Virus record (IMG/VR): IMGVR_UViG_3300024348_000014 | Location: 46,196 to 110,195 of that record | Reading direction: 5' to 3' (one strand) | DNA: 64,000 bases | Source of the DNA: a virus | Shown: piece after piece, positions 1 to 64,000 of the stretch | Position numbering within the stretch: position 1 is the first letter of the stretch | Layout of the letters: each line of letters begins with the position of its first letter | Program-made: the position numbers and the translations under genes | Notes under the pieces: model-generated | Seen by the model: only the letters and a program-made list of their open reading frames with translations | Databases searched by the model: none | Told to the model about the DNA's origin: nothing

Positions 1-1
1 A

Positions 2-1858
2 ATCAATGGTGCAACCATTGGTGCTACAGGTGCTACATTTAATGGTTCTACTTCTGGTACAATTACTGTACTTGCATCAGCTGTTGCTGGAACAAATTCA
101 TTAACTCTACCAGCTGCAACTGATACTTTAGTCGGTAAAGCAACAACTGATACACTTACTAACAAGTCTATCAACTTAGCAAACAATACACTAACTACTA
201 CTTCTGCTCAGTTAGCAACTGCTATCTCTGATGAGACTGGTACTGGTGTTGTTGTATTCTCTAATACTCCAACTCTTGTTACTCCTATTCTTGGTGTTGC
301 TTCTGCTACTTCTATTAATAAAGTAGCAATTACTGCTCCTGCCACTGGTTCTACTTTAACTATTGCTGATGGTAAAACCTTTACTGCAAGCAATACTTTA
401 ACTCTAACTGGTACTGATACTTCATCTATTGCTTTCGGTGCTGGTGGTACTGTTGCTTATGTAGCAAACAAACTAAGCGTATTTGCTGCCACTACTTCTG
501 CTGAACTTGCTGGCGTTATCTCTGATGAGACTGGTACTGGTGTTCTAGTATTCTCTAACAGCCCAACTCTAGTTACTCCAACTCTTGGTGCTGCTTTAGC
601 AACTAGCATTACTGCCACTTCTGGCAATATGACTGTTAATGCTGCAGCTGGTAATAACAGTGTAAACTTAGTTGCAACTGGTACTGGTACTGTTGACGTT
701 GCCAACAAGCGTATTACTTCTGTTGCTGAGCCTACTCAGTCTAGCGATGCTGCTACTAAGAACTACGTTGATGCTGTTAAGACTGGTCTAAAAGTTAAAG
801 ATGCTGTTCGTGCTGCAACTACTGCAAACCTAGCTGCAACATATGCTAACGGATCTTCTGGTGTTGGTGCTACATTAACTAACTCTGGATCTCAAGCTGC
901 CTTTACAATTGATTCGATCGTATTAACTGCTGGACAACGAGTTCTTGTTAAAGATCAATCAACTGCCTTCCAAAATGGTATCTATACAGTAACAACTGTT
1001 GGTACTGTTTCTACAAACTGGGTTCTTACTCGTGCTATTGACAATGATAGTAATGTCACTGTTCTAGAAGTTGAAGGTGGAGATTTCTGTTTCGTTCAAG
1101 AAGGTACAGTAAACGCTGATAATGGTTTCGTTGTAACTACTAATGGATCTATTACAATTGGTACTACTGGAATTGACTATGTTCAATTCTCTGGTGCTGG
1201 ACAAGTTATCGCTGGTGATGGTTTAACTAAGACTGGCAATACTCTAAACGCAGTTGGTACTAATAACCGTATCTCTATTTCTGCTGATGCGATTGACATC
1301 TCTTCAAGTTATGTTGGTCAAGCAACTATTACTACTCTTGGTACTATCGCAACTGGTACTTGGCAAGGTACTATCGTTGGTTCAACTTATGGTGGTACTG
1401 GTGTTAATAATGGATCTAGCACTATTACACTTGGTGGTAGTTTAAGCACTATCGGTGCGTTTACTACTGCGTTAACTGCAACTGCTAATACTACATTAAC
1501 ACTACCTGTTACTGGCACTCTTGCTACACTAGCTGGTACTGAAACATTTACTAACAAAACTTTAACTGCTCCAGTTATCGCAACTATTGTTAATACTGGT
1601 ACTTTAACACTACCAACTTCAACTGATACTTTAGTTGGTCGTGCCACTACTGATACACTTACTAATAAAACAATCACTGGTGCGATAATCACTACTGGTA
1701 GTATTAACAATACTCCAATCGGTGCCACTACTACAAACACTGGTGCGTTCACTACATTAAATGCAAGTGGTACTATTACTGCTCAAGGTAATATTACTGG
1801 TGCTGGTGCTGGTACTTCTACTCTCGATGGATTCAATATCGATGGTGGTACGTACTAA
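2..1858 (+). CDS. Tail fibre-like repeat protein (5' partial)
   Basis: The frame is open from base 2 to the TAA at 1856-1858, so the gene begins left of the window; at least 618 residues are present. The protein is almost entirely Thr/Ala/Gly/Ser/Val with recurring units such as TDTLTNKT, GTETFTNKTL and SDETGTGV(V/L)VFSN. Such repeats are common in long tail or side fibres of marine T4-like phages. A less repetitive segment at about 720-1200 (SSDAATKNYVDAV then a VLVKDQ..NGIYTVT unit) resembles fibre domains seen before the receptor-binding part. It lies directly upstream of two more fibre-like genes. Role in host recognition is inferred from composition and context. Confidence 0.8.
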   Translation: MNGATIGATGATFNGSTSGTITVLASAVAGTNSLTLPAATDTLVGKATTDTLTNKSINLANNTLTTTSAQLATAISDETGTGVVVFSNTPTLVTPILGVASATSINKVAITAPATGSTLTIADGKTFTASNTLTLTGTDTSSIAFGAGGTVAYVANKLSVFAATTSAELAGVISDETGTGVLVFSNSPTLVTPTLGAALATSITATSGNMTVNAAAGNNSVNLVATGTGTVDVANKRITSVAEPTQSSDAATKNYVDAVKTGLKVKDAVRAATTANLAATYANGSSGVGATLTNSGSQAAFTIDSIVLTAGQRVLVKDQSTAFQNGIYTVTTVGTVSTNWVLTRAIDNDSNVTVLEVEGGDFCFVQEGTVNADNGFVVTTNGSITIGTTGIDYVQFSGAGQVIAGDGLTKTGNTLNAVGTNNRISISADAIDISSSYVGQATITTLGTIATGTWQGTIVGSTYGGTGVNNGSSTITLGGSLSTIGAFTTALTATANTTLTLPVTGTLATLAGTETFTNKTLTAPVIATIVNTGTLTLPTSTDTLVGRATTDTLTNKTITGAIITTGSINNTPIGATTTNTGAFTTLNASGTITAQGNITGAGAGTSTLDGFNIDGGTY

Positions 1859-1865
1859 CTAAATA
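1859..1865 (+). promoter_or_regulatory. Late promoter motif CTAAATA
   Basis: CTAAATA follows the stop of the first fibre gene and lies 52 nt before the next start. It resembles the T4 late -10 box TATAAATA recognised by a gp55-type sigma factor, which this phage encodes at 24838. Confidence 0.5.
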
Positions 1866-1875
1866 TAGTATAATA

Positions 1876-1895
1876 CTGGGGATTCTTATCCCCAG
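1876..1895 (+). terminator. Hairpin CTGGGGAT-TCTT-ATCCCCAG in the intergenic leader
   Basis: Perfect 8-bp inverted repeat with a TCTT loop, followed by ATAACCTTTTT. It could terminate transcription from the upstream fibre gene. Because it sits about 10 nt after the late motif at 1859, it could also cap the 5' end of the next late mRNA. Confidence 0.5.
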
Positions 1896-1916
1896 ATAAC
1901 CTTTTTAGGAAGATGA

Positions 1917-2693
1917 ATGAGTAATCAAATCATACTCAAGAAATCATCTGTTGGAGCAAAAGTTCCAGTTGCAGGTGATTTGGCATACGGTGAATTGGCA
2001 TTAAACTATGCTGATGGTAAACTGTATTTCAAAAACTCTTCCAATGCAATTCAATCGTTCTCAAACGATTCGAATAATGCATCAAATGTTACCTTAACTG
2101 GTACACAAACCCTAACAAACAAAACAATCGCTTTTGGTAGTAATACTATTAGTGGAACAACAGCACAGTTTAATACAGCATTAACTGATGGCGATTTTGC
2201 TACGTTAGCTGGCACTGAAACCCTAACAAATAAAACTTTAACATCTCCAAGTCTTAGTGGTACAGTTGCATTAACTTCTACTACGCTACTTTCTATTAAT
2301 GGTAGTACTGGAAGTTCTGGACAATTCCTTGCACGTGGACCAACTGGTCTTACTTGGACAGCAGCACCCAGTCCAGCACTATCAACATTAAGTGATGTTG
2401 CGATTAGTGGACCAACAGCACAACAAGTTTTAACATATACAGGTTCCGCATGGATTAACGCTGATTCAAATGCAGTTGTTGCTTCTGCGGTTTTTGCCAC
2501 TTCTCAATCAGATCTTGGATACGTCTATGATGGTAACGTAACTATCACAGAAGAGTTAGGTACAATTACTGAAATTGCCAACAGTATTTACGATTTGGGT
2601 GTACTAAGTTTTACAGGTATTATCTCATTAAACAACATAGACCAATCGATCAAATCAGATTATCTTGGTTACTCTATTATTTTCGGATTCTAA
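1917..2693 (+). CDS. Tail fibre-like protein
   Basis: 258 residues. The N-terminus (KKSSVGAKVPVAGDLAYGELALNYADGKLYFKN, read in pieces) is the GELALNYADGKLY type module found at the N-terminus of many marine myovirus fibre proteins. It is followed by TLTNKT repeats like those of the preceding gene and a non-repetitive C-terminus from about residue 180. The start at 1917 is preceded by an AGGAAG ribosome-binding site. It belongs to a run of fibre/virion genes with the late motif upstream. Exact position in the virion is unknown. Confidence 0.7.
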   Translation: MSNQIILKKSSVGAKVPVAGDLAYGELALNYADGKLYFKNSSNAIQSFSNDSNNASNVTLTGTQTLTNKTIAFGSNTISGTTAQFNTALTDGDFATLAGTETLTNKTLTSPSLSGTVALTSTTLLSINGSTGSSGQFLARGPTGLTWTAAPSPALSTLSDVAISGPTAQQVLTYTGSAWINADSNAVVASAVFATSQSDLGYVYDGNVTITEELGTITEIANSIYDLGVLSFTGIISLNNIDQSIKSDYLGYSIIFGF

Positions 2694-2702
2694 GGATATA
2701 CA

Positions 2703-5579
2703 ATGGCACGTCAGTTAATTGAAAAATACATCTTCTCTCCAAATGCAGCAGGATATGGTACAGTAAAATTTCCTGGTAAAGTTGATTTAACTCAACTTTT
2801 GATTATTGCAAATAAAACTCAACAAACAAACGTCTATGCGATTGGTGACCCTACTAAGAATGGTACAATCGTATATGATCCAGATGATGTTACTTTTATG
2901 GGTAGCACAGCACAGTATTCTGAACAGGTTGGTGCAAGTACTGTAACATTCGCAGCTGATACTGCTTCAATGTTATCTACTGATAAAATTGCTATCTATA
3001 CTGATGCGCCAAAACAAATTGGTAACATCGTTCGTCCTTACGCATTCGGTGTTGATGCTATTGAACGCCAGAGGGTGGCAATGCCCCAAGCGTTAATTGA
3101 CGCTGACTTTGAGTATGGATTACAACCAACTAAATGGCAGAACTATTCTGACATTCGTGGTATTCCAGGTATTTACGAAAAACCTGGACTTGACTTGTTC
3201 ATGACTAACATTACTTCAGATGGTGGTAATCCATCTGTTATGACAGTTACATGTTCACAGGCGCATGGACTTTCTGTGGCTCAGCCAGTTATTATCTTCG
3301 GTACTGCTGGTGTATCAAATGCTGCTCGTGCTGAAGGTGCTTTCGTTGTAACAGCTGTGCCAACTTCTACTACCTTTACATTCTTTGCTAAAGGTATTGT
3401 TGGAACTAATGGATCTTCTATTTGGAATCAGTCTACATATGCTCGTCGTGGTGGCTTTTATGCTGGTGCTGGTCTACCAATCACTGGATATGTTTCTAAT
3501 GCAGCATCTCCTTCTATCATTACTGTAACATGTTCTGCCAACCATGGTTTAGTGGCTGGTGCTCCAATCGTTAACATTGTTACTTCTTCTGGAGTATATC
3601 ATGACCTAATGGGTGGTAACTTCTTCGTTGAATCAGTTCCCACTGGAAATACATTTACATTTACTGCTCGAGTTGGTGGAGCAGTAGCAAATGCGTCTAT
3701 CGTAGCTACAACATATACTCGTTCTGATGCTTATGTTCAACACAGACCATTCGATGGTGGTGTTAACATTGGTACATTCTTACCGTCTCATGGTGCATCT
3801 GTTTCTCGTCAAACTAAAAAATATATGCGTTACCAATCTGGTAAAGGTATGCTCTGGACTTCAGGTGTTCTGTTTAATCCAGTTATGAACTTAGACCAAA
3901 TTTCTGCAGCAGCAACTTCTGTTGGTTCATTAATTACAGTATCCACTGAAATTGACCATGGTCTACAGGCTGGCGCAACTATTCAAATTGCTGGTGTTGT
4001 TACTTCTGGTTATAATGGTACATATGGTGTAGGAACTATTGTTAATGAATCGTCATTTACAGTTAATGCTATTCAGACTCTTGGTTCTACTTCTGCTGTT
4101 ATTACTAATCTACCACGTGTTACTGTTAAAAATTGGATTGGTGCTTCTACTCGATGCGGTCCATTTGATGATCAAAATGGATTATTCTGGGAATTTGATG
4201 GTCAAGAATTAGCAGTCGTTAAGAGATCTGCGACTTATCAGTTATCAGGATTCGTTGCTGTAACTGCTGGTTCACAATCTGTTGCTGGAACTAACTGTCG
4301 TTTTACTCAACAATTAAAAGTTGGTGATTCTATCGTTATTCGTGGTATGACATATCGTGTTGGTTCTATTACTGATGATAACACTATGTCTATCAATCCA
4401 GAATACCGTGGTGTTAATAATTCATCTGGTATTAAAATTGCTCACGTAATTGATACTCGCATTCCACAATCACAATTTAATTTTGATAAGATCGATGGTA
4501 CTGGTATCTCTGGTTACAATATTAACCTAAACAAAATGCAGATGTTGGGGATTTCATTCTCATGGTATGGTGCTGGTTTTATTGACTTTATAGTTCGTGG
4601 TGGTGATGGTAATATGATTCAAGTTCATCGCATGAAACAGAATAACGTAAATGATGAAGCATATATGCGCACAGGTAATACTACTGTTCGTTATCAAGCG
4701 ATTAACGAATCTGCTAGAGATCGTTTGGCTGCAACTATGACAAACAGTCAAACAAGCATGACATTAGTAGATGCATCAAGATTTCCATCTACTGGTGGCA
4801 TTGTATTAGTTGATAGTGAATACATTTCATTTACTGGTAAAGCAGGTAATGTATTAACTGGACTAACTCGAGCAGCAACATTCTCTATGTTCGTTGGTGG
4901 ATCTACTAAAACATTCTCTGGTGGTGCAGCTGCAGTTCATGCTGTTGGTAATGGATTTAACTCAGTGACTCTTATTAGTTGCACTTGCTCTCCAATTATC
5001 AATCACTGGGGTTCTTCATATATTATGGATGGTAACTTTGATACAGATCGTGGTTATTATTTTAACTACGCTGCAACTGGAATTGCATTAACATCTGGTC
5101 AAACTAAAACTGCATTCTTCTTAAGACTTGCACCGTCCGTATCAAACTCAATTGCTGGTCAATTTGGAGATCGAGATCTTATTAATCGTTCACAATTATT
5201 ACTACAGCAATTACAAATTCAATCAGATCAGTCAGTACAGGTTTACGGCATTTTAAATCCAGGTAATATTGATGCGTCATCATTAACTTGGACAGCGGTT
5301 AATACTACTGCTCTTGGTTCTCAACCTTCGTTCGCTCAAGTTTCTACAAGTAGTTCAACTACTGCATCTCCAGGAGAACAAAACTTTAGTACGTTGGGTC
5401 AACCAGCTGGATTTGCGCAGATTGACTTATCAAACCTTAAAGAATTAACAAACTCAGCAATTGGTGGTTACTCAAATTATCCAGATGGTCCAGACGTCTT
5501 AGCAGTTGTTGTTAAAAATCTAACTACCAATACTGCTACTGCCAATATTAACCTATTCTGGTCAGAAGCACAAGCCTAA
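2703..5579 (+). CDS. Large virion structural protein with HGL repeats
   Basis: 958 residues. It contains three copies of a module of the form (I/M)TVTCS..HGL..G.P(V/I)..., each ending with a VPT..TFTF strand, at roughly residues 180-235, 260-315 and 400-450. Modules of this kind are often annotated as E1-FCCH-like in phage proteins. A further small module near 690-735 (MTLVDASRFP...GLTRA) is also a common phage structural motif. Located between fibre genes, 9 nt after the previous stop. Most likely a tail or baseplate-attached structural protein; no enzymatic motif was recognised. Confidence 0.65.
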   Translation: MARQLIEKYIFSPNAAGYGTVKFPGKVDLTQLLIIANKTQQTNVYAIGDPTKNGTIVYDPDDVTFMGSTAQYSEQVGASTVTFAADTASMLSTDKIAIYTDAPKQIGNIVRPYAFGVDAIERQRVAMPQALIDADFEYGLQPTKWQNYSDIRGIPGIYEKPGLDLFMTNITSDGGNPSVMTVTCSQAHGLSVAQPVIIFGTAGVSNAARAEGAFVVTAVPTSTTFTFFAKGIVGTNGSSIWNQSTYARRGGFYAGAGLPITGYVSNAASPSIITVTCSANHGLVAGAPIVNIVTSSGVYHDLMGGNFFVESVPTGNTFTFTARVGGAVANASIVATTYTRSDAYVQHRPFDGGVNIGTFLPSHGASVSRQTKKYMRYQSGKGMLWTSGVLFNPVMNLDQISAAATSVGSLITVSTEIDHGLQAGATIQIAGVVTSGYNGTYGVGTIVNESSFTVNAIQTLGSTSAVITNLPRVTVKNWIGASTRCGPFDDQNGLFWEFDGQELAVVKRSATYQLSGFVAVTAGSQSVAGTNCRFTQQLKVGDSIVIRGMTYRVGSITDDNTMSINPEYRGVNNSSGIKIAHVIDTRIPQSQFNFDKIDGTGISGYNINLNKMQMLGISFSWYGAGFIDFIVRGGDGNMIQVHRMKQNNVNDEAYMRTGNTTVRYQAINESARDRLAATMTNSQTSMTLVDASRFPSTGGIVLVDSEYISFTGKAGNVLTGLTRAATFSMFVGGSTKTFSGGAAAVHAVGNGFNSVTLISCTCSPIINHWGSSYIMDGNFDTDRGYYFNYAATGIALTSGQTKTAFFLRLAPSVSNSIAGQFGDRDLINRSQLLLQQLQIQSDQSVQVYGILNPGNIDASSLTWTAVNTTALGSQPSFAQVSTSSSTTASPGEQNFSTLGQPAGFAQIDLSNLKELTNSAIGGYSNYPDGPDVLAVVVKNLTTNTATANINLFWSEAQA

Positions 5580-5582
5580 ATA
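5576..5582 (+). promoter_or_regulatory. Late promoter motif CTAAATA
   Basis: CTAAATA overlaps the stop codon of the 958-residue protein and lies 20 nt before the next start, which has its own GAGGAAA ribosome-binding site. Confidence 0.45.
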
Positions 5583-5602
5583 TATCGAATTAGAGGAAAA
5601 CT

Positions 5603-8002
5603 ATGTCAACACAAGTACAATTTAGACGAGGTACAACTACACAAAATAATGCGTTCACTGGAGCGCAGGGTGAATTGTCTGTTGACACCGATCTTAAAAC
5701 GATTCGTCTACACGATGGAACTACCGCAGGTGGTGGTTCCACTATGCTTAATAACATCTCTGCACAAACTGCTTTAAATAAAACATTTAGTACTGGTTCT
5801 GTTTGGCAGGGTAATGCTGTTGGTTTAGGTTATGGTGGTACAGGTTCTGCTCTCAGCCCAGCAGCTGGTGCTGTTCTGTATTCTACTGCCAGTGGTCTTG
5901 CTCTTTCTGCAGCTGGTACTTCTGGTCAAATTCTAGTTTCTGGTGGTGCTGGTGCTCCGACATTCGTTGCTGCTTCTTCTATCGCAGCTGGTACTTCTAC
6001 TACAGCTGCTACTGCTACTAACATCGCTGGCGGTTCTGCTGGTCAGTTAGTTATTCAAGCAGATACAAGTTTATCTACATTCATTACTGCTGGTGCATCA
6101 GGTACATTCTTGCGCTCTGCTGGTGCTGGTTATGCACCTACTTGGGCGACTGCAGACGTAACAATTGGTTCTACTGTTATTGCTCTGGGTAGTTCTTCTA
6201 CTAGTTTAGCTGGTATGAATATTATTGCAGCTACTGGTACTAGCCATTGGACACTTCCAGTGGGTACAACTGGTAATCGTCCAGTTTCTCCTGCTGCTGG
6301 TATGGTTCGTTACAACTCTACAATCACTTCGTTCGAGGGTTATTCATCTGGTGCATGGTCTTCTCTTGGTGGTGTATCTTCTGTAGATAAGTTTACATAC
6401 ATTCAAGCAGAAACTTCTGCCAATGCTTCTAATGGTGATCTAGATTTCTTTGCTGAAGATGCAGCTGGCACTGCTGCCACTCAAGTTGGTCAGTGGAATA
6501 GAACTAACCTTAAAGATTATACTGGTACTTTAGTTGGAACACAAACTACTCAGAATGTCTTTAACGCTACTGCAACAACTGTTAATGCTTTTGGCGCAGC
6601 GACTACACTTTCTCTTGGTGCTGCAAGTGGTACAGCGACTGTTAATAACTCAACAGTAACATTAGCCAATGCTACTGCTCTTAACATTAATGGTGCGTCT
6701 CCAGCAATTGCTACAACTAGTACTACTGCTTCCCTATTCAACTCAACAGTTACTACATTAAATATCGGTGGTGCAGCAACTACTATTTCTATAGGTGCTG
6801 CAACTGGCACACTAACAATCAATAATGCAAATACAGTTATTACTGGTAACTTAACTGTAAACGGCACAACTACAACAATTAACTCAACAGTAACTTCTGT
6901 TGATGATATTGAATTTGAATTAGGTTCTGTTGCATCTCCAACTAATGTTACTGCCAATGGCGGTGGTATTCGTCTTAAAGGTACTACCGATAAGACTATT
7001 ACTTGGGATAGCACTAATGCTAACTGGACTTCTAGTGAAAACTGGAATCTTGCTACTGGTAAGACATTTAAGATCAACAACGTATCAGTTCTAACTGCTA
7101 ATGCTGTTCTTAATGATTCTACTCAAACATCTATTACTGTTGGTGGTTCTGCCACTGCGATTACTCTAGGTGCTAATAGTGGAACATTAACTATTGGTAA
7201 CCCAACTGTTGTTGGAACACAAACAACACAAAACTTATTTAATACAGTAGCAACTACTTTAAATATTGGTGGTGCATCGACTGCACTAAACTTAGGTGCA
7301 TCTACAGGTACAGCGACTATCGCTAACCAAACTGTTACATTAAGTAATGCCACTGCATTGAATTTGAATGGCGCTTCTCCTGTAATTGCTACAACTAGTA
7401 CTACTGCTTCAGTTTTTAACTCATCAGTTACTACTCTCCATATTGGTAGTGCAGCAACTACACTAGCGATTGGTAATGCCACTTCTGCTACCTTGACTCT
7501 TCGTCCAGGAACTGTTGTTGGATCTAATACCACTCAGAACTTATATAATACAGTTGCCACTACTTTAAACTTAGGTGGTGCAGCAACTGCACTAAACTTA
7601 GGTGCATCTACTGGTACTACAACAGTTAACAATGATTTAACAGTTGCCTCTGGTAAAAAGATAGTAATGACTAACATCTACGATATCGTAGCATTTAGTG
7701 GTTCAACTTCTGGAACTGGTGCCACAGCAATAACTACTTTATCTTCTTCTGTGTATCGTTCTGGTAAAGTTGTACTGTCAATCACTAATGGTTCTGTTTA
7801 TAGAATTATGGAAATGTTGTTTATGCATGATGGTACTACTGTAACATTTAACGAAAACTACACAGTTGCCAATGAAATGCAAAGTGCAACTACTAATACT
7901 ACATTTAGTGGATCTATCTCTGCTGGAACTTTAACGATCTTTGCTACTTGTTCTTCTGGAACTTCTGCAATAAAAGGTCAAGCAACTTTATTCAAGGTAT
8001 AA
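5603..8002 (+). CDS. Tail fibre protein with Mtd-like N-terminus
   Basis: 799 residues. The first 45 residues (TQVQFRRGTTTQNNAF, then GELSVDTDLKTIRLHDGTTAGG) match the N-terminal module shared by the phage major tropism determinant and many fibre proteins, which usually attaches the fibre to the tail. The rest is repeats of TTLNIGGAATTL(S/N)(I/L)GA.TGT and a NLTVNGTTTTINSTVTSVDD segment that is typical of marine phage fibres. The last 110 residues are non-repetitive and may form the tip. GAGGAAA precedes the start. Probable receptor-binding fibre. Confidence 0.75.
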   Translation: MSTQVQFRRGTTTQNNAFTGAQGELSVDTDLKTIRLHDGTTAGGGSTMLNNISAQTALNKTFSTGSVWQGNAVGLGYGGTGSALSPAAGAVLYSTASGLALSAAGTSGQILVSGGAGAPTFVAASSIAAGTSTTAATATNIAGGSAGQLVIQADTSLSTFITAGASGTFLRSAGAGYAPTWATADVTIGSTVIALGSSSTSLAGMNIIAATGTSHWTLPVGTTGNRPVSPAAGMVRYNSTITSFEGYSSGAWSSLGGVSSVDKFTYIQAETSANASNGDLDFFAEDAAGTAATQVGQWNRTNLKDYTGTLVGTQTTQNVFNATATTVNAFGAATTLSLGAASGTATVNNSTVTLANATALNINGASPAIATTSTTASLFNSTVTTLNIGGAATTISIGAATGTLTINNANTVITGNLTVNGTTTTINSTVTSVDDIEFELGSVASPTNVTANGGGIRLKGTTDKTITWDSTNANWTSSENWNLATGKTFKINNVSVLTANAVLNDSTQTSITVGGSATAITLGANSGTLTIGNPTVVGTQTTQNLFNTVATTLNIGGASTALNLGASTGTATIANQTVTLSNATALNLNGASPVIATTSTTASVFNSSVTTLHIGSAATTLAIGNATSATLTLRPGTVVGSNTTQNLYNTVATTLNLGGAATALNLGASTGTTTVNNDLTVASGKKIVMTNIYDIVAFSGSTSGTGATAITTLSSSVYRSGKVVLSITNGSVYRIMEMLFMHDGTTVTFNENYTVANEMQSATTNTTFSGSISAGTLTIFATCSSGTSAIKGQATLFKV

Positions 8003-8005
8003 TAT

Positions 8006-8965
8006 ATGGCAATCCCAACAACTAGAGAAGGTTTAAAACAATACTGTCTCCGTGACTTGGGTGCACCTGTACTCGAAATTAACGTAGATGATGATCAACT
8101 AGAAGATCGTATTGATGAATCGTTAGATTATTGGAGACAATATCACTATGATGGTATTGAAGAAATTTATTTAAAACAACTTATACGTGCTTCTGAGATC
8201 ACTCTAACAGCTAGCGTGGCTGGTACATTTGATACTGGTGAAATAATTACAGGTGTTTCTTCTGGAGCAAAAGCAACAGTTTGTGTAGAATCTCAAAGAA
8301 AATCTAATGGAACATTACTATTAGTTAAAAAGGTCACTGGAACATTTACTGCAGGTGAAGCAATTACTGGTTCTGCTGGACATAATGCTACTCTTAGTTC
8401 TATCACTCTAAGAGAGTACGATAACAAATACATAATTGTCCCAGATTATGTTTGGGGTATAACAGGTATTCTTAACATTGGGCAAGCATCTTCTTCTAAG
8501 AATATGTTCGACTTGCAATACCAGTTGCGTTTAAATGACTTGTATGATTTAACTTCTACATCAATCATTTATTATACAACTGTGATGCAGCATTTAGACT
8601 TACTTGATTGGACTCTAAATGGTAAAGCAGATTTTAGATTCAATAGACTCCAAGATCGCATGTACTTAGACATTAACTGGGACTCAGATTTATTTCTTGG
8701 TGATTACATAATCATTAAAGGATATCGTGCAATGGATCCTACCACTTGGTCTAAAGTTTGGAACGAGACTTGGCTAAAGAAATATACATCTGCATTGTTT
8801 AAGAAACAATGGGGAACAAACCTTAAGAAATTCAAAGGTATTCAACTTCCAGGTGGAGTTGTTTTAGATGGCGATACACTATACCAAGAAGCAATTGCAG
8901 AAATACAGATGTTAGAACAAGATTTAATTACCAAGTCTGCGCCACTAAACTTCATAATGGGCTAA
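8006..8965 (+). CDS. gp13: Neck protein gp13 (head completion)
   Basis: 319 residues against 309 in T4. The start (EGLKQYCLRDLGAPVLEINVD, then DQLEDRIDESLDYWRQYHYDG) is the conserved N-terminus of T4-type gp13, which with gp14 closes the portal vertex after DNA packaging. A segment at about residues 65-135 contains two copies of a GTF(D/T)(T/A)GE.ITG unit that looks inserted into the core fold. It starts 3 nt after the fibre gene stop and is followed by gp14, the order conserved in T4-type phages. Confidence 0.9.
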   Translation: MAIPTTREGLKQYCLRDLGAPVLEINVDDDQLEDRIDESLDYWRQYHYDGIEEIYLKQLIRASEITLTASVAGTFDTGEIITGVSSGAKATVCVESQRKSNGTLLLVKKVTGTFTAGEAITGSAGHNATLSSITLREYDNKYIIVPDYVWGITGILNIGQASSSKNMFDLQYQLRLNDLYDLTSTSIIYYTTVMQHLDLLDWTLNGKADFRFNRLQDRMYLDINWDSDLFLGDYIIIKGYRAMDPTTWSKVWNETWLKKYTSALFKKQWGTNLKKFKGIQLPGGVVLDGDTLYQEAIAEIQMLEQDLITKSAPLNFIMG

Positions 8966-8966
8966 A

Positions 8967-9896
8967 ATGTCAACAACAAATGTTTATTTCTCTCAGGGAA
9001 CTAAAAACGAACAGTTCCTAATTGAGGATTTGATCATAGAATCGTTACGTATTTACGGTAACGAAGTTATGTACATCCCTAGAACTTTGGTTTCTAAGGA
9101 TAATATTCTTGGTGAAGATCGTCTCTCTCAATTTAAGTCTGCATTTCCTATTGAAATGTACTTCGAGAACGTAGACTCGTTTGCAGGACAAGGTGCTTTT
9201 ATTCAGAAGTTTGGTTTAATGATTGAACAATCTGCCACTCTGGTATGCGCACGTAGAAGATGGGAACAGTTTGTTGGGCGCTATGGAGTAACTACAATTC
9301 CAAGTCGCCCAAACGAAGGTGATTTGATTTACTTCCCACTATCAAAGGGGTTGTTTGAAATCAAATTTGTTCAACATCAAGATCCATTTTATCAACTTGG
9401 TAAACTTTATGTTTACAAACTGCAAATTGAATTGTTTCAATATGCTTCTGAGTTTATCGATACTGGTATACCTGCTGTAGATGCATTCGAATCTCTAAAA
9501 TCATTCACAACTAATACTACCAGAAGTTCTCGTGGTGAGGTTGTTAGTATCACTATGACCAATCTTGGATCTGGATATACTTCTGTTCCGACAGTTTCAT
9601 TTGTTAGTGGAAGTGGTTCTGGTGCTACTGCTACAGCAATTAGGGGAACCTCTGGAGCAAACCTTAATAAAATTACAGGTGTGACTATTACAAATGGTGG
9701 TACTGGTTATCAAAGTGCTCCAGTCGTACAATTTACTGGAGGTGGTGGAATTGGTGCTCAAGCAACTGCTACTATCGAGACTAATATAGACAAAGCAGCA
9801 GACTCTTTCGCTGACAATAATTCATTCAAGAAAGAATCTGTTAATGTTATTAATTTTGATGAATCAAATCCATTCGGTGAAATAAACAATGCTTAA
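8967..9896 (+). CDS. gp14: Neck protein gp14
   Basis: 309 residues against 256 in T4. The first 180 residues (LIEDLIIESLRIYGNEVMYIPR, read in parts, and FGLMIEQSATLVCARRRWEQF) are the conserved gp14 core. The extra length is explained by a C-terminal region at about 190-275 with two GGTGY/GSGY...(S/V)PTV.F repeats, the same unit that is expanded in the sheath protein at 12295. It overlaps the next gene by 8 nt. Works with gp13 to seal the head and join it to the tail. Confidence 0.9.
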   Translation: MSTTNVYFSQGTKNEQFLIEDLIIESLRIYGNEVMYIPRTLVSKDNILGEDRLSQFKSAFPIEMYFENVDSFAGQGAFIQKFGLMIEQSATLVCARRRWEQFVGRYGVTTIPSRPNEGDLIYFPLSKGLFEIKFVQHQDPFYQLGKLYVYKLQIELFQYASEFIDTGIPAVDAFESLKSFTTNTTRSSRGEVVSITMTNLGSGYTSVPTVSFVSGSGSGATATAIRGTSGANLNKITGVTITNGGTGYQSAPVVQFTGGGGIGAQATATIETNIDKAADSFADNNSFKKESVNVINFDESNPFGEINNA

Positions 9897-10632
9897 CGAT
9901 AACGTATACTATCATGGAATAATTCGAAAAAGCATTGTTGCTTTTGGTCGTTTATTCAGCGACATCTATATTGATCGCAAACAAGGTGACTCTGTTACTG
10001 GAACTACACTACAGCGTTTGCAGATTCCTCTTGCCTATGCACCAAAAGAAAAATGGTTAGTTAGAATTGATGGAGATCCAACTTTAGAAAATAACGTAAA
10101 CACTGTTCTCCCAAGAATGTCTTTTGAGATCACTGGTTACAATTATGATGCTGCTCGTAAGACTAATCGTATGCAGCAGATTAAATCTGGTAATAGTCTT
10201 AACAAATCAGTTATGTACACACCAGTCCCATACAACTTAGATATTTCTTTGTATGTGTTAACTAAAACACAAGAAGATGGTCTTCAAATTATCGAACAGA
10301 TTCTCCCAACATTCACACCAGAGTATACATTAAGTGTTAATGCTGTGCCAGATATGGGTGTTGTTATTGATGTTCCCATTGTATTAAATTCTATTCAAGT
10401 ACAAGATGAATACGATGGCGATTTTCAAACTAGAAGATCAGTGGTTCATACATTAAATTTCCAAATGAAATTAAACCTATTTGGACCAATGTCAAATCAA
10501 GCAGTTATTGGTACTGTGTATGCCAATGTTGGTCAAAATGAAAACTTCGCAAATGCAAATAGAGTTTATACTGCAGAAGGTGATGTTACCACAGCTACTG
10601 TAACAACAGAAGACTGGACTTCGAATTTCTAA
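9889..10632 (+). CDS. gp15: Tail sheath stabiliser gp15
   Basis: 247 residues against 272 in T4. Placement between gp14 and the terminase, and the N-terminus NDNVYYHGIIRKSIVAFGRLFSDIYI (read in parts), identify the T4 gp15 family, which forms the hexameric ring at the head-proximal end of the tail. It overlaps gp14 by 8 nt. The next gene is already the large terminase, so the small terminase usually found here is absent. Confidence 0.9.
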   Translation: MLNDNVYYHGIIRKSIVAFGRLFSDIYIDRKQGDSVTGTTLQRLQIPLAYAPKEKWLVRIDGDPTLENNVNTVLPRMSFEITGYNYDAARKTNRMQQIKSGNSLNKSVMYTPVPYNLDISLYVLTKTQEDGLQIIEQILPTFTPEYTLSVNAVPDMGVVIDVPIVLNSIQVQDEYDGDFQTRRSVVHTLNFQMKLNLFGPMSNQAVIGTVYANVGQNENFANANRVYTAEGDVTTATVTTEDWTSNF

Positions 10633-10634
10633 AC

Positions 10635-12212
10635 ATGGCTGAAATTTATAATTCGAATTCGAACTTAAAAGCTGCTGGTGTAACTGTACAATTTACTCCA
10701 GAAAATATTCAAGAGTACATTAAGTGTTCTCAAGATTACGTTTACTTTATTGAAAACTATTGCTATATCGTTACACTTGACCATGGTCTTCAGTTGTTTA
10801 AACTGTATGATTGTCAGAAAAATAAACTACATATAATCCATCAGAATCGTCGTGTGATTTTAATGGAAGGTCGTCAGCAGGGTAAGACAACTACATCAGC
10901 TGCATACATTTTATGGTATACCTTATTCCAAGCAAACAAAACTGTAGCGATTTTGGCTAACAAAGCTACATCTGCTCGTGAAGTTTTAAATCGTTATCAA
11001 ACTATGTATGAATTGCTTCCTCAATGGATGCAACAAGGTGTCACTACTTGGAATAAAGGTGATATTGAACTAGAGAATGGATCTAAAGTATTCACTTCAG
11101 CAACTTCTGCTTCTGGTATTCGTGGTAAATCTGTTAACTTACTTTATGTTGACGAAGCTGCGATTATCCCAAATCAAGTTGCCGAGGAATTCTTTACATC
11201 TGTTTATCCAACGATTTCTGCTGGACAGACTACTAAGATTCTTTTATCTTCTACACCACTCGGCTATAACCATTTCTGGAAGTTTTGGAATGATGCTGAA
11301 AATGGTCGCAATGGGTTTACACCATTGTTCATTCCTTATTGGGAAATTCCAGGTCGTGATGATAAGTGGGCAGCTGAACAGAAAGCCATGCTTGGTGAAC
11401 TTAAATATAACCAAGAGGTTGCTTGTAAATTCCTTGGTTCTAGTTTAACTTTAATCTCTGCAGATGTTATCGCCAAGATGCCAGTCGATCCTATCATCTA
11501 TACAAAAGATGGATTGGATGTTTATGTTAAGCCACAGGCTGGACATACTTATTGTATGGTCTGTGACGTAGCAAAAGGTGTTGGTGGTGACTATTCAGCA
11601 TTCCAATTAATAGATATAACAGAAGTTCCATATAGAACAGTCGCAAAATACAGAAAGAATGATATTAGTCCTCTCTTATATCCCAATGTGATATACAAAG
11701 TGGGTAAAGAATACAACGAAGCATACGTATTAATAGAAATTAACTCGAGTGAACAGGTCGCCCATATCTTATACTCAGAATTAGAATATGAAAATCTTCT
11801 ATTCGTTAATCGCCATAATATGGGTCAGTATATCGGTGGAGGATTTGGTGGAGGTAAAACTCAACTAGGTGTCAATACTGATAAAAAGATCAAAAGAATT
11901 GGATGTCACAACTTCAAATCATTGATCGAAGAAAACAAGTTACTTGTAACCGATGCAGATACGATTTCTGAAATTTCAACATTTATAGAAATTAAAGGAT
12001 CATATGCTGCTGATGAAGGATATCACGATGATTTGGTAATGCCTTTGGTGCTCTTTGGATGGGTCACAACTCAGCCGTATTTCAAAGACCTAAATAATGT
12101 TAACCTTAGAGAAATTATGTACAAAAAGCAAATACAAGCTATTGAAGAGGAATTGACACCATTCGGATTCTATGACGATGGAAGTCCTGAAAAGGCTCCA
12201 CTGAATTTTTGA
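10635..12212 (+). CDS. gp17: Terminase large subunit gp17
   Basis: 525 residues against 610 in T4. The packaging ATPase has Walker A GRQQGKTT at residues 79-86 and Walker B LLYVDEA with Asp173-Glu174. The RNase H-like nuclease domain has its first acidic residue in CDVAKG (Asp311) and later acidic residues in EINSSE and the DEGYHDD region. It translocates DNA into the prohead and cuts the concatemer. The start lies 2 nt after the gp15 stop without an intervening gp16. Confidence 0.95.
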   Translation: MAEIYNSNSNLKAAGVTVQFTPENIQEYIKCSQDYVYFIENYCYIVTLDHGLQLFKLYDCQKNKLHIIHQNRRVILMEGRQQGKTTTSAAYILWYTLFQANKTVAILANKATSAREVLNRYQTMYELLPQWMQQGVTTWNKGDIELENGSKVFTSATSASGIRGKSVNLLYVDEAAIIPNQVAEEFFTSVYPTISAGQTTKILLSSTPLGYNHFWKFWNDAENGRNGFTPLFIPYWEIPGRDDKWAAEQKAMLGELKYNQEVACKFLGSSLTLISADVIAKMPVDPIIYTKDGLDVYVKPQAGHTYCMVCDVAKGVGGDYSAFQLIDITEVPYRTVAKYRKNDISPLLYPNVIYKVGKEYNEAYVLIEINSSEQVAHILYSELEYENLLFVNRHNMGQYIGGGFGGGKTQLGVNTDKKIKRIGCHNFKSLIEENKLLVTDADTISEISTFIEIKGSYAADEGYHDDLVMPLVLFGWVTTQPYFKDLNNVNLREIMYKKQIQAIEEELTPFGFYDDGSPEKAPLNF

Positions 12213-12230
12213 ATTGAAAACTTGTAAAAA

Positions 12231-12237
12231 CTAAATA
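12231..12237 (+). promoter_or_regulatory. Late promoter motif CTAAATA before the sheath gene
   Basis: CTAAATAAAA in the 82-nt gap between genes 17 and 18. A hairpin starts 6 nt downstream, where T4-type transcription would begin. Confidence 0.55.
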
Positions 12238-12242
12238 AAATG

Positions 12243-12263
12243 TAGACAAGAAATTTCTGTCTA
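12243..12263 (+). other. Hairpin in the leader of gene 18
   Basis: TAGACA pairs with TGTCTA around a nearly palindromic AGAAATTTC core. Its position at the predicted late transcription start suggests an mRNA 5'-end structure rather than a terminator, since no T run follows. Confidence 0.4.
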
Positions 12264-12294
12264 AAGTAAAAACTTATTAACAAGGAGAATTACA

Positions 12295-14637
12295 ATGCCT
12301 TTCCAATTATCTCCAGGCGTTGCAGTCGTAGAAAAAGATTACACATCGATCGTTCCAGCTGTATCTAGCTCTCGTGGAGCGTTTGCTGGTGCTTTCCAAT
12401 GGGGTCCAGTTTTGGCTCCTACTCAGGTTAGTTCCGAGAACGAATTAGTTCGTTACTTCGGTAAACCAACTGATGCGAATGCGCAAGCCTTTTTTACTGC
12501 AGCGAACTTCCTGTCATACACAAATGCTCTCTTAATTTCTCGTGCAGACGTAACTGCAGCTAGAAATGCAGTTGCTACTCAAACTGGTACAGTTACATCA
12601 GTCACTATGGTGACTGGTGGTACTGGTTACGATGCAACTCTTTTACCTGCTGTTACATTTAGCGCACCTCAAATTACAGGTGGTGCAGCTGCAACTGGTA
12701 CTGCAATTTCTTCTGGTGCTTCTGTTACTGGTGTCACTCTTTCAAATGGTGGTACAGGTTATAGTGCAGCAACCCTAACATTTAGCGCACCACAAGTTGC
12801 GGGTGGTGTTACTGCTACAGGTACTGCTACTATCGTTGGTGGTTCAATTACTGGTATTATTGTTACTAATGGTGGATCTGGTTACACAACTGCCCCAACT
12901 ATTAACATTACTGCTAATGGTACTAATGCAGCGATCGGTACAGTTTCTCTAGGAACTGCCACTATTACTGGTATCACAGTAACTTCTGCTGGATCTGGTT
13001 ATACCGCTGCTCCAAATATATCAGTCGCTTTTGCTGGTTCTGATCAGGGAACTGCATGGTCAGCTACTACAGCATTGGCTCAAAATGTTTACGTTTCTTT
13101 TGCTGGTAGATTATATACAGTTACAGTAGCTGGAACAACAGGTTCTACTGGTCCATCTCATACAACTGGTAGTGTGGCTAACGGCTCTGCTACGTTATTG
13201 TTTGTTAGTACTGCTGCTGCCGCAACTGCAGCTATTACTGTCGGTGGTTTAAAGATCAATAACAATAATGATTACTTGGCTGCTTATGGTAGTGGACAAG
13301 CTGTTGTTGGTGAATTTGCTGCACGTTGCCCTGGAACTTTAGGAAACTCACTATTAGTTTCTCTGGCTGACTCTGCATCTTTTGCTGGTTGGACTTATGC
13401 AGCAAATTTTGATGCTGCTCCTTCTACTTCAACATATGCAGCAAACAATAATGCTTCTTTAGATGAAGTTCATATTGTTGTTATTGATCAACTTGGTTAC
13501 TTCACTGGAGTTCCAGGTTATGTATTAGAAAAATTTGCGTTTGCTTCTAAAGCATCTGATGCGAAAAAGTCTGATGGTACTAATAACTACTACAAAAATG
13601 TAATCAATACAAACTCAGAATATATCTACTGGATGGATCATACAGCATCAGGTACAGATTGGGGAAGTACTGCAGTTGTTGGAGGTGCTTTTGTTACTGT
13701 TGGTACAGCTATCACTCGTCAATTGTCTGGTGGTATTGATGGATTGACTGCTACTGCTGGTCAACTACAAACTGCTTATGCATTGTTTGCCGATGATGCT
13801 GCTTATGATATCTCATTAGTTATGATGGGTAAAGCAGATGCAGCTACAACTGCTGCTGTTATTGGATCGGTTGCAGAAACTCGTCTTGATTGCGTAGTGT
13901 TTGCATCTCCACAGAACACTTCTACTGGTGATCCAATTATTGGTTCTGGTTCTGGTTCTACAAATGCCATCATTGCTTACCGTAATGCACTTCCAAGTAC
14001 TTCTTATGCAGTACTAGATTCTGGTTGCAAATATCAGTATGATCGCTACAATGACGTATATCGTTGGGTTCCATTGAATGGTGACATTGCTGGTCTATGT
14101 GCTCGCACTGATTACCAACAAGATCCATGGTTCTCTCCAGGTGGTCTAAATCGTGGTCAGATTAAGAGTGTTGTTAAATTAGCACACAATCCTACTAAAG
14201 CAGATCGTGATCTACTGTACAAAGCTGGTGTAAACCCAGTTGTTACTTTCCCAGGAGAAGGTACAGTTCTATTCGGTGACAAGACTCTCTTGGCTAAACC
14301 AAGTGCGTTCGATCGTATTAACGTGCGTCGTTTGTTTATCGTTATGGAAAAGGCGATTGCTACAGCTGCTAAATTCCAGTTGTTTGAATTCAATGATCCT
14401 TTCACTCGTGCTCAGTTTAAGAACTTGATCGAGCCATTCCTGCGTGATGTCCAAGGTCGTCGTGGTATTACAGACTTTAGAGTTAAGTGTGATGATTCGA
14501 ACAACACAGGACAAGTTATTGACGCAAATGAATTTGTTGCTGATATTTTCGTTAAGCCAAATCGTTCTATCAACTACATTACTTTGAACTTTGTTGCTGC
14601 TCGCTCTGGAATTAACTTCAGCGAAGTCGGTGCGTAA
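12295..14637 (+). CDS. gp18: Tail sheath protein gp18
   Basis: 780 residues against 659 in T4. The N-terminus (PFQLSPGVAVVEKDYTSIVP) and the C-terminal domain (FTRAQFKNLIEPFLRDVQGRRG, read in parts, then VKCDD.NNT and INYITLNFVAAR) are the conserved sheath core that contracts on infection. Residues of about 100-240 form an insert with four G(G/S)(T/S)GY..A(A/T)...(V/I/L).(F/I) repeats, so surface-exposed decorations are likely. Strong AAGGAG ribosome-binding site, own late promoter motif upstream. Confidence 0.95.
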   Translation: MPFQLSPGVAVVEKDYTSIVPAVSSSRGAFAGAFQWGPVLAPTQVSSENELVRYFGKPTDANAQAFFTAANFLSYTNALLISRADVTAARNAVATQTGTVTSVTMVTGGTGYDATLLPAVTFSAPQITGGAAATGTAISSGASVTGVTLSNGGTGYSAATLTFSAPQVAGGVTATGTATIVGGSITGIIVTNGGSGYTTAPTINITANGTNAAIGTVSLGTATITGITVTSAGSGYTAAPNISVAFAGSDQGTAWSATTALAQNVYVSFAGRLYTVTVAGTTGSTGPSHTTGSVANGSATLLFVSTAAAATAAITVGGLKINNNNDYLAAYGSGQAVVGEFAARCPGTLGNSLLVSLADSASFAGWTYAANFDAAPSTSTYAANNNASLDEVHIVVIDQLGYFTGVPGYVLEKFAFASKASDAKKSDGTNNYYKNVINTNSEYIYWMDHTASGTDWGSTAVVGGAFVTVGTAITRQLSGGIDGLTATAGQLQTAYALFADDAAYDISLVMMGKADAATTAAVIGSVAETRLDCVVFASPQNTSTGDPIIGSGSGSTNAIIAYRNALPSTSYAVLDSGCKYQYDRYNDVYRWVPLNGDIAGLCARTDYQQDPWFSPGGLNRGQIKSVVKLAHNPTKADRDLLYKAGVNPVVTFPGEGTVLFGDKTLLAKPSAFDRINVRRLFIVMEKAIATAAKFQLFEFNDPFTRAQFKNLIEPFLRDVQGRRGITDFRVKCDDSNNTGQVIDANEFVADIFVKPNRSINYITLNFVAARSGINFSEVGA

Positions 14638-14642
14638 TTCAG

Positions 14643-14650
14643 AATAAATA
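14643..14650 (+). promoter_or_regulatory. Late promoter motif AATAAATA
   Basis: AATAAATA 24 nt before the tail tube start and just after the sheath stop; close to the T4 late box TATAAATA. Confidence 0.5.
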
Positions 14651-14674
14651 AAGAAAAGAACAAAGGAGAATTAA

Positions 14675-15262
14675 ATGGCAAATATTGCTGATTTCAAATC
14701 ACAGATGATCGGGGGCGGTGCTCGTCCCAATCAGTTTAGAGTTGAATTATCTTTTCCATCATTTGTTACACTTGGTCCAGTAGCTGGTCAGCGTGCACAG
14801 TTTTTGTGTAAGGCTGCTCAGTTACCTGCTTCTACTTTAGAGAACATCTCTGTTCTCTTCAAAGGTCGCCCAGTTAACTTTGCTGGTGAGCGTACATTCC
14901 AACCATGGACTGTAACAATTTACAACGATACTACTTTCGGTATTCGTAATGCACTAGAACAGTGGCAATCTGGTATCCAGAATTATGACACTACTCTTGG
15001 TCGCACAAACCCAACAGACTATCAAGTTGATATGCAAGTGCATCAATTAGATCGTTCTGGTTCTATCATCAAGACTTATAAGTTTGTTGATGCTTATCCT
15101 ACTAACATTTCTGCTATTGGTTTAGATTACGAACAGCAAAATGCTATTGAACAGTTTGATGTAGAGTTCCAATACAACTTCTTTACATCTGCTACAGGTG
15201 CATCTGGTGGCTTTGGAGTTAATGTTTCTATCGACACACCAGTTGGATCTATTCCTCTATAA
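14675..15262 (+). CDS. gp19: Tail tube protein gp19
   Basis: 195 residues against 163 in T4. The FRVELSFPSFV...CKAAQLPASTLENISVLFKGR pattern (read in parts) and C-terminal LDYEQQNAIEQFDVEFQYNF are the gp19 family signature. Monomers stack as hexameric rings inside the sheath to form the DNA conduit. AAGGAG precedes the start and the gene sits between sheath and portal as in T4. Confidence 0.95.
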   Translation: MANIADFKSQMIGGGARPNQFRVELSFPSFVTLGPVAGQRAQFLCKAAQLPASTLENISVLFKGRPVNFAGERTFQPWTVTIYNDTTFGIRNALEQWQSGIQNYDTTLGRTNPTDYQVDMQVHQLDRSGSIIKTYKFVDAYPTNISAIGLDYEQQNAIEQFDVEFQYNFFTSATGASGGFGVNVSIDTPVGSIPL

Positions 15263-15282
15263 TTTAACCGAAGGTTTATATA

Positions 15283-16881
15283 ATGCAATTTTTTGGCTTC
15301 GAGATAAGTCGTAAAAAAGAGAAAGAACTTGGAAGTGTAGTACCTCCGAGTCCTCAAGATGGCGCAACCGTAATAAATACTGGCGTAAATGCTGGTGGTT
15401 ATTACGGTATGGTCATGGATCTGGATGGGGTCGTTAAGAATGAAAATGATCTTATTCGTCGTTATCGTGAAGTTGCTTCATACAGCGACTGCGATATGGC
15501 GATTGAAGATATTATTAATGAAGCAATTGTTACTGATGAACACAAACCATCAGTAGAGATCAACTTAGATGATCTAACTGTTTCAGAAAGTATTAAGAAA
15601 AAAATTCGTGAAGAGTTTAGGAATATTTTACGTGTTCTAAAATTTGAAGATTGTGGTCATGACACTTTTAGAACTTGGTATATTGATGGTCGTTTATACT
15701 ATCATATCTTAATAGATGAGAAGAATTTAAAACAAGGTATTGTTGAATTACGTTACATTGATCCTCGCAAAATTCGTCGTATCAAAAACGTAGTTAAAGA
15801 AAAAACACCACAAGGTGTTGAAGTTATAAAGAACATCGAAGAATACTATCTTTATAACGACAAGGGTATTACTGAAAGTACTACTCAGGGTATTAAGTTA
15901 TCCTTAGATTCAGTAGTCTATGTACCATCAGGTTACTTAGATTCAAATACTGGAATGATGATGTCTTATTTACATAAGGCAATCAAACCAGTAAATCAGT
16001 TAAAGATGATTGAGGATTCTCTAGTCATCTATCGTATTAGTCGTGCACCTGAACGCAGAATTTTTTACATTGATGTAGGTAACTTACCTAAAGTAAAAGC
16101 TGAACAATATGTTCAGGACATCATGAATAAATTCCGTAACAAGATTGTGTATGATGCCACTACTGGCGAAACTCGTGATGATAGAAAACATCTTTCAATG
16201 ATGGAAGATTTCTGGATGCCTCGTCGTGAAGGTGGTAAGGGTACTGAAATTACTACACTTCCAGGTGGTCAGAATCTTGGTGAGATTCAAGACATTGAGT
16301 ATTTCCAAAATAAATTATTCCATGCTTTAAATGTTCCAATTGGTCGTTTACAGGAACAAGCAGGATTTAGTATTGGACGAGCAACTGAGATCTCTCGTGA
16401 CGAGATTAAGTTTCATAAATTTGTTGGTCGTCTTCGTAAGAAGTTTTCTAATATATTTACTGATGCATTATATGTTCAGTTAGTAGCTAAAAATATTATT
16501 CGTCCCGATGAATGGGAAGATTTAAAACATGAAATTAGATATGACTACATCGAAGACAATCATTATTCTGAATTAAAAGATAATGAAATTCTTAATGCTA
16601 GACTCGCCACTCTACAATTAGTAGAACCATACATCGGTAAGTTTTATTCTATGGACTGGATTCGTAAAAATATTCTTCAGATGAATGAACAAGAAATGGA
16701 AGAGATGAGCAAACAGATGGAATCAGATGGTGAGATTCAGATGCAGCATGCTGAGATGGATGGAACTGTTGCAGCTGCGGCACAAGCAGCACAGCAGAAC
16801 TTTTTACAGGCAAATGCACCACAAGCAGATGAAGCACCAACTGACCAAGGTAAACAAGATAATCAAGGAGTGAATAAATGA
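15283..16881 (+). CDS. gp20: Portal protein gp20
   Basis: 532 residues against 524 in T4. Conserved blocks include ASYSDCDMAIEDIINEAIV, RYIDPRKIRRIKNV, YRISRAPERRIFYIDVGNLPK (read in parts) and MMEDFWMPRREGGKGTEI.TLPGG. It forms the dodecameric ring at the packaging vertex that binds terminase and then the neck proteins. The C-terminal 60 residues are Gln/Ala/Glu-rich. The stop overlaps the next start by 4 nt (ATGA). Confidence 0.97.
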   Translation: MQFFGFEISRKKEKELGSVVPPSPQDGATVINTGVNAGGYYGMVMDLDGVVKNENDLIRRYREVASYSDCDMAIEDIINEAIVTDEHKPSVEINLDDLTVSESIKKKIREEFRNILRVLKFEDCGHDTFRTWYIDGRLYYHILIDEKNLKQGIVELRYIDPRKIRRIKNVVKEKTPQGVEVIKNIEEYYLYNDKGITESTTQGIKLSLDSVVYVPSGYLDSNTGMMMSYLHKAIKPVNQLKMIEDSLVIYRISRAPERRIFYIDVGNLPKVKAEQYVQDIMNKFRNKIVYDATTGETRDDRKHLSMMEDFWMPRREGGKGTEITTLPGGQNLGEIQDIEYFQNKLFHALNVPIGRLQEQAGFSIGRATEISRDEIKFHKFVGRLRKKFSNIFTDALYVQLVAKNIIRPDEWEDLKHEIRYDYIEDNHYSELKDNEILNARLATLQLVEPYIGKFYSMDWIRKNILQMNEQEMEEMSKQMESDGEIQMQHAEMDGTVAAAAQAAQQNFLQANAPQADEAPTDQGKQDNQGVNK

Positions 16882-17081
16882 GTGAAACAGTGAAAAATTT
16901 AGTAGATGCGATTCAAGCCAAAGATGCAATTGGAACAGAGGCTGCATTTCAAGCAGCAATGGCAGAAAAGATTTCTGCTAGATTAGACAGTATGCGTCAA
17001 GACGTTGCACAGAGTATGTTTAAAACTCAAGAGGTAGAAGTATCTACTGAAGAGCCAAACGCAGAAACAGAAGTAGAATAA
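16878..17081 (+). CDS. Small prohead core protein, gp67-like
   Basis: 67 residues, acidic C-terminus, helical N-terminus (VKNLVDAIQAKDAIGTEAAFQAAMAEKI read in parts). Sequence is short, but its size and position between portal and prohead protease match T4 gene 67, a scaffold core component. It overlaps the portal stop (ATGA) and the next start (TAATG), so translation is probably coupled. Assignment rests mostly on position. Confidence 0.6.
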   Translation: MSETVKNLVDAIQAKDAIGTEAAFQAAMAEKISARLDSMRQDVAQSMFKTQEVEVSTEEPNAETEVE

Positions 17082-17626
17082 TGCGTTACTACCAATTAAC
17101 AAAATCTTTAAAGAGATCTGATGTTGTCGAAAGCATCAGATCTTACTCACATCTGATTGAAAGAACATCAGAAAATAAGATTTTGATTAATGGCGTAGAG
17201 TCAAAGTATAAAAGTTTGGAAGAAGCAAAAGATTTTATCAAACAAGAATATATCTCGCAAAAATTAGAAGAACAAGTATCAAAAGAATCATACGACGAAT
17301 TATCAGACGAAAAAGTCGCTAGTATTATCAAAGAATACCATGATGTAAAAGTTACAGATACGTTAATAGAAACATATATTAAACTTGCTTCTTCCAACAT
17401 TTTTAACGTAGACCCTGTTGTTCAGAATATTCGTTCTTTGAATAAACTTGACAGAATCGTTGAAGGTAAATTACACTACGTGCTTGCTGATGAAACTATT
17501 GTTGCAATTAATCAGCAAACGCAAGATCACCTAAATAAGTTATTAGGTAATCAACCAGAGATTATCGAGTACATGAGAGAGTCAAAAGAGAACTTCTGTC
17601 ATGTGCTTGAACAAATAGAGGAATAA
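17081..17626 (+). CDS. Putative prohead core protein, gp68-like
   Basis: 181 residues, rich in Glu/Lys and probably helical, no recognised enzymatic motif. It starts RYYQLTKSLKRSDVVESIRS and includes a SKYKSLEEAKDFIK segment. It lies between the gp67-like gene and gene 21, the place of T4 gene 68, but sequence identity to gp68 could not be judged by eye. Overlaps the previous gene by one nucleotide. Confidence 0.45.
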   Translation: MRYYQLTKSLKRSDVVESIRSYSHLIERTSENKILINGVESKYKSLEEAKDFIKQEYISQKLEEQVSKESYDELSDEKVASIIKEYHDVKVTDTLIETYIKLASSNIFNVDPVVQNIRSLNKLDRIVEGKLHYVLADETIVAINQQTQDHLNKLLGNQPEIIEYMRESKENFCHVLEQIEE

Positions 17627-17629
17627 CAA

Positions 17630-18088
17630 ATGGCTGTCACCAAGACTATTTTAAAGAACACTAATTTAGAGACTGTTGTCAAAATTAGTGGTACTGCAGC
17701 ATCTGCTACTATTAGTTTAGCAACTGATTGTTTAGCATCTACACAAGCACTTTCTGGTGGAACACAGACTGTTGACATCATTACTTCTCAAGTAACTGGT
17801 CTATTAAATTCTAGTATTACTGTTGTAAGAAACTCACTTCCTGTGTTAGCATTTGCACCAGAACACAATGGTTTGTTTAACTTTGAAGGTAATGGGTACA
17901 GAGATACTGTTGGAAATACATCTGATATCGTAGTAACAATCGGAGGTGCAGAAGCCCACATTTATCTCACACTTCGTAAAGTTGGTGGATATGCTACTAA
18001 AGTTGAAGAAGCTACTTACGGTGCTTACGAAGATGTTACTCGTGTTGGTGCTTCTACCACAGCAAGTGGTTCTCCAGATAAGGTCTAA
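17630..18088 (+). CDS. Unknown virion-region protein
   Basis: 152 residues, beta-rich composition (Thr/Val/Ser/Gly) with a NGYRDTVGNTSDIVVTIGG segment and a charged KVGGYATKVEEATYGAYEDV end (read in parts). It sits inside the capsid assembly cluster between the core proteins and the prohead protease, and only 3 nt separate it from its neighbours. A structural or head-decoration role is plausible from composition and place only. Confidence 0.5.
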   Translation: MAVTKTILKNTNLETVVKISGTAASATISLATDCLASTQALSGGTQTVDIITSQVTGLLNSSITVVRNSLPVLAFAPEHNGLFNFEGNGYRDTVGNTSDIVVTIGGAEAHIYLTLRKVGGYATKVEEATYGAYEDVTRVGASTTASGSPDKV

Positions 18089-18090
18089 CT

Positions 18091-18747
18091 ATGAAACTAA
18101 TTAGAGAAGAAGTTCAAGACACTAAATTTATCGTTGAAGATAAAGGTCTTGGTAAACCAAAACAATACTTCATTGAAGGTATCTTCCTTCAATCAGAACT
18201 AGTAAATCGTAATGGTCGTATGTACAAAGAAGGTACAATGGACAAAGAAGTTGGTCGCTATCTTAAAGAAGCCGTTGAAATGAATCGTGCTTATGGCGAA
18301 CTTGGTCATCCAGATGGTCCAGGTATTAACCTTGATCGTGTATCACACATGATCACTTCACTACGTAAAGAAGGCACAAACTATATTGGTCGTGCTAAGA
18401 TTTTAGAAACTCCAATGGGTAATATTGCACGTGGTCTATTAGATGGCGGTGCAAATCTTGGAGTATCAAGTAGAGCAATGGGTTCTCTCAAACAAAACAA
18501 TGAGGGGGTTCAGGTAGTTCAAGATGACTTTATGTTGTCTACAGCTGCAGACATTGTAGCTGATCCATCTGCTCCTGACGCATACGTCAGAGGCATCATG
18601 GAGAACAAAGAGTGGATATTTGTCGATGGAAAGTTTGTGGAACAACATATTGAAGAGGTTAAATCCTTTATTAAAAAGACTTCTTCTAGAAATCTAGAGG
18701 AAGCAAAGGTGCAGGCTTTCCAACGCTTTCTGAGTAAAATCAGATAA
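18091..18747 (+). CDS. gp21: Prohead core protease gp21
   Basis: 218 residues against 212 in T4. The herpesvirus-assemblin-like protease shows the conserved GELGHP block with His73 and the GVSSRA block with Ser126/Ser127, plus ADIVADPSAPDA. It cleaves scaffold and capsid proteins during head maturation. It lies immediately before the scaffold gene 22 and major capsid gene 23, as in all T4-type phages. Confidence 0.93.
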   Translation: MKLIREEVQDTKFIVEDKGLGKPKQYFIEGIFLQSELVNRNGRMYKEGTMDKEVGRYLKEAVEMNRAYGELGHPDGPGINLDRVSHMITSLRKEGTNYIGRAKILETPMGNIARGLLDGGANLGVSSRAMGSLKQNNEGVQVVQDDFMLSTAADIVADPSAPDAYVRGIMENKEWIFVDGKFVEQHIEEVKSFIKKTSSRNLEEAKVQAFQRFLSKIR

Positions 18748-18757
18748 ATAATAAATA
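18743..18757 (+). promoter_or_regulatory. Double late promoter motif GATAAATA / AATAAATA
   Basis: Two overlapping late-type boxes (18743-18750 and 18750-18757) at the end of gene 21, 33 nt before the scaffold start. A strong late promoter for the highly expressed 22-23 pair would be expected here. Confidence 0.55.
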
Positions 18758-18789
18758 AATAACAGAACTATCCAGTTAGGAGAACATAG

Positions 18790-19788
18790 ATGTCAATCGA
18801 ACAAAAAATCGCTGAAATTTTAGCTGAGTCTAAGAAACAGAAATTAGACGAAGCCAAGTTTGCAGGTACTGAAGGTGGCAGCAAATCCACTAAAGAAAAT
18901 GCTGAAGCTGGCGACCAAGCTGTAATTCGTACAGGTAACCCAGTTCCAAATGGTGGTAACACACCAAACCCAGACAATGCACGTAACAACGTACAAGACG
19001 AAAAAGATGCAGAAGATGCACCTACTGGTAAAATGAATCCACACAATGGAGATCAAAAACCAGTTCGCCCAATGAAAGAAGACATTGATGCAATGTTGGG
19101 TGATGCAGAACTAACAGAAGAATTTAAAACCAAAGCAGCTACTATTTTTGAAGCAGCTGTATTGGCACGTGTCGCTGAAGAAGCTGCACGTATTCAAGAA
19201 GAATTCGAAGCGAAACTTGCTGAGCAAGTTGAGCAGAATATACAGGGAATTGTTGAACAAGTTGATGGATACCTCGGCTATATGGCTGAGCAGTGGATGG
19301 CACAAAATGAAATCGCCCTAGAGCAAGGCATGAAATCTGAAATTCTCGAAGGTTTCGTGAATGGTCTGAAAGGACTATTTGAAGAGCACTATATCGATAT
19401 CCCAGAAGAGCGTTTCGATGTTCTTGGTGAGATGGAAAATAAAATTGCTGAATTAGAATCTAAAATTGACGAGCAAGTTGAAGCCAATATTGAGTTGACA
19501 AAAACTCTAGCAGAAGCAAAACGTGCTGAAATCGTTGGTACAGTAAGCGAAGGTTTGACAGATACTGAGACTGAAAAGTTTCTTTCTCTAGCAAAAGAAA
19601 TCGCTTTTGAAGATTCTGAATCATTCGAAACTAAACTAAAAACTATTCGTGAAAGTTATTTTACTGCCAAGCAGTTAACTGAAGTTAAATCAGTAGTAAC
19701 TGATGCTCCAGTAGAAGTGTTAACAGAGTCAAAGGCGAAAGCAGTTGATCCTGTAATGGCACAATATCTATCCGCACTCAACAAATAA
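18790..19788 (+). CDS. gp22: Prohead scaffold protein gp22
   Basis: 332 residues against 269 in T4. A disordered, charged N-terminal third is followed by Ala/Glu-rich coiled-coil stretches (RVAEEAARIQEEFEAKLAEQ) and a helical C-terminus with ESYFTAKQLTEVKS. Position between protease gp21 and capsid gp23 and the coiled-coil composition identify the main scaffold core protein, degraded by gp21 during maturation. TTAGGAG precedes the start. Confidence 0.9.
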   Translation: MSIEQKIAEILAESKKQKLDEAKFAGTEGGSKSTKENAEAGDQAVIRTGNPVPNGGNTPNPDNARNNVQDEKDAEDAPTGKMNPHNGDQKPVRPMKEDIDAMLGDAELTEEFKTKAATIFEAAVLARVAEEAARIQEEFEAKLAEQVEQNIQGIVEQVDGYLGYMAEQWMAQNEIALEQGMKSEILEGFVNGLKGLFEEHYIDIPEERFDVLGEMENKIAELESKIDEQVEANIELTKTLAEAKRAEIVGTVSEGLTDTETEKFLSLAKEIAFEDSESFETKLKTIRESYFTAKQLTEVKSVVTDAPVEVLTESKAKAVDPVMAQYLSALNK

Positions 19789-19804
19789 TAAAGGAAAACT
19801 AACT

Positions 19805-21094
19805 ATGTTAGACCGTAAACAATTAATGGAGAAATGGGCTCCAGTATTGAACCACGAAGGTTCAAGCCCAATCAAAGATAACTACCGTAAGGAAGTTACA
19901 GCAGTTCTTTTGGAAAACCAAGAACGTGAACAGTATAAGTACAATGAGCAAGTTGGCGCATTGAACGAAGCTGCTCCAACAAACAGCGTTGGTTCATATG
20001 GTGACACTGGCGGTATCGCTAAGTTTGATCCAGTATTGATCAGCTTGGTTCGTCGTGCAATGCCACAACTTATCGCTTATGATGTTGCTGGTGTTCAACC
20101 AATGACTCAGCCAACTGGCTTGATCTTCGCAATGAAGTCACGTTACAGCACTCAAGGTGGTACTGAAGCGTTGTTCAACGAAGCAGATACTGACTTCTCT
20201 GGTACTGGTGTTCACTCTGGTGCGTCAGTATTCGGTGGTGCTGACACTAATGGTACTGGTATGGCTACTTCTGCTGCAGAAGCCATGGGTACTTCTGGTG
20301 GTGGTACTTTCGGTGAGATGGCATTCAGCATCGAAAAGACTTCTGTAACTGCAAAGACTCGTGCTTTGAAGGCAGAATACTCTATTGAACTAGCACAAGA
20401 CTTGAAATCAGTTCATGGTCTTGACGCTGAAGGCGAATTGAGCAACATTCTTTCTACAGAAATTCTTGCTGAAATCAATCGTGAAGTTATCCGTACAATC
20501 TACAACACTGCTAAACCAGGTGCTGCAGTTGGTACAGCTACTGCTGGTACTTTCGACTTGGACGTTGACTCTAATGGTCGTTGGTCTGTTGAAAAATTCA
20601 AAGGTCTAATGTTCCAAATCGAACGTGAAGCCAATGCTATCGGTCAACAAACTCGTCGTGGTCGTGCGAACTTCCTCATCACTTCTGCTGACGTAGCGTC
20701 TGCATTGGCGATGGCTGGTGTTCTTGACTATTCTTCTGGTATCACTGGTAAGAACGCATTGAATGTAGATGACACTTCTACTACTTTCGCTGGTGTTCTA
20801 AACGGCAAGTACAAAGTGTATGTTGATCCATATACTTCAAACGTAAGCAACACTCAGTTCTTCGTTGCTGGTTACAAAGGCGCATCCGCTTTTGACGCTG
20901 GTTTGTTCTATTGCCCATACGTTCCACTACAGTTGGTTCGTGCGGTTGATCCAAGCAGCTTCCAACCAAAGATTGGCTTCAAGACTCGTTACGGTCTAGT
21001 TGCTAACCCATTCGTTTCATTGGATGGTACTGGTGGTTTGACTGCAAACGAAAACTACTACTATCGTCGTGTACGTGTTACTAACTTGATGTAA
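19805..21094 (+). CDS. gp23: Major capsid protein gp23
   Basis: 429 residues against 521 in T4. The N-terminal prodomain (LDRKQLMEKWAPVLNHEG) is followed by LVRRAMPQLIAYDVAGVQPMTQPTGLIFAMKSRY (read in parts), the classic gp23 signature, and later KTRALKAEYSIELAQDLK and VEPY-like VDPYTSN blocks. It forms the hexamers of the prohead shell and is expected to be cleaved by gp21. Codon use is biased to a few codons, consistent with very high expression. An efficient UUCG terminator follows. Confidence 0.97.
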   Translation: MLDRKQLMEKWAPVLNHEGSSPIKDNYRKEVTAVLLENQEREQYKYNEQVGALNEAAPTNSVGSYGDTGGIAKFDPVLISLVRRAMPQLIAYDVAGVQPMTQPTGLIFAMKSRYSTQGGTEALFNEADTDFSGTGVHSGASVFGGADTNGTGMATSAAEAMGTSGGGTFGEMAFSIEKTSVTAKTRALKAEYSIELAQDLKSVHGLDAEGELSNILSTEILAEINREVIRTIYNTAKPGAAVGTATAGTFDLDVDSNGRWSVEKFKGLMFQIEREANAIGQQTRRGRANFLITSADVASALAMAGVLDYSSGITGKNALNVDDTSTTFAGVLNGKYKVYVDPYTSNVSNTQFFVAGYKGASAFDAGLFYCPYVPLQLVRAVDPSSFQPKIGFKTRYGLVANPFVSLDGTGGLTANENYYYRRVRVTNLM

Positions 21095-21134
21095 TCATCG
21101 AGTTGGCTACTAAGCCGACATAGAAGCGGTATTT

Positions 21135-21164
21135 AAAAGGGGGACTTCGGTTCCCCTTTTTTTT
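21135..21164 (+). terminator. UUCG-tetraloop terminator after gene 23
   Basis: AAAAGGGGGAC / GTTCCCCTTTT form an 11-bp stem (one G-T pair) closed by a C(TTCG)G tetraloop and followed by a run of eight T in total. A textbook intrinsic terminator for the capsid transcript. Confidence 0.93.
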
Positions 21165-21168
21165 CTTC

Positions 21169-21175
21169 CTAAATA
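21169..21175 (+). promoter_or_regulatory. Late promoter motif abutting a start codon
   Basis: CTAAATA directly after the terminator and only 5 nt before ATG 21181. With T4-type spacing transcription would begin at or next to the ATG, so the mRNA would be nearly leaderless. Confidence 0.5.
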
Positions 21176-21180
21176 ATTAT

Positions 21181-21702
21181 ATGCCAAATACATCTATACC
21201 TGCCAATATCAATCCATTGTCTCCCAATGGGTTTAAGTTTGCTGTCAACAAAATACCTGATGTCACATTCTTTGCACAGAATGTAAACCTTCCAGGAATC
21301 ACGTTGGGTGAACCTACATTTGCCACTCCATTCTCCACACAACCAGTTCCAGGTGATACTCTATCGTATGATCAATTAACCATTAACTTTATGGTTGATG
21401 AAAATATGACTAATTATAGAATCATCTACAATTGGATTGTTGCTCTTGGTTTCCCAGAAAGTTATGATCAGTATGTTACTGGTCAGGCAGGGGACACTAC
21501 TGCATATGGTGAATTGGCAAAGAACTATTCTGATGCTGTTCTACAAATTTTAGACAGTTCAAATAATCCAATACAAAGTATCCAATTCTTTGATGTGTTT
21601 CCCACAACACTTGAATCTCTTTCGTTTGCATCTACAAACGATGATGTGAATTACCTAGTTGGTTCTGCAACATTTAAATTCGGTTGGTATAGATTCTTGT
21701 AA
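21181..21702 (+). CDS. Tail-tube-family protein at the gene 3 position
   Basis: 173 residues. The pattern NGFKFAVNKIPDVTFFAQNVNLPGITLG, then PVPGDTLSYDQLTINFMVDENM...YNWIVALGFPE and VFPTTLESLSF (all read in parts) is the tail-tube fold family that also includes tube initiator and terminator proteins. Length (T4 gp3 is 176) and location between gene 23 and uvsY, where cyanophage-type genomes carry gene 3, favour a tail tube terminator. A second tube paralogue is the alternative. No Shine-Dalgarno sequence is present before the ATG. Confidence 0.7.
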   Translation: MPNTSIPANINPLSPNGFKFAVNKIPDVTFFAQNVNLPGITLGEPTFATPFSTQPVPGDTLSYDQLTINFMVDENMTNYRIIYNWIVALGFPESYDQYVTGQAGDTTAYGELAKNYSDAVLQILDSSNNPIQSIQFFDVFPTTLESLSFASTNDDVNYLVGSATFKFGWYRFL

Positions 21703-21709
21703 GACAAAT

Positions 21710-21738
21710 TTGATTTTTTTGTAATACTGCGATATAAT
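21710..21738 (+). promoter_or_regulatory. Sigma70-like promoter for uvsY
   Basis: TTGATT, 17 nt, TATAAT, ending 25 nt before the uvsY start. Member of the TTGTCT-type promoter family of this phage. Confidence 0.75.
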
Positions 21739-21763
21739 GTGCAGTATATAACTTGAGGATATT

Positions 21764-22201
21764 ATGAATATAGAACAACTACAAGAGATGTGGGATGTTG
21801 ATTGCCAAATAGATGATAACTATCTTGGTGAAACCACTACCGCTACCCCCAAACTTCACGCTAAGTATTTAAAATTACTTGTCAATGTCAAACTAAAACA
21901 CACTAAGTTTAGTTCTGATTGTAACATTCTCCGTAAAAATAAATTTCGTTTGTATCGTGGTGAACTATCACGTGACGAATTAACACAACTTGGTTGGGAA
22001 CAATGGCAGGGTGTTAAACCATTGAAGAATGAGATGGATGAATTTCTCTCAGGTGACACCGAACTAAATACTTTGAAGGTAAAGATAGATTATCTCGAAA
22101 CGATGATTTATTTTCTTGAGTCAGTCCTTGGTCAAATTAAAGCAAGAGACTGGCAAATTAAAACTGCTGTTGAATGGAAGAAGTTTCTTGCTGGGATGTG
22201 A
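21764..22201 (+). CDS. uvsY: Recombination mediator UvsY
   Basis: 145 residues against 137 in T4. The start EQLQEMWDVDCQIDD, the KLHAKYLKLLVNVKLK segment and the C-terminal LETMIYFLESVLGQIKARDWQIK (in parts) are the conserved UvsY pattern. It loads UvsX (50273) onto gp32-coated single-stranded DNA. Preceded by GAGGAT and a good promoter, and followed after 2 nt by the oxygenase gene. Confidence 0.93.
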   Translation: MNIEQLQEMWDVDCQIDDNYLGETTTATPKLHAKYLKLLVNVKLKHTKFSSDCNILRKNKFRLYRGELSRDELTQLGWEQWQGVKPLKNEMDEFLSGDTELNTLKVKIDYLETMIYFLESVLGQIKARDWQIKTAVEWKKFLAGM

Positions 22202-22203
22202 TA

Positions 22204-22767
22204 ATGAACTTTGTTAATATATTTCCTTCTATAATTGGGTATAATGTAGATAAGCAATTTACAGATAAAATTTTGCCATTTGCAAATGAATACCTTGCGC
22301 AAGAAACTAGATTAACATATACCTGGAATTATAAAAACACATATGGTAATGATTATGCGATGCGAGATAATAATTTAAAATTTATAAAAAAACGCATATA
22401 TGATATGTGTTCTGAATATTTACAATCTCAACACAAAGTTGTGCCAAAGTCTATCGTTATAGAGTTATTTTTTAGTGAAATGGATGTTAATGATCATCAT
22501 GATGAACATTGTCATCCAAATTGTATTCTTTCTGGAATATTATATCTAAAAGTTCCTGATAATTCTGCTCCAATTATTTTTCATGATAGAAGTCCACACA
22601 GAGATTATGTGTATATTAAAAATATAGATGACACTGTAGATTTAACAAAATATACAGTACCGCCAAAAGATGGGTTGATGTTAATATGGCCATCGTGGAT
22701 GCAACACCAAGTCCCTTTAAATAAGTCTAATAGTAGAATAACCTGCGTATTTAATGCAGTATGGTAA
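22204..22767 (+). CDS. 2-oxoglutarate/Fe(II) oxygenase (TIGR02466 type)
   Basis: 187 residues from ATG 22204, chosen because it follows the uvsY stop at once. Residues 98-104 (HHDEHCH) followed by PNCILSGILYL contain the proximal iron ligands, and LIWPSWMQHQVPLN with His168 followed by Arg178 gives the distal His and the 2-oxoglutarate-binding Arg. This layout fits the hypothetical 2OG-Fe(II) oxygenase family frequent in cyanophage and pelagiphage genomes. Substrate unknown. It is inserted between uvsY and uvsW and overlaps the latter start (TAATG). Confidence 0.8.
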   Translation: MNFVNIFPSIIGYNVDKQFTDKILPFANEYLAQETRLTYTWNYKNTYGNDYAMRDNNLKFIKKRIYDMCSEYLQSQHKVVPKSIVIELFFSEMDVNDHHDEHCHPNCILSGILYLKVPDNSAPIIFHDRSPHRDYVYIKNIDDTVDLTKYTVPPKDGLMLIWPSWMQHQVPLNKSNSRITCVFNAVW

Positions 22768-24251
22768 TGATTAAAATTGAAAAACTTGATGAAGTCTATG
22801 TTCGTGTCTTTTCTGATCCTAGCATTGAACAAGAATTAGTAGACTTCTTCACATACGAATATCCAGGTGCTAGATTTACACCACAATATCGAGCAAGATT
22901 GTGGGATGGTAAAGTGCGTTTGTATGATGCAGTAAGAAAAACTCTTTATGTTGGTCTTGTTTCTTATGTACAAGAATTTGCCGAAAGGAATAATTATGAA
23001 CTACAATATGTCAAACCTGAACACTTCTTACAAAATGATATCGTATACAGTGACATTGAGCGATGGGTCGAAACACTCAATCCACAATCAAGAAACGAAG
23101 CGATCACAGTCAGAGACTACCAGTGCGATGCTATCCATAAAGCAATTGCTAGTGACAGAGTACTACTCTTATCGCCGACTGCTTCAGGGAAATCGTTAAT
23201 AATCTATTCTATCTTACGATGGCATTTAGAAAATAATCGTAAGTGTATCATTATAGTTCCAACAACATCTCTTGTTGAGCAACTGTACACAGACTTTGAA
23301 GATTACTCATCTGCAAATGGATGGGAAACAAAAGTTCATTGTCAAAAACTTTACAGCGGTTTCACTAAAGACTTTACCAAAGATGTTTTAGTAACAACTT
23401 GGCAATCAGTCTATCTACAACCAAAATCTTGGTTCAAACAATTCGATGTTATCTTTGGTGATGAGGCTCACCAATTTAAAGCCAAATCTCTTACAGGGGT
23501 TATGGAAAAGATGGATACAGTCAAGTATCGTATTGGTACAACTGGAACACTTGACAATAAGAAAATTCATAAATTAGTTCTTGAAGGTGTCTTTGGTCCA
23601 ATACATAGAGTCACTACAACTAAAGCACTCATGGATTCTGGAAGGTTGTCTACCCTAAATATAATGTGTGTAATACTGAAGTACAATGAAGAGATTCGTA
23701 AAGGGCGAAAAAACAATACGTACCAAGAAGAAATGGATTGGCTTGTATCTTGTGAACCAAGAAATAAGTTTATTCGAAACTTGGCAGTAAATTCTAAAGG
23801 TAATACGCTCGTTCTTTTTCAATACGTTGAAAAGCATGGCAAAGTCCTATACGAACTTATTAAAAATAAAGTGCATGATAAAAGAAAAGTTTTCTTTGTC
23901 TACGGTGGTACTGAAACCACTGATCGAGAAGCAATCCGTCATATTACAGAGGGGGAAAGTGACGCCATTATCATTGCTTCTTTTGGTACTTTTAGTACTG
24001 GAATTAATATCCCATCATTGGAGAATGTAATTTTTGCGTCTCCATCTAAATCAAAGATTCGTAACCTGCAATCGATTGGTCGTGGGTTACGTTTAAAAGA
24101 AGGTAAGACTTCTTGTAATCTATTTGATCTTGCAGACGATCTTCATTGGAAGTCTTGGAAGAATCATACTTTAAATCATGCTGCAGAAAGATACAAAACG
24201 TATGCAGAAGAACAATTTAAAACAAAAATAGTAGAGGTAGACTTATGCTAA
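22767..24251 (+). CDS. uvsW: Recombination DNA/RNA helicase UvsW
   Basis: 494 residues from ATG 22767 (503 in T4); an in-frame ATG two codons upstream at 22761 is the alternative, but TAATG coupling favours 22767. The N-terminal 100 residues match the UvsW DNA-binding domain. The helicase core has Walker A SPTASGKS (136-143), GDEAH, a TGT motif, and motif VI QSIGRGLRLK. It drives branch migration and removes R-loops at the switch from origin to recombination-dependent replication. Confidence 0.94.
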   Translation: MIKIEKLDEVYVRVFSDPSIEQELVDFFTYEYPGARFTPQYRARLWDGKVRLYDAVRKTLYVGLVSYVQEFAERNNYELQYVKPEHFLQNDIVYSDIERWVETLNPQSRNEAITVRDYQCDAIHKAIASDRVLLLSPTASGKSLIIYSILRWHLENNRKCIIIVPTTSLVEQLYTDFEDYSSANGWETKVHCQKLYSGFTKDFTKDVLVTTWQSVYLQPKSWFKQFDVIFGDEAHQFKAKSLTGVMEKMDTVKYRIGTTGTLDNKKIHKLVLEGVFGPIHRVTTTKALMDSGRLSTLNIMCVILKYNEEIRKGRKNNTYQEEMDWLVSCEPRNKFIRNLAVNSKGNTLVLFQYVEKHGKVLYELIKNKVHDKRKVFFVYGGTETTDREAIRHITEGESDAIIIASFGTFSTGINIPSLENVIFASPSKSKIRNLQSIGRGLRLKEGKTSCNLFDLADDLHWKSWKNHTLNHAAERYKTYAEEQFKTKIVEVDLC

Positions 24252-24697
24252 CAGACAAAGATGTCTATGTTGTTATAAAGTTAACCAATGGGGAACAGGT
24301 CATGGCTGTCCTCGAAGAAGAAGATGATAAGTATGTGCAACTTGGTAGTCCAATGACTATAAGAACTACACCAATAGTTGGTGAGGGGAGAGAACATATC
24401 ACTGCGCATCCATATTGCCAATTCACAGATGATACATCTTTTTCTATAGAAAAGAAAAACGTAATGTTTATCAAACGTCTACACGAAATGATGATCCCTC
24501 ATTATAGACGTATTGTTGCCCAACATAGCAATGATTGGCGAATCGAAAAGCCTGAACAGGAAGAACCATTTATTAGTTCTAGGGAAGCCAAGAAAAGAAT
24601 CGCTATGTTGGTAGGTATAGCTGGAGAAGAAGAGGAAGAAGTTGAAGATACTTCGATACCAAGTACTTACATAGATGGTAACGAGACTAAACATTAG
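24245..24697 (+). CDS. Conserved phage protein, Sm-like N-terminus
   Basis: 150 residues, overlapping the uvsW end by 7 nt. The first 60 residues (VYVVIKLTNGEQVMAVLEEEDDKYVQLGSP in parts) have the strand pattern of an Sm-like barrel: residues for ligand or RNA binding cannot be assigned. The C-terminus is acidic (EEEEEVED). Genes of this kind are often found between uvsW and 55 in cyanophage-type genomes. Function unknown. Confidence 0.6.
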   Translation: MLTDKDVYVVIKLTNGEQVMAVLEEEDDKYVQLGSPMTIRTTPIVGEGREHITAHPYCQFTDDTSFSIEKKNVMFIKRLHEMMIPHYRRIVAQHSNDWRIEKPEQEEPFISSREAKKRIAMLVGIAGEEEEEVEDTSIPSTYIDGNETKH

Positions 24698-24773
24698 TAG
24701 TCATCAACCCTAACACAGTGATTATGTCTCAAGTCAACTATAAAAGCAAATCTAAATTGTAATAAAAATATAT

Positions 24774-24802
24774 TTGTCTTTCTGTCATCGATGATGTATA
24801 CT
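24774..24802 (+). promoter_or_regulatory. Sigma70-like promoter for gene 55
   Basis: TTGTCT, 17 nt, TATACT in the 140-nt gap between the Sm-like gene and gene 55. Confidence 0.75.
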
Positions 24803-24832
24803 ATGTGTAGTTTGAATTAAAGGATAAAAGAA

Positions 24833-24853
24833 ATGCTATGGCTCACTACGTAA
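24833..24853 (+). promoter_or_regulatory. Six-codon upstream ORF overlapping the gene 55 start
   Basis: ATG CTA TGG CTC ACT ACG TAA begins 8 nt after AGGA, a better ribosome spacing than the 13 nt to the gene 55 ATG at 24838, and it runs through that ATG in another frame. It could reduce or couple translation of the late sigma factor. No direct evidence of use. Confidence 0.3.
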
Positions 24854-25473
24854 ACAACGCAGATTTTCTCGCAGCAATTGTTGAGATGCGACAAAAATAT
24901 CAACATGCAAAAGAAAACAATCTCCCAACACCCCAAGTAAGCAATTATATTGGTGAGTGCATTCTAAAGATAGCAACGCACTTATCATACAAACCTAACT
25001 TTCTAAACTACTCTTATCGAGATGAAATGATCTCGGATGGTATAGAAAATTGTCTGCAATATATTAATAACTTTGATCCTGCAAAATCCAATAATCCTTT
25101 CGCATATTTTACACAGATTATCTACTATGCATTTCTTCGTAGGATTGCCAAGGAAAAGAAACAGTCTTACATTAAAGGTAAGTTGATTCAGGACATGCCA
25201 TTCGAGATGTTCGAGTTACAAGAGCAAGATGAGACAGGTGAATTTAAGAATGCTTATTTAGATTTTATGCAGAACAATCATACCTTTGATGACTTTATCG
25301 ATCGTAAGAAAGAAAAGGTTGCAAAGAGAAAAATGGAAAATACGTTGAACGCATTTATAGATGATGAGGTAAAAGATGGAACGATCGATACAGGATTGGA
25401 TAGCGGAATTGAGCAAGGGAGTGAGCAGTCGCAAGTTTCCTTCGATTCGGAGACGCAGAAGCAAAGTAAATAA
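24838..25473 (+). CDS. gp55: Late transcription sigma factor gp55
   Basis: 211 residues against 185 in T4. SYRDEMISDGIENCLQYINNFDP and PFAYFTQIIYYAFLRRIAKEKK (in parts) are the sigma region 2 elements conserved in gp55. The protein replaces the host sigma factor and directs RNA polymerase to late boxes such as TATAAATA. An acidic, Gln/Ser-rich tail of about 35 residues is coded in a stretch that overlaps the next reading frame by about 98 nt. Confidence 0.93.
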   Translation: MAHYVNNADFLAAIVEMRQKYQHAKENNLPTPQVSNYIGECILKIATHLSYKPNFLNYSYRDEMISDGIENCLQYINNFDPAKSNNPFAYFTQIIYYAFLRRIAKEKKQSYIKGKLIQDMPFEMFELQEQDETGEFKNAYLDFMQNNHTFDDFIDRKKEKVAKRKMENTLNAFIDDEVKDGTIDTGLDSGIEQGSEQSQVSFDSETQKQSK

Positions 25474-26554
25474 AAGAACTATCAAGAAATTTGCTTGGGA
25501 TTCAAGCGATAATCAATTTGCATTGAATAAAATTATGAACGAAAATACAAACGAAAAAATCTTTCTCGGTGTTAGTGACTTTGATGACTTAATCACTTCA
25601 GAGATCCTGAAGCGTCGTGTTGAAGCTGGCCAACGTACTATTCATCGTGAAACCAGTGTTCTCTGCAATCGAGAACAGTGGGCTGAATGGGCAGAGGAAA
25701 TGTTTAAAGACGACCTCCATGTCCAAGGTAATTCCTCTAATGGTCTTATCATTGAACGTGATACAAACAATTACATTCGCTTTGATGTGAACAGTAATAC
25801 TGTTTCTGTTCGTGCTTATGGTGATGCAGATTTTGCAGATGCTATTGTTGCGACAGTTGAATCTAACTTTGATATCGTAACATCTCACATCGAATGGGTT
25901 TATGGTAGCGAAGGTAACTCTGTCAATGTTCCATTGAATCGTGATCGTCTCCCAGTCGATGAAATGTATCCATTTCTAGATGGTGAAACACTTGGTGAAT
26001 ATTATGAACGCTACATGGCGTCTTCAGCGAATATCCTACTGTTGATTGGTCCTCCAGGAACTGGCAAGACTACATTCATTCGTGGATTGTTAGCACATAC
26101 AAACTCATCCGCAATCGTTTCATACGATTCTACGATTCTTGAGAAGGATGGTTTCTTTGCTCGCTTTATCGAGAGTGATGACAACGTAATGGTTCTTGAA
26201 GACTCTGATGCATTTTTAAAATCTCGCACTGATGGAAACACCATGATGCATCGTTTCCTAAATGTGGGTGATGGTCTTGTTACAACCAAAGGTAAGAAGA
26301 TGATCTTCTCTACCAATCTCCCATCTATTCGTGATGTTGACTCTGCATTGGTTCGTCCAGGACGTTGCTTTGATATTCTAACTTTCGATACATTGAATGT
26401 TGAACAAGCAAACAACCTTGCTAAACGTCTTGGTGTTAATTTGGCTGTTCGTAAACGTGGTGATGAAACAAAACCATATAGCATCGCTGAGGTCTTCAAT
26501 CAAAAGACTGAAGGTATGTCAACTGCATCATCTAGAAGGGTTGGTTTTATCTAA
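25376..26554 (+). CDS. AAA+ ATPase
   Basis: 392 residues if started at ATG 25376, which has a GAGG six bases upstream but lies inside gene 55; 339 residues if started at ATG 25535, which has no obvious ribosome-binding site. The core has Walker A GPPGTGKTTF, Walker B VMVLEDSD, a sensor IFSTN and the arginine-finger region RPGRCFDIL. Many T4-like phages carry an ATPase of this sort near genes 55 and 47; the substrate is unknown. The extra N-terminus would be strongly basic (FPSIRRRRSKVNKRTIKK in parts). Confidence 0.8.
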   Translation: MERSIQDWIAELSKGVSSRKFPSIRRRRSKVNKRTIKKFAWDSSDNQFALNKIMNENTNEKIFLGVSDFDDLITSEILKRRVEAGQRTIHRETSVLCNREQWAEWAEEMFKDDLHVQGNSSNGLIIERDTNNYIRFDVNSNTVSVRAYGDADFADAIVATVESNFDIVTSHIEWVYGSEGNSVNVPLNRDRLPVDEMYPFLDGETLGEYYERYMASSANILLLIGPPGTGKTTFIRGLLAHTNSSAIVSYDSTILEKDGFFARFIESDDNVMVLEDSDAFLKSRTDGNTMMHRFLNVGDGLVTTKGKKMIFSTNLPSIRDVDSALVRPGRCFDILTFDTLNVEQANNLAKRLGVNLAVRKRGDETKPYSIAEVFNQKTEGMSTASSRRVGFI

Positions 26555-26694
26555 TGTATAAAGTAAGATATTACATGGCTGGGAGCAATCAAAGAGTATG
26601 TAAGATTTTTAAAACTCTTACAGAAGCTGTGGAGTTTTCTAATACCAAAGTGGGTATTAATGATGTATATGAGATCGTGAAAGTTGAAGAATGA
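26554..26694 (+). CDS. Small unknown protein, 46 residues
   Basis: ATG 26554 overlaps the ATPase stop (TAATG) and TGA 26692-26694 overlaps the gene 47 start (ATGA), so it sits exactly in the operon spacing. The product begins YKVRYYMAGSNQRVCKIFKT and contains a TEAVEFSNTK segment; no function recognised. Confidence 0.6.
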   Translation: MYKVRYYMAGSNQRVCKIFKTLTEAVEFSNTKVGINDVYEIVKVEE

Positions 26695-27746
26695 AAGTAG
26701 CAATTATTACAGACCAACACTTCGGTGCTCGTAATGATAGTATTACTTTTCTAGATTTCTATCAGAACTTTTATGATAATACTTTCTTTCCTACTATCGA
26801 CTCAGCTGGTATTGATACTGTTCTTATTCTTGGTGATACTTTTGATAGACGTAAATATGTAAATTTCTATTCTCTACAAAGAGCCAAAGAAATGTTCTTT
26901 GATAAATTAGAAGAACGTGGAATAACAGTTTATATGTTGGCTGGTAACCATGATACATACTACAAAAATACCAATGATGTAAACTCTCCAGATTTGTTAC
27001 TGACACAATACAATAATATTGAAGTGATAGACAGCCCCAAAACTATTAATCTAAATGGTTTTGATGTTTGTATGGTTCCATGGATTTGTGCAGAAAATTA
27101 TGAAGAGTCTATTGATGTTATGAAGAACACCCCAGCAACACTTTGCATGGGGCATTTTGAGATTGCAGGATTCGCAATGTATAGGGGAATGGAATCACAT
27201 GAAGGACTTTCTAAAGAAACTTTCGATAAATTTGATATGGTATTCTCTGGGCATTATCACCATCGTTCTAATGATAACCACATTTATTATCTCGGAAATC
27301 CGTACGAACTTACATGGCAAGACCATAACGATCCCAGAGGATTTCATCTGTTCGATCTCGAGAACAGACAACTTGGATTCATTCAAAATCCTTATACAAT
27401 GTTCACGAGAATCGAATACAACGACAAAGAAGTTGAACCACTCGACTTAACATCACTTGATCTAAATGGTAAGTATGTAAAGTTAATTGTTGTTAACAAA
27501 ACTGACTACTATAAATTTGACAAGTTCACGCAACTGTTGTATAATAAGGGTTGCGCAGACATTAAGATTATTGAAGATCTTTCTGAATTTCAAGAAGGCG
27601 AAATCAATGAAGACATCAACTTAGAAGATACAGTTTCTGTTCTCTCTAATTTTATTGATTCAATAGAAACTGATGTTGACAAAGAAAAAGTTAAATCATA
27701 CATGCGAGGTTTATATACTGAAGCGATTAATATTGAGGTTGTTTGA
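26691..27746 (+). CDS. gp47: Recombination nuclease subunit gp47 (Mre11/SbcD-like)
   Basis: 351 residues against 339 in T4. Metallophosphoesterase motifs are present in order: ITDQHFG (Asp8, His10), LGDTFDRR, AGNHDT, and CMGHFEI / FSGHYHHRS. With gp46 it resects double-strand ends for recombination-dependent replication and host DNA breakdown. It overlaps its partner gene by TGATG, keeping the conserved 47-46 order. Confidence 0.95.
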   Translation: MKVAIITDQHFGARNDSITFLDFYQNFYDNTFFPTIDSAGIDTVLILGDTFDRRKYVNFYSLQRAKEMFFDKLEERGITVYMLAGNHDTYYKNTNDVNSPDLLLTQYNNIEVIDSPKTINLNGFDVCMVPWICAENYEESIDVMKNTPATLCMGHFEIAGFAMYRGMESHEGLSKETFDKFDMVFSGHYHHRSNDNHIYYLGNPYELTWQDHNDPRGFHLFDLENRQLGFIQNPYTMFTRIEYNDKEVEPLDLTSLDLNGKYVKLIVVNKTDYYKFDKFTQLLYNKGCADIKIIEDLSEFQEGEINEDINLEDTVSVLSNFIDSIETDVDKEKVKSYMRGLYTEAINIEVV

Positions 27747-29464
27747 TGATTGTTTTTAAAAGTGTAAGTTGGAAGAATTTTTTATCTACTGGCAACTCAT
27801 CGAACAAAGTTCTCCTAAACAAATCCCAAACTACTTTAATCATTGGTAAAAATGGTGAGGGTAAAAGCACAATCTTAGATGCATTGTGCTTTTCATTATT
27901 TGGAAAACCCTTTCGTAGTATTAACAAGGGGCAACTAGTAAACTCTATTAATGGTAAGGGTTGTTTAGTTGAGATAGAACTTTCTATCGGTACCAAAGAC
28001 TACAAAATAGTACGTGGAATAAAGCCAAACATCTTTGAAATCTGGTGTGATGGTATCATGTTAAATCAAGATGCTGCTTCTCGTGATTACCAGAAGGTAC
28101 TAGAACAGCAAATTCTTCGACTGAATTATAAGACATTCACTCAGGTAGTTATTCTCGGTTCTGCATCATTCGTTCCATTCATGCAGCTGACACCACTACA
28201 AAGAAGAGAAGTTATTGAGGATATTCTTGACATTAGAATTTTCTCTACAATGAATTCATTATTGAAAGAAAAGGCGCAGGAGACTAAAGATGCTATACTA
28301 CGCATTGAGAGCGAAATTAAAAGCGCAAAGGACAAGGTTGAAAGCCAGCAAGCAATCATCAGAACTATCGCAGAAGCGAAGTCCAGTGCTATCGAAAGTA
28401 TCGTATCAAAAATATCTGCTAACAATGATGAGATTCTATCTGTCGAGGGGGAGATCGAATCTATCGTTTCGGAGATCACTGCTCTTCAAACAAGCATCGA
28501 TGATAAAGAAACTGTATCTGAAGACATTGACAAAGCCAAATCAATCCGTAGTAAGTTGCTCCAGAAAATCGAAACTTGCGAGCACAACACAGAGTTTTTT
28601 AGCGAACACGATGTTTGTCCATCGTGTAGCCAAGATATCCCAGAGGAATACAAAGAAGGTATTATCAAGGATCTTAATTCGAAACTGTTGGACAATAACA
28701 CAAAGATTGGTGAACTCGAAACCATTCTCACAAATCTCCAATCGAAACTATCGCAAATTAACGAAGTGGTTGGGCAAATTACAACCAAGAACATTGAGTT
28801 ATCTACAAGGAACTCTACTGTCACCTTACTTAACAAACAAATCAAAGAACTTGAAGCTGAGACCCAAAGGGTTAAATCTGACACAACTAATATCGATGAA
28901 GAGAAGGGTAAGTTAAAAGATCTCGCAACTAATGCTCTAGAAAAGATTAACAATAAAAATAGTTTAATGGATCAACGTAACTTAGAAGAAGTTGCTTCTG
29001 TTCTTCTTAAAGATACTGGTATCAAGACAGCAATCATACGTGAGTATCTTCCTGCAATGAACAAATTGATTAATAAATACCTACAAGCAATGGATGCATA
29101 TATTCATTTCGAACTTGACGAATCGTTCAATGAATCTGTGAAGTCTCGCTATCGTGATGACTTTACATATGCAAGTTTCTCTGAAGGTGAAAAGATGCGT
29201 ATCGATCTCGCTATCCTTTTCACATGGCGTCAGATTGCAAAGATGAAGAACAGTGTCAACACTAATCTTCTATTGCTTGATGAGATTTTTGATTCATCTC
29301 TTGACACTGCAGGAACTGATTACTTCCTCAACCTAATGAATCAGTTTGGTGACAATACAAACATCTTTGTAATCAGCCATAAAGGTGATCAACTCTTTGA
29401 TAAGTTTAGGTCTGTAGTGAAGTTTGAGAAGCGCAATGACTTCTCAGTGATAGTCCCGAACTAA
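27746..29464 (+). CDS. gp46: Recombination nuclease subunit gp46 (Rad50/SbcC-like)
   Basis: 572 residues from ATG 27746 (560 in T4). Walker A GKNGEGKST at 34-42, a long coiled coil interrupted by the zinc-hook CPSC (Cys291, Cys294), the signature FSEGEKMRIDLAI and Walker B LLLLDEIFDS, then the D-loop/His switch SHKGD. It is the ATPase subunit of the gp46/47 end-resection complex. A hairpin follows the stop. Confidence 0.95.
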   Translation: MIVFKSVSWKNFLSTGNSSNKVLLNKSQTTLIIGKNGEGKSTILDALCFSLFGKPFRSINKGQLVNSINGKGCLVEIELSIGTKDYKIVRGIKPNIFEIWCDGIMLNQDAASRDYQKVLEQQILRLNYKTFTQVVILGSASFVPFMQLTPLQRREVIEDILDIRIFSTMNSLLKEKAQETKDAILRIESEIKSAKDKVESQQAIIRTIAEAKSSAIESIVSKISANNDEILSVEGEIESIVSEITALQTSIDDKETVSEDIDKAKSIRSKLLQKIETCEHNTEFFSEHDVCPSCSQDIPEEYKEGIIKDLNSKLLDNNTKIGELETILTNLQSKLSQINEVVGQITTKNIELSTRNSTVTLLNKQIKELEAETQRVKSDTTNIDEEKGKLKDLATNALEKINNKNSLMDQRNLEEVASVLLKDTGIKTAIIREYLPAMNKLINKYLQAMDAYIHFELDESFNESVKSRYRDDFTYASFSEGEKMRIDLAILFTWRQIAKMKNSVNTNLLLLDEIFDSSLDTAGTDYFLNLMNQFGDNTNIFVISHKGDQLFDKFRSVVKFEKRNDFSVIVPN

Positions 29465-29487
29465 TCCCCTACGAGGAGTAGGGGAAT
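29465..29487 (+). terminator. Hairpin after gene 46
   Basis: TCCCCTAC / GTAGGGGA make a perfect 8-bp stem with loop GAGGA right behind the gene 46 stop. There is no T run, so termination is uncertain; its 3' arm contains the GTAGGGGAAT element also found at 31948 and 41230. Confidence 0.5.
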
Positions 29488-29508
29488 GTAAGTTGTTGAT
29501 TTTACAGG
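29488..29508 (+). repeat. Intergenic repeat copy A
   Basis: GTAAGTTGTTGATTTTACAG followed by G; identical 21-nt copy at 31905-31925, and a 15-nt inverted match at 41171-41185. All lie just upstream of TTGTCT-type promoters. Confidence 0.85.
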
Positions 29509-29522
29509 GTTTTTTCAGGGGC

Positions 29523-29551
29523 TTGTCTTTTATCTAAAACTGGTGCATAAT
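29523..29551 (+). promoter_or_regulatory. Sigma70-like promoter
   Basis: TTGTCT, 17 nt, CATAAT, 26 nt before the small gene at 29577. Confidence 0.7.
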
Positions 29552-29576
29552 TCACTCTATTGAATCGGAGAAAATT

Positions 29577-29735
29577 ATGTGGAATGAATTTAGTGACTTT
29601 GAACTAGCCGAGTTGGCTGCAATGTATGGTCTTGAGGAAGAACTTGTGTTCTGCAATGACCTTTCCCTAGCGAATCGTACTCACATCGAGTCACGATTGA
29701 CCGAAGTAGAATACGATATGGCTTACGGAGAATAA
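29577..29735 (+). CDS. Small acidic unknown protein
   Basis: 52 residues, begins WNEFSDFELAELAAMYGLEE, acidic and probably helical. Good GGAG ribosome-binding site and its own promoter; the stop is followed after one base by the VWA gene, so the two are probably cotranscribed. No function recognised. Confidence 0.65.
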   Translation: MWNEFSDFELAELAAMYGLEEELVFCNDLSLANRTHIESRLTEVEYDMAYGE

Positions 29736-29736
29736 T

Positions 29737-31908
29737 ATGAACATCAAAGCATCTGACCTTTCCGCACGTCTTCTTGCCAATGAGAATCTTTCAGTGATTC
29801 GTGCAAGAACACGCACTGCATCTTTTGACATCAAAGCACGTGTGTTGACTTTACCAGTCTGGAAAGATATGACTCCAGAGATTGAAGATATGCTAACTGG
29901 TCACGAAGTTGGCCATGCCTTGTATACTGGTGACGAATACTTGGTTCCAATTCAAGAAGATCGTAAAATTATGACTTACCTCAACGTACTCGAAGATGTA
30001 CGTATTGAGAAAATGATCAAACGTAAGTATCCAGGACTGCGTAAACGCATGAACGAAGGATATAAACAACTCAATGATCGTGACTTCTTTGGTGTAAAAC
30101 AAGTCCAGAATTTTGATGACTTGTTACTCATCGACAAAATCAATCTATATTTCAAAGCAGGATTCCAGTGTGGAGTTACATTCACACCTGAAGAAAGGTT
30201 GTTTGTCAATCGTGCTGAACGCACAGAGACCATTGATGAAGTGGTTGAATTGGCTAAAGAAATTTATGGTTTCTCGAAAGAAGAATTACAGGAAAAAAAG
30301 AAACGTGTCCTTATTGAAGATCCAGAAGAACTTGAAGAATCTAACGAAGAGCCAGAAGGCGAATTTGATGACATCGATGACTATGAAGACAATTGGGATC
30401 AAGAAGATTCTGATGAAGATCAAGATGAAAAGAGTAGTCGTAAAACCCATGGTGGAAAATCCACTGAGTCTGACGATGAGCCATCTATCTCTGAAGAAGA
30501 ACTTGAGTCTAAGACTGATCGAAATTTTGCTGATAAATTGCAAGATTTGGCTGATGACAGCACGCAATATAACTATGTTAAATTCGATGACAAATACTTC
30601 AAAGATCCTATTGTTGGTTACAAAACCATCCTCAATGAAACCATTGACAACTGGTATACAGAAGACAAGAATGGTAATACCAAAGAAATGACTGCTGATG
30701 AACGCAATCAATTTGCATTGGATCGTGCTAAGTATGATAAATTCAAAACAGATTCTACACGTGCAGTGAATTATCTGGTCAAAGAATTCGAGATGCGTAA
30801 GTCTGCAGCCCTGTACAAACGTGCTCAGGTCTCCAAGACTGGTTCATTGGATATGAAACGTGTCTGGTCTTACACACTTAATGATGACTTGTTCAAACGT
30901 GTCAGTGTCGTACCACAGGGTAAAAACCATGGTATGCTTTTCTTGCTGGACTGGTCTGGTTCAATGGATGGCGTTATGGAAGATACCTTGAAACAGGTTA
31001 TCAATTTGGCAATGTTCTGTGCACGTATTCAAATTCCATATCGTGTGCTTGCTTTCACTTCTCAATACGGTGATCGTAATCCTGATAATTATGACAAACA
31101 ACGTGAGTGGCATCGTATTCACAATGAGTATTTGAATGCAAACAATATACTGGTGACGAATAATAATTTCTCGTTATTAGAATTGTTTTCGAACAAGATG
31201 ACTACCAGCGAATTCCATACGATGGCTCGTCGTGTAACTAACTACAAATTCTTTTGGAATGATGGTTACAGTATGGGTGGAACACCATTGAACGAAGCAT
31301 TGGTATGGGTTTACAATAATCTTGGAACTTATACTAAACAAAATGCTATCGAGAAGATGACACTCATTACCTTAACTGATGGTGAAGGTAGTGCATTGTA
31401 TACTGTCAATAGTAGTATGCAAGAGCATGAGAATGTGTATTCCACTAGTGGTTACAAAAGGATCAAACACAAATACTTTATTCGTGATGATAAAACACAG
31501 AAAACTTATCAGCTGAATAAAAATTCTAATGAACAAACATCTACGATTATTCAGATGATCAAAGATCGTCACAACTGCGTGGTTGTTGGATTTTATATCT
31601 GCCGTAATGCTCGTCGTGATTTATGTTCTGCGATTCGTTCAAACTTACCAGTCTTTTCAGGTAATGAATACAATATCATTGATACTTGGAGAAAAGAGTT
31701 TCGTGATCAAGGATTCGCTTCAATCAAAGGCACTGGTCGTGATGACTTGTTCTTAGTCCCACAGTCTTCTACGAAGATTGTTGAGGGTGAGTTGGAAGTG
31801 AAAGAAGATGCAAACGCTAAGGCAATTGCAAAGAACTTCAGCAAATTCCTCAATGTAAAACAGACTAGCCGAGTCCTCCTGAATCGGTTCGTGGGATACG
31901 TTGCGTAA
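29737..31908 (+). CDS. CobT-like von Willebrand A-domain protein with HEVGH motif
   Basis: 723 residues. The N-terminal part has HEVGH (His56-His60) followed by LNVLEDVRIE, which looks like a zincin-type active site with a downstream Glu ligand. Residues 200-270 are a very acidic, low-complexity linker. The C-terminal half is a von Willebrand A domain with MIDAS motif DWSGSM (about residue 405) and a later LTDGEG. Architecture matches CobT-like and phage metallopeptidase-VWA proteins that work with a MoxR/CobS ATPase, and such an ATPase is the next gene. The stop codon lies inside repeat copy B. Confidence 0.8.
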   Translation: MNIKASDLSARLLANENLSVIRARTRTASFDIKARVLTLPVWKDMTPEIEDMLTGHEVGHALYTGDEYLVPIQEDRKIMTYLNVLEDVRIEKMIKRKYPGLRKRMNEGYKQLNDRDFFGVKQVQNFDDLLLIDKINLYFKAGFQCGVTFTPEERLFVNRAERTETIDEVVELAKEIYGFSKEELQEKKKRVLIEDPEELEESNEEPEGEFDDIDDYEDNWDQEDSDEDQDEKSSRKTHGGKSTESDDEPSISEEELESKTDRNFADKLQDLADDSTQYNYVKFDDKYFKDPIVGYKTILNETIDNWYTEDKNGNTKEMTADERNQFALDRAKYDKFKTDSTRAVNYLVKEFEMRKSAALYKRAQVSKTGSLDMKRVWSYTLNDDLFKRVSVVPQGKNHGMLFLLDWSGSMDGVMEDTLKQVINLAMFCARIQIPYRVLAFTSQYGDRNPDNYDKQREWHRIHNEYLNANNILVTNNNFSLLELFSNKMTTSEFHTMARRVTNYKFFWNDGYSMGGTPLNEALVWVYNNLGTYTKQNAIEKMTLITLTDGEGSALYTVNSSMQEHENVYSTSGYKRIKHKYFIRDDKTQKTYQLNKNSNEQTSTIIQMIKDRHNCVVVGFYICRNARRDLCSAIRSNLPVFSGNEYNIIDTWRKEFRDQGFASIKGTGRDDLFLVPQSSTKIVEGELEVKEDANAKAIAKNFSKFLNVKQTSRVLLNRFVGYVA

Positions 31909-31925
31909 GTTGTTGATTTTACAGG
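31905..31925 (+). repeat. Intergenic repeat copy B
   Basis: Exact 21-nt copy of the element at 29488. It includes the stop codon of the VWA gene. GTAGGGGAAT follows at 31948-31957, 22 nt before the -35 box. Confidence 0.85.
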
Positions 31926-31969
31926 TGAAAATAATCCCATACAAAGTGTAGGGGAATTCCCAAAAAGGC

Positions 31970-31998
31970 TTGTCTTTGATTGCAGTTTAGGGAATAAT
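31970..31998 (+). promoter_or_regulatory. Sigma70-like promoter for the MoxR-like ATPase
   Basis: TTGTCT, 17 nt, AATAAT. The spacer and flanks align closely with those of the promoter at 41252 (shared ATTGCAGTTT / AATGCAGTTT). Confidence 0.7.
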
Positions 31999-32035
31999 AC
32001 AGTTATTGATTGGTTGTTATATTATGGAGAAAATG

Positions 32036-33196
32036 ATGGCAAAATGTGATGTGGCTTTTCGTGCGACTTTTGAGGAAAAACTCAATGAGATGTTTCCTGA
32101 CATCAAAACTAAAGGTACGGTATCCCGACCTCAGTTGATTGAGTGTATGGCTAAACTTAAGACTGACAAATATCCTTTGTGGCTCATGAAGAATAAACTT
32201 GGTCGTGGTTTGTATGCCATCGATGGTGGTGTTCCTGCAGTTGAAGGTAACACTGTTCGTAAACCTGTAGCTGTTGTAGAATCTTTCACTGTGGACTATA
32301 CGAATACTGATTCATTGATTCCTAAGAAGGATCCGAACTTTGTACCATTCGGTAACTACAATGATCTTGAAACTATTATCAAGACTAAGATTTTCTATCC
32401 TGTGTTTGTTTCTGGTCCAACTGGGAATGGCAAGTCCACGATGGTTGAACAAATTTGTGCCAAGCACAAACGTCCTCTGATTCGTGTTAACTTAAACATG
32501 ATGACTGATGAAGAACAACTCATTGGCTCCAAGACTTTGGAAAATGGTAATGTCGAGATCATCGAAGGTCCAGTCTTGATCGCCATGCGAACTGGAACTG
32601 CACTCTTGCTTGATGAGATTGATGCTGGCTCTGCAAATACTTTGCTTTGCTTGCAACCGATTCTTGAGGGTAAGCCATATTACTTCAAGTTGAAGAACGA
32701 GATGATTGTTCCAGCTGAAGGATTCAATATGTTTGCAACAGCAAACACTAAGGGTAAGGGTAGCGATGATGGTCGTTACATTGGTACTAACGTGCTCAAC
32801 GAAGCATTCTTGGAACGATTCGCTGTTACGTTTGAGCAGGATTACCCAAGTGCTAAGATTGAGCAAAAGATTGTTGAGAATCTGATGGACTTCTACGGAT
32901 GCAAAGATGTAGAATTCGCAGAGACATTGGTTAAATGGGCAGACGCAATTCGTCGCACCTTTGCCGATGGTGGCGTGGATGAAAATATTACGACTCGTCG
33001 TATGATCCACATTGTGCGTGCGTTTGCAATCTTCAAGAGTCGTACGAAAGCAGTAGAACTTTGCTGCAATCGTTTCGACTCCGCAACGAAGACTGCATTC
33101 ATGGACTTGTTTGAGAAGGTTGCAAACCCTGCTCCTGAGGTAGTACCTACACCAGAAGTTGCTGCAATCGATCCTACCGATGAGGTTCCATTTTAA
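32036..33196 (+). CDS. MoxR/CobS-like AAA+ ATPase
   Basis: 386 residues from ATG 32036, 6 nt behind GGAG; ATG 32033 is the alternative. Walker A GPTGNGKST (127-135), Walker B LLLDEIDAG, sensor FATANTKGKG and arginine finger region LNEAFLERF are typical of the CobS/MoxR branch. These ATPases usually remodel a target together with a VWA protein; the upstream VWA gene supplies that partner. The N-terminal 110 residues are a separate domain containing ATFEEKLNEMFPDIKTKGTV (in parts). Role in infection unknown. Confidence 0.85.
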   Translation: MAKCDVAFRATFEEKLNEMFPDIKTKGTVSRPQLIECMAKLKTDKYPLWLMKNKLGRGLYAIDGGVPAVEGNTVRKPVAVVESFTVDYTNTDSLIPKKDPNFVPFGNYNDLETIIKTKIFYPVFVSGPTGNGKSTMVEQICAKHKRPLIRVNLNMMTDEEQLIGSKTLENGNVEIIEGPVLIAMRTGTALLLDEIDAGSANTLLCLQPILEGKPYYFKLKNEMIVPAEGFNMFATANTKGKGSDDGRYIGTNVLNEAFLERFAVTFEQDYPSAKIEQKIVENLMDFYGCKDVEFAETLVKWADAIRRTFADGGVDENITTRRMIHIVRAFAIFKSRTKAVELCCNRFDSATKTAFMDLFEKVANPAPEVVPTPEVAAIDPTDEVPF

Positions 33197-33198
33197 AC

Positions 33199-33227
33199 TT
33201 GTCTTACATTGAAACTTGTTGTATAAT
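33199..33227 (+). promoter_or_regulatory. Sigma70-like promoter
   Basis: TTGTCT, 17 nt, TATAAT, 32 nt before the start at 33260; the best match of the family to its consensus. Confidence 0.8.
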
Positions 33228-33259
33228 TCTGTCTTGAACTTTGAAAAAGGAAATTTGTT

Positions 33260-33742
33260 ATGTTGAAATTCGCTAATTTGTCTATGTCCCAGAAGAAATT
33301 TGTTGTGTCTGTTATTGAGAGCAATCCTCAATACAAGAAAGACCCACAGATTACTTTGAAGGAATGTGCTTCCATCTATTACACCTTGCGTGATCAACGG
33401 ACTGGTGTTAAGGGTGAGAAGATTGGTTATCCTAACTGGTTGTTCAATAAGAACAAGGTTGAGCGTGGTGTATACCAACTTCCTGTTCCTACTGCTGTTG
33501 AGTTGTCGCAATTTGCGAAAGACTCTGCTGTGAAACCAGCTAAGGCTAAACCTGTTAAGGTTGCTAAGGTTAAAGTTGTGAAAGCACCTGCTAAGAAAGC
33601 AGTTGCAGTCAAGACACCTGTTGCTAAGGAAGACAACATGGAGATCTCTCGTCTGCAGAAGATCATTGATGACTCAGTTGAAGTTGATTCTGATACTGAA
33701 GACTTCAATGCGATCCTGCGTGAGAATGGTATCCAAGTTTAA
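33260..33742 (+). CDS. Protein with Lys/Ala/Pro/Val-rich histone H1-like segment
   Basis: 160 residues. Residues 1-80 look globular (MSQKKFVVSVIESNPQYK, then YPNWLFNKNKVERGVYQLP in parts). About residues 93-122 are a basic KPAKAKPVKVAKVKVVKAPA-type stretch like bacterial H1-like tails, followed by an acidic end. DNA or RNA binding is plausible. Own promoter and own terminator, so it is a monocistronic unit. No family recognised. Confidence 0.65.
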   Translation: MLKFANLSMSQKKFVVSVIESNPQYKKDPQITLKECASIYYTLRDQRTGVKGEKIGYPNWLFNKNKVERGVYQLPVPTAVELSQFAKDSAVKPAKAKPVKVAKVKVVKAPAKKAVAVKTPVAKEDNMEISRLQKIIDDSVEVDSDTEDFNAILRENGIQV

Positions 33743-33750
33743 TTTTCCGA

Positions 33751-33790
33751 GAAGGTTGGGGTAATTGCCATCGCCCCACCTTCTTTTTTT
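33751..33790 (+). terminator. Intrinsic terminator
   Basis: GAAGGTTGGGG pairs with CCCCACCTTC (one internal bulge/mismatch) around a 12-nt loop and is followed by seven T. Confidence 0.88.
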
Positions 33791-33826
33791 AATTTTAATG
33801 ATGGTTTAATTATGGAGATATTATCT

Positions 33827-34093
33827 ATGTCGAAGCAAGAAAAATTGTTGGAGAATCTAAAGGCTGGAAAAGAATTTACTGCTAAGCAGATCAAAGGTTC
33901 TTTCCAGATCGCACATCCAGCATCTGCAATTCGCAATTTACGTGAGCAAGGTTATGCTGTTTACAGCAACAGTGCAAAATTGCATGATGGTACATTGACT
34001 ACCAAGTATCGTCTTGGTCAGCCAAGCAAGCGTATGGTTCGCATTGCTAATGCTGTTATGGGTGCATCTGTGTTTAGCGCACGACGTGCTTAA
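33827..34093 (+). CDS. Small winged-helix-like protein
   Basis: 88 residues from ATG 33827 (GGAG 9 nt upstream); ATG 33812 is an in-frame alternative. KQEKLLENLKAGKEFTAKQI followed by HPASAIRNLREQGYAVYSN and TKYRLG (in parts) has the helix-turn-helix plus wing pattern of small phage DNA-binding proteins. Basic C-terminus. Flanked by terminators on both sides, so probably an independent short transcript. A regulatory role is inferred from the fold only. Confidence 0.6.
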   Translation: MSKQEKLLENLKAGKEFTAKQIKGSFQIAHPASAIRNLREQGYAVYSNSAKLHDGTLTTKYRLGQPSKRMVRIANAVMGASVFSARRA

Positions 34094-34101
34094 TTGACGT
34101 A

Positions 34102-34139
34102 TGAGTCAGGATATTCTTCGGAGTATCTTGACTCATTTT
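34102..34139 (+). terminator. UUCG-tetraloop terminator
   Basis: A 15-bp stem (two G-T pairs) from TGAGTCAGGATATTC and GAGTATCTTGACTCA, closed by TTCG and followed by TTTTA. Confidence 0.9.
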
Positions 34140-34157
34140 ATATTATGGAGACATGCG

Positions 34158-34526
34158 ATGCCAATTGGTGATGTTAAAGGTGATGGATTCATTTCCAAAG
34201 AAGACATTAAAAAGTCCCAGACTGCCACGACAGGTGGGCGAAAATTTGATGGTGGTAAACTTCAATATGGTTTACTACCACCACTCGCATTAAAAGCGAC
34301 TGTAGAAATCCTAACATTTGGTGCAGAGAAATATGAGCCAGATAATTGGAAAGTAGTTCCTGACTCAAAACGTAGATACTTTGACGCAATGCAAAGACAT
34401 CTTTGGGCATGGAAAGAGGGAGAACAAGATGATCCCGAAACTGGAAAGAATCACTTGGCACATGCAATGTGTTGTCTAATGTTTCTTTATGAACACGATG
34501 TGAAGTATTCTAAGGAAATTAAATGA
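34158..34526 (+). CDS. dATP/dGTP diphosphohydrolase-like protein (DUF5664 type)
   Basis: 122 residues from ATG 34158 (GGAG 7 nt upstream; an upstream in-frame ATG lies inside the terminator hairpin). RKFDGGKLQYGLLPPLAL, FGAEKYEPDNW, FDAMQRHLWAWKEGEQDD and KNHLAHAMCCLMFL (in parts) match the phage family called dATP/dGTP diphosphohydrolase N-terminal. It may trim dNTP pools. It overlaps the following membrane protein gene by 4 nt. Confidence 0.7.
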   Translation: MPIGDVKGDGFISKEDIKKSQTATTGGRKFDGGKLQYGLLPPLALKATVEILTFGAEKYEPDNWKVVPDSKRRYFDAMQRHLWAWKEGEQDDPETGKNHLAHAMCCLMFLYEHDVKYSKEIK

Positions 34527-34876
34527 CTCTTGAACAGATCTTAGTAGCAACTGCAGTTTGGATGGTTCTTGTAGCCATTGTGTTTACTCACTCTAACTGG
34601 GGTAAGATTCGTGCTTGTTTTGGTATGTGGCTTACTCGAGAGTACTGGACTAACTACAACACGGTAGAGTTTGCCAGTTGGGCAGCAAAGGCAGTTATCA
34701 TCATCCCTGGACTTATCTTTGGTATCCAGCTTTGGTGGTTGTACTTCTTCACTCTTGCAACCTCGCTGTCTCTCATCTGGGCAAGCAATAAGAAGTTGCT
34801 CCCAACTCTTATTGGATTCAACATCGTGTGGACTTGGATCAGTTGCATGGTTTTGGCTCAACATTTAATCAAATAA
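34523..34876 (+). CDS. Small membrane protein
   Basis: 117 residues with hydrophobic segments at about 4-22, 50-72, 72-90 and 94-113, suggesting three to four membrane helices. No family recognised. The start overlaps the previous stop (ATGA). Likely in the host inner membrane; function unknown. Confidence 0.6.
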   Translation: MTLEQILVATAVWMVLVAIVFTHSNWGKIRACFGMWLTREYWTNYNTVEFASWAAKAVIIIPGLIFGIQLWWLYFFTLATSLSLIWASNKKLLPTLIGFNIVWTWISCMVLAQHLIK

Positions 34877-34878
34877 AT

Positions 34879-34907
34879 TTGATTATTTTTGATTTTGAAT
34901 GTATAAT
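34879..34907 (+). promoter_or_regulatory. Sigma70-like promoter for gene 45
   Basis: TTGATT, 17 nt, TATAAT, 33 nt before the clamp start. Confidence 0.78.
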
Positions 34908-34940
34908 TTTTATACATAGTTATTATTAATTGGAGAAAAT

Positions 34941-35606
34941 ATGAAATTATCTAAAGACACAATCGAACTGATCAAGAACTTTGCTACAATCAACAGCAAT
35001 CTTCTATTGAAAGAGGGATCAAAACTCTCTACAATCTCAGCCCAGAAAAACGTGATGGCTGATGTTGATGTCACAGAAACATTCCCATCATTTGGCATCT
35101 ATGATCTAAATGAATTCTTAGCTGCAATGTCTTTGTTCGATGACCCAGAGTTGACATTCAGTCCAGACAATAAGTCTGTAGTTTTCTCACAGGGTGGTAT
35201 TGGTAGTTATAAATTCTTTGCAGCTGATGCAAGTGTTCTAACTGCACCAACAAAGGAAATTACTTTCCCTGCTCATGAGATTGAGTTTGATATGTCAGCT
35301 GCATTGCTGAATCTTATTCACAAGTCTGGCTCTGTTTCTCGTTCAGCAGACGTATCTGTTATTGGCGATGGATCAAAGATGACTGTTTATGTTGGTGACA
35401 AAAAGAATGCGACTGCAAATGCATTCAGTAATGTTGTTGGAACAACTGACAAAACCTTTAAGGTAAACTTAAAGGTTGAGAATCTGAAGATGCTTCCAGG
35501 AGATTACAAAGTTAGTATTTCCAGCAAAAAGATTTCTCGTTTCAAGAGCAATCGTAGTTTAGTTTATTATGTAGCAGTTGAGGCAGATTCTACCTTCGAA
35601 GTCTAA
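34941..35606 (+). CDS. gp45: Sliding clamp gp45
   Basis: 221 residues against 228 in T4. LSKDTIELIKNFATINSNLL, DVTETFPSFGIYDLNEFLAAMSLF (in parts) and the C-terminal LPGDYKVSISSKKISRF match gp45. The trimeric ring tethers the polymerase and, in T4, activates late transcription together with gp55. TTGGAG precedes the start. In T4 genes 44 and 62 follow at once; here two other genes intervene. Confidence 0.93.
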   Translation: MKLSKDTIELIKNFATINSNLLLKEGSKLSTISAQKNVMADVDVTETFPSFGIYDLNEFLAAMSLFDDPELTFSPDNKSVVFSQGGIGSYKFFAADASVLTAPTKEITFPAHEIEFDMSAALLNLIHKSGSVSRSADVSVIGDGSKMTVYVGDKKNATANAFSNVVGTTDKTFKVNLKVENLKMLPGDYKVSISSKKISRFKSNRSLVYYVAVEADSTFEV

Positions 35607-35616
35607 TAGATAGATT

Positions 35617-37092
35617 ATGAAGAAAATAATTGTACTAGGCGCAGGAACAGCAGGGTTAATCACTGCTCTCATTCTTAAATCTACCTTTCCGAAGTATCAA
35701 ATCTCAGTTATTGAGTCTGGTGCGATTGGTATTATTGGAGTTGGTGAAGGTTCAACAGAACACTGGAAGATATTCACTGACTATTGTGGTATCAATACCA
35801 ACAGATTGATTCGAGAGACAGATGGTGCTCTTAAGAAGGGTATCAAATTTGAGAATTGGAATGGTGATGGTGCATCTTATTTTCACTCATTGTCTCCTCC
35901 ATTCTTTGATGAGTTTACAGACAGTGGTCAACGTCTAAATTTTACGAAGTCTATGATCCATAAAGGTATTCCAACTGAAGATATTCTATTGGATACCAAC
36001 TTTGTAACACAACAATCTGGTATTCAAAGCACTAATCAATATCATTTTAACACTATGAAGTTAAATAAATTTCTTCATGATGTGTGTAAAGAAAAGGGTA
36101 TTAATTTCACAGATGCCATTATTGATCAAGTGATGTTCTCAGAAAATGGAGATGTTGCTAAGTTAATAGACAATGCTGGTATTGAATATGTTGCAGATAT
36201 CTTCATTGATAGTTCTGGATTCAAGAGAGTGATTTCTTCTAAGCAGGGTGCTAAGTGGATCTCATATAAAAAATATCTGCCAATGAATCATGCATTAGCA
36301 TTTCCAACAAATGATATTTCTGATCTAAAACCCTATACACTTTCACGTGCTCTTGGCTCTGGTTGGAACTGGAGAATTTCTACTCAAGGAAGGTATGGTA
36401 ATGGTTATGTATTTTGTGATGAGTTCATTGATGCAACTAAAGCCCATGAAGAAATACAATCATTCTATACTGAAGAAGTAAAGGTAGCGAAGGATATTAA
36501 ATTTGATGCTGGTCGTGTAGACAAATATTGGATTGACAACTGTATCTCTGTTGGTCTTTCTGCATCATTTGTAGAACCACTTGAAGCATCTAGTATTGGT
36601 AACTCAATCCTACAGGCTTTTGGCATTGCAAAGTTGCTACCTCTTTGGGAACTTGACCGAAAGTACGCAGAGAAGTATAATAAAGACTTCACTAGGTGCT
36701 TTGACAATATTGTTGACTTTGTTCAGTTACATTACATGACCAAAAGAAATGATACTTTGTTCTGGAGAACTTTACCTGAGATGATGACTAAGACAGATTT
36801 TATCAAGGAACATTTAGAGATCTTTAAAAAGACAATACCGAATCAATCTCTTTTTATGGGCGAGTATCATATGTTCCAATCTCCAAATTGGGCTCAAGTA
36901 ATGAATGGTCTTGGTTTATTGGATAGAGAATACATTAGCAATAAGTTACAAGAAGTTAGTGGAGAAGGTGCTATTAAAGATTCATACGGAAGGTATGATG
37001 CATATCTAAATGATACAGAAAGGGGTTCTTACATCGAACACAAGACACTATTAGAACAGAATAGGATTGTTGTTAAACTTGACAGACGTTAA
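35617..37092 (+). CDS. Flavin-dependent tryptophan halogenase-like protein
   Basis: 491 residues, in the usual 490-540 range. FAD-binding GAGTAG (8-13), GVGEGST (41-47), the lysine in ALKKGIKF (Lys73 by alignment to the catalytic Lys of PrnA/RebH), the WNWRI block (250-254) that halogenases use to exclude monooxygenase activity, and FVEPLE with Glu323. It would use FADH2, chloride or bromide and oxygen. Substrate cannot be predicted, and free tryptophan is not assured. It splits the clamp from the clamp loader genes; no clear ribosome-binding site. Confidence 0.82.
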   Translation: MKKIIVLGAGTAGLITALILKSTFPKYQISVIESGAIGIIGVGEGSTEHWKIFTDYCGINTNRLIRETDGALKKGIKFENWNGDGASYFHSLSPPFFDEFTDSGQRLNFTKSMIHKGIPTEDILLDTNFVTQQSGIQSTNQYHFNTMKLNKFLHDVCKEKGINFTDAIIDQVMFSENGDVAKLIDNAGIEYVADIFIDSSGFKRVISSKQGAKWISYKKYLPMNHALAFPTNDISDLKPYTLSRALGSGWNWRISTQGRYGNGYVFCDEFIDATKAHEEIQSFYTEEVKVAKDIKFDAGRVDKYWIDNCISVGLSASFVEPLEASSIGNSILQAFGIAKLLPLWELDRKYAEKYNKDFTRCFDNIVDFVQLHYMTKRNDTLFWRTLPEMMTKTDFIKEHLEIFKKTIPNQSLFMGEYHMFQSPNWAQVMNGLGLLDREYISNKLQEVSGEGAIKDSYGRYDAYLNDTERGSYIEHKTLLEQNRIVVKLDRR

Positions 37093-37107
37093 TTGAAGGA
37101 ATATATT

Positions 37108-37434
37108 ATGAAACATGAAGGAACTGCTTTGACATCTACTCTTAACAATGAGTGGATGTTTAAAAAACTTTGGGTAGAAGATTTAGTTAGTGATGATGAA
37201 CCAGATGCAAAAACTATCTGGAGATATGTATTACGAAGTAACTGTTATGTTAAATCTGAAAGGCAAGATATTGCCCCACATAATTTAAAGGATAGTGATT
37301 TTCGTAAAGTTTCTACAAGACTTTATATTCAAAAAGAAAGGAATAGCAAACTACATGGGCATTTCATTTCAAATTTTGAATGGAATGATCTTGTGACTAG
37401 ATCAAATCTCCACAACTTTACAGTAGAACTTTAA
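37108..37434 (+). CDS. Unknown protein between halogenase and clamp loader
   Basis: 108 residues from ATG 37108, 7 nt behind AAGGA (a TTG at 37093 would extend the frame). Contains NNEWMFKKLWVEDLV and a basic central part. No family recognised. It lies one base before gene 44, so it is in the replication operon. Confidence 0.6.
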   Translation: MKHEGTALTSTLNNEWMFKKLWVEDLVSDDEPDAKTIWRYVLRSNCYVKSERQDIAPHNLKDSDFRKVSTRLYIQKERNSKLHGHFISNFEWNDLVTRSNLHNFTVEL

Positions 37435-37435
37435 T

Positions 37436-38389
37436 ATGATTGAATCCCGTGATAACCAATTTCTTTGGGTAGAAAAGTATCGCCCACAGACTATTGATGA
37501 GTGTGTACTTCCCGAAGCACTAAAGAATACTTTTAAAGAGTATATCGCTAAAGGCGAACTACCAACATTTATGTTTACTGGAACAGCAGGTGTCGGTAAG
37601 ACTACTGTTGCTAAAGCACTATGTAATGAAGTTGGTGCAGAGTATCTTATGATCAATGGATCAGATGAAGGTCGTTTGCTGGAGACTCTCCGAGTTGCCA
37701 TCACTGGCTTTGCTTCTACTGTTTCATTAACTGATGCCAAGAAGGTCGTCATTATCGATGAAGCAGACTACATGAAAGCAGATACAGTTCAACCAGCACT
37801 GCGTTCATTCATTGAAGAATTTAGTAACAACTGTCGCTTCATCTTTACATGTAACTATAAAAATCGTATCATTGAACCACTCCACAGTCGTTGTTCAGTT
37901 ATCGATTTTAAGATCGAACCAAAAGACAAACAGTTACTTGCAGGAACTTTCTTCAAACGTGCAACACAGATTCTTAAACAAGAGAATGTTGAGTTTGATC
38001 CTAAGGTAGTTGCAGAACTTGTCACGAAACATTTCCCAGATTATCGTAGGGTTCTAAACGAACTTCAGCGTTACAGTGTTTCAGGTAAGATCGACTCTGG
38101 TATTCTAGTCAATACCAGTCAAGAATCCTATAAAGATCTAATCAAATTCCTCAAAGAAAAAGACTTCACTAATGCTAGAAAGTGGGTTGGAAAGAACTCG
38201 GATTCTGATACAGTTGGATTGTTTAGAGAACTTTATGATAACTCAGTGAGTTTCCTAATGCCAGATAGCATCCCTGCGCTTGTATTGATCTTGGCTAAAT
38301 ATCAATATCAAGGAGCATTCGTTGCTGACCATGAACTAAATATAATGGCAGCACTCACAGAAATTATGGTCGAGTGCAAATTCAAGTAA
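37436..38389 (+). CDS. gp44: Clamp loader large subunit gp44
   Basis: 317 residues against 319 in T4. NQFLWVEKYRPQTIDECVLP start, Walker A GTAGVGKT (49-56), Walker B IIDEAD (Asp108, Glu109), sensor FTCNYKNRI and the SRC motif (about 151). With gp62 it loads gp45 at primer junctions. Confidence 0.96.
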   Translation: MIESRDNQFLWVEKYRPQTIDECVLPEALKNTFKEYIAKGELPTFMFTGTAGVGKTTVAKALCNEVGAEYLMINGSDEGRLLETLRVAITGFASTVSLTDAKKVVIIDEADYMKADTVQPALRSFIEEFSNNCRFIFTCNYKNRIIEPLHSRCSVIDFKIEPKDKQLLAGTFFKRATQILKQENVEFDPKVVAELVTKHFPDYRRVLNELQRYSVSGKIDSGILVNTSQESYKDLIKFLKEKDFTNARKWVGKNSDSDTVGLFRELYDNSVSFLMPDSIPALVLILAKYQYQGAFVADHELNIMAALTEIMVECKFK

Positions 38390-38397
38390 GGGAATAT

Positions 38398-38730
38398 ATG
38401 GACTTATTACTACATTTGTTTTACATGGCTGTAGTTTTTGCTATTGGATTTATCTGGGGCTGGAGAGAACGTGAGAACTTTGCATCTAAAAAAGTAGATG
38501 CACTATTAATGCACATTGACAGTAGTGTGCACGAACGAATAGAAGAATCCAGAATAGATATAAAGATAGAAAAACATAAAGATGTTTACTATGCCTATGA
38601 TAAAGACAACAACACCTTTATGGCTCAGGGGAGCACTAAAAAAGAATTAGAGGAAGTACTTGCATCTAAGTATTCCAATAAAAGATTCTTTGCTGATAGA
38701 GATAATTTGAAGGAAGTTGGATTACAATGA
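38398..38730 (+). CDS. Membrane-anchored unknown protein
   Basis: 110 residues from ATG 38398 behind AAGGGA. One hydrophobic N-terminal helix (about 3-20, LLLHLFYMAVVFAIGFIWG) followed by a soluble domain with DVYYAYDKDNNTFMAQGSTK, an arrangement of a small anchored protein. Inserted between genes 44 and 62. Function unknown. Confidence 0.6.
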   Translation: MDLLLHLFYMAVVFAIGFIWGWRERENFASKKVDALLMHIDSSVHERIEESRIDIKIEKHKDVYYAYDKDNNTFMAQGSTKKELEEVLASKYSNKRFFADRDNLKEVGLQ

Positions 38731-38906
38731 CTGAACTATATCAAAAAGATGGAAGGTCTGCATCTATAGAAAAACAGATGACTAATGACTACATGGTAAC
38801 ATTTAATAATGAACTCGGTGGAAACCAGATGGAAACCTTCCATACTGAAAAGCAAGCCATTGATGCAGCGCAACGATGGATAATTAAAGATTATGAGCCC
38901 ATTTGA
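38727..38906 (+). CDS. Small unknown protein, 59 residues
   Basis: ATG 38727 overlaps the previous stop (ATGA) and TGA 38904-38906 runs 14 nt into gene 62. The product shows a YMVTFNNELGG...TFHTEKQAIDAAQRWI pattern like small beta-beta-alpha phage proteins. No function recognised. Confidence 0.6.
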   Translation: MTELYQKDGRSASIEKQMTNDYMVTFNNELGGNQMETFHTEKQAIDAAQRWIIKDYEPI

Positions 38907-39273
38907 TTTCTTAAATGCAATAAATGATACAAAGAAAAACTTATTTGAAGACCCACAGGCTGCAAAGGATTATAAACCATTCATTGTAAATAGAGGACTT
39001 TCGTATTTCCACGATACTGTTCTTTACGCTAACGAGATGAACAAACATCCCGAACTAGATAAAGACCAGCAATTTTCTTTTTTCCTAAATATTATTTCAA
39101 GGAAGAAGCGTTTCAGTAAGTGGTCTAAAAAAGATGCAACTACTGACTCCATCGAACTTGTTAAAGAGTATTTTGGGTATTCGAGCGAGAAGGCTAAAGA
39201 TGCATTGAGCCTTCTTAGTGAAGAACACTTGATTATGATAAAAGAAAAATTATACAAAGGTGGAAAATCATGA
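38893..39273 (+). CDS. gp62: Clamp loader small subunit gp62
   Basis: 126 residues against 187 in T4, close to the shorter gp62 of cyanophage-type genomes. YKPFIVNRGLSYFHDTVLYANEMN and SRKKRFSKWSKK (in parts) are the conserved blocks. Placed between gene 44 and regA as expected, overlapping regA by 4 nt. It bridges gp44 subunits in the clamp loader. Confidence 0.85.
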   Translation: MSPFDFLNAINDTKKNLFEDPQAAKDYKPFIVNRGLSYFHDTVLYANEMNKHPELDKDQQFSFFLNIISRKKRFSKWSKKDATTDSIELVKEYFGYSSEKAKDALSLLSEEHLIMIKEKLYKGGKS

Positions 39274-39689
39274 CTGTCGAAATGATTTATTACGACTGGA
39301 AACCAGAGTCGATGCTTGAAGTGACATTGCCAGAACCAGATAACTTCTTAAAGGTTCGAGAAACACTTACTCGAATCGGCATTGCTTCCAGAAAAGAAAA
39401 CAAATTATATCAATCCTGCCATATTTTACATAAGCAGGGTAGATACTTCATCGTCCATTTCAAAGAGTTGTTTGCTCTGGATGGTAAAGAATCGAATATC
39501 ACTAGTGGTGATATCGAGCGTAGAAATGCAATCGCTGGTTTGCTACAGGATTGGGATCTTTTAAAGATACTAAATAATTCTCAAGCGGATCAGAAAGCAT
39601 CTCTGTCGCAAATTAAGGTCGTATCGTTTAAAGAGAAAGACCAATGGGAACTAGTACCGAAATATAACATAGGAAAAAAATCAAAATGA
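39270..39689 (+). CDS. regA: Translational repressor RegA
   Basis: 139 residues against 122 in T4. LPEPDNFLKVRETLTRIGIAS, LYQSCHILHKQGRYFIVHFKE and the C-terminal WELVPKYNIGK (in parts) align with T4 RegA, which binds start regions of early phage mRNAs and blocks their translation. A short N-terminal extension of about 12 residues precedes the conserved start. Overlaps neighbours by ATGA at both ends. Confidence 0.94.
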   Translation: MTVEMIYYDWKPESMLEVTLPEPDNFLKVRETLTRIGIASRKENKLYQSCHILHKQGRYFIVHFKELFALDGKESNITSGDIERRNAIAGLLQDWDLLKILNNSQADQKASLSQIKVVSFKEKDQWELVPKYNIGKKSK

Positions 39690-39850
39690 TTAAACTTGAA
39701 CTTGAAATTAATGAAGTTAACATGCTACTTGCAGTGTTGGGAAAGCATCCTTTCGAGGAAGTTGTTAAAGTGATCAGCAAGATCAAACAACAAGGTGACC
39801 CACAAGCAGAAGCACTTGCACAAGCAGCAGCAGAACTACCTGCTGCGTAA
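39686..39850 (+). CDS. Small unknown protein, 54 residues
   Basis: ATG 39686 overlaps the regA stop. Product IKLELEINEVNMLLAVLGKH followed by a PFEEVVKVISKI helix and an Ala/Gln-rich end. Amphipathic helices; similar small proteins follow regA in many marine T4-like genomes. Function unknown. Confidence 0.65.
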   Translation: MIKLELEINEVNMLLAVLGKHPFEEVVKVISKIKQQGDPQAEALAQAAAELPAA

Positions 39851-40010
39851 CCAATTCGCCTTAGGACCACTAAAGTACGAATCGTTGGTAAAGCGGATGT
39901 GACGAACGACATCGCTGGAACTCGTAACCAGTATTTTAACACGGCTCTCTTCTTTTCGCCTTCGGGGATTTGCTTGAGAGTTTTCCAACTCGCTTAATAG
40001 GAGCAAAACA
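39851..40010 (+). other. 160-nt non-coding stretch, possibly structured RNA
   Basis: No open frame with a plausible start; it is visibly richer in G and C than the surroundings and contains short complementary pieces (CTGG/CCAG at about 39916-39933, TCGTT/AACGA at about 39882-39908, CC-TTCG-GG at about 39959-39966). AGGAGC at its end is the ribosome-binding site of the next gene. I see no tRNA: there is no T-arm or acceptor stem pairing. Confidence 0.35.
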
Positions 40011-40235
40011 ATGTTGAATAACATTAACACAGCCATCGATTCTTTCCAAGGAATCAAAACTAAATTCGTTGAGACCTGCGTCAAAAACGAAGAACTCAAA
40101 AAACCACTTAATCAATTTATTGAAGCGCAATCTTCTTTCGCAAAGATCGTGGCTAAAGCACATGTAGACTTTTATACGTCTCTTGGTCTTTCAGCTTACA
40201 CATTCGATGCCAAAAAAGCATTTGCTAAACAATAA
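40011..40235 (+). CDS. Unknown helical protein, phasin-like appearance
   Basis: 74 residues, entirely helical in appearance: IDSFQGIKTKFVETCVKNEELK then FIEAQSSFAKIVAKAHVDFYTSLG (in parts). The pattern of amphipathic helices ending in DFYTSLG recalls the phasin family, but the evidence is weak. TAGGAG precedes the start and the Hsp20 gene follows after 10 nt. Confidence 0.6.
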   Translation: MLNNINTAIDSFQGIKTKFVETCVKNEELKKPLNQFIEAQSSFAKIVAKAHVDFYTSLGLSAYTFDAKKAFAKQ

Positions 40236-40245
40236 GGAGATTGAT

Positions 40246-40725
40246 ATGGGAAACAATTTCACACCCACATTCTGGGGCACTAAAGATATGGACAAATTTC
40301 TTATCGGTTTCGATGAGCAGTTTAATCGTCTACAGAAATTTCATGACGACATGTCCAAGAACATTCCTAACTATCCACCATACAATATCGTCAAGAGAGA
40401 TGAGAACAACTACACCATTGAGTTGGCTGTGGCAGGTTTTGGTCAATCTGACATTGATATCGAAATGGAGAATGGTAAGTTGACTGTTCGTGGTAGCATC
40501 AAAACCGAAGAAGCTGAAGATAATTTCTTGTTCAGAGGTATTGCAAATCGTGCGTTCAGTCGAGCGTTTGCTTTGAATGATGAAGTTGAAGTTAAAGATG
40601 CAGAACTCTTTAATGGCATGCTTAAGATTTTCTTGGAGCGTTTGATTCCAGATGCTAAGAAGCCAAAGAAGATTGTTGTAAAGTCTAAAAGCGAAAAACA
40701 ATTATTGAATGAGGACATCCTATGA
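40246..40725 (+). CDS. Small heat shock protein Hsp20
   Basis: 159 residues from ATG 40246 (AAGGAGA upstream). Alpha-crystallin domain: YNIVKRDENNYTIELAVAGF, DIDIEMENGKLTVRG, FLFRGIANRAFSRAFALND and NGMLKIFLER (in parts), an IbpA-like pattern. An ATP-independent holdase; T4-like phages of aquatic bacteria commonly carry one, probably to help virion protein folding. Overlaps the next short gene by ATGA. Confidence 0.93.
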   Translation: MGNNFTPTFWGTKDMDKFLIGFDEQFNRLQKFHDDMSKNIPNYPPYNIVKRDENNYTIELAVAGFGQSDIDIEMENGKLTVRGSIKTEEAEDNFLFRGIANRAFSRAFALNDEVEVKDAELFNGMLKIFLERLIPDAKKPKKIVVKSKSEKQLLNEDIL

Positions 40726-40820
40726 AATCAATCAAAAAGTTTTTCACTAATCTTCTTGAAGCACTCATTGAGGCTAGACATGCCAGAGCAGATGCTGCTT
40801 CGAAAAGAATAGGTAGATAA
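40722..40820 (+). CDS. Very small basic protein, 32 residues
   Basis: ATG 40722 overlaps the Hsp20 stop. Product KSIKKFFTNLLEALIEARHA then RADAASKRIGR: an amphipathic helix with a basic tail. Translational coupling and clean position before the terminator support expression; function unknown. Confidence 0.5.
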   Translation: MKSIKKFFTNLLEALIEARHARADAASKRIGR

Positions 40821-40830
40821 GTCATACAAT

Positions 40831-40854
40831 TTTAGGGGTCTTCGGATCCCTAAA
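40831..40854 (+). terminator. UUCG-tetraloop terminator overlapping a late motif
   Basis: TTTAGGGGTC pairs with GATCCCTAAA (10 bp, one G-T pair) around a TTCG loop. Only a weak T run follows. The 3' arm contains the start of CTAAATA (40850-40856). Confidence 0.75.
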
Positions 40855-40856
40855 TA
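40850..40856 (+). promoter_or_regulatory. Late promoter motif inside a terminator arm
   Basis: CTAAATA, 6 nt before ATG 40863 and embedded in the terminator stem; same arrangement as at 21169. Confidence 0.5.
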
Positions 40857-40862
40857 ATTTGT

Positions 40863-41072
40863 ATGATGAAAGCCAAATTAACACCAAACCTAATCTCATT
40901 CTTCTTAGTTAGAAGAGGGAGTTGGCTTCTCAAAGTATCAGTCTTTAAACATAAGCAGATCATGGTGATTGCTCAAAATGTTTACGAACAAGACCGAACG
41001 ATTGTTCAGGTTTTCCCGAACGAAACCCTCGCTGCAAACTTCATTGAATTCCTAGTTTCAGAGGACGTTTAG
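40863..41072 (+). CDS. Unknown small protein
   Basis: 69 residues (ATG 40866 is an alternative start). Contains LVRRGSWLLKVSVFKHKQI and PNETLAANFIEFL (in parts). No Shine-Dalgarno sequence; the late motif sits directly upstream, so a leaderless transcript is possible. Function unknown. Confidence 0.55.
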   Translation: MMKAKLTPNLISFFLVRRGSWLLKVSVFKHKQIMVIAQNVYEQDRTIVQVFPNETLAANFIEFLVSEDV

Positions 41073-41160
41073 ACACCCCTAGAGCCTTCCTAGCGTCTAA
41101 GTCGGGGCTAAACCCTTCCCTAGCGTCCTAGAGCCTTCTAGCCCTTCCTAGGGGCTAAAA
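41073..41160 (+). repeat. CTAG-rich degenerate repeat block
   Basis: The block repeats CCTAGAGCC-TTC, CCTAGCGTC and GGGGCTAAA units; six CTAG tetramers occur in about 85 nt. TAGCCC/GGGCTA near the end can pair as a hairpin before AAAAAA. No open frame. Nature unknown. Confidence 0.7.
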
Positions 41161-41170
41161 AATCCCTTAT

Positions 41171-41185
41171 AAATCAACAACTTAC
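41171..41185 (-). repeat. Intergenic repeat copy C (inverted, 15 nt)
   Basis: AAATCAACAACTTAC is the reverse complement of the first 15 nt of the 29488/31905 element. GTAGGGGATT at 41230-41239 lies 22 nt before the -35 box, as in copy B. Confidence 0.75.
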
Positions 41186-41251
41186 AAAAAGTAAACCTTT
41201 AGGCTTACTCTCGGATAACCACACCCACAGTAGGGGATTGCAAAATACTTG

Positions 41252-41280
41252 TTGCCTTTAATGCAGTTTTGGACGATAAT
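41252..41280 (+). promoter_or_regulatory. Sigma70-like promoter
   Basis: TTGCCT, 17 nt, GATAAT, closely similar over its whole length to the promoter at 31970. Confidence 0.65.
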
Positions 41281-41310
41281 AGATCTTATGATGAATCGAA
41301 AAGGAACTTT

Positions 41311-41526
41311 ATGATGAATGTGATCTACAAATCCAAAGCCCAGTTGGCTAAAGAAACCGAAAAGCAAGTCAAAGCATTCTTGCGCAAAGGTGGCTCGATT
41401 GAGATTGTAAAATCTCGCAAAGCACCAAAGCAGAAAATGCGTGGTAAAGTTTCACGTGGGTTCGTGCAGGGCACTTCTGGTTTTCCTGCTGGTGCTCCAC
41501 GCAAGTCTACATTCAGTTTGATTTAA
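41311..41526 (+). CDS. Small basic unknown protein
   Basis: 71 residues from ATG 41311 (ATG 41314 has better spacing from AAGGAA). Very basic with KAFLRKGGSIEIVKSRKAPK (in parts) and a Gly/Ser/Pro-rich end. Nucleic-acid binding is possible from charge. First gene of the operon that carries ligase and polymerase. Unknown function. Confidence 0.6.
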   Translation: MMNVIYKSKAQLAKETEKQVKAFLRKGGSIEIVKSRKAPKQKMRGKVSRGFVQGTSGFPAGAPRKSTFSLI

Positions 41527-41539
41527 TCAGGAGATCGAT

Positions 41540-41902
41540 ATGCTATCATGGGAAGAAATGTCTGAGTTGGAACAAGCACAATGCCAGTATTGGGATATGT
41601 ACAAGGATGCCTATGGTGTGCGTCCTCGTGGTATCGATACCAGCATGTGGACGCTGAAAGACTTTGAAGCTGAGTTTATTCAGTTGGGTCATGTTATTAT
41701 GCTTGAAGAAATTGCTCGCAAAGAATCCGAAGCCAAAGCCATCATTGAGTTTGAAGATCGTGTACTCAATCTCATGCACACTGGCACTAATCGTGAACGT
41801 GTCATTGCATGGTTGATGGATGCTGAAGGTGCTAATGGCGACCATGAGTATTTCTGTTTCACGCAGGGTCTCCCTTATGGTTACTTCAGGAAAACCGCAT
41901 GA
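41540..41902 (+). CDS. Unknown protein
   Basis: 120 residues, acidic, with WEEMSELEQAQCQYWDMYKD, a long central helix and WLMDAEGANGDHEYFCFTQG (in parts). AGGAGA precedes the start; overlaps the next gene by ATGA. A common type of conserved T4-like phage protein without known function. Confidence 0.6.
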   Translation: MLSWEEMSELEQAQCQYWDMYKDAYGVRPRGIDTSMWTLKDFEAEFIQLGHVIMLEEIARKESEAKAIIEFEDRVLNLMHTGTNRERVIAWLMDAEGANGDHEYFCFTQGLPYGYFRKTA

Positions 41903-42087
41903 GAGTTTTCCAAGAGACAACTCCAGATTGGGTTGGGAATGTATCCAACCACATCTATTATTTGACTGATGATAAATCAAAGATGGTTGCCTTCTATAAT
42001 GTGGACACTGGTGTAGTGAAGAAATTCATTAAGCCAATTCGTTTTGATATGAGATATAGAAAATTTAAGGAACTGAAACACAAATGA
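41899..42087 (+). CDS. Small unknown protein, 62 residues
   Basis: Contains HIYYLTDDKSKMVAFYNVDTG and a basic C-terminus; overlaps neighbours by ATGA at both ends, so it is translated in the ligase operon. No family recognised. Confidence 0.55.
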   Translation: MRVFQETTPDWVGNVSNHIYYLTDDKSKMVAFYNVDTGVVKKFIKPIRFDMRYRKFKELKHK

Positions 42088-43388
42088 ATATTAATAAATT
42101 TTTAGATGGTTTAGCAGCAAATGCCTCACGCAACTTCAAAATCGAGCAACTAAACGCTAACAGCGATAACGAAGTTTTGCGTGAGGTCATTCGCTTGGCT
42201 CTGGATCCATTCACTCAATTCTATCAACGCAAGATTCCTGAGTACACCACAGACAAACATCAAACAAGTCTTGATCAAGCCATGCTTGCATTGTATGACT
42301 TGAAAGAAAGAGTCGTGACTGGTAATGCAGCAATTGAATATCTCCGTATGCTTCTCTCATCCGTATCAGCTGATGATGCTAAGGTACTGGAAAGAATCAT
42401 CTCCAAAGATTTGAAGTGTGGTGTTGATGTATCTACTGCCAACAAAGTTTGGTCTGGTTTGATTCCTGAATACCCATGCATGTTATGCAGTCCATTCGAA
42501 CAGAAGTTGGTTGACAAGATTAAATTCCCAGCCTACGCACAAATGAAGATGGATGGCATGCGCTTCAACGCAATCGTCAGAGATGGTAAGTGTGAATTTA
42601 GGAGTAGAAATGGAAAAGAAATTTTACTACTTGGCAATTTGGAGCAAGAATTTATTTCTCTTGCTGGTTCTATTGATTGTGTTTTTGATGGTGAACTACT
42701 TGTAATGCTTGAGGGTGACCACCAATTTGCTGACAGGCAGACTGGTAATGGCATCTTGAACAAAGCAAACAAAGGCACAATCTCTGCCAAAGAAGCAGCA
42801 CTGGTTCATGCAACTGTTTGGGATTTAATTCCTTACGTACAATTCATTGATGGATACTGTGGAAGTCCATACTCAAAACGATACTCTACACTGCAGGCAA
42901 TTGTTGCCAAACAAAAGTCAGATGGGAGGAAGATCTGGAATGTGACATCAACCATTGTGGAAACTCTGGAAGAAGCACAAGAGATTTTCCAAGGTTATCT
43001 TGCAGAAGGATTTGAAGGTATCATTCTTAAGGATGGTGCTGGTGTTTGGGAAGACAAACGAAGCAAGACTCAGATTAAATTTAAGGGAGAACTTGAATGC
43101 GATCTTAAGATTGTTGCAGTCGAAGAAGGTAAAGGTAAAGCAGTAGGTATGCTTGGTGCAATTATATGTGAGTCTGCAGATGGAATTGTAAAGGTAAATG
43201 TAGGATCTGGTTTCAATGATGCACAACGAAAGCAATATTGGAAAGAAAATTTAGTTGACAAAATCGTGGCAGTGAAGTATAATAGTCGTATCAAGAATAA
43301 GGCTGGAGAAGACTCATTGTTTCTTCCAGTGTTCATTGAAATTCGTAATGATAAAGATATCGCAGATAAATCAAAGGATATAAAATGA
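42084..43388 (+). CDS. gp30: ATP-dependent DNA ligase gp30
   Basis: 434 residues against 487 in T4. Adenylation motif KMDG with Lys155, motif III FDGELLVM, motif IV EGFEGIILK and motif V TQIKFKGE. The N-terminal 120 residues are the helical DNA-binding part with ISKDLKCGV. It seals Okazaki fragments and recombination nicks. Overlaps the next gene by ATGA. Confidence 0.94.
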   Translation: MNINKFLDGLAANASRNFKIEQLNANSDNEVLREVIRLALDPFTQFYQRKIPEYTTDKHQTSLDQAMLALYDLKERVVTGNAAIEYLRMLLSSVSADDAKVLERIISKDLKCGVDVSTANKVWSGLIPEYPCMLCSPFEQKLVDKIKFPAYAQMKMDGMRFNAIVRDGKCEFRSRNGKEILLLGNLEQEFISLAGSIDCVFDGELLVMLEGDHQFADRQTGNGILNKANKGTISAKEAALVHATVWDLIPYVQFIDGYCGSPYSKRYSTLQAIVAKQKSDGRKIWNVTSTIVETLEEAQEIFQGYLAEGFEGIILKDGAGVWEDKRSKTQIKFKGELECDLKIVAVEEGKGKAVGMLGAIICESADGIVKVNVGSGFNDAQRKQYWKENLVDKIVAVKYNSRIKNKAGEDSLFLPVFIEIRNDKDIADKSKDIK

Positions 43389-43756
43389 AAGTAGCAATCA
43401 ATCGTTGTTTTGGTGGGTTCGGTATCTCGAATGAAGCATTCGAGAAGTTGCTCGAGCGTAAGGGTGTAGGATTTCAAAAAGTTCCAGCGAAGTTTAAATT
43501 CCGTGGTGATGATTTTGATTACTACAAAGCAGGTATTGAGCCATGTGATGACACATATATCAGTGCGTATGATTATTATCAAGATCGTTCTGACCCAGAC
43601 TTGATCGCAGTCATTGAAGAAATAAAAGACCAAGCAAATAGTTGGGCAGCAGAGATCGCTATTGTGGAAATTCCTGATGATGTTAAGTGGCACATCGATG
43701 AGTATGATGGTATGGAACATGTGGCTGAAGATCACCGAACTTGGTATGGAGATTAA
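43385..43756 (+). CDS. Conserved phage protein, unknown function
   Basis: 123 residues: VAINRCFGGFGISNEAFEKLLERKG at the start and VVEIPDDVKW-type IVEIPDDVKWHIDEYDGMEHV at the end (in parts). This pattern is widespread in unrelated phages but without a known role. Cotranscribed with the ligase. Confidence 0.7.
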   Translation: MKVAINRCFGGFGISNEAFEKLLERKGVGFQKVPAKFKFRGDDFDYYKAGIEPCDDTYISAYDYYQDRSDPDLIAVIEEIKDQANSWAAEIAIVEIPDDVKWHIDEYDGMEHVAEDHRTWYGD

Positions 43757-43758
43757 TT

Positions 43759-44316
43759 ATGCGTAAAGAACTAGACGAAGCACTGTGTGCAAAGTATCCT
43801 CTGATCTTTAAAGATCGTCATGAGAATATGCAACACACCGCCATGTGTTGGGGTTTCTCGCATGGTGATGGTTGGTATAATATCCTTGATGTTCTTTGCG
43901 GGATGTTGACTGGCGATTATCGTCAAGCGAAAAGTCGCTATGAATCGATTAAAGATAAAGTTGGCCAACCAACATTTGGATTCAGAGATAATGGTGATCC
44001 AGTCGGTAAAATTGTCACTCAAGAACTGATTGATGAAGCCAAAGTAAAACTTGATGAAGAAACTGCAAAGGTTCCAGTGGCTTCTCAAGTAAAAGAAAAG
44101 TTCGGAGGACTTCGTTTCTATGTTAATGGAGCAACTGATAAGCACTGGAATTATATTTCAATTGCTGAGAATTTTAGTTATCGCACATGTGAAGAATGCG
44201 GTAGTCCAGGTAAAACTTATACTGATGGTTGGCATCGTACTCTTTGCGATATCCATGCAGCGATGGCTGGTCGTACTGAAGAATATCAGTCTGATGAAGA
44301 TGAAGGAGATGAATAA
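43759..44316 (+). CDS. Unknown protein with a CxxC...CxxH-type element
   Basis: 185 residues from ATG 43759. VKEKFGGLRFYVNGATDKHW is followed by CEECGSPGK and LCDIHAA (in parts), so a zinc site of Cys-x2-Cys with Cys-x2-His is plausible. The N-terminal half has CWGFSHGDGWYNILDVLCG. Proteins with this KEKFGGLRFY segment occur in many phages; function unknown. Confidence 0.65.
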   Translation: MRKELDEALCAKYPLIFKDRHENMQHTAMCWGFSHGDGWYNILDVLCGMLTGDYRQAKSRYESIKDKVGQPTFGFRDNGDPVGKIVTQELIDEAKVKLDEETAKVPVASQVKEKFGGLRFYVNGATDKHWNYISIAENFSYRTCEECGSPGKTYTDGWHRTLCDIHAAMAGRTEEYQSDEDEGDE

Positions 44317-44684
44317 TGTTTTACGGTAAAGAAACTATTGAACAAAACTTTTCTCTCGTTCTAAACAAATTGGAAGAACAAGAATTGTTTTTGTTCGAAC
44401 CAATGCCAAGTTACAAACTGAATGATAGATGGACTGACGAATTTCGTATTCGTGATGGACACACTAAACTTGCTGATGGCACTTGGGTTACTATACATAA
44501 AGTAACTACTTGGGTTGAGAAACTCAAGAAAGATACTACAGAGTTGTATGAACAAAATCAACAAACTAATCGTGAGTTGACTCTTGCTAAACGCAGGATC
44601 TATGAGATGGAATATGGATTGCGAGTTGCTGAGAAAGCATTGAAGAATTCACTGGCTTTAACTAAGGAGATGATTGATGAGTAA
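44316..44684 (+). CDS. Unknown coiled-coil protein
   Basis: 122 residues. Short globular N-terminus (ETIEQNFSLVLNKLEEQELF) and a predicted coiled coil over about 65-120. Overlaps the previous stop by one base and the next start by 8 nt. Confidence 0.55.
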   Translation: MFYGKETIEQNFSLVLNKLEEQELFLFEPMPSYKLNDRWTDEFRIRDGHTKLADGTWVTIHKVTTWVEKLKKDTTELYEQNQQTNRELTLAKRRIYEMEYGLRVAEKALKNSLALTKEMIDE

Positions 44685-44988
44685 ATTTGTTTTGGTTGAT
44701 TGCATTGCACAGTATCGTATGCGTTACATTATCGAAGTACCAGACAATCATAATGAGCAGGAGTATCCATGTTCGGCAGAGCAGTGGGCACTAGATACAG
44801 TAACATCTGAAGAAATGCAAGAATTTTCTCAGTTGTATCTTGGCGAAACTATTGTTAGTAGTCGTGAGATTACTAAAGAAGAAATTGTACCATTGTGCGA
44901 TATTGATAATGAGTATTGCAAATCTTGGGATGACGACAAGAAGATTAAAGTATTTGTAACTGAAGTTGGCTACAAAAGGGACTGGTAA
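44677..44988 (+). CDS. Unknown protein
   Basis: 103 residues from ATG 44677 behind AAGGAGA (a TTG one codon earlier is less likely). FVLVDCIAQYRMRYIIEVPDN and SSREITKEE (in parts) form a beta-rich pattern. It ends on the start of the exonuclease gene. Function unknown. Confidence 0.55.
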   Translation: MSKFVLVDCIAQYRMRYIIEVPDNHNEQEYPCSAEQWALDTVTSEEMQEFSQLYLGETIVSSREITKEEIVPLCDIDNEYCKSWDDDKKIKVFVTEVGYKRDW

Positions 44989-45554
44989 TGTTTATGTTCG
45001 ATGTGGAGACTCTAGGAGTAGAGTCTACCTGTGTAATTCTATCTGCTGCATTGATTCATTTTGATCCAGAGAAACGTCCAACCTACCAAGATCTATTGGA
45101 CAATGCATGCTTTGTTAAGTTAAATGCCAAGGATCAGATTGAACGATTAAAACGATCTGTTGATGTTGGAACACTTGAGTGGTGGAAGAACCAACACGAA
45201 TATGTTCATAAAGTTTCGTTTAAACCTTCTGGTGACGATATGCTTGCTGAAGATGCTATCACTACATTGCATAACTATATGAACAAGGTTCCAAATGCTC
45301 AGAATCAAACAATGTGGGCACGTGGTTCTCTTGACCAAATGGCAATTGATTCGCTGTCAACTAGAGTTGACATGCAAGTACTTACAGGATATGCTATGTG
45401 GAGAGATGTTCGAACAGCAGTAGATATCCTTTATGGAACTACAAATGGTTACTGCGAGATTGATCATCCTTTGTTCAACCGAACTGATGTGATTAAACAT
45501 CATCCTGTTCATGACTGCGCATTAGATGCTATGATGTTGATGTATGGTAAATGA
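44988..45554 (+). CDS. DEDD-family 3'-5' exonuclease (DexA/Rv2179c-like)
   Basis: 188 residues. Exo motif I FDVETLG (Asp4, Glu6), motif II in MWARGSLDQMAID, and motif III HHPVHDCALDAMM, a DEDDh arrangement. Similar to the Rv2179c-like RNase/exonuclease family and to the N-terminal part of T4 DexA. It could trim single-stranded DNA or RNA. Starts on the last base of the preceding stop. Confidence 0.8.
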   Translation: MFMFDVETLGVESTCVILSAALIHFDPEKRPTYQDLLDNACFVKLNAKDQIERLKRSVDVGTLEWWKNQHEYVHKVSFKPSGDDMLAEDAITTLHNYMNKVPNAQNQTMWARGSLDQMAIDSLSTRVDMQVLTGYAMWRDVRTAVDILYGTTNGYCEIDHPLFNRTDVIKHHPVHDCALDAMMLMYGK

Positions 45555-45843
45555 TATAGTATTCCAAACATATGATTATATCATTGGTGGAAAGATGGTG
45601 GTTGGTCGTGCCAGAATGTCTTACGAATGGAAGACTCTATTGGAAGATGGAGATCCAGACGCCAGAGACAAGCTGAAGTCTGAGTTAATCCATCAGATGG
45701 CAGAGTTTATGCTTGAGAATAATTTGGTAGAATTTACTTATTATGATAATCCAATAGACCTATCAAGACAAGTCGCAGTTAGAGCATACCTCGCCCCAAG
45801 TGATCAAGTTAAAATTTTAAGAATGGCAAATAAAATATTATGA
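45544..45843 (+). CDS. Unknown protein
   Basis: 99 residues, overlaps the exonuclease gene by 11 nt and the next by 4. Contains RARMSYEWKTLLEDGDPDAR and ENNLVEFTYYDN (in parts). No family recognised. Confidence 0.5.
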   Translation: MVNDIVFQTYDYIIGGKMVVGRARMSYEWKTLLEDGDPDARDKLKSELIHQMAEFMLENNLVEFTYYDNPIDLSRQVAVRAYLAPSDQVKILRMANKIL

Positions 45844-46064
45844 CACAAGAAATAACTTTACATCGTGATGCTTTAGAAAAGATTCTCAAACTCGTAGATG
45901 AACTTAACCCAAATGCAAGCCTTAGAGTTAGTGCTGGTTATGTAACAATCTATTCTGATCAATCCTCTGGTATTGGTCAACTTATTGATGCTGAAGTAGA
46001 CGTTGAACTCAATGGTCTTTACGGTAAGTTTAAACAACGAATTGTAGATGAGGGTAGCTGGTAA
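45840..46064 (+). CDS. Small unknown protein preceding DNA polymerase
   Basis: 74 residues, TQEITLHRDALEKILKLVDE then beta-rich middle part. Its TAA shares the A of the polymerase ATG, so translation is probably coupled. No function recognised. Confidence 0.55.
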   Translation: MTQEITLHRDALEKILKLVDELNPNASLRVSAGYVTIYSDQSSGIGQLIDAEVDVELNGLYGKFKQRIVDEGSW

Positions 46065-48547
46065 TGGAATTTTATACATCGGTTCATCCGATTGGAGACA
46101 AGATCTATATTCGAGGTTATGAAAAGGGGAAACCTTACAAACGTAAACTAGATTTCCAACCAACATTTTATGTAACATCAAACAAACCCTCCAAGTGGAA
46201 AACACTGGAGGGAATTTTCGTTGATGAAATTAAACCTGGATCCATTCGAGATGCTCGAGACTTCGTCAAACGATATGATGAGGTAGAAGGCTTTGCTGTT
46301 TATGGTAATACCAACTATGCATATCAGTATATCAGTGACAACTATGACACTGTTAACTGGGACATGGAACAGATCAAAGTATTTACAATTGACATTGAAA
46401 CTTCTACAGAGAATGGTTTCCCAGATGTTCGTCTTGCCAATGAAGAAGTTCTTCTAATCACCATCAAAGATCTACAGTCAAAGCGCATTATCACTTTTGG
46501 TTCTAAACCATTCGTGCATAATCGTGACGATGTAGTCTATATCACTTGTCGTGATGAACAACATTTGCTAAAAGAGTTTATGCTTTTCTGGCAAGACAAT
46601 TATCCAGATGTTGTCACTGGTTGGAATACCGACTTCTTCGATATGCCATATCTTATTCGTAGGATTGATCGTGAACTTGGTGCAGATGTTTCTAAGAAAA
46701 TTTCTCCATGGGGCATGATCAATGAGAGAAAGACATTCATTAAAGGTAATGAAGAACTTCATTACGATATCATTGGCATCTCTCAGCTAGATTATCTTGA
46801 ACTCTACAAGAAGTATACCTATTCAAAACAGGAATCATATCGCCTCGACTATATCGCTGAGCAAGAACTTGCTGACAAAAAGAAACCGAATCCTGGAGTT
46901 GACTTCAAAGATTTCTATACTAACTATTGGCAAGCATTTGTTGAGTATAACATCCATGACGTAGAGTTGGTTGACAAACTCGAAGACAAGATGCGACTTT
47001 TAGAGTTGCACCTGACCATGGCGTATGCTGCAAAGATTAATCCAGAAGATGTTTACTCACAGGTTCGTATGTGGGATACTATCATCTATAATCATTTACG
47101 TGCTCGTCATATTGTCATTCCTGCTAAAACACACTCTGGTAAAGATGCACAATTTGAAGGTGCGTATGTTAAAGATCCACTTGTTGGTATGCATAAGTGG
47201 GTGGCTTCCTTTGACTTGAACTCATTGTACCCGCATTTGATCATGCAATACAACATCAGCCCAGAGACTTTAACGTCTGAGAAGATGCCAGTCAATGTAG
47301 AGAAGTTGCTTAACAAAGAGATTGATCTTTCGTATGCAAAGCAACGAGATCTTTGTGTCACTGCGAATGGATGGACTTACACTAAAGAAGTCAAAGGGTT
47401 CATGCCTGAGTTGATGGAGAAGATGTATACTGACCGAAGCAAGTTTAAGAAACAGATGCTAAAGGTTCAACAGGAATACGAGAAAGACAAAACAAAGAAA
47501 CATTTGTTGAAGGATATCTCTCGCTTAAACAATCTGCAGATGGCGATGAAGATTGCATTGAACTCTGCTTATGGTGCCATGGGTAATCAGTACTTCCGCT
47601 ATTTCGATATTCGTATGGCTGAAGGAATTACTACTTCTGGTCAGTTGTCTATTCGTTGGATGGCTAATAAGTTGAATGCATTCCTTAACAAGACTTTAAA
47701 GACCGAAGGTAAAGATTTTGTTATTGCGATTGACACTGACTCGATCTATCTAACTCTTGAAGAACTTGTTGAACGAACCTGTGAAGGTAAGACAACAGAA
47801 CAAAAGATCAAGTTTATGGATAAGATCTGCGAAGATGTTTTCCAACCATTCATTGATTCAGGTTACCAAGAGTTGGCTGATTATATGAATGCATATAGTC
47901 AAAAGATGCAGATGAAGCGAGAGGTTCTTGCTGACAAGGCAATCTGGACTGCCAAGAAACGCTATGTTATTAATGTTCATAATTCAGAAGGTGTACAGTA
48001 TGAGAAGCCTAAGATCAAAGTTATGGGTTTGGAAATGGTCAAGTCGAGTACACCTGCTGTTATTCGTGACAAACTCAAAGATTCGTTACAAGTTATTCTC
48101 TCGGGAGATGAAAAGAAACTACACACGTATGTCACAGAGTTTAAAAAAGAGTTTGTCAAATTACCGATCGAAGACATAGCATTCCCACGTGGTGTTAATG
48201 GTATGAAGCAGTATGCAGGTTCTCCGATTTATACAAAGGGAACTCCAATCCATGTTCGTGGTTCTTTGTTGTATAATCACTATACTAAAAAGATGGGACT
48301 AGATAAAAAGTACCAAGCGATTCGAGATGGTGATAAGATCAAGTTTGTTTATGTTCAAAAACCAAATCCATTACAAGAAGATATCATTGCATTCCCGCAA
48401 CAACTTCCAAAGGAACTTGGATTGGAATCATACATAGATTATGACAAACAGTTCGAGAAAGTATTCTTGGACGCACTTCAAATTGTAATCGAACCATTGG
48501 GTTGGAAGACTCAAGAACAAAGTTCATTGGAGAACTTTTTTGGCTGA
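46064..48547 (+). CDS. gp43: DNA polymerase gp43 (family B)
   Basis: 827 residues against 898 in T4. Proofreading motifs: Exo I FTIDIETS (Asp110, Glu112), Exo II VTGWNTDFFD, Exo III YNIHDVELV. Polymerase motifs: A DLNSLYPHLI, B KIALNSAYGAMGN, C IDTDS (Asp557, Asp559), and KKRY. The C-terminal LENFFG is the clamp-interacting tail. No intron or intein interrupts it. Confidence 0.97.
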   Translation: MEFYTSVHPIGDKIYIRGYEKGKPYKRKLDFQPTFYVTSNKPSKWKTLEGIFVDEIKPGSIRDARDFVKRYDEVEGFAVYGNTNYAYQYISDNYDTVNWDMEQIKVFTIDIETSTENGFPDVRLANEEVLLITIKDLQSKRIITFGSKPFVHNRDDVVYITCRDEQHLLKEFMLFWQDNYPDVVTGWNTDFFDMPYLIRRIDRELGADVSKKISPWGMINERKTFIKGNEELHYDIIGISQLDYLELYKKYTYSKQESYRLDYIAEQELADKKKPNPGVDFKDFYTNYWQAFVEYNIHDVELVDKLEDKMRLLELHLTMAYAAKINPEDVYSQVRMWDTIIYNHLRARHIVIPAKTHSGKDAQFEGAYVKDPLVGMHKWVASFDLNSLYPHLIMQYNISPETLTSEKMPVNVEKLLNKEIDLSYAKQRDLCVTANGWTYTKEVKGFMPELMEKMYTDRSKFKKQMLKVQQEYEKDKTKKHLLKDISRLNNLQMAMKIALNSAYGAMGNQYFRYFDIRMAEGITTSGQLSIRWMANKLNAFLNKTLKTEGKDFVIAIDTDSIYLTLEELVERTCEGKTTEQKIKFMDKICEDVFQPFIDSGYQELADYMNAYSQKMQMKREVLADKAIWTAKKRYVINVHNSEGVQYEKPKIKVMGLEMVKSSTPAVIRDKLKDSLQVILSGDEKKLHTYVTEFKKEFVKLPIEDIAFPRGVNGMKQYAGSPIYTKGTPIHVRGSLLYNHYTKKMGLDKKYQAIRDGDKIKFVYVQKPNPLQEDIIAFPQQLPKELGLESYIDYDKQFEKVFLDALQIVIEPLGWKTQEQSSLENFFG

Positions 48548-49160
48548 ACATTCATACTACCCACTAGTAAACATACAAGACAGACGTGTAGTTCTTTCTG
48601 TTGATGACTTCTTTGATTTAAAGGAACTTGATTATATTAGAAGTTGCTTAAACACAGAGAAGCCAACTGCTGCTATTGTTGGATATACTGATCCAAAGAA
48701 TGTAGAAGACTACGAAAAGATGGTCAAGAAAGCACACGAACGTAGAAAGTCTAATGTATGTTTCTTGGACTTCTTTGAATATGAGTTTTTCTATAAAAAG
48801 TTATGTACAGCAATTCACCATGTAAACCTTACTAATTTTAACAAAGTTTTATATGGTATAGAAGCATTACAGTTTGCAGAGTATGATTCTTTGTATGAAG
48901 GATTTTATGGAGTCCATCCAGATGCTGTAAATACAGATAATGCATTAACAAGATCGTTATCATTTTCTATGCAGATGTCTAAACCAGAAGAGTATGAAGG
49001 TGGTGAAGTTCTAGTCTATGATGGTAATACTACATATACAGCAAACAAGAAATATGGATCAATTACATTCTTTGATTCTAGAATGTTACACGAAGTCACT
49101 CCTGTCACCAGTGGCTTTAGAAGAAGTATAGTTGGATGGATTCTTGGACCAAGAGTATGA
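48540..49160 (+). CDS. 2OG-Fe(II) oxygenase, prolyl-hydroxylase/PiuC type
   Basis: 206 residues from TTG 48540, which has GGAG 6 nt upstream; no ATG occurs in frame until codon 61. GVHPD (His126-Asp128), EEYEGGEVLVYDG, MLHEVTPV (His184) and SGFRRSIVGW (Arg194/195) give the iron- and 2-oxoglutarate-binding residues. This type is very common in cyanophage and SAR11 phage genomes. Substrate unknown. Confidence 0.8.
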   Translation: MAEHSYYPLVNIQDRRVVLSVDDFFDLKELDYIRSCLNTEKPTAAIVGYTDPKNVEDYEKMVKKAHERRKSNVCFLDFFEYEFFYKKLCTAIHHVNLTNFNKVLYGIEALQFAEYDSLYEGFYGVHPDAVNTDNALTRSLSFSMQMSKPEEYEGGEVLVYDGNTTYTANKKYGSITFFDSRMLHEVTPVTSGFRRSIVGWILGPRV

Positions 49161-49705
49161 GCAACATTAGAATAATTAAAACTGGAATCAATGTTTCAAA
49201 GATATTGAAGCAACTTCAACAACATCCAACTGACTGGGATCATCAAAAACGAATTGAGGATATCGGTGACTCAACTCAATCTGGATGGAAATTTGCGCCA
49301 GTTGGTACACTGCAATTAGTCATGGGAGGTGTTACAAACAAAGACGAATTTGTTGGTAACACTGAGATATGTATATCAACCAGAGCGATTGCTAATCATA
49401 CAGAAGTTGTAGGATTCATGAGAAGAAATTTTAAGAAATTTAGTCGTTGTGGATTCCTAGCATTGCCAGTTGGTGAACGTGTAGAAAAACATATTGATCA
49501 TGGGACTTATTATCTTACAAGAGATCGATACCATCTATCAATCCAAGGTACGTATAGATACTTTTGCGGTGATGAATATGTAGATGTTGAACCTGGAACT
49601 TTGCTCTGGTTCAATAATAAACTTATGCATGGAACTGAAAACACAGGTGACTGTACACGAATTACATTTGTGTTCGATGTACCACACTCTAAGTCTAATC
49701 CATAG
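49157..49705 (+). CDS. Aspartyl/asparaginyl beta-hydroxylase-like 2OG oxygenase
   Basis: 182 residues from ATG 49157, overlapping the previous stop (ATGA). HIDHG (His112, Asp114), RYHLSIQG (Arg124), GTLLWFNNKLMHG (His158) and CTRITFVFDV (Arg168) follow the Asp_Arg_Hydrox cupin pattern. Two unrelated-looking oxygenases in tandem suggest a joint task, but the substrate is unknown. Confidence 0.78.
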   Translation: MSNIRIIKTGINVSKILKQLQQHPTDWDHQKRIEDIGDSTQSGWKFAPVGTLQLVMGGVTNKDEFVGNTEICISTRAIANHTEVVGFMRRNFKKFSRCGFLALPVGERVEKHIDHGTYYLTRDRYHLSIQGTYRYFCGDEYVDVEPGTLLWFNNKLMHGTENTGDCTRITFVFDVPHSKSNP

Positions 49706-49734
49706 TTGTCTTGTAATTATACATAGAGTATAAT
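49706..49734 (+). promoter_or_regulatory. Sigma70-like promoter
   Basis: TTGTCT, 17 nt, TATAAT, 18 nt before the GroES-like gene; its -35 starts directly behind the previous stop. Confidence 0.82.
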
Positions 49735-49752
49735 ATAATTTTAGGAGAATAA

Positions 49753-50019
49753 ATGATAGTTAAGCCATTGAAGAAAAAAGTTCTTGTTGCAGAGAATAAA
49801 GTAGATCAAACCACTGAAGCAGGAATCATCTTAGATGGTACTACATCTGCACGAGATTCCAAACAGGGAACAGTCCTTGCAATTGGACCAGATGTAACCA
49901 TGGTAGAAGTTGGAGATAAAGTTTACATCGAATGGAATAAAGCCCAAGTCGTTAAAATTGGTGACGCACAGCGAGTCATTATCGATGAGGAAAACATTGT
50001 TGCTGTTGTGGAGAAATAA
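49753..50019 (+). CDS. GroES-like co-chaperonin (gp31-like role)
   Basis: 88 residues. VKPLKKKVLVAENKVDQTTEAGIILDG (in parts), KQGTVLAIGPDV and VGDKVYIEWNKA are the Cpn10 pattern with the mobile loop around TTEAGIIL. It probably serves host GroEL to fold the major capsid protein, as gp31 does in T4. TAGGAG precedes the start; thioredoxin follows without gap. Confidence 0.9.
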   Translation: MIVKPLKKKVLVAENKVDQTTEAGIILDGTTSARDSKQGTVLAIGPDVTMVEVGDKVYIEWNKAQVVKIGDAQRVIIDEENIVAVVEK

Positions 50020-50271
50020 ATGAAGGTTCTTAAATTTTATGCTGAATGGTGTGGTCCATGCAAAGGATTGACAATGGTGATCAAAGGTGCTGGTGATAAA
50101 GTTACAGTTCCAGTTGAAGACGTAAACATTGATGAAAATCTTATGATGGCGCAAGACTTTAATATTCGATCTGTTCCAACTATGGTTCTAGTAGACAAAG
50201 AAGAAAAGGAATTAAAGCGTGTTGTTGGATCATTGTCTGAAACACAGTTGTTAGAATTTCTAAAGGTATAA
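50020..50271 (+). CDS. Thioredoxin-like protein
   Basis: 83 residues, a short thioredoxin. Redox motif WCGPC near residues 10-14 and cis-proline in SVPTMVLVDK. It may reduce phage or host ribonucleotide reductase or other proteins. Lies between GroES-like and uvsX genes with no gap. Confidence 0.9.
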   Translation: MKVLKFYAEWCGPCKGLTMVIKGAGDKVTVPVEDVNIDENLMMAQDFNIRSVPTMVLVDKEEKELKRVVGSLSETQLLEFLKV

Positions 50272-50272
50272 T

Positions 50273-51346
50273 ATGGCAAGCATCTTAGACAAAATTAAAA
50301 AGAATTCCACAATCAAAGACTCTGCGATTCTTTCTGAATCAAAGTTCTTTAAGAAGAAGGATATGATTCCTACTTCTGTTCCAATTATCAACGTAGCCTT
50401 ATCAGGTCGCCTTGATGGTGGACTCACTCCAGGTATTACAATGTGGGCTGGTCCATCGAAACACTTTAAAACTGCTTTCAGTTTACTGATGGCAAAATCT
50501 TATCTTGACAAATATCCAGATGCTGCTTTACTTTTTTACGATTCTGAGTTCGGTACTCCTCAGTCTTACTTTGATACTTTCGGAATCGACACGTCACGTG
50601 TTGTGCACACTCCCCTTACCGATGTAGAACAATTGAAGTTTGACATCATGCAACAACTATCTGAAGTTGAGCGTGGTGAGCATTTGATTATTGTAATTGA
50701 CTCAATTGGTAATCTTGCTTCTAAGAAAGAAGTTGAAGATGCTATGGAAGGTAAGTCTGTTGGTGATATGACTAGAGCAAAACAACTAAAGAGTTTGTTC
50801 CGTATGGTTACACCACATCTGAACTTAAAAGACATTCCACTGGTTGTTGTTAATCACACCTACATGGAAATTGGTATGTTCCCTAAAGCAATCGTTGGTG
50901 GTGGTACTGGTGCAATGTATTCCGCAGATAACGTATACATTCTTGGTCGTCAGCAAGAGAAAGAAGGCACAGAGATTGTAGGTTACAACTTTATCATCAA
51001 CGTGGAGAAAAGTCGTTATGTCAAAGAAAAATCCAAAATCCCTGTTAGTGTATCTTTTGATGGTGGTCTATCTAAGTGGTCTGGTCTACTTGACGTGGCG
51101 CTTGAGTCAGGACATGTCATCAAGCCATCGAATGGTTGGTATCAAAAGGTAAACAAAGAAACTGGTGAGATCGATGACAAGAAATATCGCATCAAAGATA
51201 CAGACTCAAAAGAGTTCTGGTTGCCAATTCTTACAAGTAAGTCGTTCTATGATTTTATCAAGAACAAATATTCAATCGGTCAGGGCGAAGTAATGATGCG
51301 TGATGAATTAGATACTGCACTAGAAGCATTAGAGTTCGATGAATAA
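50273..51346 (+). CDS. uvsX: Recombinase UvsX (RecA family)
   Basis: 357 residues against 391 in T4. Walker A GPSKHFKT (60-67), Walker B LIIVIDSIGN, and the QLPLVVVNHTY-type DIPLVVVNHTYMEIG segment with GGGTGAMYSAD. It catalyses strand exchange with UvsY. The next gene overlaps by 8 nt. Confidence 0.95.
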   Translation: MASILDKIKKNSTIKDSAILSESKFFKKKDMIPTSVPIINVALSGRLDGGLTPGITMWAGPSKHFKTAFSLLMAKSYLDKYPDAALLFYDSEFGTPQSYFDTFGIDTSRVVHTPLTDVEQLKFDIMQQLSEVERGEHLIIVIDSIGNLASKKEVEDAMEGKSVGDMTRAKQLKSLFRMVTPHLNLKDIPLVVVNHTYMEIGMFPKAIVGGGTGAMYSADNVYILGRQQEKEGTEIVGYNFIINVEKSRYVKEKSKIPVSVSFDGGLSKWSGLLDVALESGHVIKPSNGWYQKVNKETGEIDDKKYRIKDTDSKEFWLPILTSKSFYDFIKNKYSIGQGEVMMRDELDTALEALEFDE

Positions 51347-51674
51347 ACATCTTGCAGAACCGCCAGTTACAGTAGTCGAGAATAGGAAGACTGGTCTCGA
51401 CGCATTACGTTTGACTGATGGACCATACAAAGGTATAATCTATACCTATGGAAAAGTTTCTTTTGATGAAGAAGGAACCGAGAAGGTTCATATGAAATTT
51501 GAATATGACATCCTAGAAGATTCAGGTGTTAGTTATGATGACGATGAATTTGAAATATACATTGGTCACATTCTCCAACACTTGATCACTAAGCAACTCC
51601 AAGAAAATAGCATTACATACACTGGTGGAATTGATGAGAATAGAACAGAAGATCCTGAGCAGTCTGATACATGA
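51339..51674 (+). CDS. Conserved unknown protein between uvsX and gene 41
   Basis: 111 residues: RLTDGPYKGIIYTYGKVSFD and MKFEYDILEDSG (in parts) followed by an acidic segment. Such a gene is regularly seen in this place in cyanophage-type genomes. Overlaps uvsX by 8 nt and gene 41 by 41 nt. Confidence 0.65.
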   Translation: MNKHLAEPPVTVVENRKTGLDALRLTDGPYKGIIYTYGKVSFDEEGTEKVHMKFEYDILEDSGVSYDDDEFEIYIGHILQHLITKQLQENSITYTGGIDENRTEDPEQSDT

Positions 51675-53028
51675 TGAAAAGTATTGTCGTAAAGTTATCC
51701 CATTTATTAAAAAAGATTATTTCTCTGAACGAAACGAAGCTGTCCTTGCAACTGAAGTAATTAAATTCTTCACAACATATAACAAGCCAGCAACTAAAGA
51801 GATTTTATCAATTGAAGTAGGTAACAGGAAAGACTTAAACGATAAAGAACTGTCAGACATTAATGAATACATAAAAAACATCAGCAATGAACCAGTCAAT
51901 GAAGACTGGTTGATGGAAAACACCGAGAAATTTTGTAAAGACAGGGCTGTATATAATGCAATTCTTAAATCAATCCAAATTATTGATGGTCGGGATAAAA
52001 CCCATACAAGTGATGCTCTTCCCTCTATTCTTAGTGATGCTCTTGCTGTGTCTTTCGATAACCATGTTGGTCATGATTACATCGATGACCATACAAGTCG
52101 TTATGAATTCTATCACAGGGTTGAAGAAAAAGTTCCTTTCGATTTGGATATTTTTAACAAAATCACCAAAGGTGGATTGAGTAAGAAAACTTTAAACATT
52201 GTATTGGCTGGTACTGGTGTTGGTAAGTCTCTGTTCATGTGTCACATGGCTGCAGGAGTATTGACTCAGGGTAGGAATGTTCTTTACATTACTATGGAGA
52301 TGGCTGAAGAAAGAATCGCAGAACGTATCGATGCAAACTTACTGAACCTTACTATGGATGAGTTGAAAGTTATCGATAAAGATATTTACGAGAATCGTAT
52401 TGATAAGATTGCTAAAAAGACTAAAGGTAAGTTGATCATTAAAGAATATCCAACTGCTGGCGCACACTCTGGTCACTTCAGAGCATTGTTGGAAGAATTA
52501 AAGTTGAAGAGAGAATATGCGCCAGACATCATATTCATTGACTATTTGAACATTTGTGCGTCTCAACGCATGAAGCAAGGTGGAAGTGTTAACTCTTATA
52601 CATATATTAAGAGTATTGCAGAAGAGTTAAGGGGTCTTGCAGTTGAGTATAATGTTCCGATTGTATCGGCTACACAAACTACTCGATCTGGATTCACAAA
52701 CTCTGATCCAGGACTCGAAGATACTTCAGAGTCATTCGGCTTACCAGCAACTGCTGACTTTATGGTTGCATTGATTAGCAATGAAGAATTAGAACAGTTG
52801 AATCAAATAATTGTCAAGCAATTAAAAAACAGGTATAATGATCCTAGTTACTTTAAAAGATTCGTAGTTGGGATTGATAGATCTAAAATGAGGTTGTATG
52901 ATGTCGAAGCCTCTGCACAAATTGGATTGTCTGACTCTGGTCAAGAAGATGATGGTCCAGTTTTTGACAAAGGTACATTTGGTAAGAGAATGAATACTGA
53001 AGAAAAATTTAGCGGATTTAAGTTTTAG
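51634..53028 (+). CDS. gp41: Replicative DNA helicase gp41 (DnaB family)
   Basis: 464 residues from ATG 51634 (475 in T4). N-terminal helical domain, then Walker A AGTGVGKS with Lys198, YITMEMAEERIAERID, Walker B IIFIDYLNIC and an ATQTTRSG sensor block. It unwinds the fork 5' to 3' with the primase, which is not in this window. A GTG three codons upstream is an alternative start. Confidence 0.94.
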   Translation: MRIEQKILSSLIHDEKYCRKVIPFIKKDYFSERNEAVLATEVIKFFTTYNKPATKEILSIEVGNRKDLNDKELSDINEYIKNISNEPVNEDWLMENTEKFCKDRAVYNAILKSIQIIDGRDKTHTSDALPSILSDALAVSFDNHVGHDYIDDHTSRYEFYHRVEEKVPFDLDIFNKITKGGLSKKTLNIVLAGTGVGKSLFMCHMAAGVLTQGRNVLYITMEMAEERIAERIDANLLNLTMDELKVIDKDIYENRIDKIAKKTKGKLIIKEYPTAGAHSGHFRALLEELKLKREYAPDIIFIDYLNICASQRMKQGGSVNSYTYIKSIAEELRGLAVEYNVPIVSATQTTRSGFTNSDPGLEDTSESFGLPATADFMVALISNEELEQLNQIIVKQLKNRYNDPSYFKRFVVGIDRSKMRLYDVEASAQIGLSDSGQEDDGPVFDKGTFGKRMNTEEKFSGFKF

Positions 53029-53036
53029 GAGAGAAT

Positions 53037-54338
53037 ATGGTAAAAGTTATCGTAGCAAAAGAAAAGTTTGATTGTTCAAAGTTAGAAGGAACATTCGTAG
53101 ACGAATCTCATTATGATCATCTCATCGAAGAAGATACTGATGTTTACATGCCATCATCAATTGATGGTGGAGATCCTTACAGTGAGAAGCGTATTGTTCT
53201 AAAGTTTCGTAAGAACTACTTCACACAAGAGCAACAAGATCAAGCATATCTTGGTCTGAAAGATGCAGCAACTGAAACTCAGAACAGAGGTAAAGCAGCT
53301 GGACCACGTGGCGACAAATTGGGTAATCGTGAGTGGGTTACTGAGTATGAATATGCCATCTTAGAATACTTTGAAGAAGCAAAGGCTATGCTTGGTGAAG
53401 ATCCAGTTGAACAGATTCGTCAGAAATATAAAAACGCTGTTCAGAAACCATCCACACGAAATAATGTTTGGGGTATCCAAGCAGTTAAGAAAGATGGTTT
53501 TGATTTCGAGAAGTGGGTTGAAGCGACAAGCAAACTATCAGATACAGAACAACATTACGAATCCCTGCGCATTCAAAAGAAATATGTTTGTCCAACAACT
53601 TATGCTAATGGAGTTCTTTCTGGCATTGCTGGTTGGTTCGATCGTTACCCACGTATCCCTTATGGTCGTGCTACTTCTTATACTGCAAATAACTTTGAAA
53701 AGTTTAAGATGTCATATCCATTCCTTCAGCAACTATCTAAAGGATTTAAGGAATATCTTCCAGAGCGTTTTGCAGCGCAGATGTCTGCAGCAAACAAACT
53801 TGATTCAGCATTCTTAGTTCCTGAAACTCCATTCACAACTATCACTGTTAACAATACATTTAGAACTGCTGCTCACTACGATGCAGGTGACTTGAATGAA
53901 GGTTTGTCGAATCTATTGACATTGTCTAATGATGGTAAGTATACTGGTGGATATCTGATTGCTCCTGAGTATCGTGTTGCAGTTAATCCACGTCCAGGTG
54001 ATTTGCTTCTTATCAACAATCACGAAGTTATGCATGGTAATACTCCGATTGTTTGTCCAGAAGGTTCAGAGCGTATTAGTCTTGTTGTTTACTTCAGAGA
54101 AAAGATGCTCGAGTTGGGTAGCAAAGCATATGAAGATGCACGCTATGAATATGTAGAGGGACGCAGGTTAAATAAAGAACACCCAGAACATAAAGATCGC
54201 CATCTTTGGAATGGTGTTACTGCAGGTATGTGGGATGAGAAAGAGTGGTATGACTTCTTGAGTGCTAAACAGGGTGGTGAAGATATGCTTGCTAAATATC
54301 ATCCTACAACCAAAGGTGCTCTTGAGGAGTTTTTCTAA
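53037..54338 (+). CDS. TET/JBP-like 2OG-Fe(II) DNA base dioxygenase
   Basis: 433 residues, AGGAGA ribosome-binding site. The C-terminal half has FRTAAHYDAGDLNEGLSNL (His280, Asp282; in parts), YTGGYLIAPEYRVAVNPRPGDLLL and NNHEVMHGN with His329/His333, then GSERISLVVYF with the 2OG-binding Arg. The H-x-D-x-G-D, EGLS and PGDLLL order is that of the TET/JBP family rather than of prolyl hydroxylases. Such phage enzymes oxidise the methyl group of thymine or 5-methylcytosine in DNA. Because no C5-methyltransferase is seen in the window, thymine to 5-hydroxymethyluracil is the simpler inference. First gene of the 53037-57725 cluster. Confidence 0.72.
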   Translation: MVKVIVAKEKFDCSKLEGTFVDESHYDHLIEEDTDVYMPSSIDGGDPYSEKRIVLKFRKNYFTQEQQDQAYLGLKDAATETQNRGKAAGPRGDKLGNREWVTEYEYAILEYFEEAKAMLGEDPVEQIRQKYKNAVQKPSTRNNVWGIQAVKKDGFDFEKWVEATSKLSDTEQHYESLRIQKKYVCPTTYANGVLSGIAGWFDRYPRIPYGRATSYTANNFEKFKMSYPFLQQLSKGFKEYLPERFAAQMSAANKLDSAFLVPETPFTTITVNNTFRTAAHYDAGDLNEGLSNLLTLSNDGKYTGGYLIAPEYRVAVNPRPGDLLLINNHEVMHGNTPIVCPEGSERISLVVYFREKMLELGSKAYEDARYEYVEGRRLNKEHPEHKDRHLWNGVTAGMWDEKEWYDFLSAKQGGEDMLAKYHPTTKGALEEFF

Positions 54339-54340
54339 TA

Positions 54341-55036
54341 ATGTGTTCCATAATTGGTGCTGTGTTAAAGAATCCTCGTCATGAGGATTTTGAAATGATT
54401 CGTAGAGTATTCCTTGAGTCTAAGATTCGAGGAATGCATGCGACAGGTATATCTTTTTTACCGCATTGGAGTAAGTCAGTTGTAACTATCAAAGAAGCAA
54501 TGCCATCTGATAGATTTATTGATACTCATATGCATATTGATAATATGAAGGAGATGGTTAATGACGATGGTACTCTTTACCTTATTGGTCACTGTAGATA
54601 TAGCACTAGCGATTTATCTTATAATCAACCGCTAGCAAATGAATTGAAGTCCATTGTTCATAATGGAGTTATTACACAAGAACTTCCTGAGAACTGGGGT
54701 AACATTTATCCTTACACATTTGAAACTAAGAATGACTCTGAGTTAGTATTACATTCAGATGACCCACTCAGAGAGTTCCCAGATGCATCTATGGCAGTGT
54801 GTGAACTTTATGTAGATCGTAAGTTGCGATTCTATCGTAATGGTAAACGTCCATTATACTTGACAAGTATTGAATGTGGGAGTATAATTACCTCTACGGC
54901 AGATGTTCCAAAACGTGCTGAGGTTGCAGGGTTTCCAGTTAATGTTCTTATGAATCATTACAATACATTTGATGGTGACCTTGCATTGACGATTGAGCGA
55001 GTTGATATTAAAGATGCATTAGATTACCAAAAATGA
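54341..55036 (+). CDS. Free-standing class II glutamine amidotransferase
   Basis: 231 residues. Met1-Cys2 gives the N-terminal nucleophile after Met removal. IRGMHATGIS, LIGHCRYSTS, VHNGVITQ and TKNDSELVL are the usual Ntn glutaminase motifs. It hydrolyses glutamine and would hand ammonia to a partner, but no synthetase or transferase domain is fused. Strong GAGGAG ribosome-binding site; overlaps the next gene by 4 nt, pointing to a common complex or pathway with the neighbours. Confidence 0.85.
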   Translation: MCSIIGAVLKNPRHEDFEMIRRVFLESKIRGMHATGISFLPHWSKSVVTIKEAMPSDRFIDTHMHIDNMKEMVNDDGTLYLIGHCRYSTSDLSYNQPLANELKSIVHNGVITQELPENWGNIYPYTFETKNDSELVLHSDDPLREFPDASMAVCELYVDRKLRFYRNGKRPLYLTSIECGSIITSTADVPKRAEVAGFPVNVLMNHYNTFDGDLALTIERVDIKDALDYQK

Positions 55037-55671
55037 TATTAGTTGATTTAGCAAAAGTAGAAAACATTATTTCAAATAGTCCAGCTGGTAAGAATACAAA
55101 ATTCTTATCGGCTGCACATTCATTATGGTATCGGTTTCACAATTATGACAAAGCATTACCAATGGCTTATGAAGTTAATGGTGATGTTGTTTGTTTAATC
55201 TTTGCTACATTCAATCGTGATGGTTATGCCAACCTGTATGAGATCGTAACACTCGAAGGAAAAGAAGGAAATGGATACGCATCAAAGTGTTGGGACGCAT
55301 GGATTAAATACGCAGTCGAAGAACGAAAGTCTAAACGACTTAAAATCTCTTGCACACCTTCTTCAGTCACATGGCATTATCGCAATGGACTCATCTTCTG
55401 GGCAGTTGACCCGACTGGCTCGTTACGTTCTGACCAACCATTATTCTCAACTAGGCAAGAGCAAATTAGCTACAGAAATAATGCTATTATCAATCCATCC
55501 TCTGCTCTGCCACCAAGCAAAGCACAAGATCAGTTTAGGTTAGAAGGATTAGAATTATATAAATGGGGTGACAAGAAGAAAGAAAAAACTCAAACAGCAA
55601 TTGATGCAGTTGGTACAGCATGGCTACGAGATGCTCTTATGAATCAACCAACACTACAAGAATTTTTATAA
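55033..55671 (+). CDS. GNAT-like acyltransferase
   Basis: 212 residues. The central part NLYEIVTLEGKEGNGYASKCWDAWIKYAVEE (in parts) reads as GNAT strand 4 and the acyl-CoA pyrophosphate loop (EGKEGNGYA), followed by KRLKISCTPSSVTWHYRNGL. Mom-like and other DNA-modifying GNAT proteins are known from phages. Here it could acylate a modified base, which is inferred from the neighbours. Overlaps both neighbours. Confidence 0.62.
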   Translation: MILVDLAKVENIISNSPAGKNTKFLSAAHSLWYRFHNYDKALPMAYEVNGDVVCLIFATFNRDGYANLYEIVTLEGKEGNGYASKCWDAWIKYAVEERKSKRLKISCTPSSVTWHYRNGLIFWAVDPTGSLRSDQPLFSTRQEQISYRNNAIINPSSALPPSKAQDQFRLEGLELYKWGDKKKEKTQTAIDAVGTAWLRDALMNQPTLQEFL

Positions 55672-56687
55672 TGGATTATCGTTTACAAGAAAATCGTAAA
55701 GAAGCATTCATACGCTGGTACGCATGGTCATTGAAGTATGATGATTGTGATCCAGCAGTATGGGCAACGAACTATCTTAATAAAAGATATGAACACAATG
55801 ATGAACAGCGTCTTTGGTTTGCATGGCTTTATGGTAATACATACCAGTTGCAAACTGCATGGGTACTAATGAATGAGTTTCCTGATTATGAATTAGCAAC
55901 AGTTGATAGAATCACTCAATGGAATACAGCTAACTATAAGAGACTACGATATCAAACTGATACAAAGTGGAACAAAGGACATCTTCCTGCCATGTTCGAG
56001 TCTTACCAAAAATTTATAGGAAGTGGAACACAACGTGATAGGATGGAAAGTTTTTATGCATCATCAGAGGAAGACACTTTTGATAGACTGTGGGATGGGG
56101 TTAAGTCGAGCCTGCATAAATTTGGTCGTTATTCCACTTGGTTTTACTTACAGCATCTTAAACATACTGCTGGCATCTCTGTTAATCCTACTTCTCTCAT
56201 GCTGGACGATTATGATGGTTCCCGTAGTCATCGTAATGGACTTCTGTATGCCCTTGGACAAGAATCCGATTGTGATCGAAGACTCAGTAATATGGAGTAT
56301 TCAAACCTCGAAGTACATGCAAAAGAAATTCTGGAAGAAAGTAAAAGACGATTCCCTGACTTAGCAGGACAGATTGATTTCTTTACCATGGAAACCTGCT
56401 TGTGTTCTTTTAAGAAACTATTCAGAGAACACCATGGACGTTACCTTGGTTACTATCTAGATCGTCAGGCTGAAGAGATTGTTAAAGCAGAGAATGATAG
56501 TTGGTATGGTATTGATTGGGATGTTCTTTGGCAAGCACGTGAAGAAACAATTGATTTTAGATTAGACCATAAACGTGGTATCGATAAAGAAAGGTTTTCT
56601 TCTTTCCTGAATTCAGGTAAATTAGAAAATTTAGAATGGATGTTTAATGATGAAGAATCTATACTAATTGGATTGGAGAATTTTTAA
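55671..56687 (+). CDS. Putative amino acid:DNA transferase-like hypermodification protein
   Basis: 338 residues from ATG 55671 (TAATG overlap); an ATG at 55620 lies in the previous gene. All-helical and rich in Trp/Tyr: LWFAWLYGNTYQLQTAWVLMNEFPD, WNTANYKRLRYQTDTKWNKGHLP, FGRYSTWFYLQHL and SHRNGLLYALGQ (in parts). This resembles, from memory, the AADT/alpha-glutamyl-putrescinyl-thymine group of helical proteins predicted in phage DNA hypermodification operons. The family call needs a profile search; the operon context supports it. It overlaps the next start by one base. Confidence 0.55.
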   Translation: MDYRLQENRKEAFIRWYAWSLKYDDCDPAVWATNYLNKRYEHNDEQRLWFAWLYGNTYQLQTAWVLMNEFPDYELATVDRITQWNTANYKRLRYQTDTKWNKGHLPAMFESYQKFIGSGTQRDRMESFYASSEEDTFDRLWDGVKSSLHKFGRYSTWFYLQHLKHTAGISVNPTSLMLDDYDGSRSHRNGLLYALGQESDCDRRLSNMEYSNLEVHAKEILEESKRRFPDLAGQIDFFTMETCLCSFKKLFREHHGRYLGYYLDRQAEEIVKAENDSWYGIDWDVLWQAREETIDFRLDHKRGIDKERFSSFLNSGKLENLEWMFNDEESILIGLENF

Positions 56688-57130
56688 TGGCTATTAATAA
56701 ACCACAGCCCAACTGGGGTGATAATATGATTGTGACTGGTACAGGTTTACAACCATTTTCAAATGGTGGGACTCTCAGTATCAATACTGCAATGAATACA
56801 GGCACTGTTGCAGCAAGTGGATCTTATACTACAAATACCATAAGTGTACAAAAACCTGTAGATGAAGTTTTAGATCAATTTGATATGAATGAAGTTGTCG
56901 TTGAACATAAAGTTACAACATTTGAACTTGCCAAATTGAAAGAAACTGTAGACTACCACGACATCATTAAACAAAATTTGTCTAAGAAGATTTCTGAAAG
57001 TATAATTAACAAAGCAAGATTCACGAAGAAGCAAGATCTTGACTCAGATACTATATCTTTTCGTGGAAGAGTATGGGTATTTAATAAAGAAGAATTGATG
57101 GATTTAATAAAGGAAGTCAGAAATGTTTGA
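56687..57130 (+). CDS. Unknown protein in the hypermodification cluster
   Basis: 147 residues. The first 55 residues are a Gly/Thr/Asn-rich, fibre-like stretch (SNGGTLSINTAMNTGTVAAS); the rest is charged and helical with KKISESIINKARFTKK then SFRGRVWVFNKEELMDLIKE. The two halves differ clearly in composition. It sits between the transferase-like and the kinase gene with overlaps on both sides. No function recognised. Confidence 0.55.
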   Translation: MAINKPQPNWGDNMIVTGTGLQPFSNGGTLSINTAMNTGTVAASGSYTTNTISVQKPVDEVLDQFDMNEVVVEHKVTTFELAKLKETVDYHDIIKQNLSKKISESIINKARFTKKQDLDSDTISFRGRVWVFNKEELMDLIKEVRNV

Positions 57131-57725
57131 TAAATTTGGAGTAGTTGACGAGATTAGTGTTCAGTTGATTAGAAACCCCACTAAGACTAGAAAGATTATC
57201 GCAGTTGGTGGGCAACCTGGAACTGGTAAGACTACACTGTTTCGTAAATTTATGGAAAATAAACAGTGGATTGTAGGTGAACCAGCCAAGTTGGTATCAG
57301 CATCCTATAATACCGAACGAGATCTATACATCCTTGGTAAATATGATGAGGGTGAAACCTTTGCTGGAACAGATCGGCTTTCGATGGCAGTCCAACCAAA
57401 CCTCCAAGAGTGGGTTAAGTCTAATAACTGCAATATCCTTTTCGAGGGAGATCGAGTCTTCAACCAGTCATTCCTAGAGTTTTGTATGGAGTTACCTAAT
57501 ACCGAATTGCAAGTGGTCTATTTGGCAGTCCCGAAACCTATGTTAGAACAGAGATACAAAAATAGGGGTTCTGACCAGTCTGAAACTTTCCTAAAGGGTC
57601 GGGAGACTAAATATAGTAATCTATTGTCAAACTTTGACTTGATGCCTTATATTACTGAGTTTGTAAACACTAACTTAGAGGAGCAGGGGAAAGTACTTGC
57701 GCACTTGGAGAAACAGTTTAGTTAA
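57123..57725 (+). CDS. P-loop kinase, probable 5-hydroxymethyl-base DNA kinase
   Basis: 200 residues. Walker A GQPGTGKT (30-37), GKYDEGETFAGTDRLSMAVQPN in the middle (in parts), Walker B-like ILFEGDRVFN and an Arg-rich lid region RYKNRGSDQ. The GTDRLSM and FEGDR blocks recall the P-loop kinases that phosphorylate 5-hydroxymethyluracil in DNA in hypermodifying phages (5-HMUDK). In this pathway the phosphate would activate the hydroxymethyl group for substitution. A nucleotide kinase is the alternative. Confidence 0.68.
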   Translation: MFDKFGVVDEISVQLIRNPTKTRKIIAVGGQPGTGKTTLFRKFMENKQWIVGEPAKLVSASYNTERDLYILGKYDEGETFAGTDRLSMAVQPNLQEWVKSNNCNILFEGDRVFNQSFLEFCMELPNTELQVVYLAVPKPMLEQRYKNRGSDQSETFLKGRETKYSNLLSNFDLMPYITEFVNTNLEEQGKVLAHLEKQFS

Positions 57726-57745
57726 GCAAGAACTTTCTGGGAACT

Positions 57746-58441
57746 ATGAACTTCCTAGAAAAAGCCAATTACGACTGGATGGAACTGCTCAACTTTTATG
57801 AGCGTCCATTCAGAGCTAAACTCACACCCTCAAAAGTCTGGATTGATCTAGATCGTTATAAGAACGATTCTGTCGGTCTTGCCAACTATGCTAAGAAGTG
57901 GCGCACCAAAGTCGAATGGCGTAAGGAAAAGTCTAAAGCAAAGTGGACTGAAACCTATGTAGGAATTGGTGGTGAATATGCTCCAGATGAGAGACAGATA
58001 ACCATACAAATCTATACTGATAGGTTCAATTCATTCTCCTTTACAAATAAGTCTTGGACAGCATTTAAGATGAGATTTATTCAAACTCTCATGCACGAAT
58101 TGATACACTTCATGCAGTACGAGAGAAGAGATGACTCATGGAGTAACTACGTTGTACCATATAAAAAGGTGGGTATAGCAAAGAAGGATGAACAGAGAGC
58201 ATACCTCTCTGAGTTTGATGAGATACAAGCATATGCGCATTGTGTGTATCTAGATTTTAAGATGCGTAGACCCAGAGTAGAAATCAACATCCTGTTGAAT
58301 CGTTATAAAAAGAAACGAGATTCGTCTACTCTTCACTTCTTCTTAAAGACGTTTGATTACGATTTAAGAAACAACATGGCCACTCGAAAGATCATAGATC
58401 AAATCGGTAAATGGGATCGTAAATACAACCGAATGACTTGA
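57746..58441 (+). CDS. HExxH metalloprotein, SprT-like
   Basis: 231 residues. FIQTLMHELIHFMQYE has the zincin motif HELIH (117-121), and SEFDEIQAYAHCVYLD further on may supply the third ligand. N-terminal part has YGGIGG-like VGIGGEYAPDERQITIQIY. Basic C-terminus. Might cleave a host or virion protein; target unknown. Not obviously part of the base modification route despite the 20-nt distance. Confidence 0.75.
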   Translation: MNFLEKANYDWMELLNFYERPFRAKLTPSKVWIDLDRYKNDSVGLANYAKKWRTKVEWRKEKSKAKWTETYVGIGGEYAPDERQITIQIYTDRFNSFSFTNKSWTAFKMRFIQTLMHELIHFMQYERRDDSWSNYVVPYKKVGIAKKDEQRAYLSEFDEIQAYAHCVYLDFKMRRPRVEINILLNRYKKKRDSSTLHFFLKTFDYDLRNNMATRKIIDQIGKWDRKYNRMT

Positions 58442-58442
58442 C

Positions 58443-58449
58443 CTAAATA
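58443..58449 (+). promoter_or_regulatory. Late promoter motif CTAAATA
   Basis: CTAAATA 24 nt before ATG 58474, directly after the preceding stop. Confidence 0.45.
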
Positions 58450-58473
58450 GTTGATTATTGTAAGATCAACTAT
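58447..58473 (+). other. Hairpin abutting a start codon
   Basis: ATAGTTGAT and ATCAACTAT form a perfect 9-bp stem with a 9-nt loop; its last base precedes ATG 58474 directly, and no Shine-Dalgarno sequence is present. In transcripts reading through from upstream it would sequester the initiation region. A late start near 58455 would drop the 5' arm. Confidence 0.5.
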
Positions 58474-59853
58474 ATGGCATACAAATATCCTGAAATGGCT
58501 TTAACAGCCAAGAACATATCAGACTTTCTTAAGAAGAAAGGTGCTGGTGCTTCTGTAAAAACATCCAGATATCAGACTCAGATTAAGTCTGTAGAAGTAG
58601 CACATCCAGGAACTTTGGAAGATCTTCTAAAATCTTCTGGTATAAAAGGTAAGTTAAGTGACATTAGCGCAACAGATGAGAAGGCGATCTCTGGTAAGTA
58701 CAAAGCAAAGTTACTGACACTTACTACAGCAATTGCTGATTGTAAGACTGGTGCCACTTGTTTCATTCTCAATACATTTACTGAGAAGGGTACTCTCAAG
58801 ACTAAAGATCTAGCACCAGAGAAATTAAATTTAACTATTGCTTCTGGGTATACTGATATTGCTAAATTCGATAAGGCTGTGTATGCAGGTATCGATAATC
58901 TTAAAGTTGGAGCAGATATCAAAACTGTTTTAACAGAATTGTATAGATCTATTGTTGATAATAAAACCACTAAAGATAGTATCACAATGAATGCTGCTGC
59001 CAAGAAAGCAATGGTCTCAATTAAGCCACAAGATCGTCAAGCAATCGGTAAAGACTTTGGGGAAATTTTATCACTTCGTTGGTATCTAACCCAACCATTC
59101 GGTAAGGGTTATACAAAGTTTGGATTCTCTGTTATCAGTAATGAAGCATTGGTTGACTTTTATCTTGATAAAAAGGTTGGTAATAAATCTGTTCACGTAG
59201 ATGTATCTGCTAAATTCGAAGCAGGTGCTGCTCCATCAATTGGTGCTATTGTTAATAACATCGGCAAAGTCTATAAGACACCAACAGCAGAAGAAAAGAA
59301 AGCCATCGGAGTTTTACAGGCTTTGGCTGGTGCTGATGATAATACTTCTACAAAAATTCTTAAAGCATTCGAGACTTTAAAGTTACCCTCTTACACTACT
59401 CTAAAATCTATAGTTGGTGCAAAGGGAGCATTCACTATTGCAGATGTATCTGCAGCTATACAGAAAATAGCAACTGCAAGTAAAACTCCAGCCAACAGAA
59501 TCAAGATGTTCAATACAGAATATGCTCCGATGTACGAGTCCTTGGGTAAGAATGCTAGTCCAGATTCATTAGCTGTAGTCTTTAGCACTCCAACTTATAA
59601 AAAATACTATTCTTTAATCTTAGCCCCAATGGGATATGCTTTAGTCGAGTATATGAATAAGAATAAGATCTATCAAGAAATCTTAAATAACATTAGTAGA
59701 GAGATGAAGACTGAACAGGTCTATCTAAACTTCGTTGGCGACTCGATGACCTTCTCTAAGAAGTTGTTTTCTAACGCTGAATTTAAGTTTGCATATGGAG
59801 CCAATGCCAAGGATTCCGACAATACAGGTATAAAGTTCTCGATGAAACATTGA
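58474..59853 (+). CDS. Unknown protein with possible PD-(D/E)xK-like core
   Basis: 459 residues. ILSLRWYLTQPFGKGYTKFGF, then NEALVDFYLDKKV, VHVDVSAKFEAGAAPSIG (in parts) has a D...(D)xSAK spacing reminiscent of a PD-(D/E)xK nuclease strand pair, but without certainty. The rest is helical. Its own late motif suggests late expression, so a virion-associated protein is an alternative. Only weak resemblance to known families by eye. Confidence 0.6.
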   Translation: MAYKYPEMALTAKNISDFLKKKGAGASVKTSRYQTQIKSVEVAHPGTLEDLLKSSGIKGKLSDISATDEKAISGKYKAKLLTLTTAIADCKTGATCFILNTFTEKGTLKTKDLAPEKLNLTIASGYTDIAKFDKAVYAGIDNLKVGADIKTVLTELYRSIVDNKTTKDSITMNAAAKKAMVSIKPQDRQAIGKDFGEILSLRWYLTQPFGKGYTKFGFSVISNEALVDFYLDKKVGNKSVHVDVSAKFEAGAAPSIGAIVNNIGKVYKTPTAEEKKAIGVLQALAGADDNTSTKILKAFETLKLPSYTTLKSIVGAKGAFTIADVSAAIQKIATASKTPANRIKMFNTEYAPMYESLGKNASPDSLAVVFSTPTYKKYYSLILAPMGYALVEYMNKNKIYQEILNNISREMKTEQVYLNFVGDSMTFSKKLFSNAEFKFAYGANAKDSDNTGIKFSMKH

Positions 59854-59857
59854 GGAT

Positions 59858-59865
59858 TATAAATA
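59858..59865 (+). promoter_or_regulatory. Late promoter, perfect TATAAATA
   Basis: Exact T4 late box after the stop of the 459-residue protein and 27 nt before ATG 59893. Confidence 0.7.
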
Positions 59866-59892
59866 AGATATAATACTATACAGATGGATTAA

Positions 59893-60642
59893 ATGAAAGA
59901 TTACAAACAATTATTAAAAGAACTCCCATCTAAAACGGTAGTTCTAGCCTGTGGTAAGTTTAACCCTCCAAACGTGGGTCATGAACTTATTGTAAAGGCT
60001 GTCAAAGCACTGGCTGAGCAACGTAGCGCAGACCACGTAATCTATGCATCCACTGTTAGCGATGCGAAAAAGAATCCACTATTAGTAGAAAAGAAACTTC
60101 AGTATTTGAATCTGATTTTTCCTAAGACCAACTTTGTCGAATCTGAAAAGAATTTGGTAGATATCGTTAAGAGTCTAAAAGAAAACTATTCAAATATTAT
60201 TTTAGTGACTGGCGCAGAAGTTCCACGAGCACTAAAGAAGTATAATGTTACTGTTATCAATACTGGAGAAAGCGATCCAGACGAATCTGAAACTATTCGT
60301 TCATTCGCTTCCAAGGGATTGTATGAACAGTTTAAGAAAGCACTACCATCATCTATTAGAGATCTTGATAGTCGTAGATTAATGAATGACATAAGAACTG
60401 GTCTTGGTTTAGATATAATCAAAGAGCAGATCAATCTAGTTAAAGACGATATTCGTGAGATGTATCACTCAGGTGAAATCTTTAATGTCGGAGAAGTTGT
60501 TGAGTCTAATGGTAAGAAGTATGAGATTGTTAAGCGTGGTTCAAACCATCTACTATTAAAAGAAGACTCTGGTAAATTAGTATCTAAATGGATACAAGAT
60601 GTTAAAATAATTACATTTAAAGAACATATAAAAAATGGATGA
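59893..60642 (+). CDS. HxGH nucleotidyltransferase (NMNAT/cytidylyltransferase-like)
   Basis: 249 residues. GKFNPPNVGHE (21-31) is the (T/H)xGH variant of the nucleotide-binding motif, and SETIRSFASKG stands for the ISSTxxR motif. A C-terminal part from about 185 with EIFNVGEVVESNGKKYEIVKRG is a separate beta-rich module. These enzymes transfer AMP or CMP to a phosphorylated substrate such as NMN. Frequent in marine T4-like phages; substrate unknown. Overlaps the Dps gene by 8 nt. Confidence 0.78.
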   Translation: MKDYKQLLKELPSKTVVLACGKFNPPNVGHELIVKAVKALAEQRSADHVIYASTVSDAKKNPLLVEKKLQYLNLIFPKTNFVESEKNLVDIVKSLKENYSNIILVTGAEVPRALKKYNVTVINTGESDPDESETIRSFASKGLYEQFKKALPSSIRDLDSRRLMNDIRTGLGLDIIKEQINLVKDDIREMYHSGEIFNVGEVVESNGKKYEIVKRGSNHLLLKEDSGKLVSKWIQDVKIITFKEHIKNG

Positions 60643-61081
60643 ACTAAAAACAGCAATCAAAGTCCTGTTGGCAAATACAACAGTGATGTACTATAAGGCT
60701 CATCAATTTCATTGGAACATTGAGGGCATAGAGTTCACTCAATTCCACGAATTCTTTGGAGATCTGTATACTGATGTTTATAACTCAGTAGATCCAATTG
60801 GTGAACTGCTACGTAAGTTAGATGATTATGCTCCAGTCAGTTTAGATGACCTGTTTAAGTATAAAACATTACAGGAAGAGACTACCAGAGTAGAACTTCT
60901 TTCTGATATTCTGGCTAGTCTTATTAAAGCAAATGAGGAAGTCTTGGCTAGCCTAAATAAAGTGTTCACTATTGCAAATGCAGACAAACAACAAGGTATT
61001 TGTAATTTTATTGCGGATAGAATAGATACACACCAGAAGCATGCATGGTTCTTACGTGCTTCTGCTAAGAAAATAGGATAA
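60635..61081 (+). CDS. Dps/ferritin-like protein
   Basis: 148 residues. KAHQFHWNIEGIEFTQFHEFFGDLYTDVYNSVDPIGE (in parts) contains the His and Asp/Glu residues of the inter-subunit ferroxidase centre of Dps. Dps proteins bind iron, detoxify peroxide and may coat DNA. Their presence in a phage may protect DNA during infection or be packaged. Late motif upstream of its operon. Confidence 0.88.
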   Translation: MDELKTAIKVLLANTTVMYYKAHQFHWNIEGIEFTQFHEFFGDLYTDVYNSVDPIGELLRKLDDYAPVSLDDLFKYKTLQEETTRVELLSDILASLIKANEEVLASLNKVFTIANADKQQGICNFIADRIDTHQKHAWFLRASAKKIG

Positions 61082-61084
61082 AAA

Positions 61085-61912
61085 ATGTTTTCATTTAAAC
61101 AGCTAATAGAAGAAGCAAAGAAATCAGGATGCACCTGCTGGACTGGATATAAAAGAGTTCCAGGAACTAAACCATGCTCTGCTGATTCATGTATCAAAGA
61201 AAGCCAGCGTGGATTGTGGGACAACATCCATGCCAAACAAAAACGAATTAAAGCTGGTTCTGGCGAAAAGATGCGCAAGCCTGGAAGCGAAGGTGCTCCA
61301 ACTGCAGCAGCATTGAAAGCATCGCAAACGAATGAAGCAAAAGATAATAAAGAGTATGGTTACGAAGGTGACATGGCACTAAATCAATTGGCAACGCTAA
61401 CACGTTGTGCTGATATGATTAAAGATCTACTAAAGCCAGACACTGATTTGCCAGAGTGGGTTCAATCTAAGATTACTCTTGCAACTGATTATATTCAGAC
61501 TGCAGCTGACTATTTGTACTCTGAGATGAAAGAAGATGTTGAAGCACAATTTGACCTTATTGAAGAGATGGTAAGTGATCTCGCTACTCAACATAACTTA
61601 GATCCAGAAATGGTTTGGGAAAAGTTTGAGGAAGTTTCTGATGAAGAACTTTTCGAAGCTGCAGTTGATGCCAAAGGTCATAAATCTTCCACTGGTGGTT
61701 TGACTCAAAAAGGTCGTGATGCATACAATGCCAAGGGTGCTAATTTACAAGCACCCGTGACAACACCTCCATCAGAATTAAAAGCTGGTAGCAAAGCAGC
61801 TAATCGTCGTAAGTCTTTCTGTGCTAGAATGGGTGGCATGGAAGGCGCAATGAAGAAACCAAATGGCGAGCCTACTCGTAAGGCACTCGCACTAAGAAAG
61901 TGGAACTGCTAA
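61085..61912 (+). CDS. Marine phage protein with DUF6321-like C-terminus
   Basis: 275 residues. Three parts: a Cys-rich start with SGCTCWTGYKRVPGTKPCSADSC; a helical middle with LATLTRCADMIKDLL and ELPEWVQSKI-like LPEWVQSKITLATDYI; and a basic end GGLTQKGRDAYNAKGANLQAP, KAANRRKSFCARMGGM and TRKALALRKWNC (in parts). Each part is a recurrent module in marine T4-like phages. The basic, Cys-containing end suggests nucleic-acid contact. Function unknown. Confidence 0.65.
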   Translation: MFSFKQLIEEAKKSGCTCWTGYKRVPGTKPCSADSCIKESQRGLWDNIHAKQKRIKAGSGEKMRKPGSEGAPTAAALKASQTNEAKDNKEYGYEGDMALNQLATLTRCADMIKDLLKPDTDLPEWVQSKITLATDYIQTAADYLYSEMKEDVEAQFDLIEEMVSDLATQHNLDPEMVWEKFEEVSDEELFEAAVDAKGHKSSTGGLTQKGRDAYNAKGANLQAPVTTPPSELKAGSKAANRRKSFCARMGGMEGAMKKPNGEPTRKALALRKWNC

Positions 61913-63150
61913 TGAAATCATTTTTAACATATTTAAAAGAAGAAAAAGATGCACTTGGCCATGGCTCAGATGCTGGTGATAAACTAAAGCACATTACTCA
62001 TGCTGAGGATCGTCCATTGATGCATGGGCATGAAGGTTTTGAGCATGCACATGGTGCATTAATGTCTGCTCATGAGCACACAAAGGCTGGAAATAATAGT
62101 AGTAAATTAACGATGAAGTTTGATGGTTCACCTTCAGTTGTTTTTGGACATCACCCAAGTAATGGTAAATTCTTTGTTGGAACAAAAGGTGCTTTCAATA
62201 AAGATCCAAAGATTAATCATACAGAAGCTGACATCGATAAGAATCATGGTCATGCTCCAGGTCTAGCCACTAAACTAAAAGCAGCACTACAACATCTACC
62301 AAAAGTGACACCAAAGAAAGGTGTTTACCAAGGTGACATCATGCATTCTGAGGGTGATGTTGAACATGATAAAAAAGCAGGCACTGCTAAGTTTACTCCA
62401 AATACAATCTCTTATACTGCTAAAGGCGATGAAGCAAAGAAAGCAGCTGAATCTAAATTCGGTGTTGCTGTTCATCAAAAGTATGAACACAAAGAAGGTG
62501 CTGATAAGAAATCTTTAGAATCAATGCATGTAACTCCACATCCTGATAATCATAACTTCGGTGATCATAAAGACGTGCATCTTAAGACTGCTAATCATGA
62601 TACTTCTAAAGTAGATTACCCTAAAGAAGCGCAAGACCAATTTCACAAACACATGGCTGCTGCCAAAGAAATTCATGATACTCATGGTCACAAGATGTAT
62701 GATGCTGTTCATCCTGCTCATAGTGGTGATTCTGGTCATTTGGCTTCTTACATTAATCATACAGTTAAAACAGATACAGTTCCAACTGCTGAAGGTTTAC
62801 AAGCCCATGTTACTGCTCACTACGAAAAGAAAGCAGCTGGTGTTAAGTCTGATGCTGCAAAGGCAAAACATACAGGCGAAGGTGCTGCACAAGTAGCGCA
62901 TATCGAAAAGAATAAGTCTCACTACGATAATCTATTGAATATGCATATTCACTTGGCAAAAGCAAAAGATACATTAGTTAAAAGTTTAAATACTCATACT
63001 GGTGGATTAGATCATCACATTGGTGATAACAAAACAGATCCAGAAGGATTTGTTATTAATCATGAGCACAATGGAAAAGAAGAGCCAACTAAATTAGTTA
63101 ATCGTAAAGAGTTTAGTAAAGCCAACCTATTAAAAGTATACAAAAAATGA
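61912..63150 (+). CDS. His-rich DUF6267-like protein with ligase-type motifs
   Basis: 412 residues from ATG 61912, sharing the A of the previous TAA. LTMKFDGSPSVVFG has KxDG (Lys69-Gly72), KFFVGTKGAFNK, GVYQGDIM, FTPNTISY, EGFVINH (378-384) and TKLVNR (393-398) follow in the order of nucleotidyltransferase motifs I, Ia/III, IIIa, IV and V of polynucleotide ligases. About one residue in nine is His, mostly outside these motifs. DNA or RNA ligase-like activity is inferred from the motif order; classic spacing is longer than usual. Overlaps the next gene by ATGA. Confidence 0.6.
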   Translation: MKSFLTYLKEEKDALGHGSDAGDKLKHITHAEDRPLMHGHEGFEHAHGALMSAHEHTKAGNNSSKLTMKFDGSPSVVFGHHPSNGKFFVGTKGAFNKDPKINHTEADIDKNHGHAPGLATKLKAALQHLPKVTPKKGVYQGDIMHSEGDVEHDKKAGTAKFTPNTISYTAKGDEAKKAAESKFGVAVHQKYEHKEGADKKSLESMHVTPHPDNHNFGDHKDVHLKTANHDTSKVDYPKEAQDQFHKHMAAAKEIHDTHGHKMYDAVHPAHSGDSGHLASYINHTVKTDTVPTAEGLQAHVTAHYEKKAAGVKSDAAKAKHTGEGAAQVAHIEKNKSHYDNLLNMHIHLAKAKDTLVKSLNTHTGGLDHHIGDNKTDPEGFVINHEHNGKEEPTKLVNRKEFSKANLLKVYKK

Positions 63151-64000
63151 TTACATTTAAAGAAGCCAAAGATGCGGGTGGCCATGGGTCTGAAAAGCAC
63201 CATGCCATGGTATTCGGTCGCATGAATCCAGTAACTTCTGGTCATGAAGCTGTTGTTAAAAAGATGCATGATGTTGCCAAAGAACATGGTGCTGGTCATT
63301 CTTTAATTGTTTCTCACAGTCAAGATGCTAAAAAGAATCCTCTTTCAGCAGATCAAAAAGTTAATCATGCAAAGAATGCATTTCCAGGAACTAATGTATC
63401 TTCTTCTAGCAAAGAAAAACCAACTATCTTACATCATGCTGCAGAGTTACACAAACAAGGTGTGACACACCTGCATGTAGTTGCTGGTTCTGATCGTCAT
63501 AAAGATATGCATGATCTACTACATAAGTATAATGGTCAAGATTCTGGTCATGGTCATTACAATTTTAAAAAGATAACAGTACATTCTTCTGGTGAGAGAG
63601 ATCCAGATGCCGAAGGTACTGAAGGAATGTCGGCAAGTAAAATGCGTGAGCATGCAGCATCTGGTAATAAAGCAGAGTTTCATAAAGGAACTCCTTCATC
63701 AATGAAACCAGAACATAAAGATGCTATGTACAATGATGTGCGTAAAGGTATGGGTATTAAAGAAGAACTTAAAACATACAAAGAACTTATGGAAGACAGT
63801 TATCTAACTAAACTTATTTCTCGTCATAGACGTGGAGAGAAACTAGCAGCAAATGAACAAGAATTAGTTGCATCTTCTTTAAAGAGAAGTAAGATTTATG
63901 GTAAGTCTAAAAATGCAATTAGTTCTGAAGTTAAAGAAGAGCTAGAAGAGTCTGTTTCTGAGTTAAACAAACATATCTCTGATTTCTCTAAAGGTGTTAA
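63147..64000 (+). CDS. HxGH nucleotidyltransferase, 3' partial
   Basis: ATG 63147 overlaps the previous stop; the frame is open to the right edge (284 codons present). FGRMNPVTSGHE (23-34), VVAGSDRHKDMH and EGMSASKMREHA are the motifs of nucleotidyltransferases of the NMNAT/PPAT type. His-rich like its neighbour. The part after about residue 205 is charged and helical (RGEKLAANEQELVASSLKRS) and may be an additional domain. Second enzyme of this fold in 4 kb. Confidence 0.75.
   Translation, partial: MITFKEAKDAGGHGSEKHHAMVFGRMNPVTSGHEAVVKKMHDVAKEHGAGHSLIVSHSQDAKKNPLSADQKVNHAKNAFPGTNVSSSSKEKPTILHHAAELHKQGVTHLHVVAGSDRHKDMHDLLHKYNGQDSGHGHYNFKKITVHSSGERDPDAEGTEGMSASKMREHAASGNKAEFHKGTPSSMKPEHKDAMYNDVRKGMGIKEELKTYKELMEDSYLTKLISRHRRGEKLAANEQELVASSLKRSKIYGKSKNAISSEVKEELEESVSELNKHISDFSKGV

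Follow-up and report, generated by a model that had tools for sequence, protein, structure and literature searches.

A candidate thymine hypermodification operon with exchangeable decorating genes behind a TET/JBP-like dioxygenase in T4-like environmental phages

The hypermodification pathways of phages M6 and ViI proceed through a 5-hydroxymethyldeoxyuridine (5hmdU) intermediate and employ a DNA kinase and a transferase of the ADDT family. Their 5hmdUMP is made at the nucleotide level by a TS-family enzyme, and we know of no glutaminase and GNAT pair in these pathways. M6 DNA carries 5-(2-aminoethyl)dU (PMC6449724), and in its cluster the ORF of the kinase group is flanked by radical-SAM-like and TS-like ORFs. 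Rhodococcus phage Tonitrus has a five-gene system with a TET enzyme, an ADDT/aGPT protein and a kinase, and without a dUMP hydroxymethylase (PMC11955845). Precedents also exist for a glutaminase domain in DNA hypermodification, in Gat-QueC, which makes dG+ (PMC6884629), and for a GNAT protein acting on DNA, in Mom of phage Mu (PMC7824862).

Here, we analysed a 64,000-nucleotide stretch (the window) of an IMG/VR virus record from a T4-like environmental phage. Downstream of a gp41-type helicase gene lies an operon of six + strand genes (53037-57725), with gaps or overlaps of +2 to -8 bases between neighbours (Table 1). A reading made from the sequence alone had proposed six packed genes of these families, and profiles and motifs now agree with it. 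The ADDT start is taken as the conserved ATG at 55671, within a TAATG shared with the stop of the GNAT gene; the listed ORF opens at 55620. Chance can be dismissed as the origin of the arrangement: IMG/VR holds 353 stretches related to the TET gene, and dozens of diverged contigs, at about 70-100% TET identity, share the gene order helicase-TET-glutaminase-GNAT-ADDT-orphan-kinase-SprT-like. The helicase gene is found directly 5' of TET in 59 of 73 TET clusters, and the SprT-like gene, conserved in position, is the usual right flank for all three cassette types described below. A DNA-level search of phage records gave no match, and a TET scan of bacterial genomes found nothing, hence giving no hint of the host.

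Table 1 Genes of the operon and its flanks in the window
Feature	Position	Strand	Length	Basis
gp41-type DnaB replicative helicase, fixed left neighbour	51625..53028	+		PF03796
TET/JBP-family 2OG-Fe(II) dioxygenase	53037..54338	+	433 aa	PF12851
Class II glutaminase domain, stand-alone	54341..55036	+	231 aa	PF13522
GNAT-fold acyltransferase-like protein	55033..55671	+	212 aa	fold + weak profile
ADDT, amino acid:DNA transferase	55671..56687	+	338 aa	PF18724
Orphan protein	56687..57130	+	147 aa	no convincing family match
P-loop kinase, predicted 5hmU DNA kinase	57123..57725	+	200 aa	PF18751, phrog_800
SprT-like protein (MHELIHFMQ), usual right neighbour	57746..58441	+		position; PF10263 0.16 only

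Profiles place the oxygenase in Tet_JBP (E=3.2e-23; score 82.2 bits, cut-off 34.9; profile positions 30-164 of 164) and, over its full length, in phrog_24024 (9e-155), which is annotated as of unknown function. The match to TauD reaches only 2e-4, below its cut-off, which favours a TET/JBP enzyme over a protein hydroxylase, as originally read. The residues H280-x-D282, EGLS at 288, PGDLLL at 320 and the distal H333 are located where they had been reported, followed by R346 as the 2OG-binding Arg, and the blocks FRTA.H.DaGD, RPGD, HGNT and R.S.V are kept across 61 distinct relatives. This enzyme is predicted to oxidise the 5-methyl group of thymine in DNA to 5-hydroxymethyluracil (5hmU). Two further 2OG oxygenases are encoded elsewhere in the 64-kb window.

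The family assignment of the ADDT protein is solid at the profile level (PF18724, 3.9e-21, 76.3 bits against a cut-off of 26.2; phrog_3271, 5.6e-54), bearing out the resemblance to AADT-type transferases noted earlier, and its relatives occur in 376 phage records, Salmonella kutterviruses among them. The kinase belongs to Ploopntkinase3 (2.4e-9) and phrog_800 (1.1e-13), and its match to dNK, at only 8.5e-6, is below the cut-off, which upholds the view that it stands outside the free-nucleotide kinases. Its GxPGxGKT, GTD and EG.R motifs, together with R144 and R148, are conserved as far as Cr30, Melnitz and Terij. Because BLASTP against the M6 ORF alone is weak (0.004), kinship was judged by profile comparison, with hhalign probabilities of 95% over 126 columns for the M6 ORF and 98.9% for the kinase of mycobacteriophage Hydro; phrog_800 is common to the window kinase and the M6 ORF. 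By these profiles the window kinase is akin to the M6-type kinase, the M6 ORF being presumed a 5hmdU DNA kinase from its cluster and PMC6449724, since its record is unannotated. The window kinase is predicted to phosphorylate 5hmU in DNA.

The glutaminase is of class II type, as judged from its N-terminal catalytic Cys and Gln-binding motifs. It matches GATase_6 at 5e-7, a distant member reaches 6.7e-12 and also matches GATase_7, and Cys2, R30-G31, GHxRYST, NQP, HNG and ND.E are invariant among 17 diverse members. Its profile matches amidophosphoribosyltransferases in the PDB, and the protein is predicted to be an ammonia donor. The GNAT-like protein, which is highly conserved, scores just under the cut-off for Acetyltransf_1 (0.0019). 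AlphaFold models it with modest confidence (pLDDT 56, with a core of about 70-79), and the top PDB matches of that model are GNAT acetyltransferases with a probability of 1.00; we infer its role, and with it an acylated product, from this fold. By sequence it has no PDB match, and direct PDB sequence matches for the TET, ADDT and kinase proteins, as well as for the 335-residue glycosyltransferase described below, are marginal or none. The orphan, with 48 distinct members, has a variable N-terminus and a conserved C-terminal half of about 80 residues (HKV..EL..LK ... FTKK ... GRVWVF..EEL). Neither Pfam nor PHROG offered a convincing match for it, phage records gave none, and it has no paralogue in the loci searched and no relatives outside the cassette.

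Comparison of relatives reveals that the genes behind TET are exchangeable, a feature that the sequence-only reading could not have seen. In cassette A, the type of the window, glutaminase and GNAT genes follow TET together with ADDT and kinase; some loci of this type also carry B12/radical SAM genes. Cassette B has glutaminase and an amidoligase as the alternative, again with ADDT and kinase, and the orphan is missing from nearly all of its loci. GNAT and amidoligase replace each other at one site. In cassette C, found in sister phages, TET is kept but a GT-B glycosyltransferase stands in for all of the decorating genes that follow it, and every such locus is without glutaminase, ADDT and kinase. 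This enzyme has 335 residues, and its closest fold is T4 beta-glucosyltransferase (TM 0.67); some replacement cassettes carry a TET-associated glycosyltransferase (TAGT). The three markers (glutaminase with GNAT, glutaminase with amidoligase, and GT-B) co-occur in 0 of the 73 TET clusters and require at least 10 changes on the TET tree, with 6 for the GT-B label alone. The GT-B swap behind the same TET suggests that the cassettes have one intermediate in common, a hydroxymethylated DNA base.

Taken together, the operon likely encodes a post-replicative thymine hypermodification pathway, running from TET through kinase and ADDT to amidation or acylation, and yielding a bulky, nitrogen-bearing base. 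The phage would replicate with ordinary dTTP, after which TET would hydroxylate the 5-methyl group of selected thymines in DNA to give 5hmU. The P-loop kinase would phosphorylate the hydroxyl of 5hmU, and ADDT would exchange the phosphate for an amino acid. Ammonia from the glutaminase would most likely convert the carboxylate of this adduct to an amide or serve to aminate the activated base. The nitrogen may be acylated, or otherwise built into an amide, by the GNAT protein. The bulky base could then shield phage DNA from host nucleases. What the sequences show is the gene content, the families, the catalytic motifs, the conserved gene order and the cassette exchange, and that routes at the cytosine or nucleotide level are missing from the records searched; we infer how each enzyme acts, which base is its substrate, in which order the last two steps run, what the final product looks like and that it protects. 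More tentatively, and with somewhat less than even confidence, a fixed TET would make 5hmU in replicated DNA, and exchangeable cassettes would turn this into different bases: in phages with glutaminase and either GNAT or amidoligase, amino-acid adducts carrying a glutamine-derived amide or an acyl group; in sister phages, 5hmU bearing a sugar, which would be base J or something close to it. Base J was called absent from prokaryotes and viruses in 2014 (PMC4111573); if the cassette C enzyme acts on 5hmU, it would also occur in phages. If the proposed pathway is true, post-replicatively made thymines that bear amide or acyl groups would join the known phage DNA bases, and a natural series on one scaffold, in which the last enzymes alone differ, would make the value of each decoration against host restriction testable. 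It would also be a source of new enzymes able to write on DNA thymine.

It is rather unlikely that glutaminase and GNAT or amidoligase form a separate pathway, such as surface or metabolite modification, sharing an operon with TET, kinase and ADDT acting on thymine, a reading compatible with the core of our proposal. Glutaminase and amidoligase genes do occur together in other phage groups, namely in LUZ24-like phages (PMC3890496) and in OM43 phages, where a suggested role in cell-wall modification is cited (PMC10580990), and the GNAT role is drawn from fold alone. However, in cassettes A and B alike the glutaminase accompanies ADDT and kinase; its gene sits between those for TET and ADDT, where genes overlap, and all cassette C loci lack it together with ADDT and kinase. 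GNAT and amidoligase interchange at a single site.

A cytosine route is distinctly unlikely: here 5-methylcytosine, supplied by the host or by a phage enzyme that PF00145 does not cover, would be the substrate of TET, and the resulting 5hmC would be phosphorylated and decorated. It is established that phage TETs act in cytosine hypermodification (Burke et al. 2021, PNAS, cited in PMC10273834), and the natural substrate of T4 beta-glucosyltransferase, whose fold is nearest to that of the cassette C enzyme, is 5hmC (PMC4111573). In Melnitz phages, an HhaI-like C5-methyltransferase adjoins TET and a kinase of the window family, so this kinase family may also serve 5hmC. Against this, PF00145 was found in none of 25 IMG/VR records with these loci, which comprise that of the window and those of 24 relatives, nor was it found in Cr30 or DLP6, and the same search recovers the Melnitz enzyme beside TET at 2e-56. 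Since the record that holds the window is a fragment of 110 kb, gene absences rest on the relatives, whose records include ones of 161.7, 163.6, 166.5 and 159.7 kb. No PF00303 synthase or hydroxymethylase, for dUMP or dCMP, was present in any IMG/VR record searched, Cr30 being the exception among the phages compared. Sparse host 5mC would protect little, and the characterised kin of ADDT reportedly, in work by Lee et al. in 2018, act on thymine derivatives. ThyX occurs in 7 of 9 IMG/VR records tested, which suggests that these phages make plain dTMP. Together, the lack of PF00303 and of a C5-methyltransferase in the records searched and the ThyX of relatives agree with post-replicative thymine oxidation, which had been proposed in place of a dUMP hydroxymethylase. 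The role of TET as a 5mC oxidase was set aside after a C5-methyltransferase had been sought twice in records with these loci and none found. A Z-genome, raised by a dATP/dGTP diphosphohydrolase, was likewise rejected, there being no PurZ-like PF00709 protein. The DLP6 study ran 18 restriction enzymes.

It is very improbable that the operon leaves DNA unmodified, with an oxygenase that hydroxylates some protein or metabolite and other genes that build a small molecule or surface group. Many roles away from DNA are known for 2OG oxygenases (two others are in the window) as well as for GNATs, amidoligases and P-loop kinases, but three independent DNA-modification families (Tet_JBP, ADDT and Ploopntkinase3) meet here in one operon behind the replicative helicase, with replacement cassettes that carry a T4 beta-glucosyltransferase-like enzyme and in some cases TAGT.

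The sequence-only reading overstated the novelty of the combination. A set of TET, ADDT and kinase is already known from Tonitrus, mycobacteriophages and Cr30, and the version with ADDT/aGPT and without a dUMP hydroxymethylase has been described in Tonitrus (PMC11955845) and is visible in Hydro and Cr30. What is new is glutaminase with GNAT, its alternative of glutaminase with amidoligase, and the presence of a GT-B enzyme instead of the entire set. Tonitrus and Hydro have TET, an ADDT/aGPT-type enzyme and kinase in one row like the window, but with a ParB-like gene in front and without glutaminase or GNAT, and their TET and ADDT are only remotely similar to those of the window. Caulobacter phage Cr30 is closer (TET 46% identity, ADDT 1.3e-52, kinase 38%); unlike the window, it encodes a TAGT-like protein (weak, 8.5e-4), an inositol-1-phosphate synthase and a PF00303 enzyme, and a glutaminase/GNAT cassette was not detected in it. 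The 5mC-TET systems, of the Burke et al. 2021 type and in Melnitz, have TET in common with the window, and Melnitz a related kinase as well, but they possess a partner C5-methyltransferase, whereas none was found in the window's record or the relatives searched. Mom and Gat-QueC likewise use a GNAT fold and a glutaminase domain, respectively, to build DNA bases, on adenine and 7-deazaguanine rather than the thymine predicted here; kinship of the GNAT-like protein with Mom is suggested at the level of the GNAT superfamily.

The base J pathway of kinetoplastids (JBP and a glucosyltransferase) shares TET/JBP oxidation of T in DNA, as predicted here, and a glycosyltransferase is also present in the cassette C relatives, although their enzyme differs in its T4 beta-glucosyltransferase-like fold and the window itself has kinase and ADDT instead. 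The M6/ViI pathways resemble the one predicted for the window in their 5hmdU intermediate, DNA kinase and ADDT-family transferase, and radical SAM genes are found alike in the M6 cluster (as radical-SAM-like ORFs) and in some cassette A loci. Their 5hmdUMP arises at the nucleotide level, whereas oxidation by the TET of the window is predicted to take place on T already in DNA. Because PF00303 is absent from all IMG/VR records searched and TET is the predicted substitute, the operon appears to be a variant, rather than a plain member, of the M6/ViI type of pathway.

The window, 64 kb long, forms the right end of a virus record of 110,195 bases and derives from a T4-like phage, with genes for UvsX, a gp41-type DnaB helicase, gp45 clamp, gp44 loader, RegA and a family B polymerase. 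An ORF and sequence check recovered the six genes of the sequence-only reading at the positions it had given, except for the ADDT start, which was corrected to the ATG at 55671. These genes abut or overlap directly behind the helicase gene, and their G+C equals that of the window (37.8%), so the operon looks like a settled, translationally coupled unit. A flavin-dependent tryptophan halogenase homologue lies between the clamp and loader genes, and two more 2OG-Fe(II) oxygenase-type genes, mutually overlapping, lie upstream of the operon and could be linked to it or unrelated. The window also encodes a protein that reads as Dps and a dATP/dGTP diphosphohydrolase; no PurZ-like gene occurs in the window's record or related records, and therefore there is no sign of a 2-aminoadenine genome.

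Features of the window and of related loci compared with it
Feature	Sequence	Positions	Strand	Profile match
TET/JBP-family dioxygenase (TET)	window	53037-54338	+	Tet_JBP, 3.2e-23
Glutaminase	window	54341-55036	+	
GNAT-like protein	window	55033-55671	+	Pfam, below threshold
Amino acid:DNA transferase (ADDT)	window	55671-56687	+	ADDT, 3.9e-21
Orphan	window	56687-57130	+	
Predicted 5hmU DNA kinase	window	57123-57725	+	Ploopntkinase3 (Pfam), phrog_800 (PHROG)
Tryptophan halogenase homologue	window	35617-37092		PF04820, 1e-96
Oxygenase-type genes	window	48540-49160, 49136-49705		PF13640, 8.6e-14; Asp_Arg_Hydrox, 2e-7
dATP/dGTP diphosphohydrolase	window	within 33260-63150		PF18909, 2.7e-34
Ferritin/Dps-like protein	window	60635-61081		PF00210, once among genes of 33260-63150
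TAGT (TET-associated glycosyltransferase)	L156	5214-6002		6e-8
Sulfate permease-family membrane protein	L074	4567-5679		PF00916, 7e-49
Sulfate permease-family membrane protein	L107	6519-7634		PF00916, 7e-49
C5-methyltransferase to kinase row	L089 (Melnitz-3)	4010-8090		
Amidoligase relative and neighbours	L234 (Vibrio phage 2.275.O)	7890-12150		

Pfam profile searches bore out the proposed TET/JBP-like oxygenase, which covers nearly the whole Tet_JBP profile and matches TauD far more weakly, as well as the AADT-type transferase, whose ADDT family was absent from all 14 control cellular genomes. The glutaminase is likewise upheld, with none of its class II catalytic motifs varying among 17 members at identities down to 41%. 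For the GNAT protein, the assignment relies on a Pfam match below threshold and a modest AlphaFold model, the best PDB matches of which are GNAT acetyltransferases. The P-loop kinase also stands; since phrog_800 detects the kinase ORFs of phages M6, Hydro, Cr30, Melnitz and Terij as well, its label 'terminase small subunit' is taken to be wrong. Likely mislabels also occur in GenBank (KF301602, KU682439, MG450654), with TET as 'SNF2 DNA repair protein' and DNA kinases as 'terminase small subunit', and for the Terij kinase, annotated as a 'HicA-like' toxin. In the profile alignment of the window kinase with the M6 ORF, GKYDEGETFAGTDRLSM pairs with GDYTPAAAGATTAGLDRIK, and LFEGDR with LFEGVVV. 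Because this ORF belongs to a gene row that also holds radical-SAM-like and thymidylate-synthase-like ORFs (read by eye in an unannotated record), and a 5hmdU DNA kinase has been reported from M6 (PMC6449724), we take the two to be the same.

Gene maps of 182 TET-bearing loci revealed a constant TET accompanied by one of three mutually exclusive fillings; the helicase gene usually precedes TET, and an SprT-like gene often lies behind. Cassette A, the window type, comprises glutaminase, GNAT, ADDT, orphan and kinase, to which some loci add a second 2OG oxygenase (PF13759) or one to two B12/radical-SAM genes; in L049, L062, L064, L218 and L220 the latter are B12-binding, lie around the orphan gene and recall the radical-SAM-like ORF of the M6 cluster. 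Cassette B comprises glutaminase, amidoligase (PF12224, 1e-4), LMW phosphatase (PF01451, 4e-17), ADDT and kinase; in certain loci TAGT (6e-8) or, below threshold, a GT1 glycosyltransferase (1e-5) is also present. Cassette C holds a 335-residue and a 151-residue protein, without kinase, ADDT or glutaminase. Among 73 TET clusters, GNAT occurred in 38, the amidoligase in 14 and the 335-residue protein in 15, and none had two of them; the loci were partly fetched by searching these markers, so that the proportions are no census, and sampling did not force the exclusivity. Mapped onto the TET phylogeny, the three labels call for 10 or more changes. Nested cases occur on forks with good support (L140 inside A, L126 beside A, L127 beside B), and certain placements are uncertain owing to long branches, that of L123 in particular.

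The TAGT of L156 shares its cassette with amidoligase, ADDT and kinase, so this locus may join sugar chemistry to that of amino acids. In L074 and L107, from T4-like phages, the sulfate permease-family protein interrupts the glycosyltransferase cassette. In L234, a relative of the cassette-B amidoligase adjoins 7-deazaguanine (queuosine-type) genes and an Ntn-type aminohydrolase, and may serve another DNA base.

Phage TETs occur in both thymine-type and 5mC-type settings. A search of the window's record and 24 relatives in IMG/VR (25 records in all, several near 160 kb) and of phages DLP6 and Cr30 yielded no PF00145 C5-methyltransferase; in Melnitz it readily detects the enzyme, which adjoins TET. 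PF00303, to which dUMP and dCMP hydroxymethylases belong, was absent from the IMG/VR relatives searched, in agreement with the earlier claim of no dUMP hydroxymethylase. ThyX is encoded in 7 of 9 IMG/VR records tested, so these phages make ordinary dTMP; it was not found in the window's own record, a fragment ending about 6 kb past the kinase. Taken together, these sequence data suggest that TET acts on ordinary thymine in DNA; 5mC made by the host is a less likely substrate. Methylophilales phage Melnitz-3 has an HhaI-like C5-methyltransferase, TET, a protein of 427 aa and a kinase from the same family as the window's in one row, which suggests a phosphorylated 5hmC pathway.

The 335-residue protein of cassette C has no kin in PDB or phage records by sequence search. 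Its model is good (pLDDT 82), with GT-B glycosyltransferases as leading PDB matches; the highest TM-score among those listed was to T4 beta-glucosyltransferase (0.67/0.68, rmsd 4.4), which glucosylates 5hmC in DNA and, weakly and in vitro, can also glucosylate 5hmU, giving base J (PMC4111573). As modelled, a DNA-glucosyltransferase-like enzyme takes the place of kinase and ADDT behind the same TET, and this replacement is the best independent argument that TET would make a hydroxymethyl base in DNA.

At the level of sequence, these analyses show gene content, motifs, order, exchange and no rival routes in the records searched. With thymine as substrate, TET would convert T to 5hmU in DNA, the kinase would phosphorylate it, and through ADDT an amino acid would displace the phosphate, as in M6 and ViI (PMC6449724, with background knowledge). 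Nitrogen chemistry on the amino-acid adduct would be the last step. The glutaminase is kept while its neighbour alternates between GNAT (A) and amidoligase (B), both amide-forming families, and we therefore favour an adduct amidated or acylated with glutamine as nitrogen source.

In the accessible literature, which did not cover key papers, glutaminase with GNAT or amidoligase behind TET, and the cassette swap, were 'not found', which falls short of proving them new. In a survey of jumbo phages, no TET/JBP enzymes turned up (PMC7824862). The triad of TET, ADDT/aGPT and kinase has already been recognised (PMC11955845), and Hydro and Cr30 carry TET, ADDT and kinase as the window does. The predicted roles of the remaining enzymes also have counterparts: Gat-QueC uses a glutaminase domain in building a base, dG+ (PMC6884629), as predicted for the window's glutaminase, and Mom, a GNAT protein, modifies adenine (PMC7824862), thus acting on a DNA base as the window's GNAT may.
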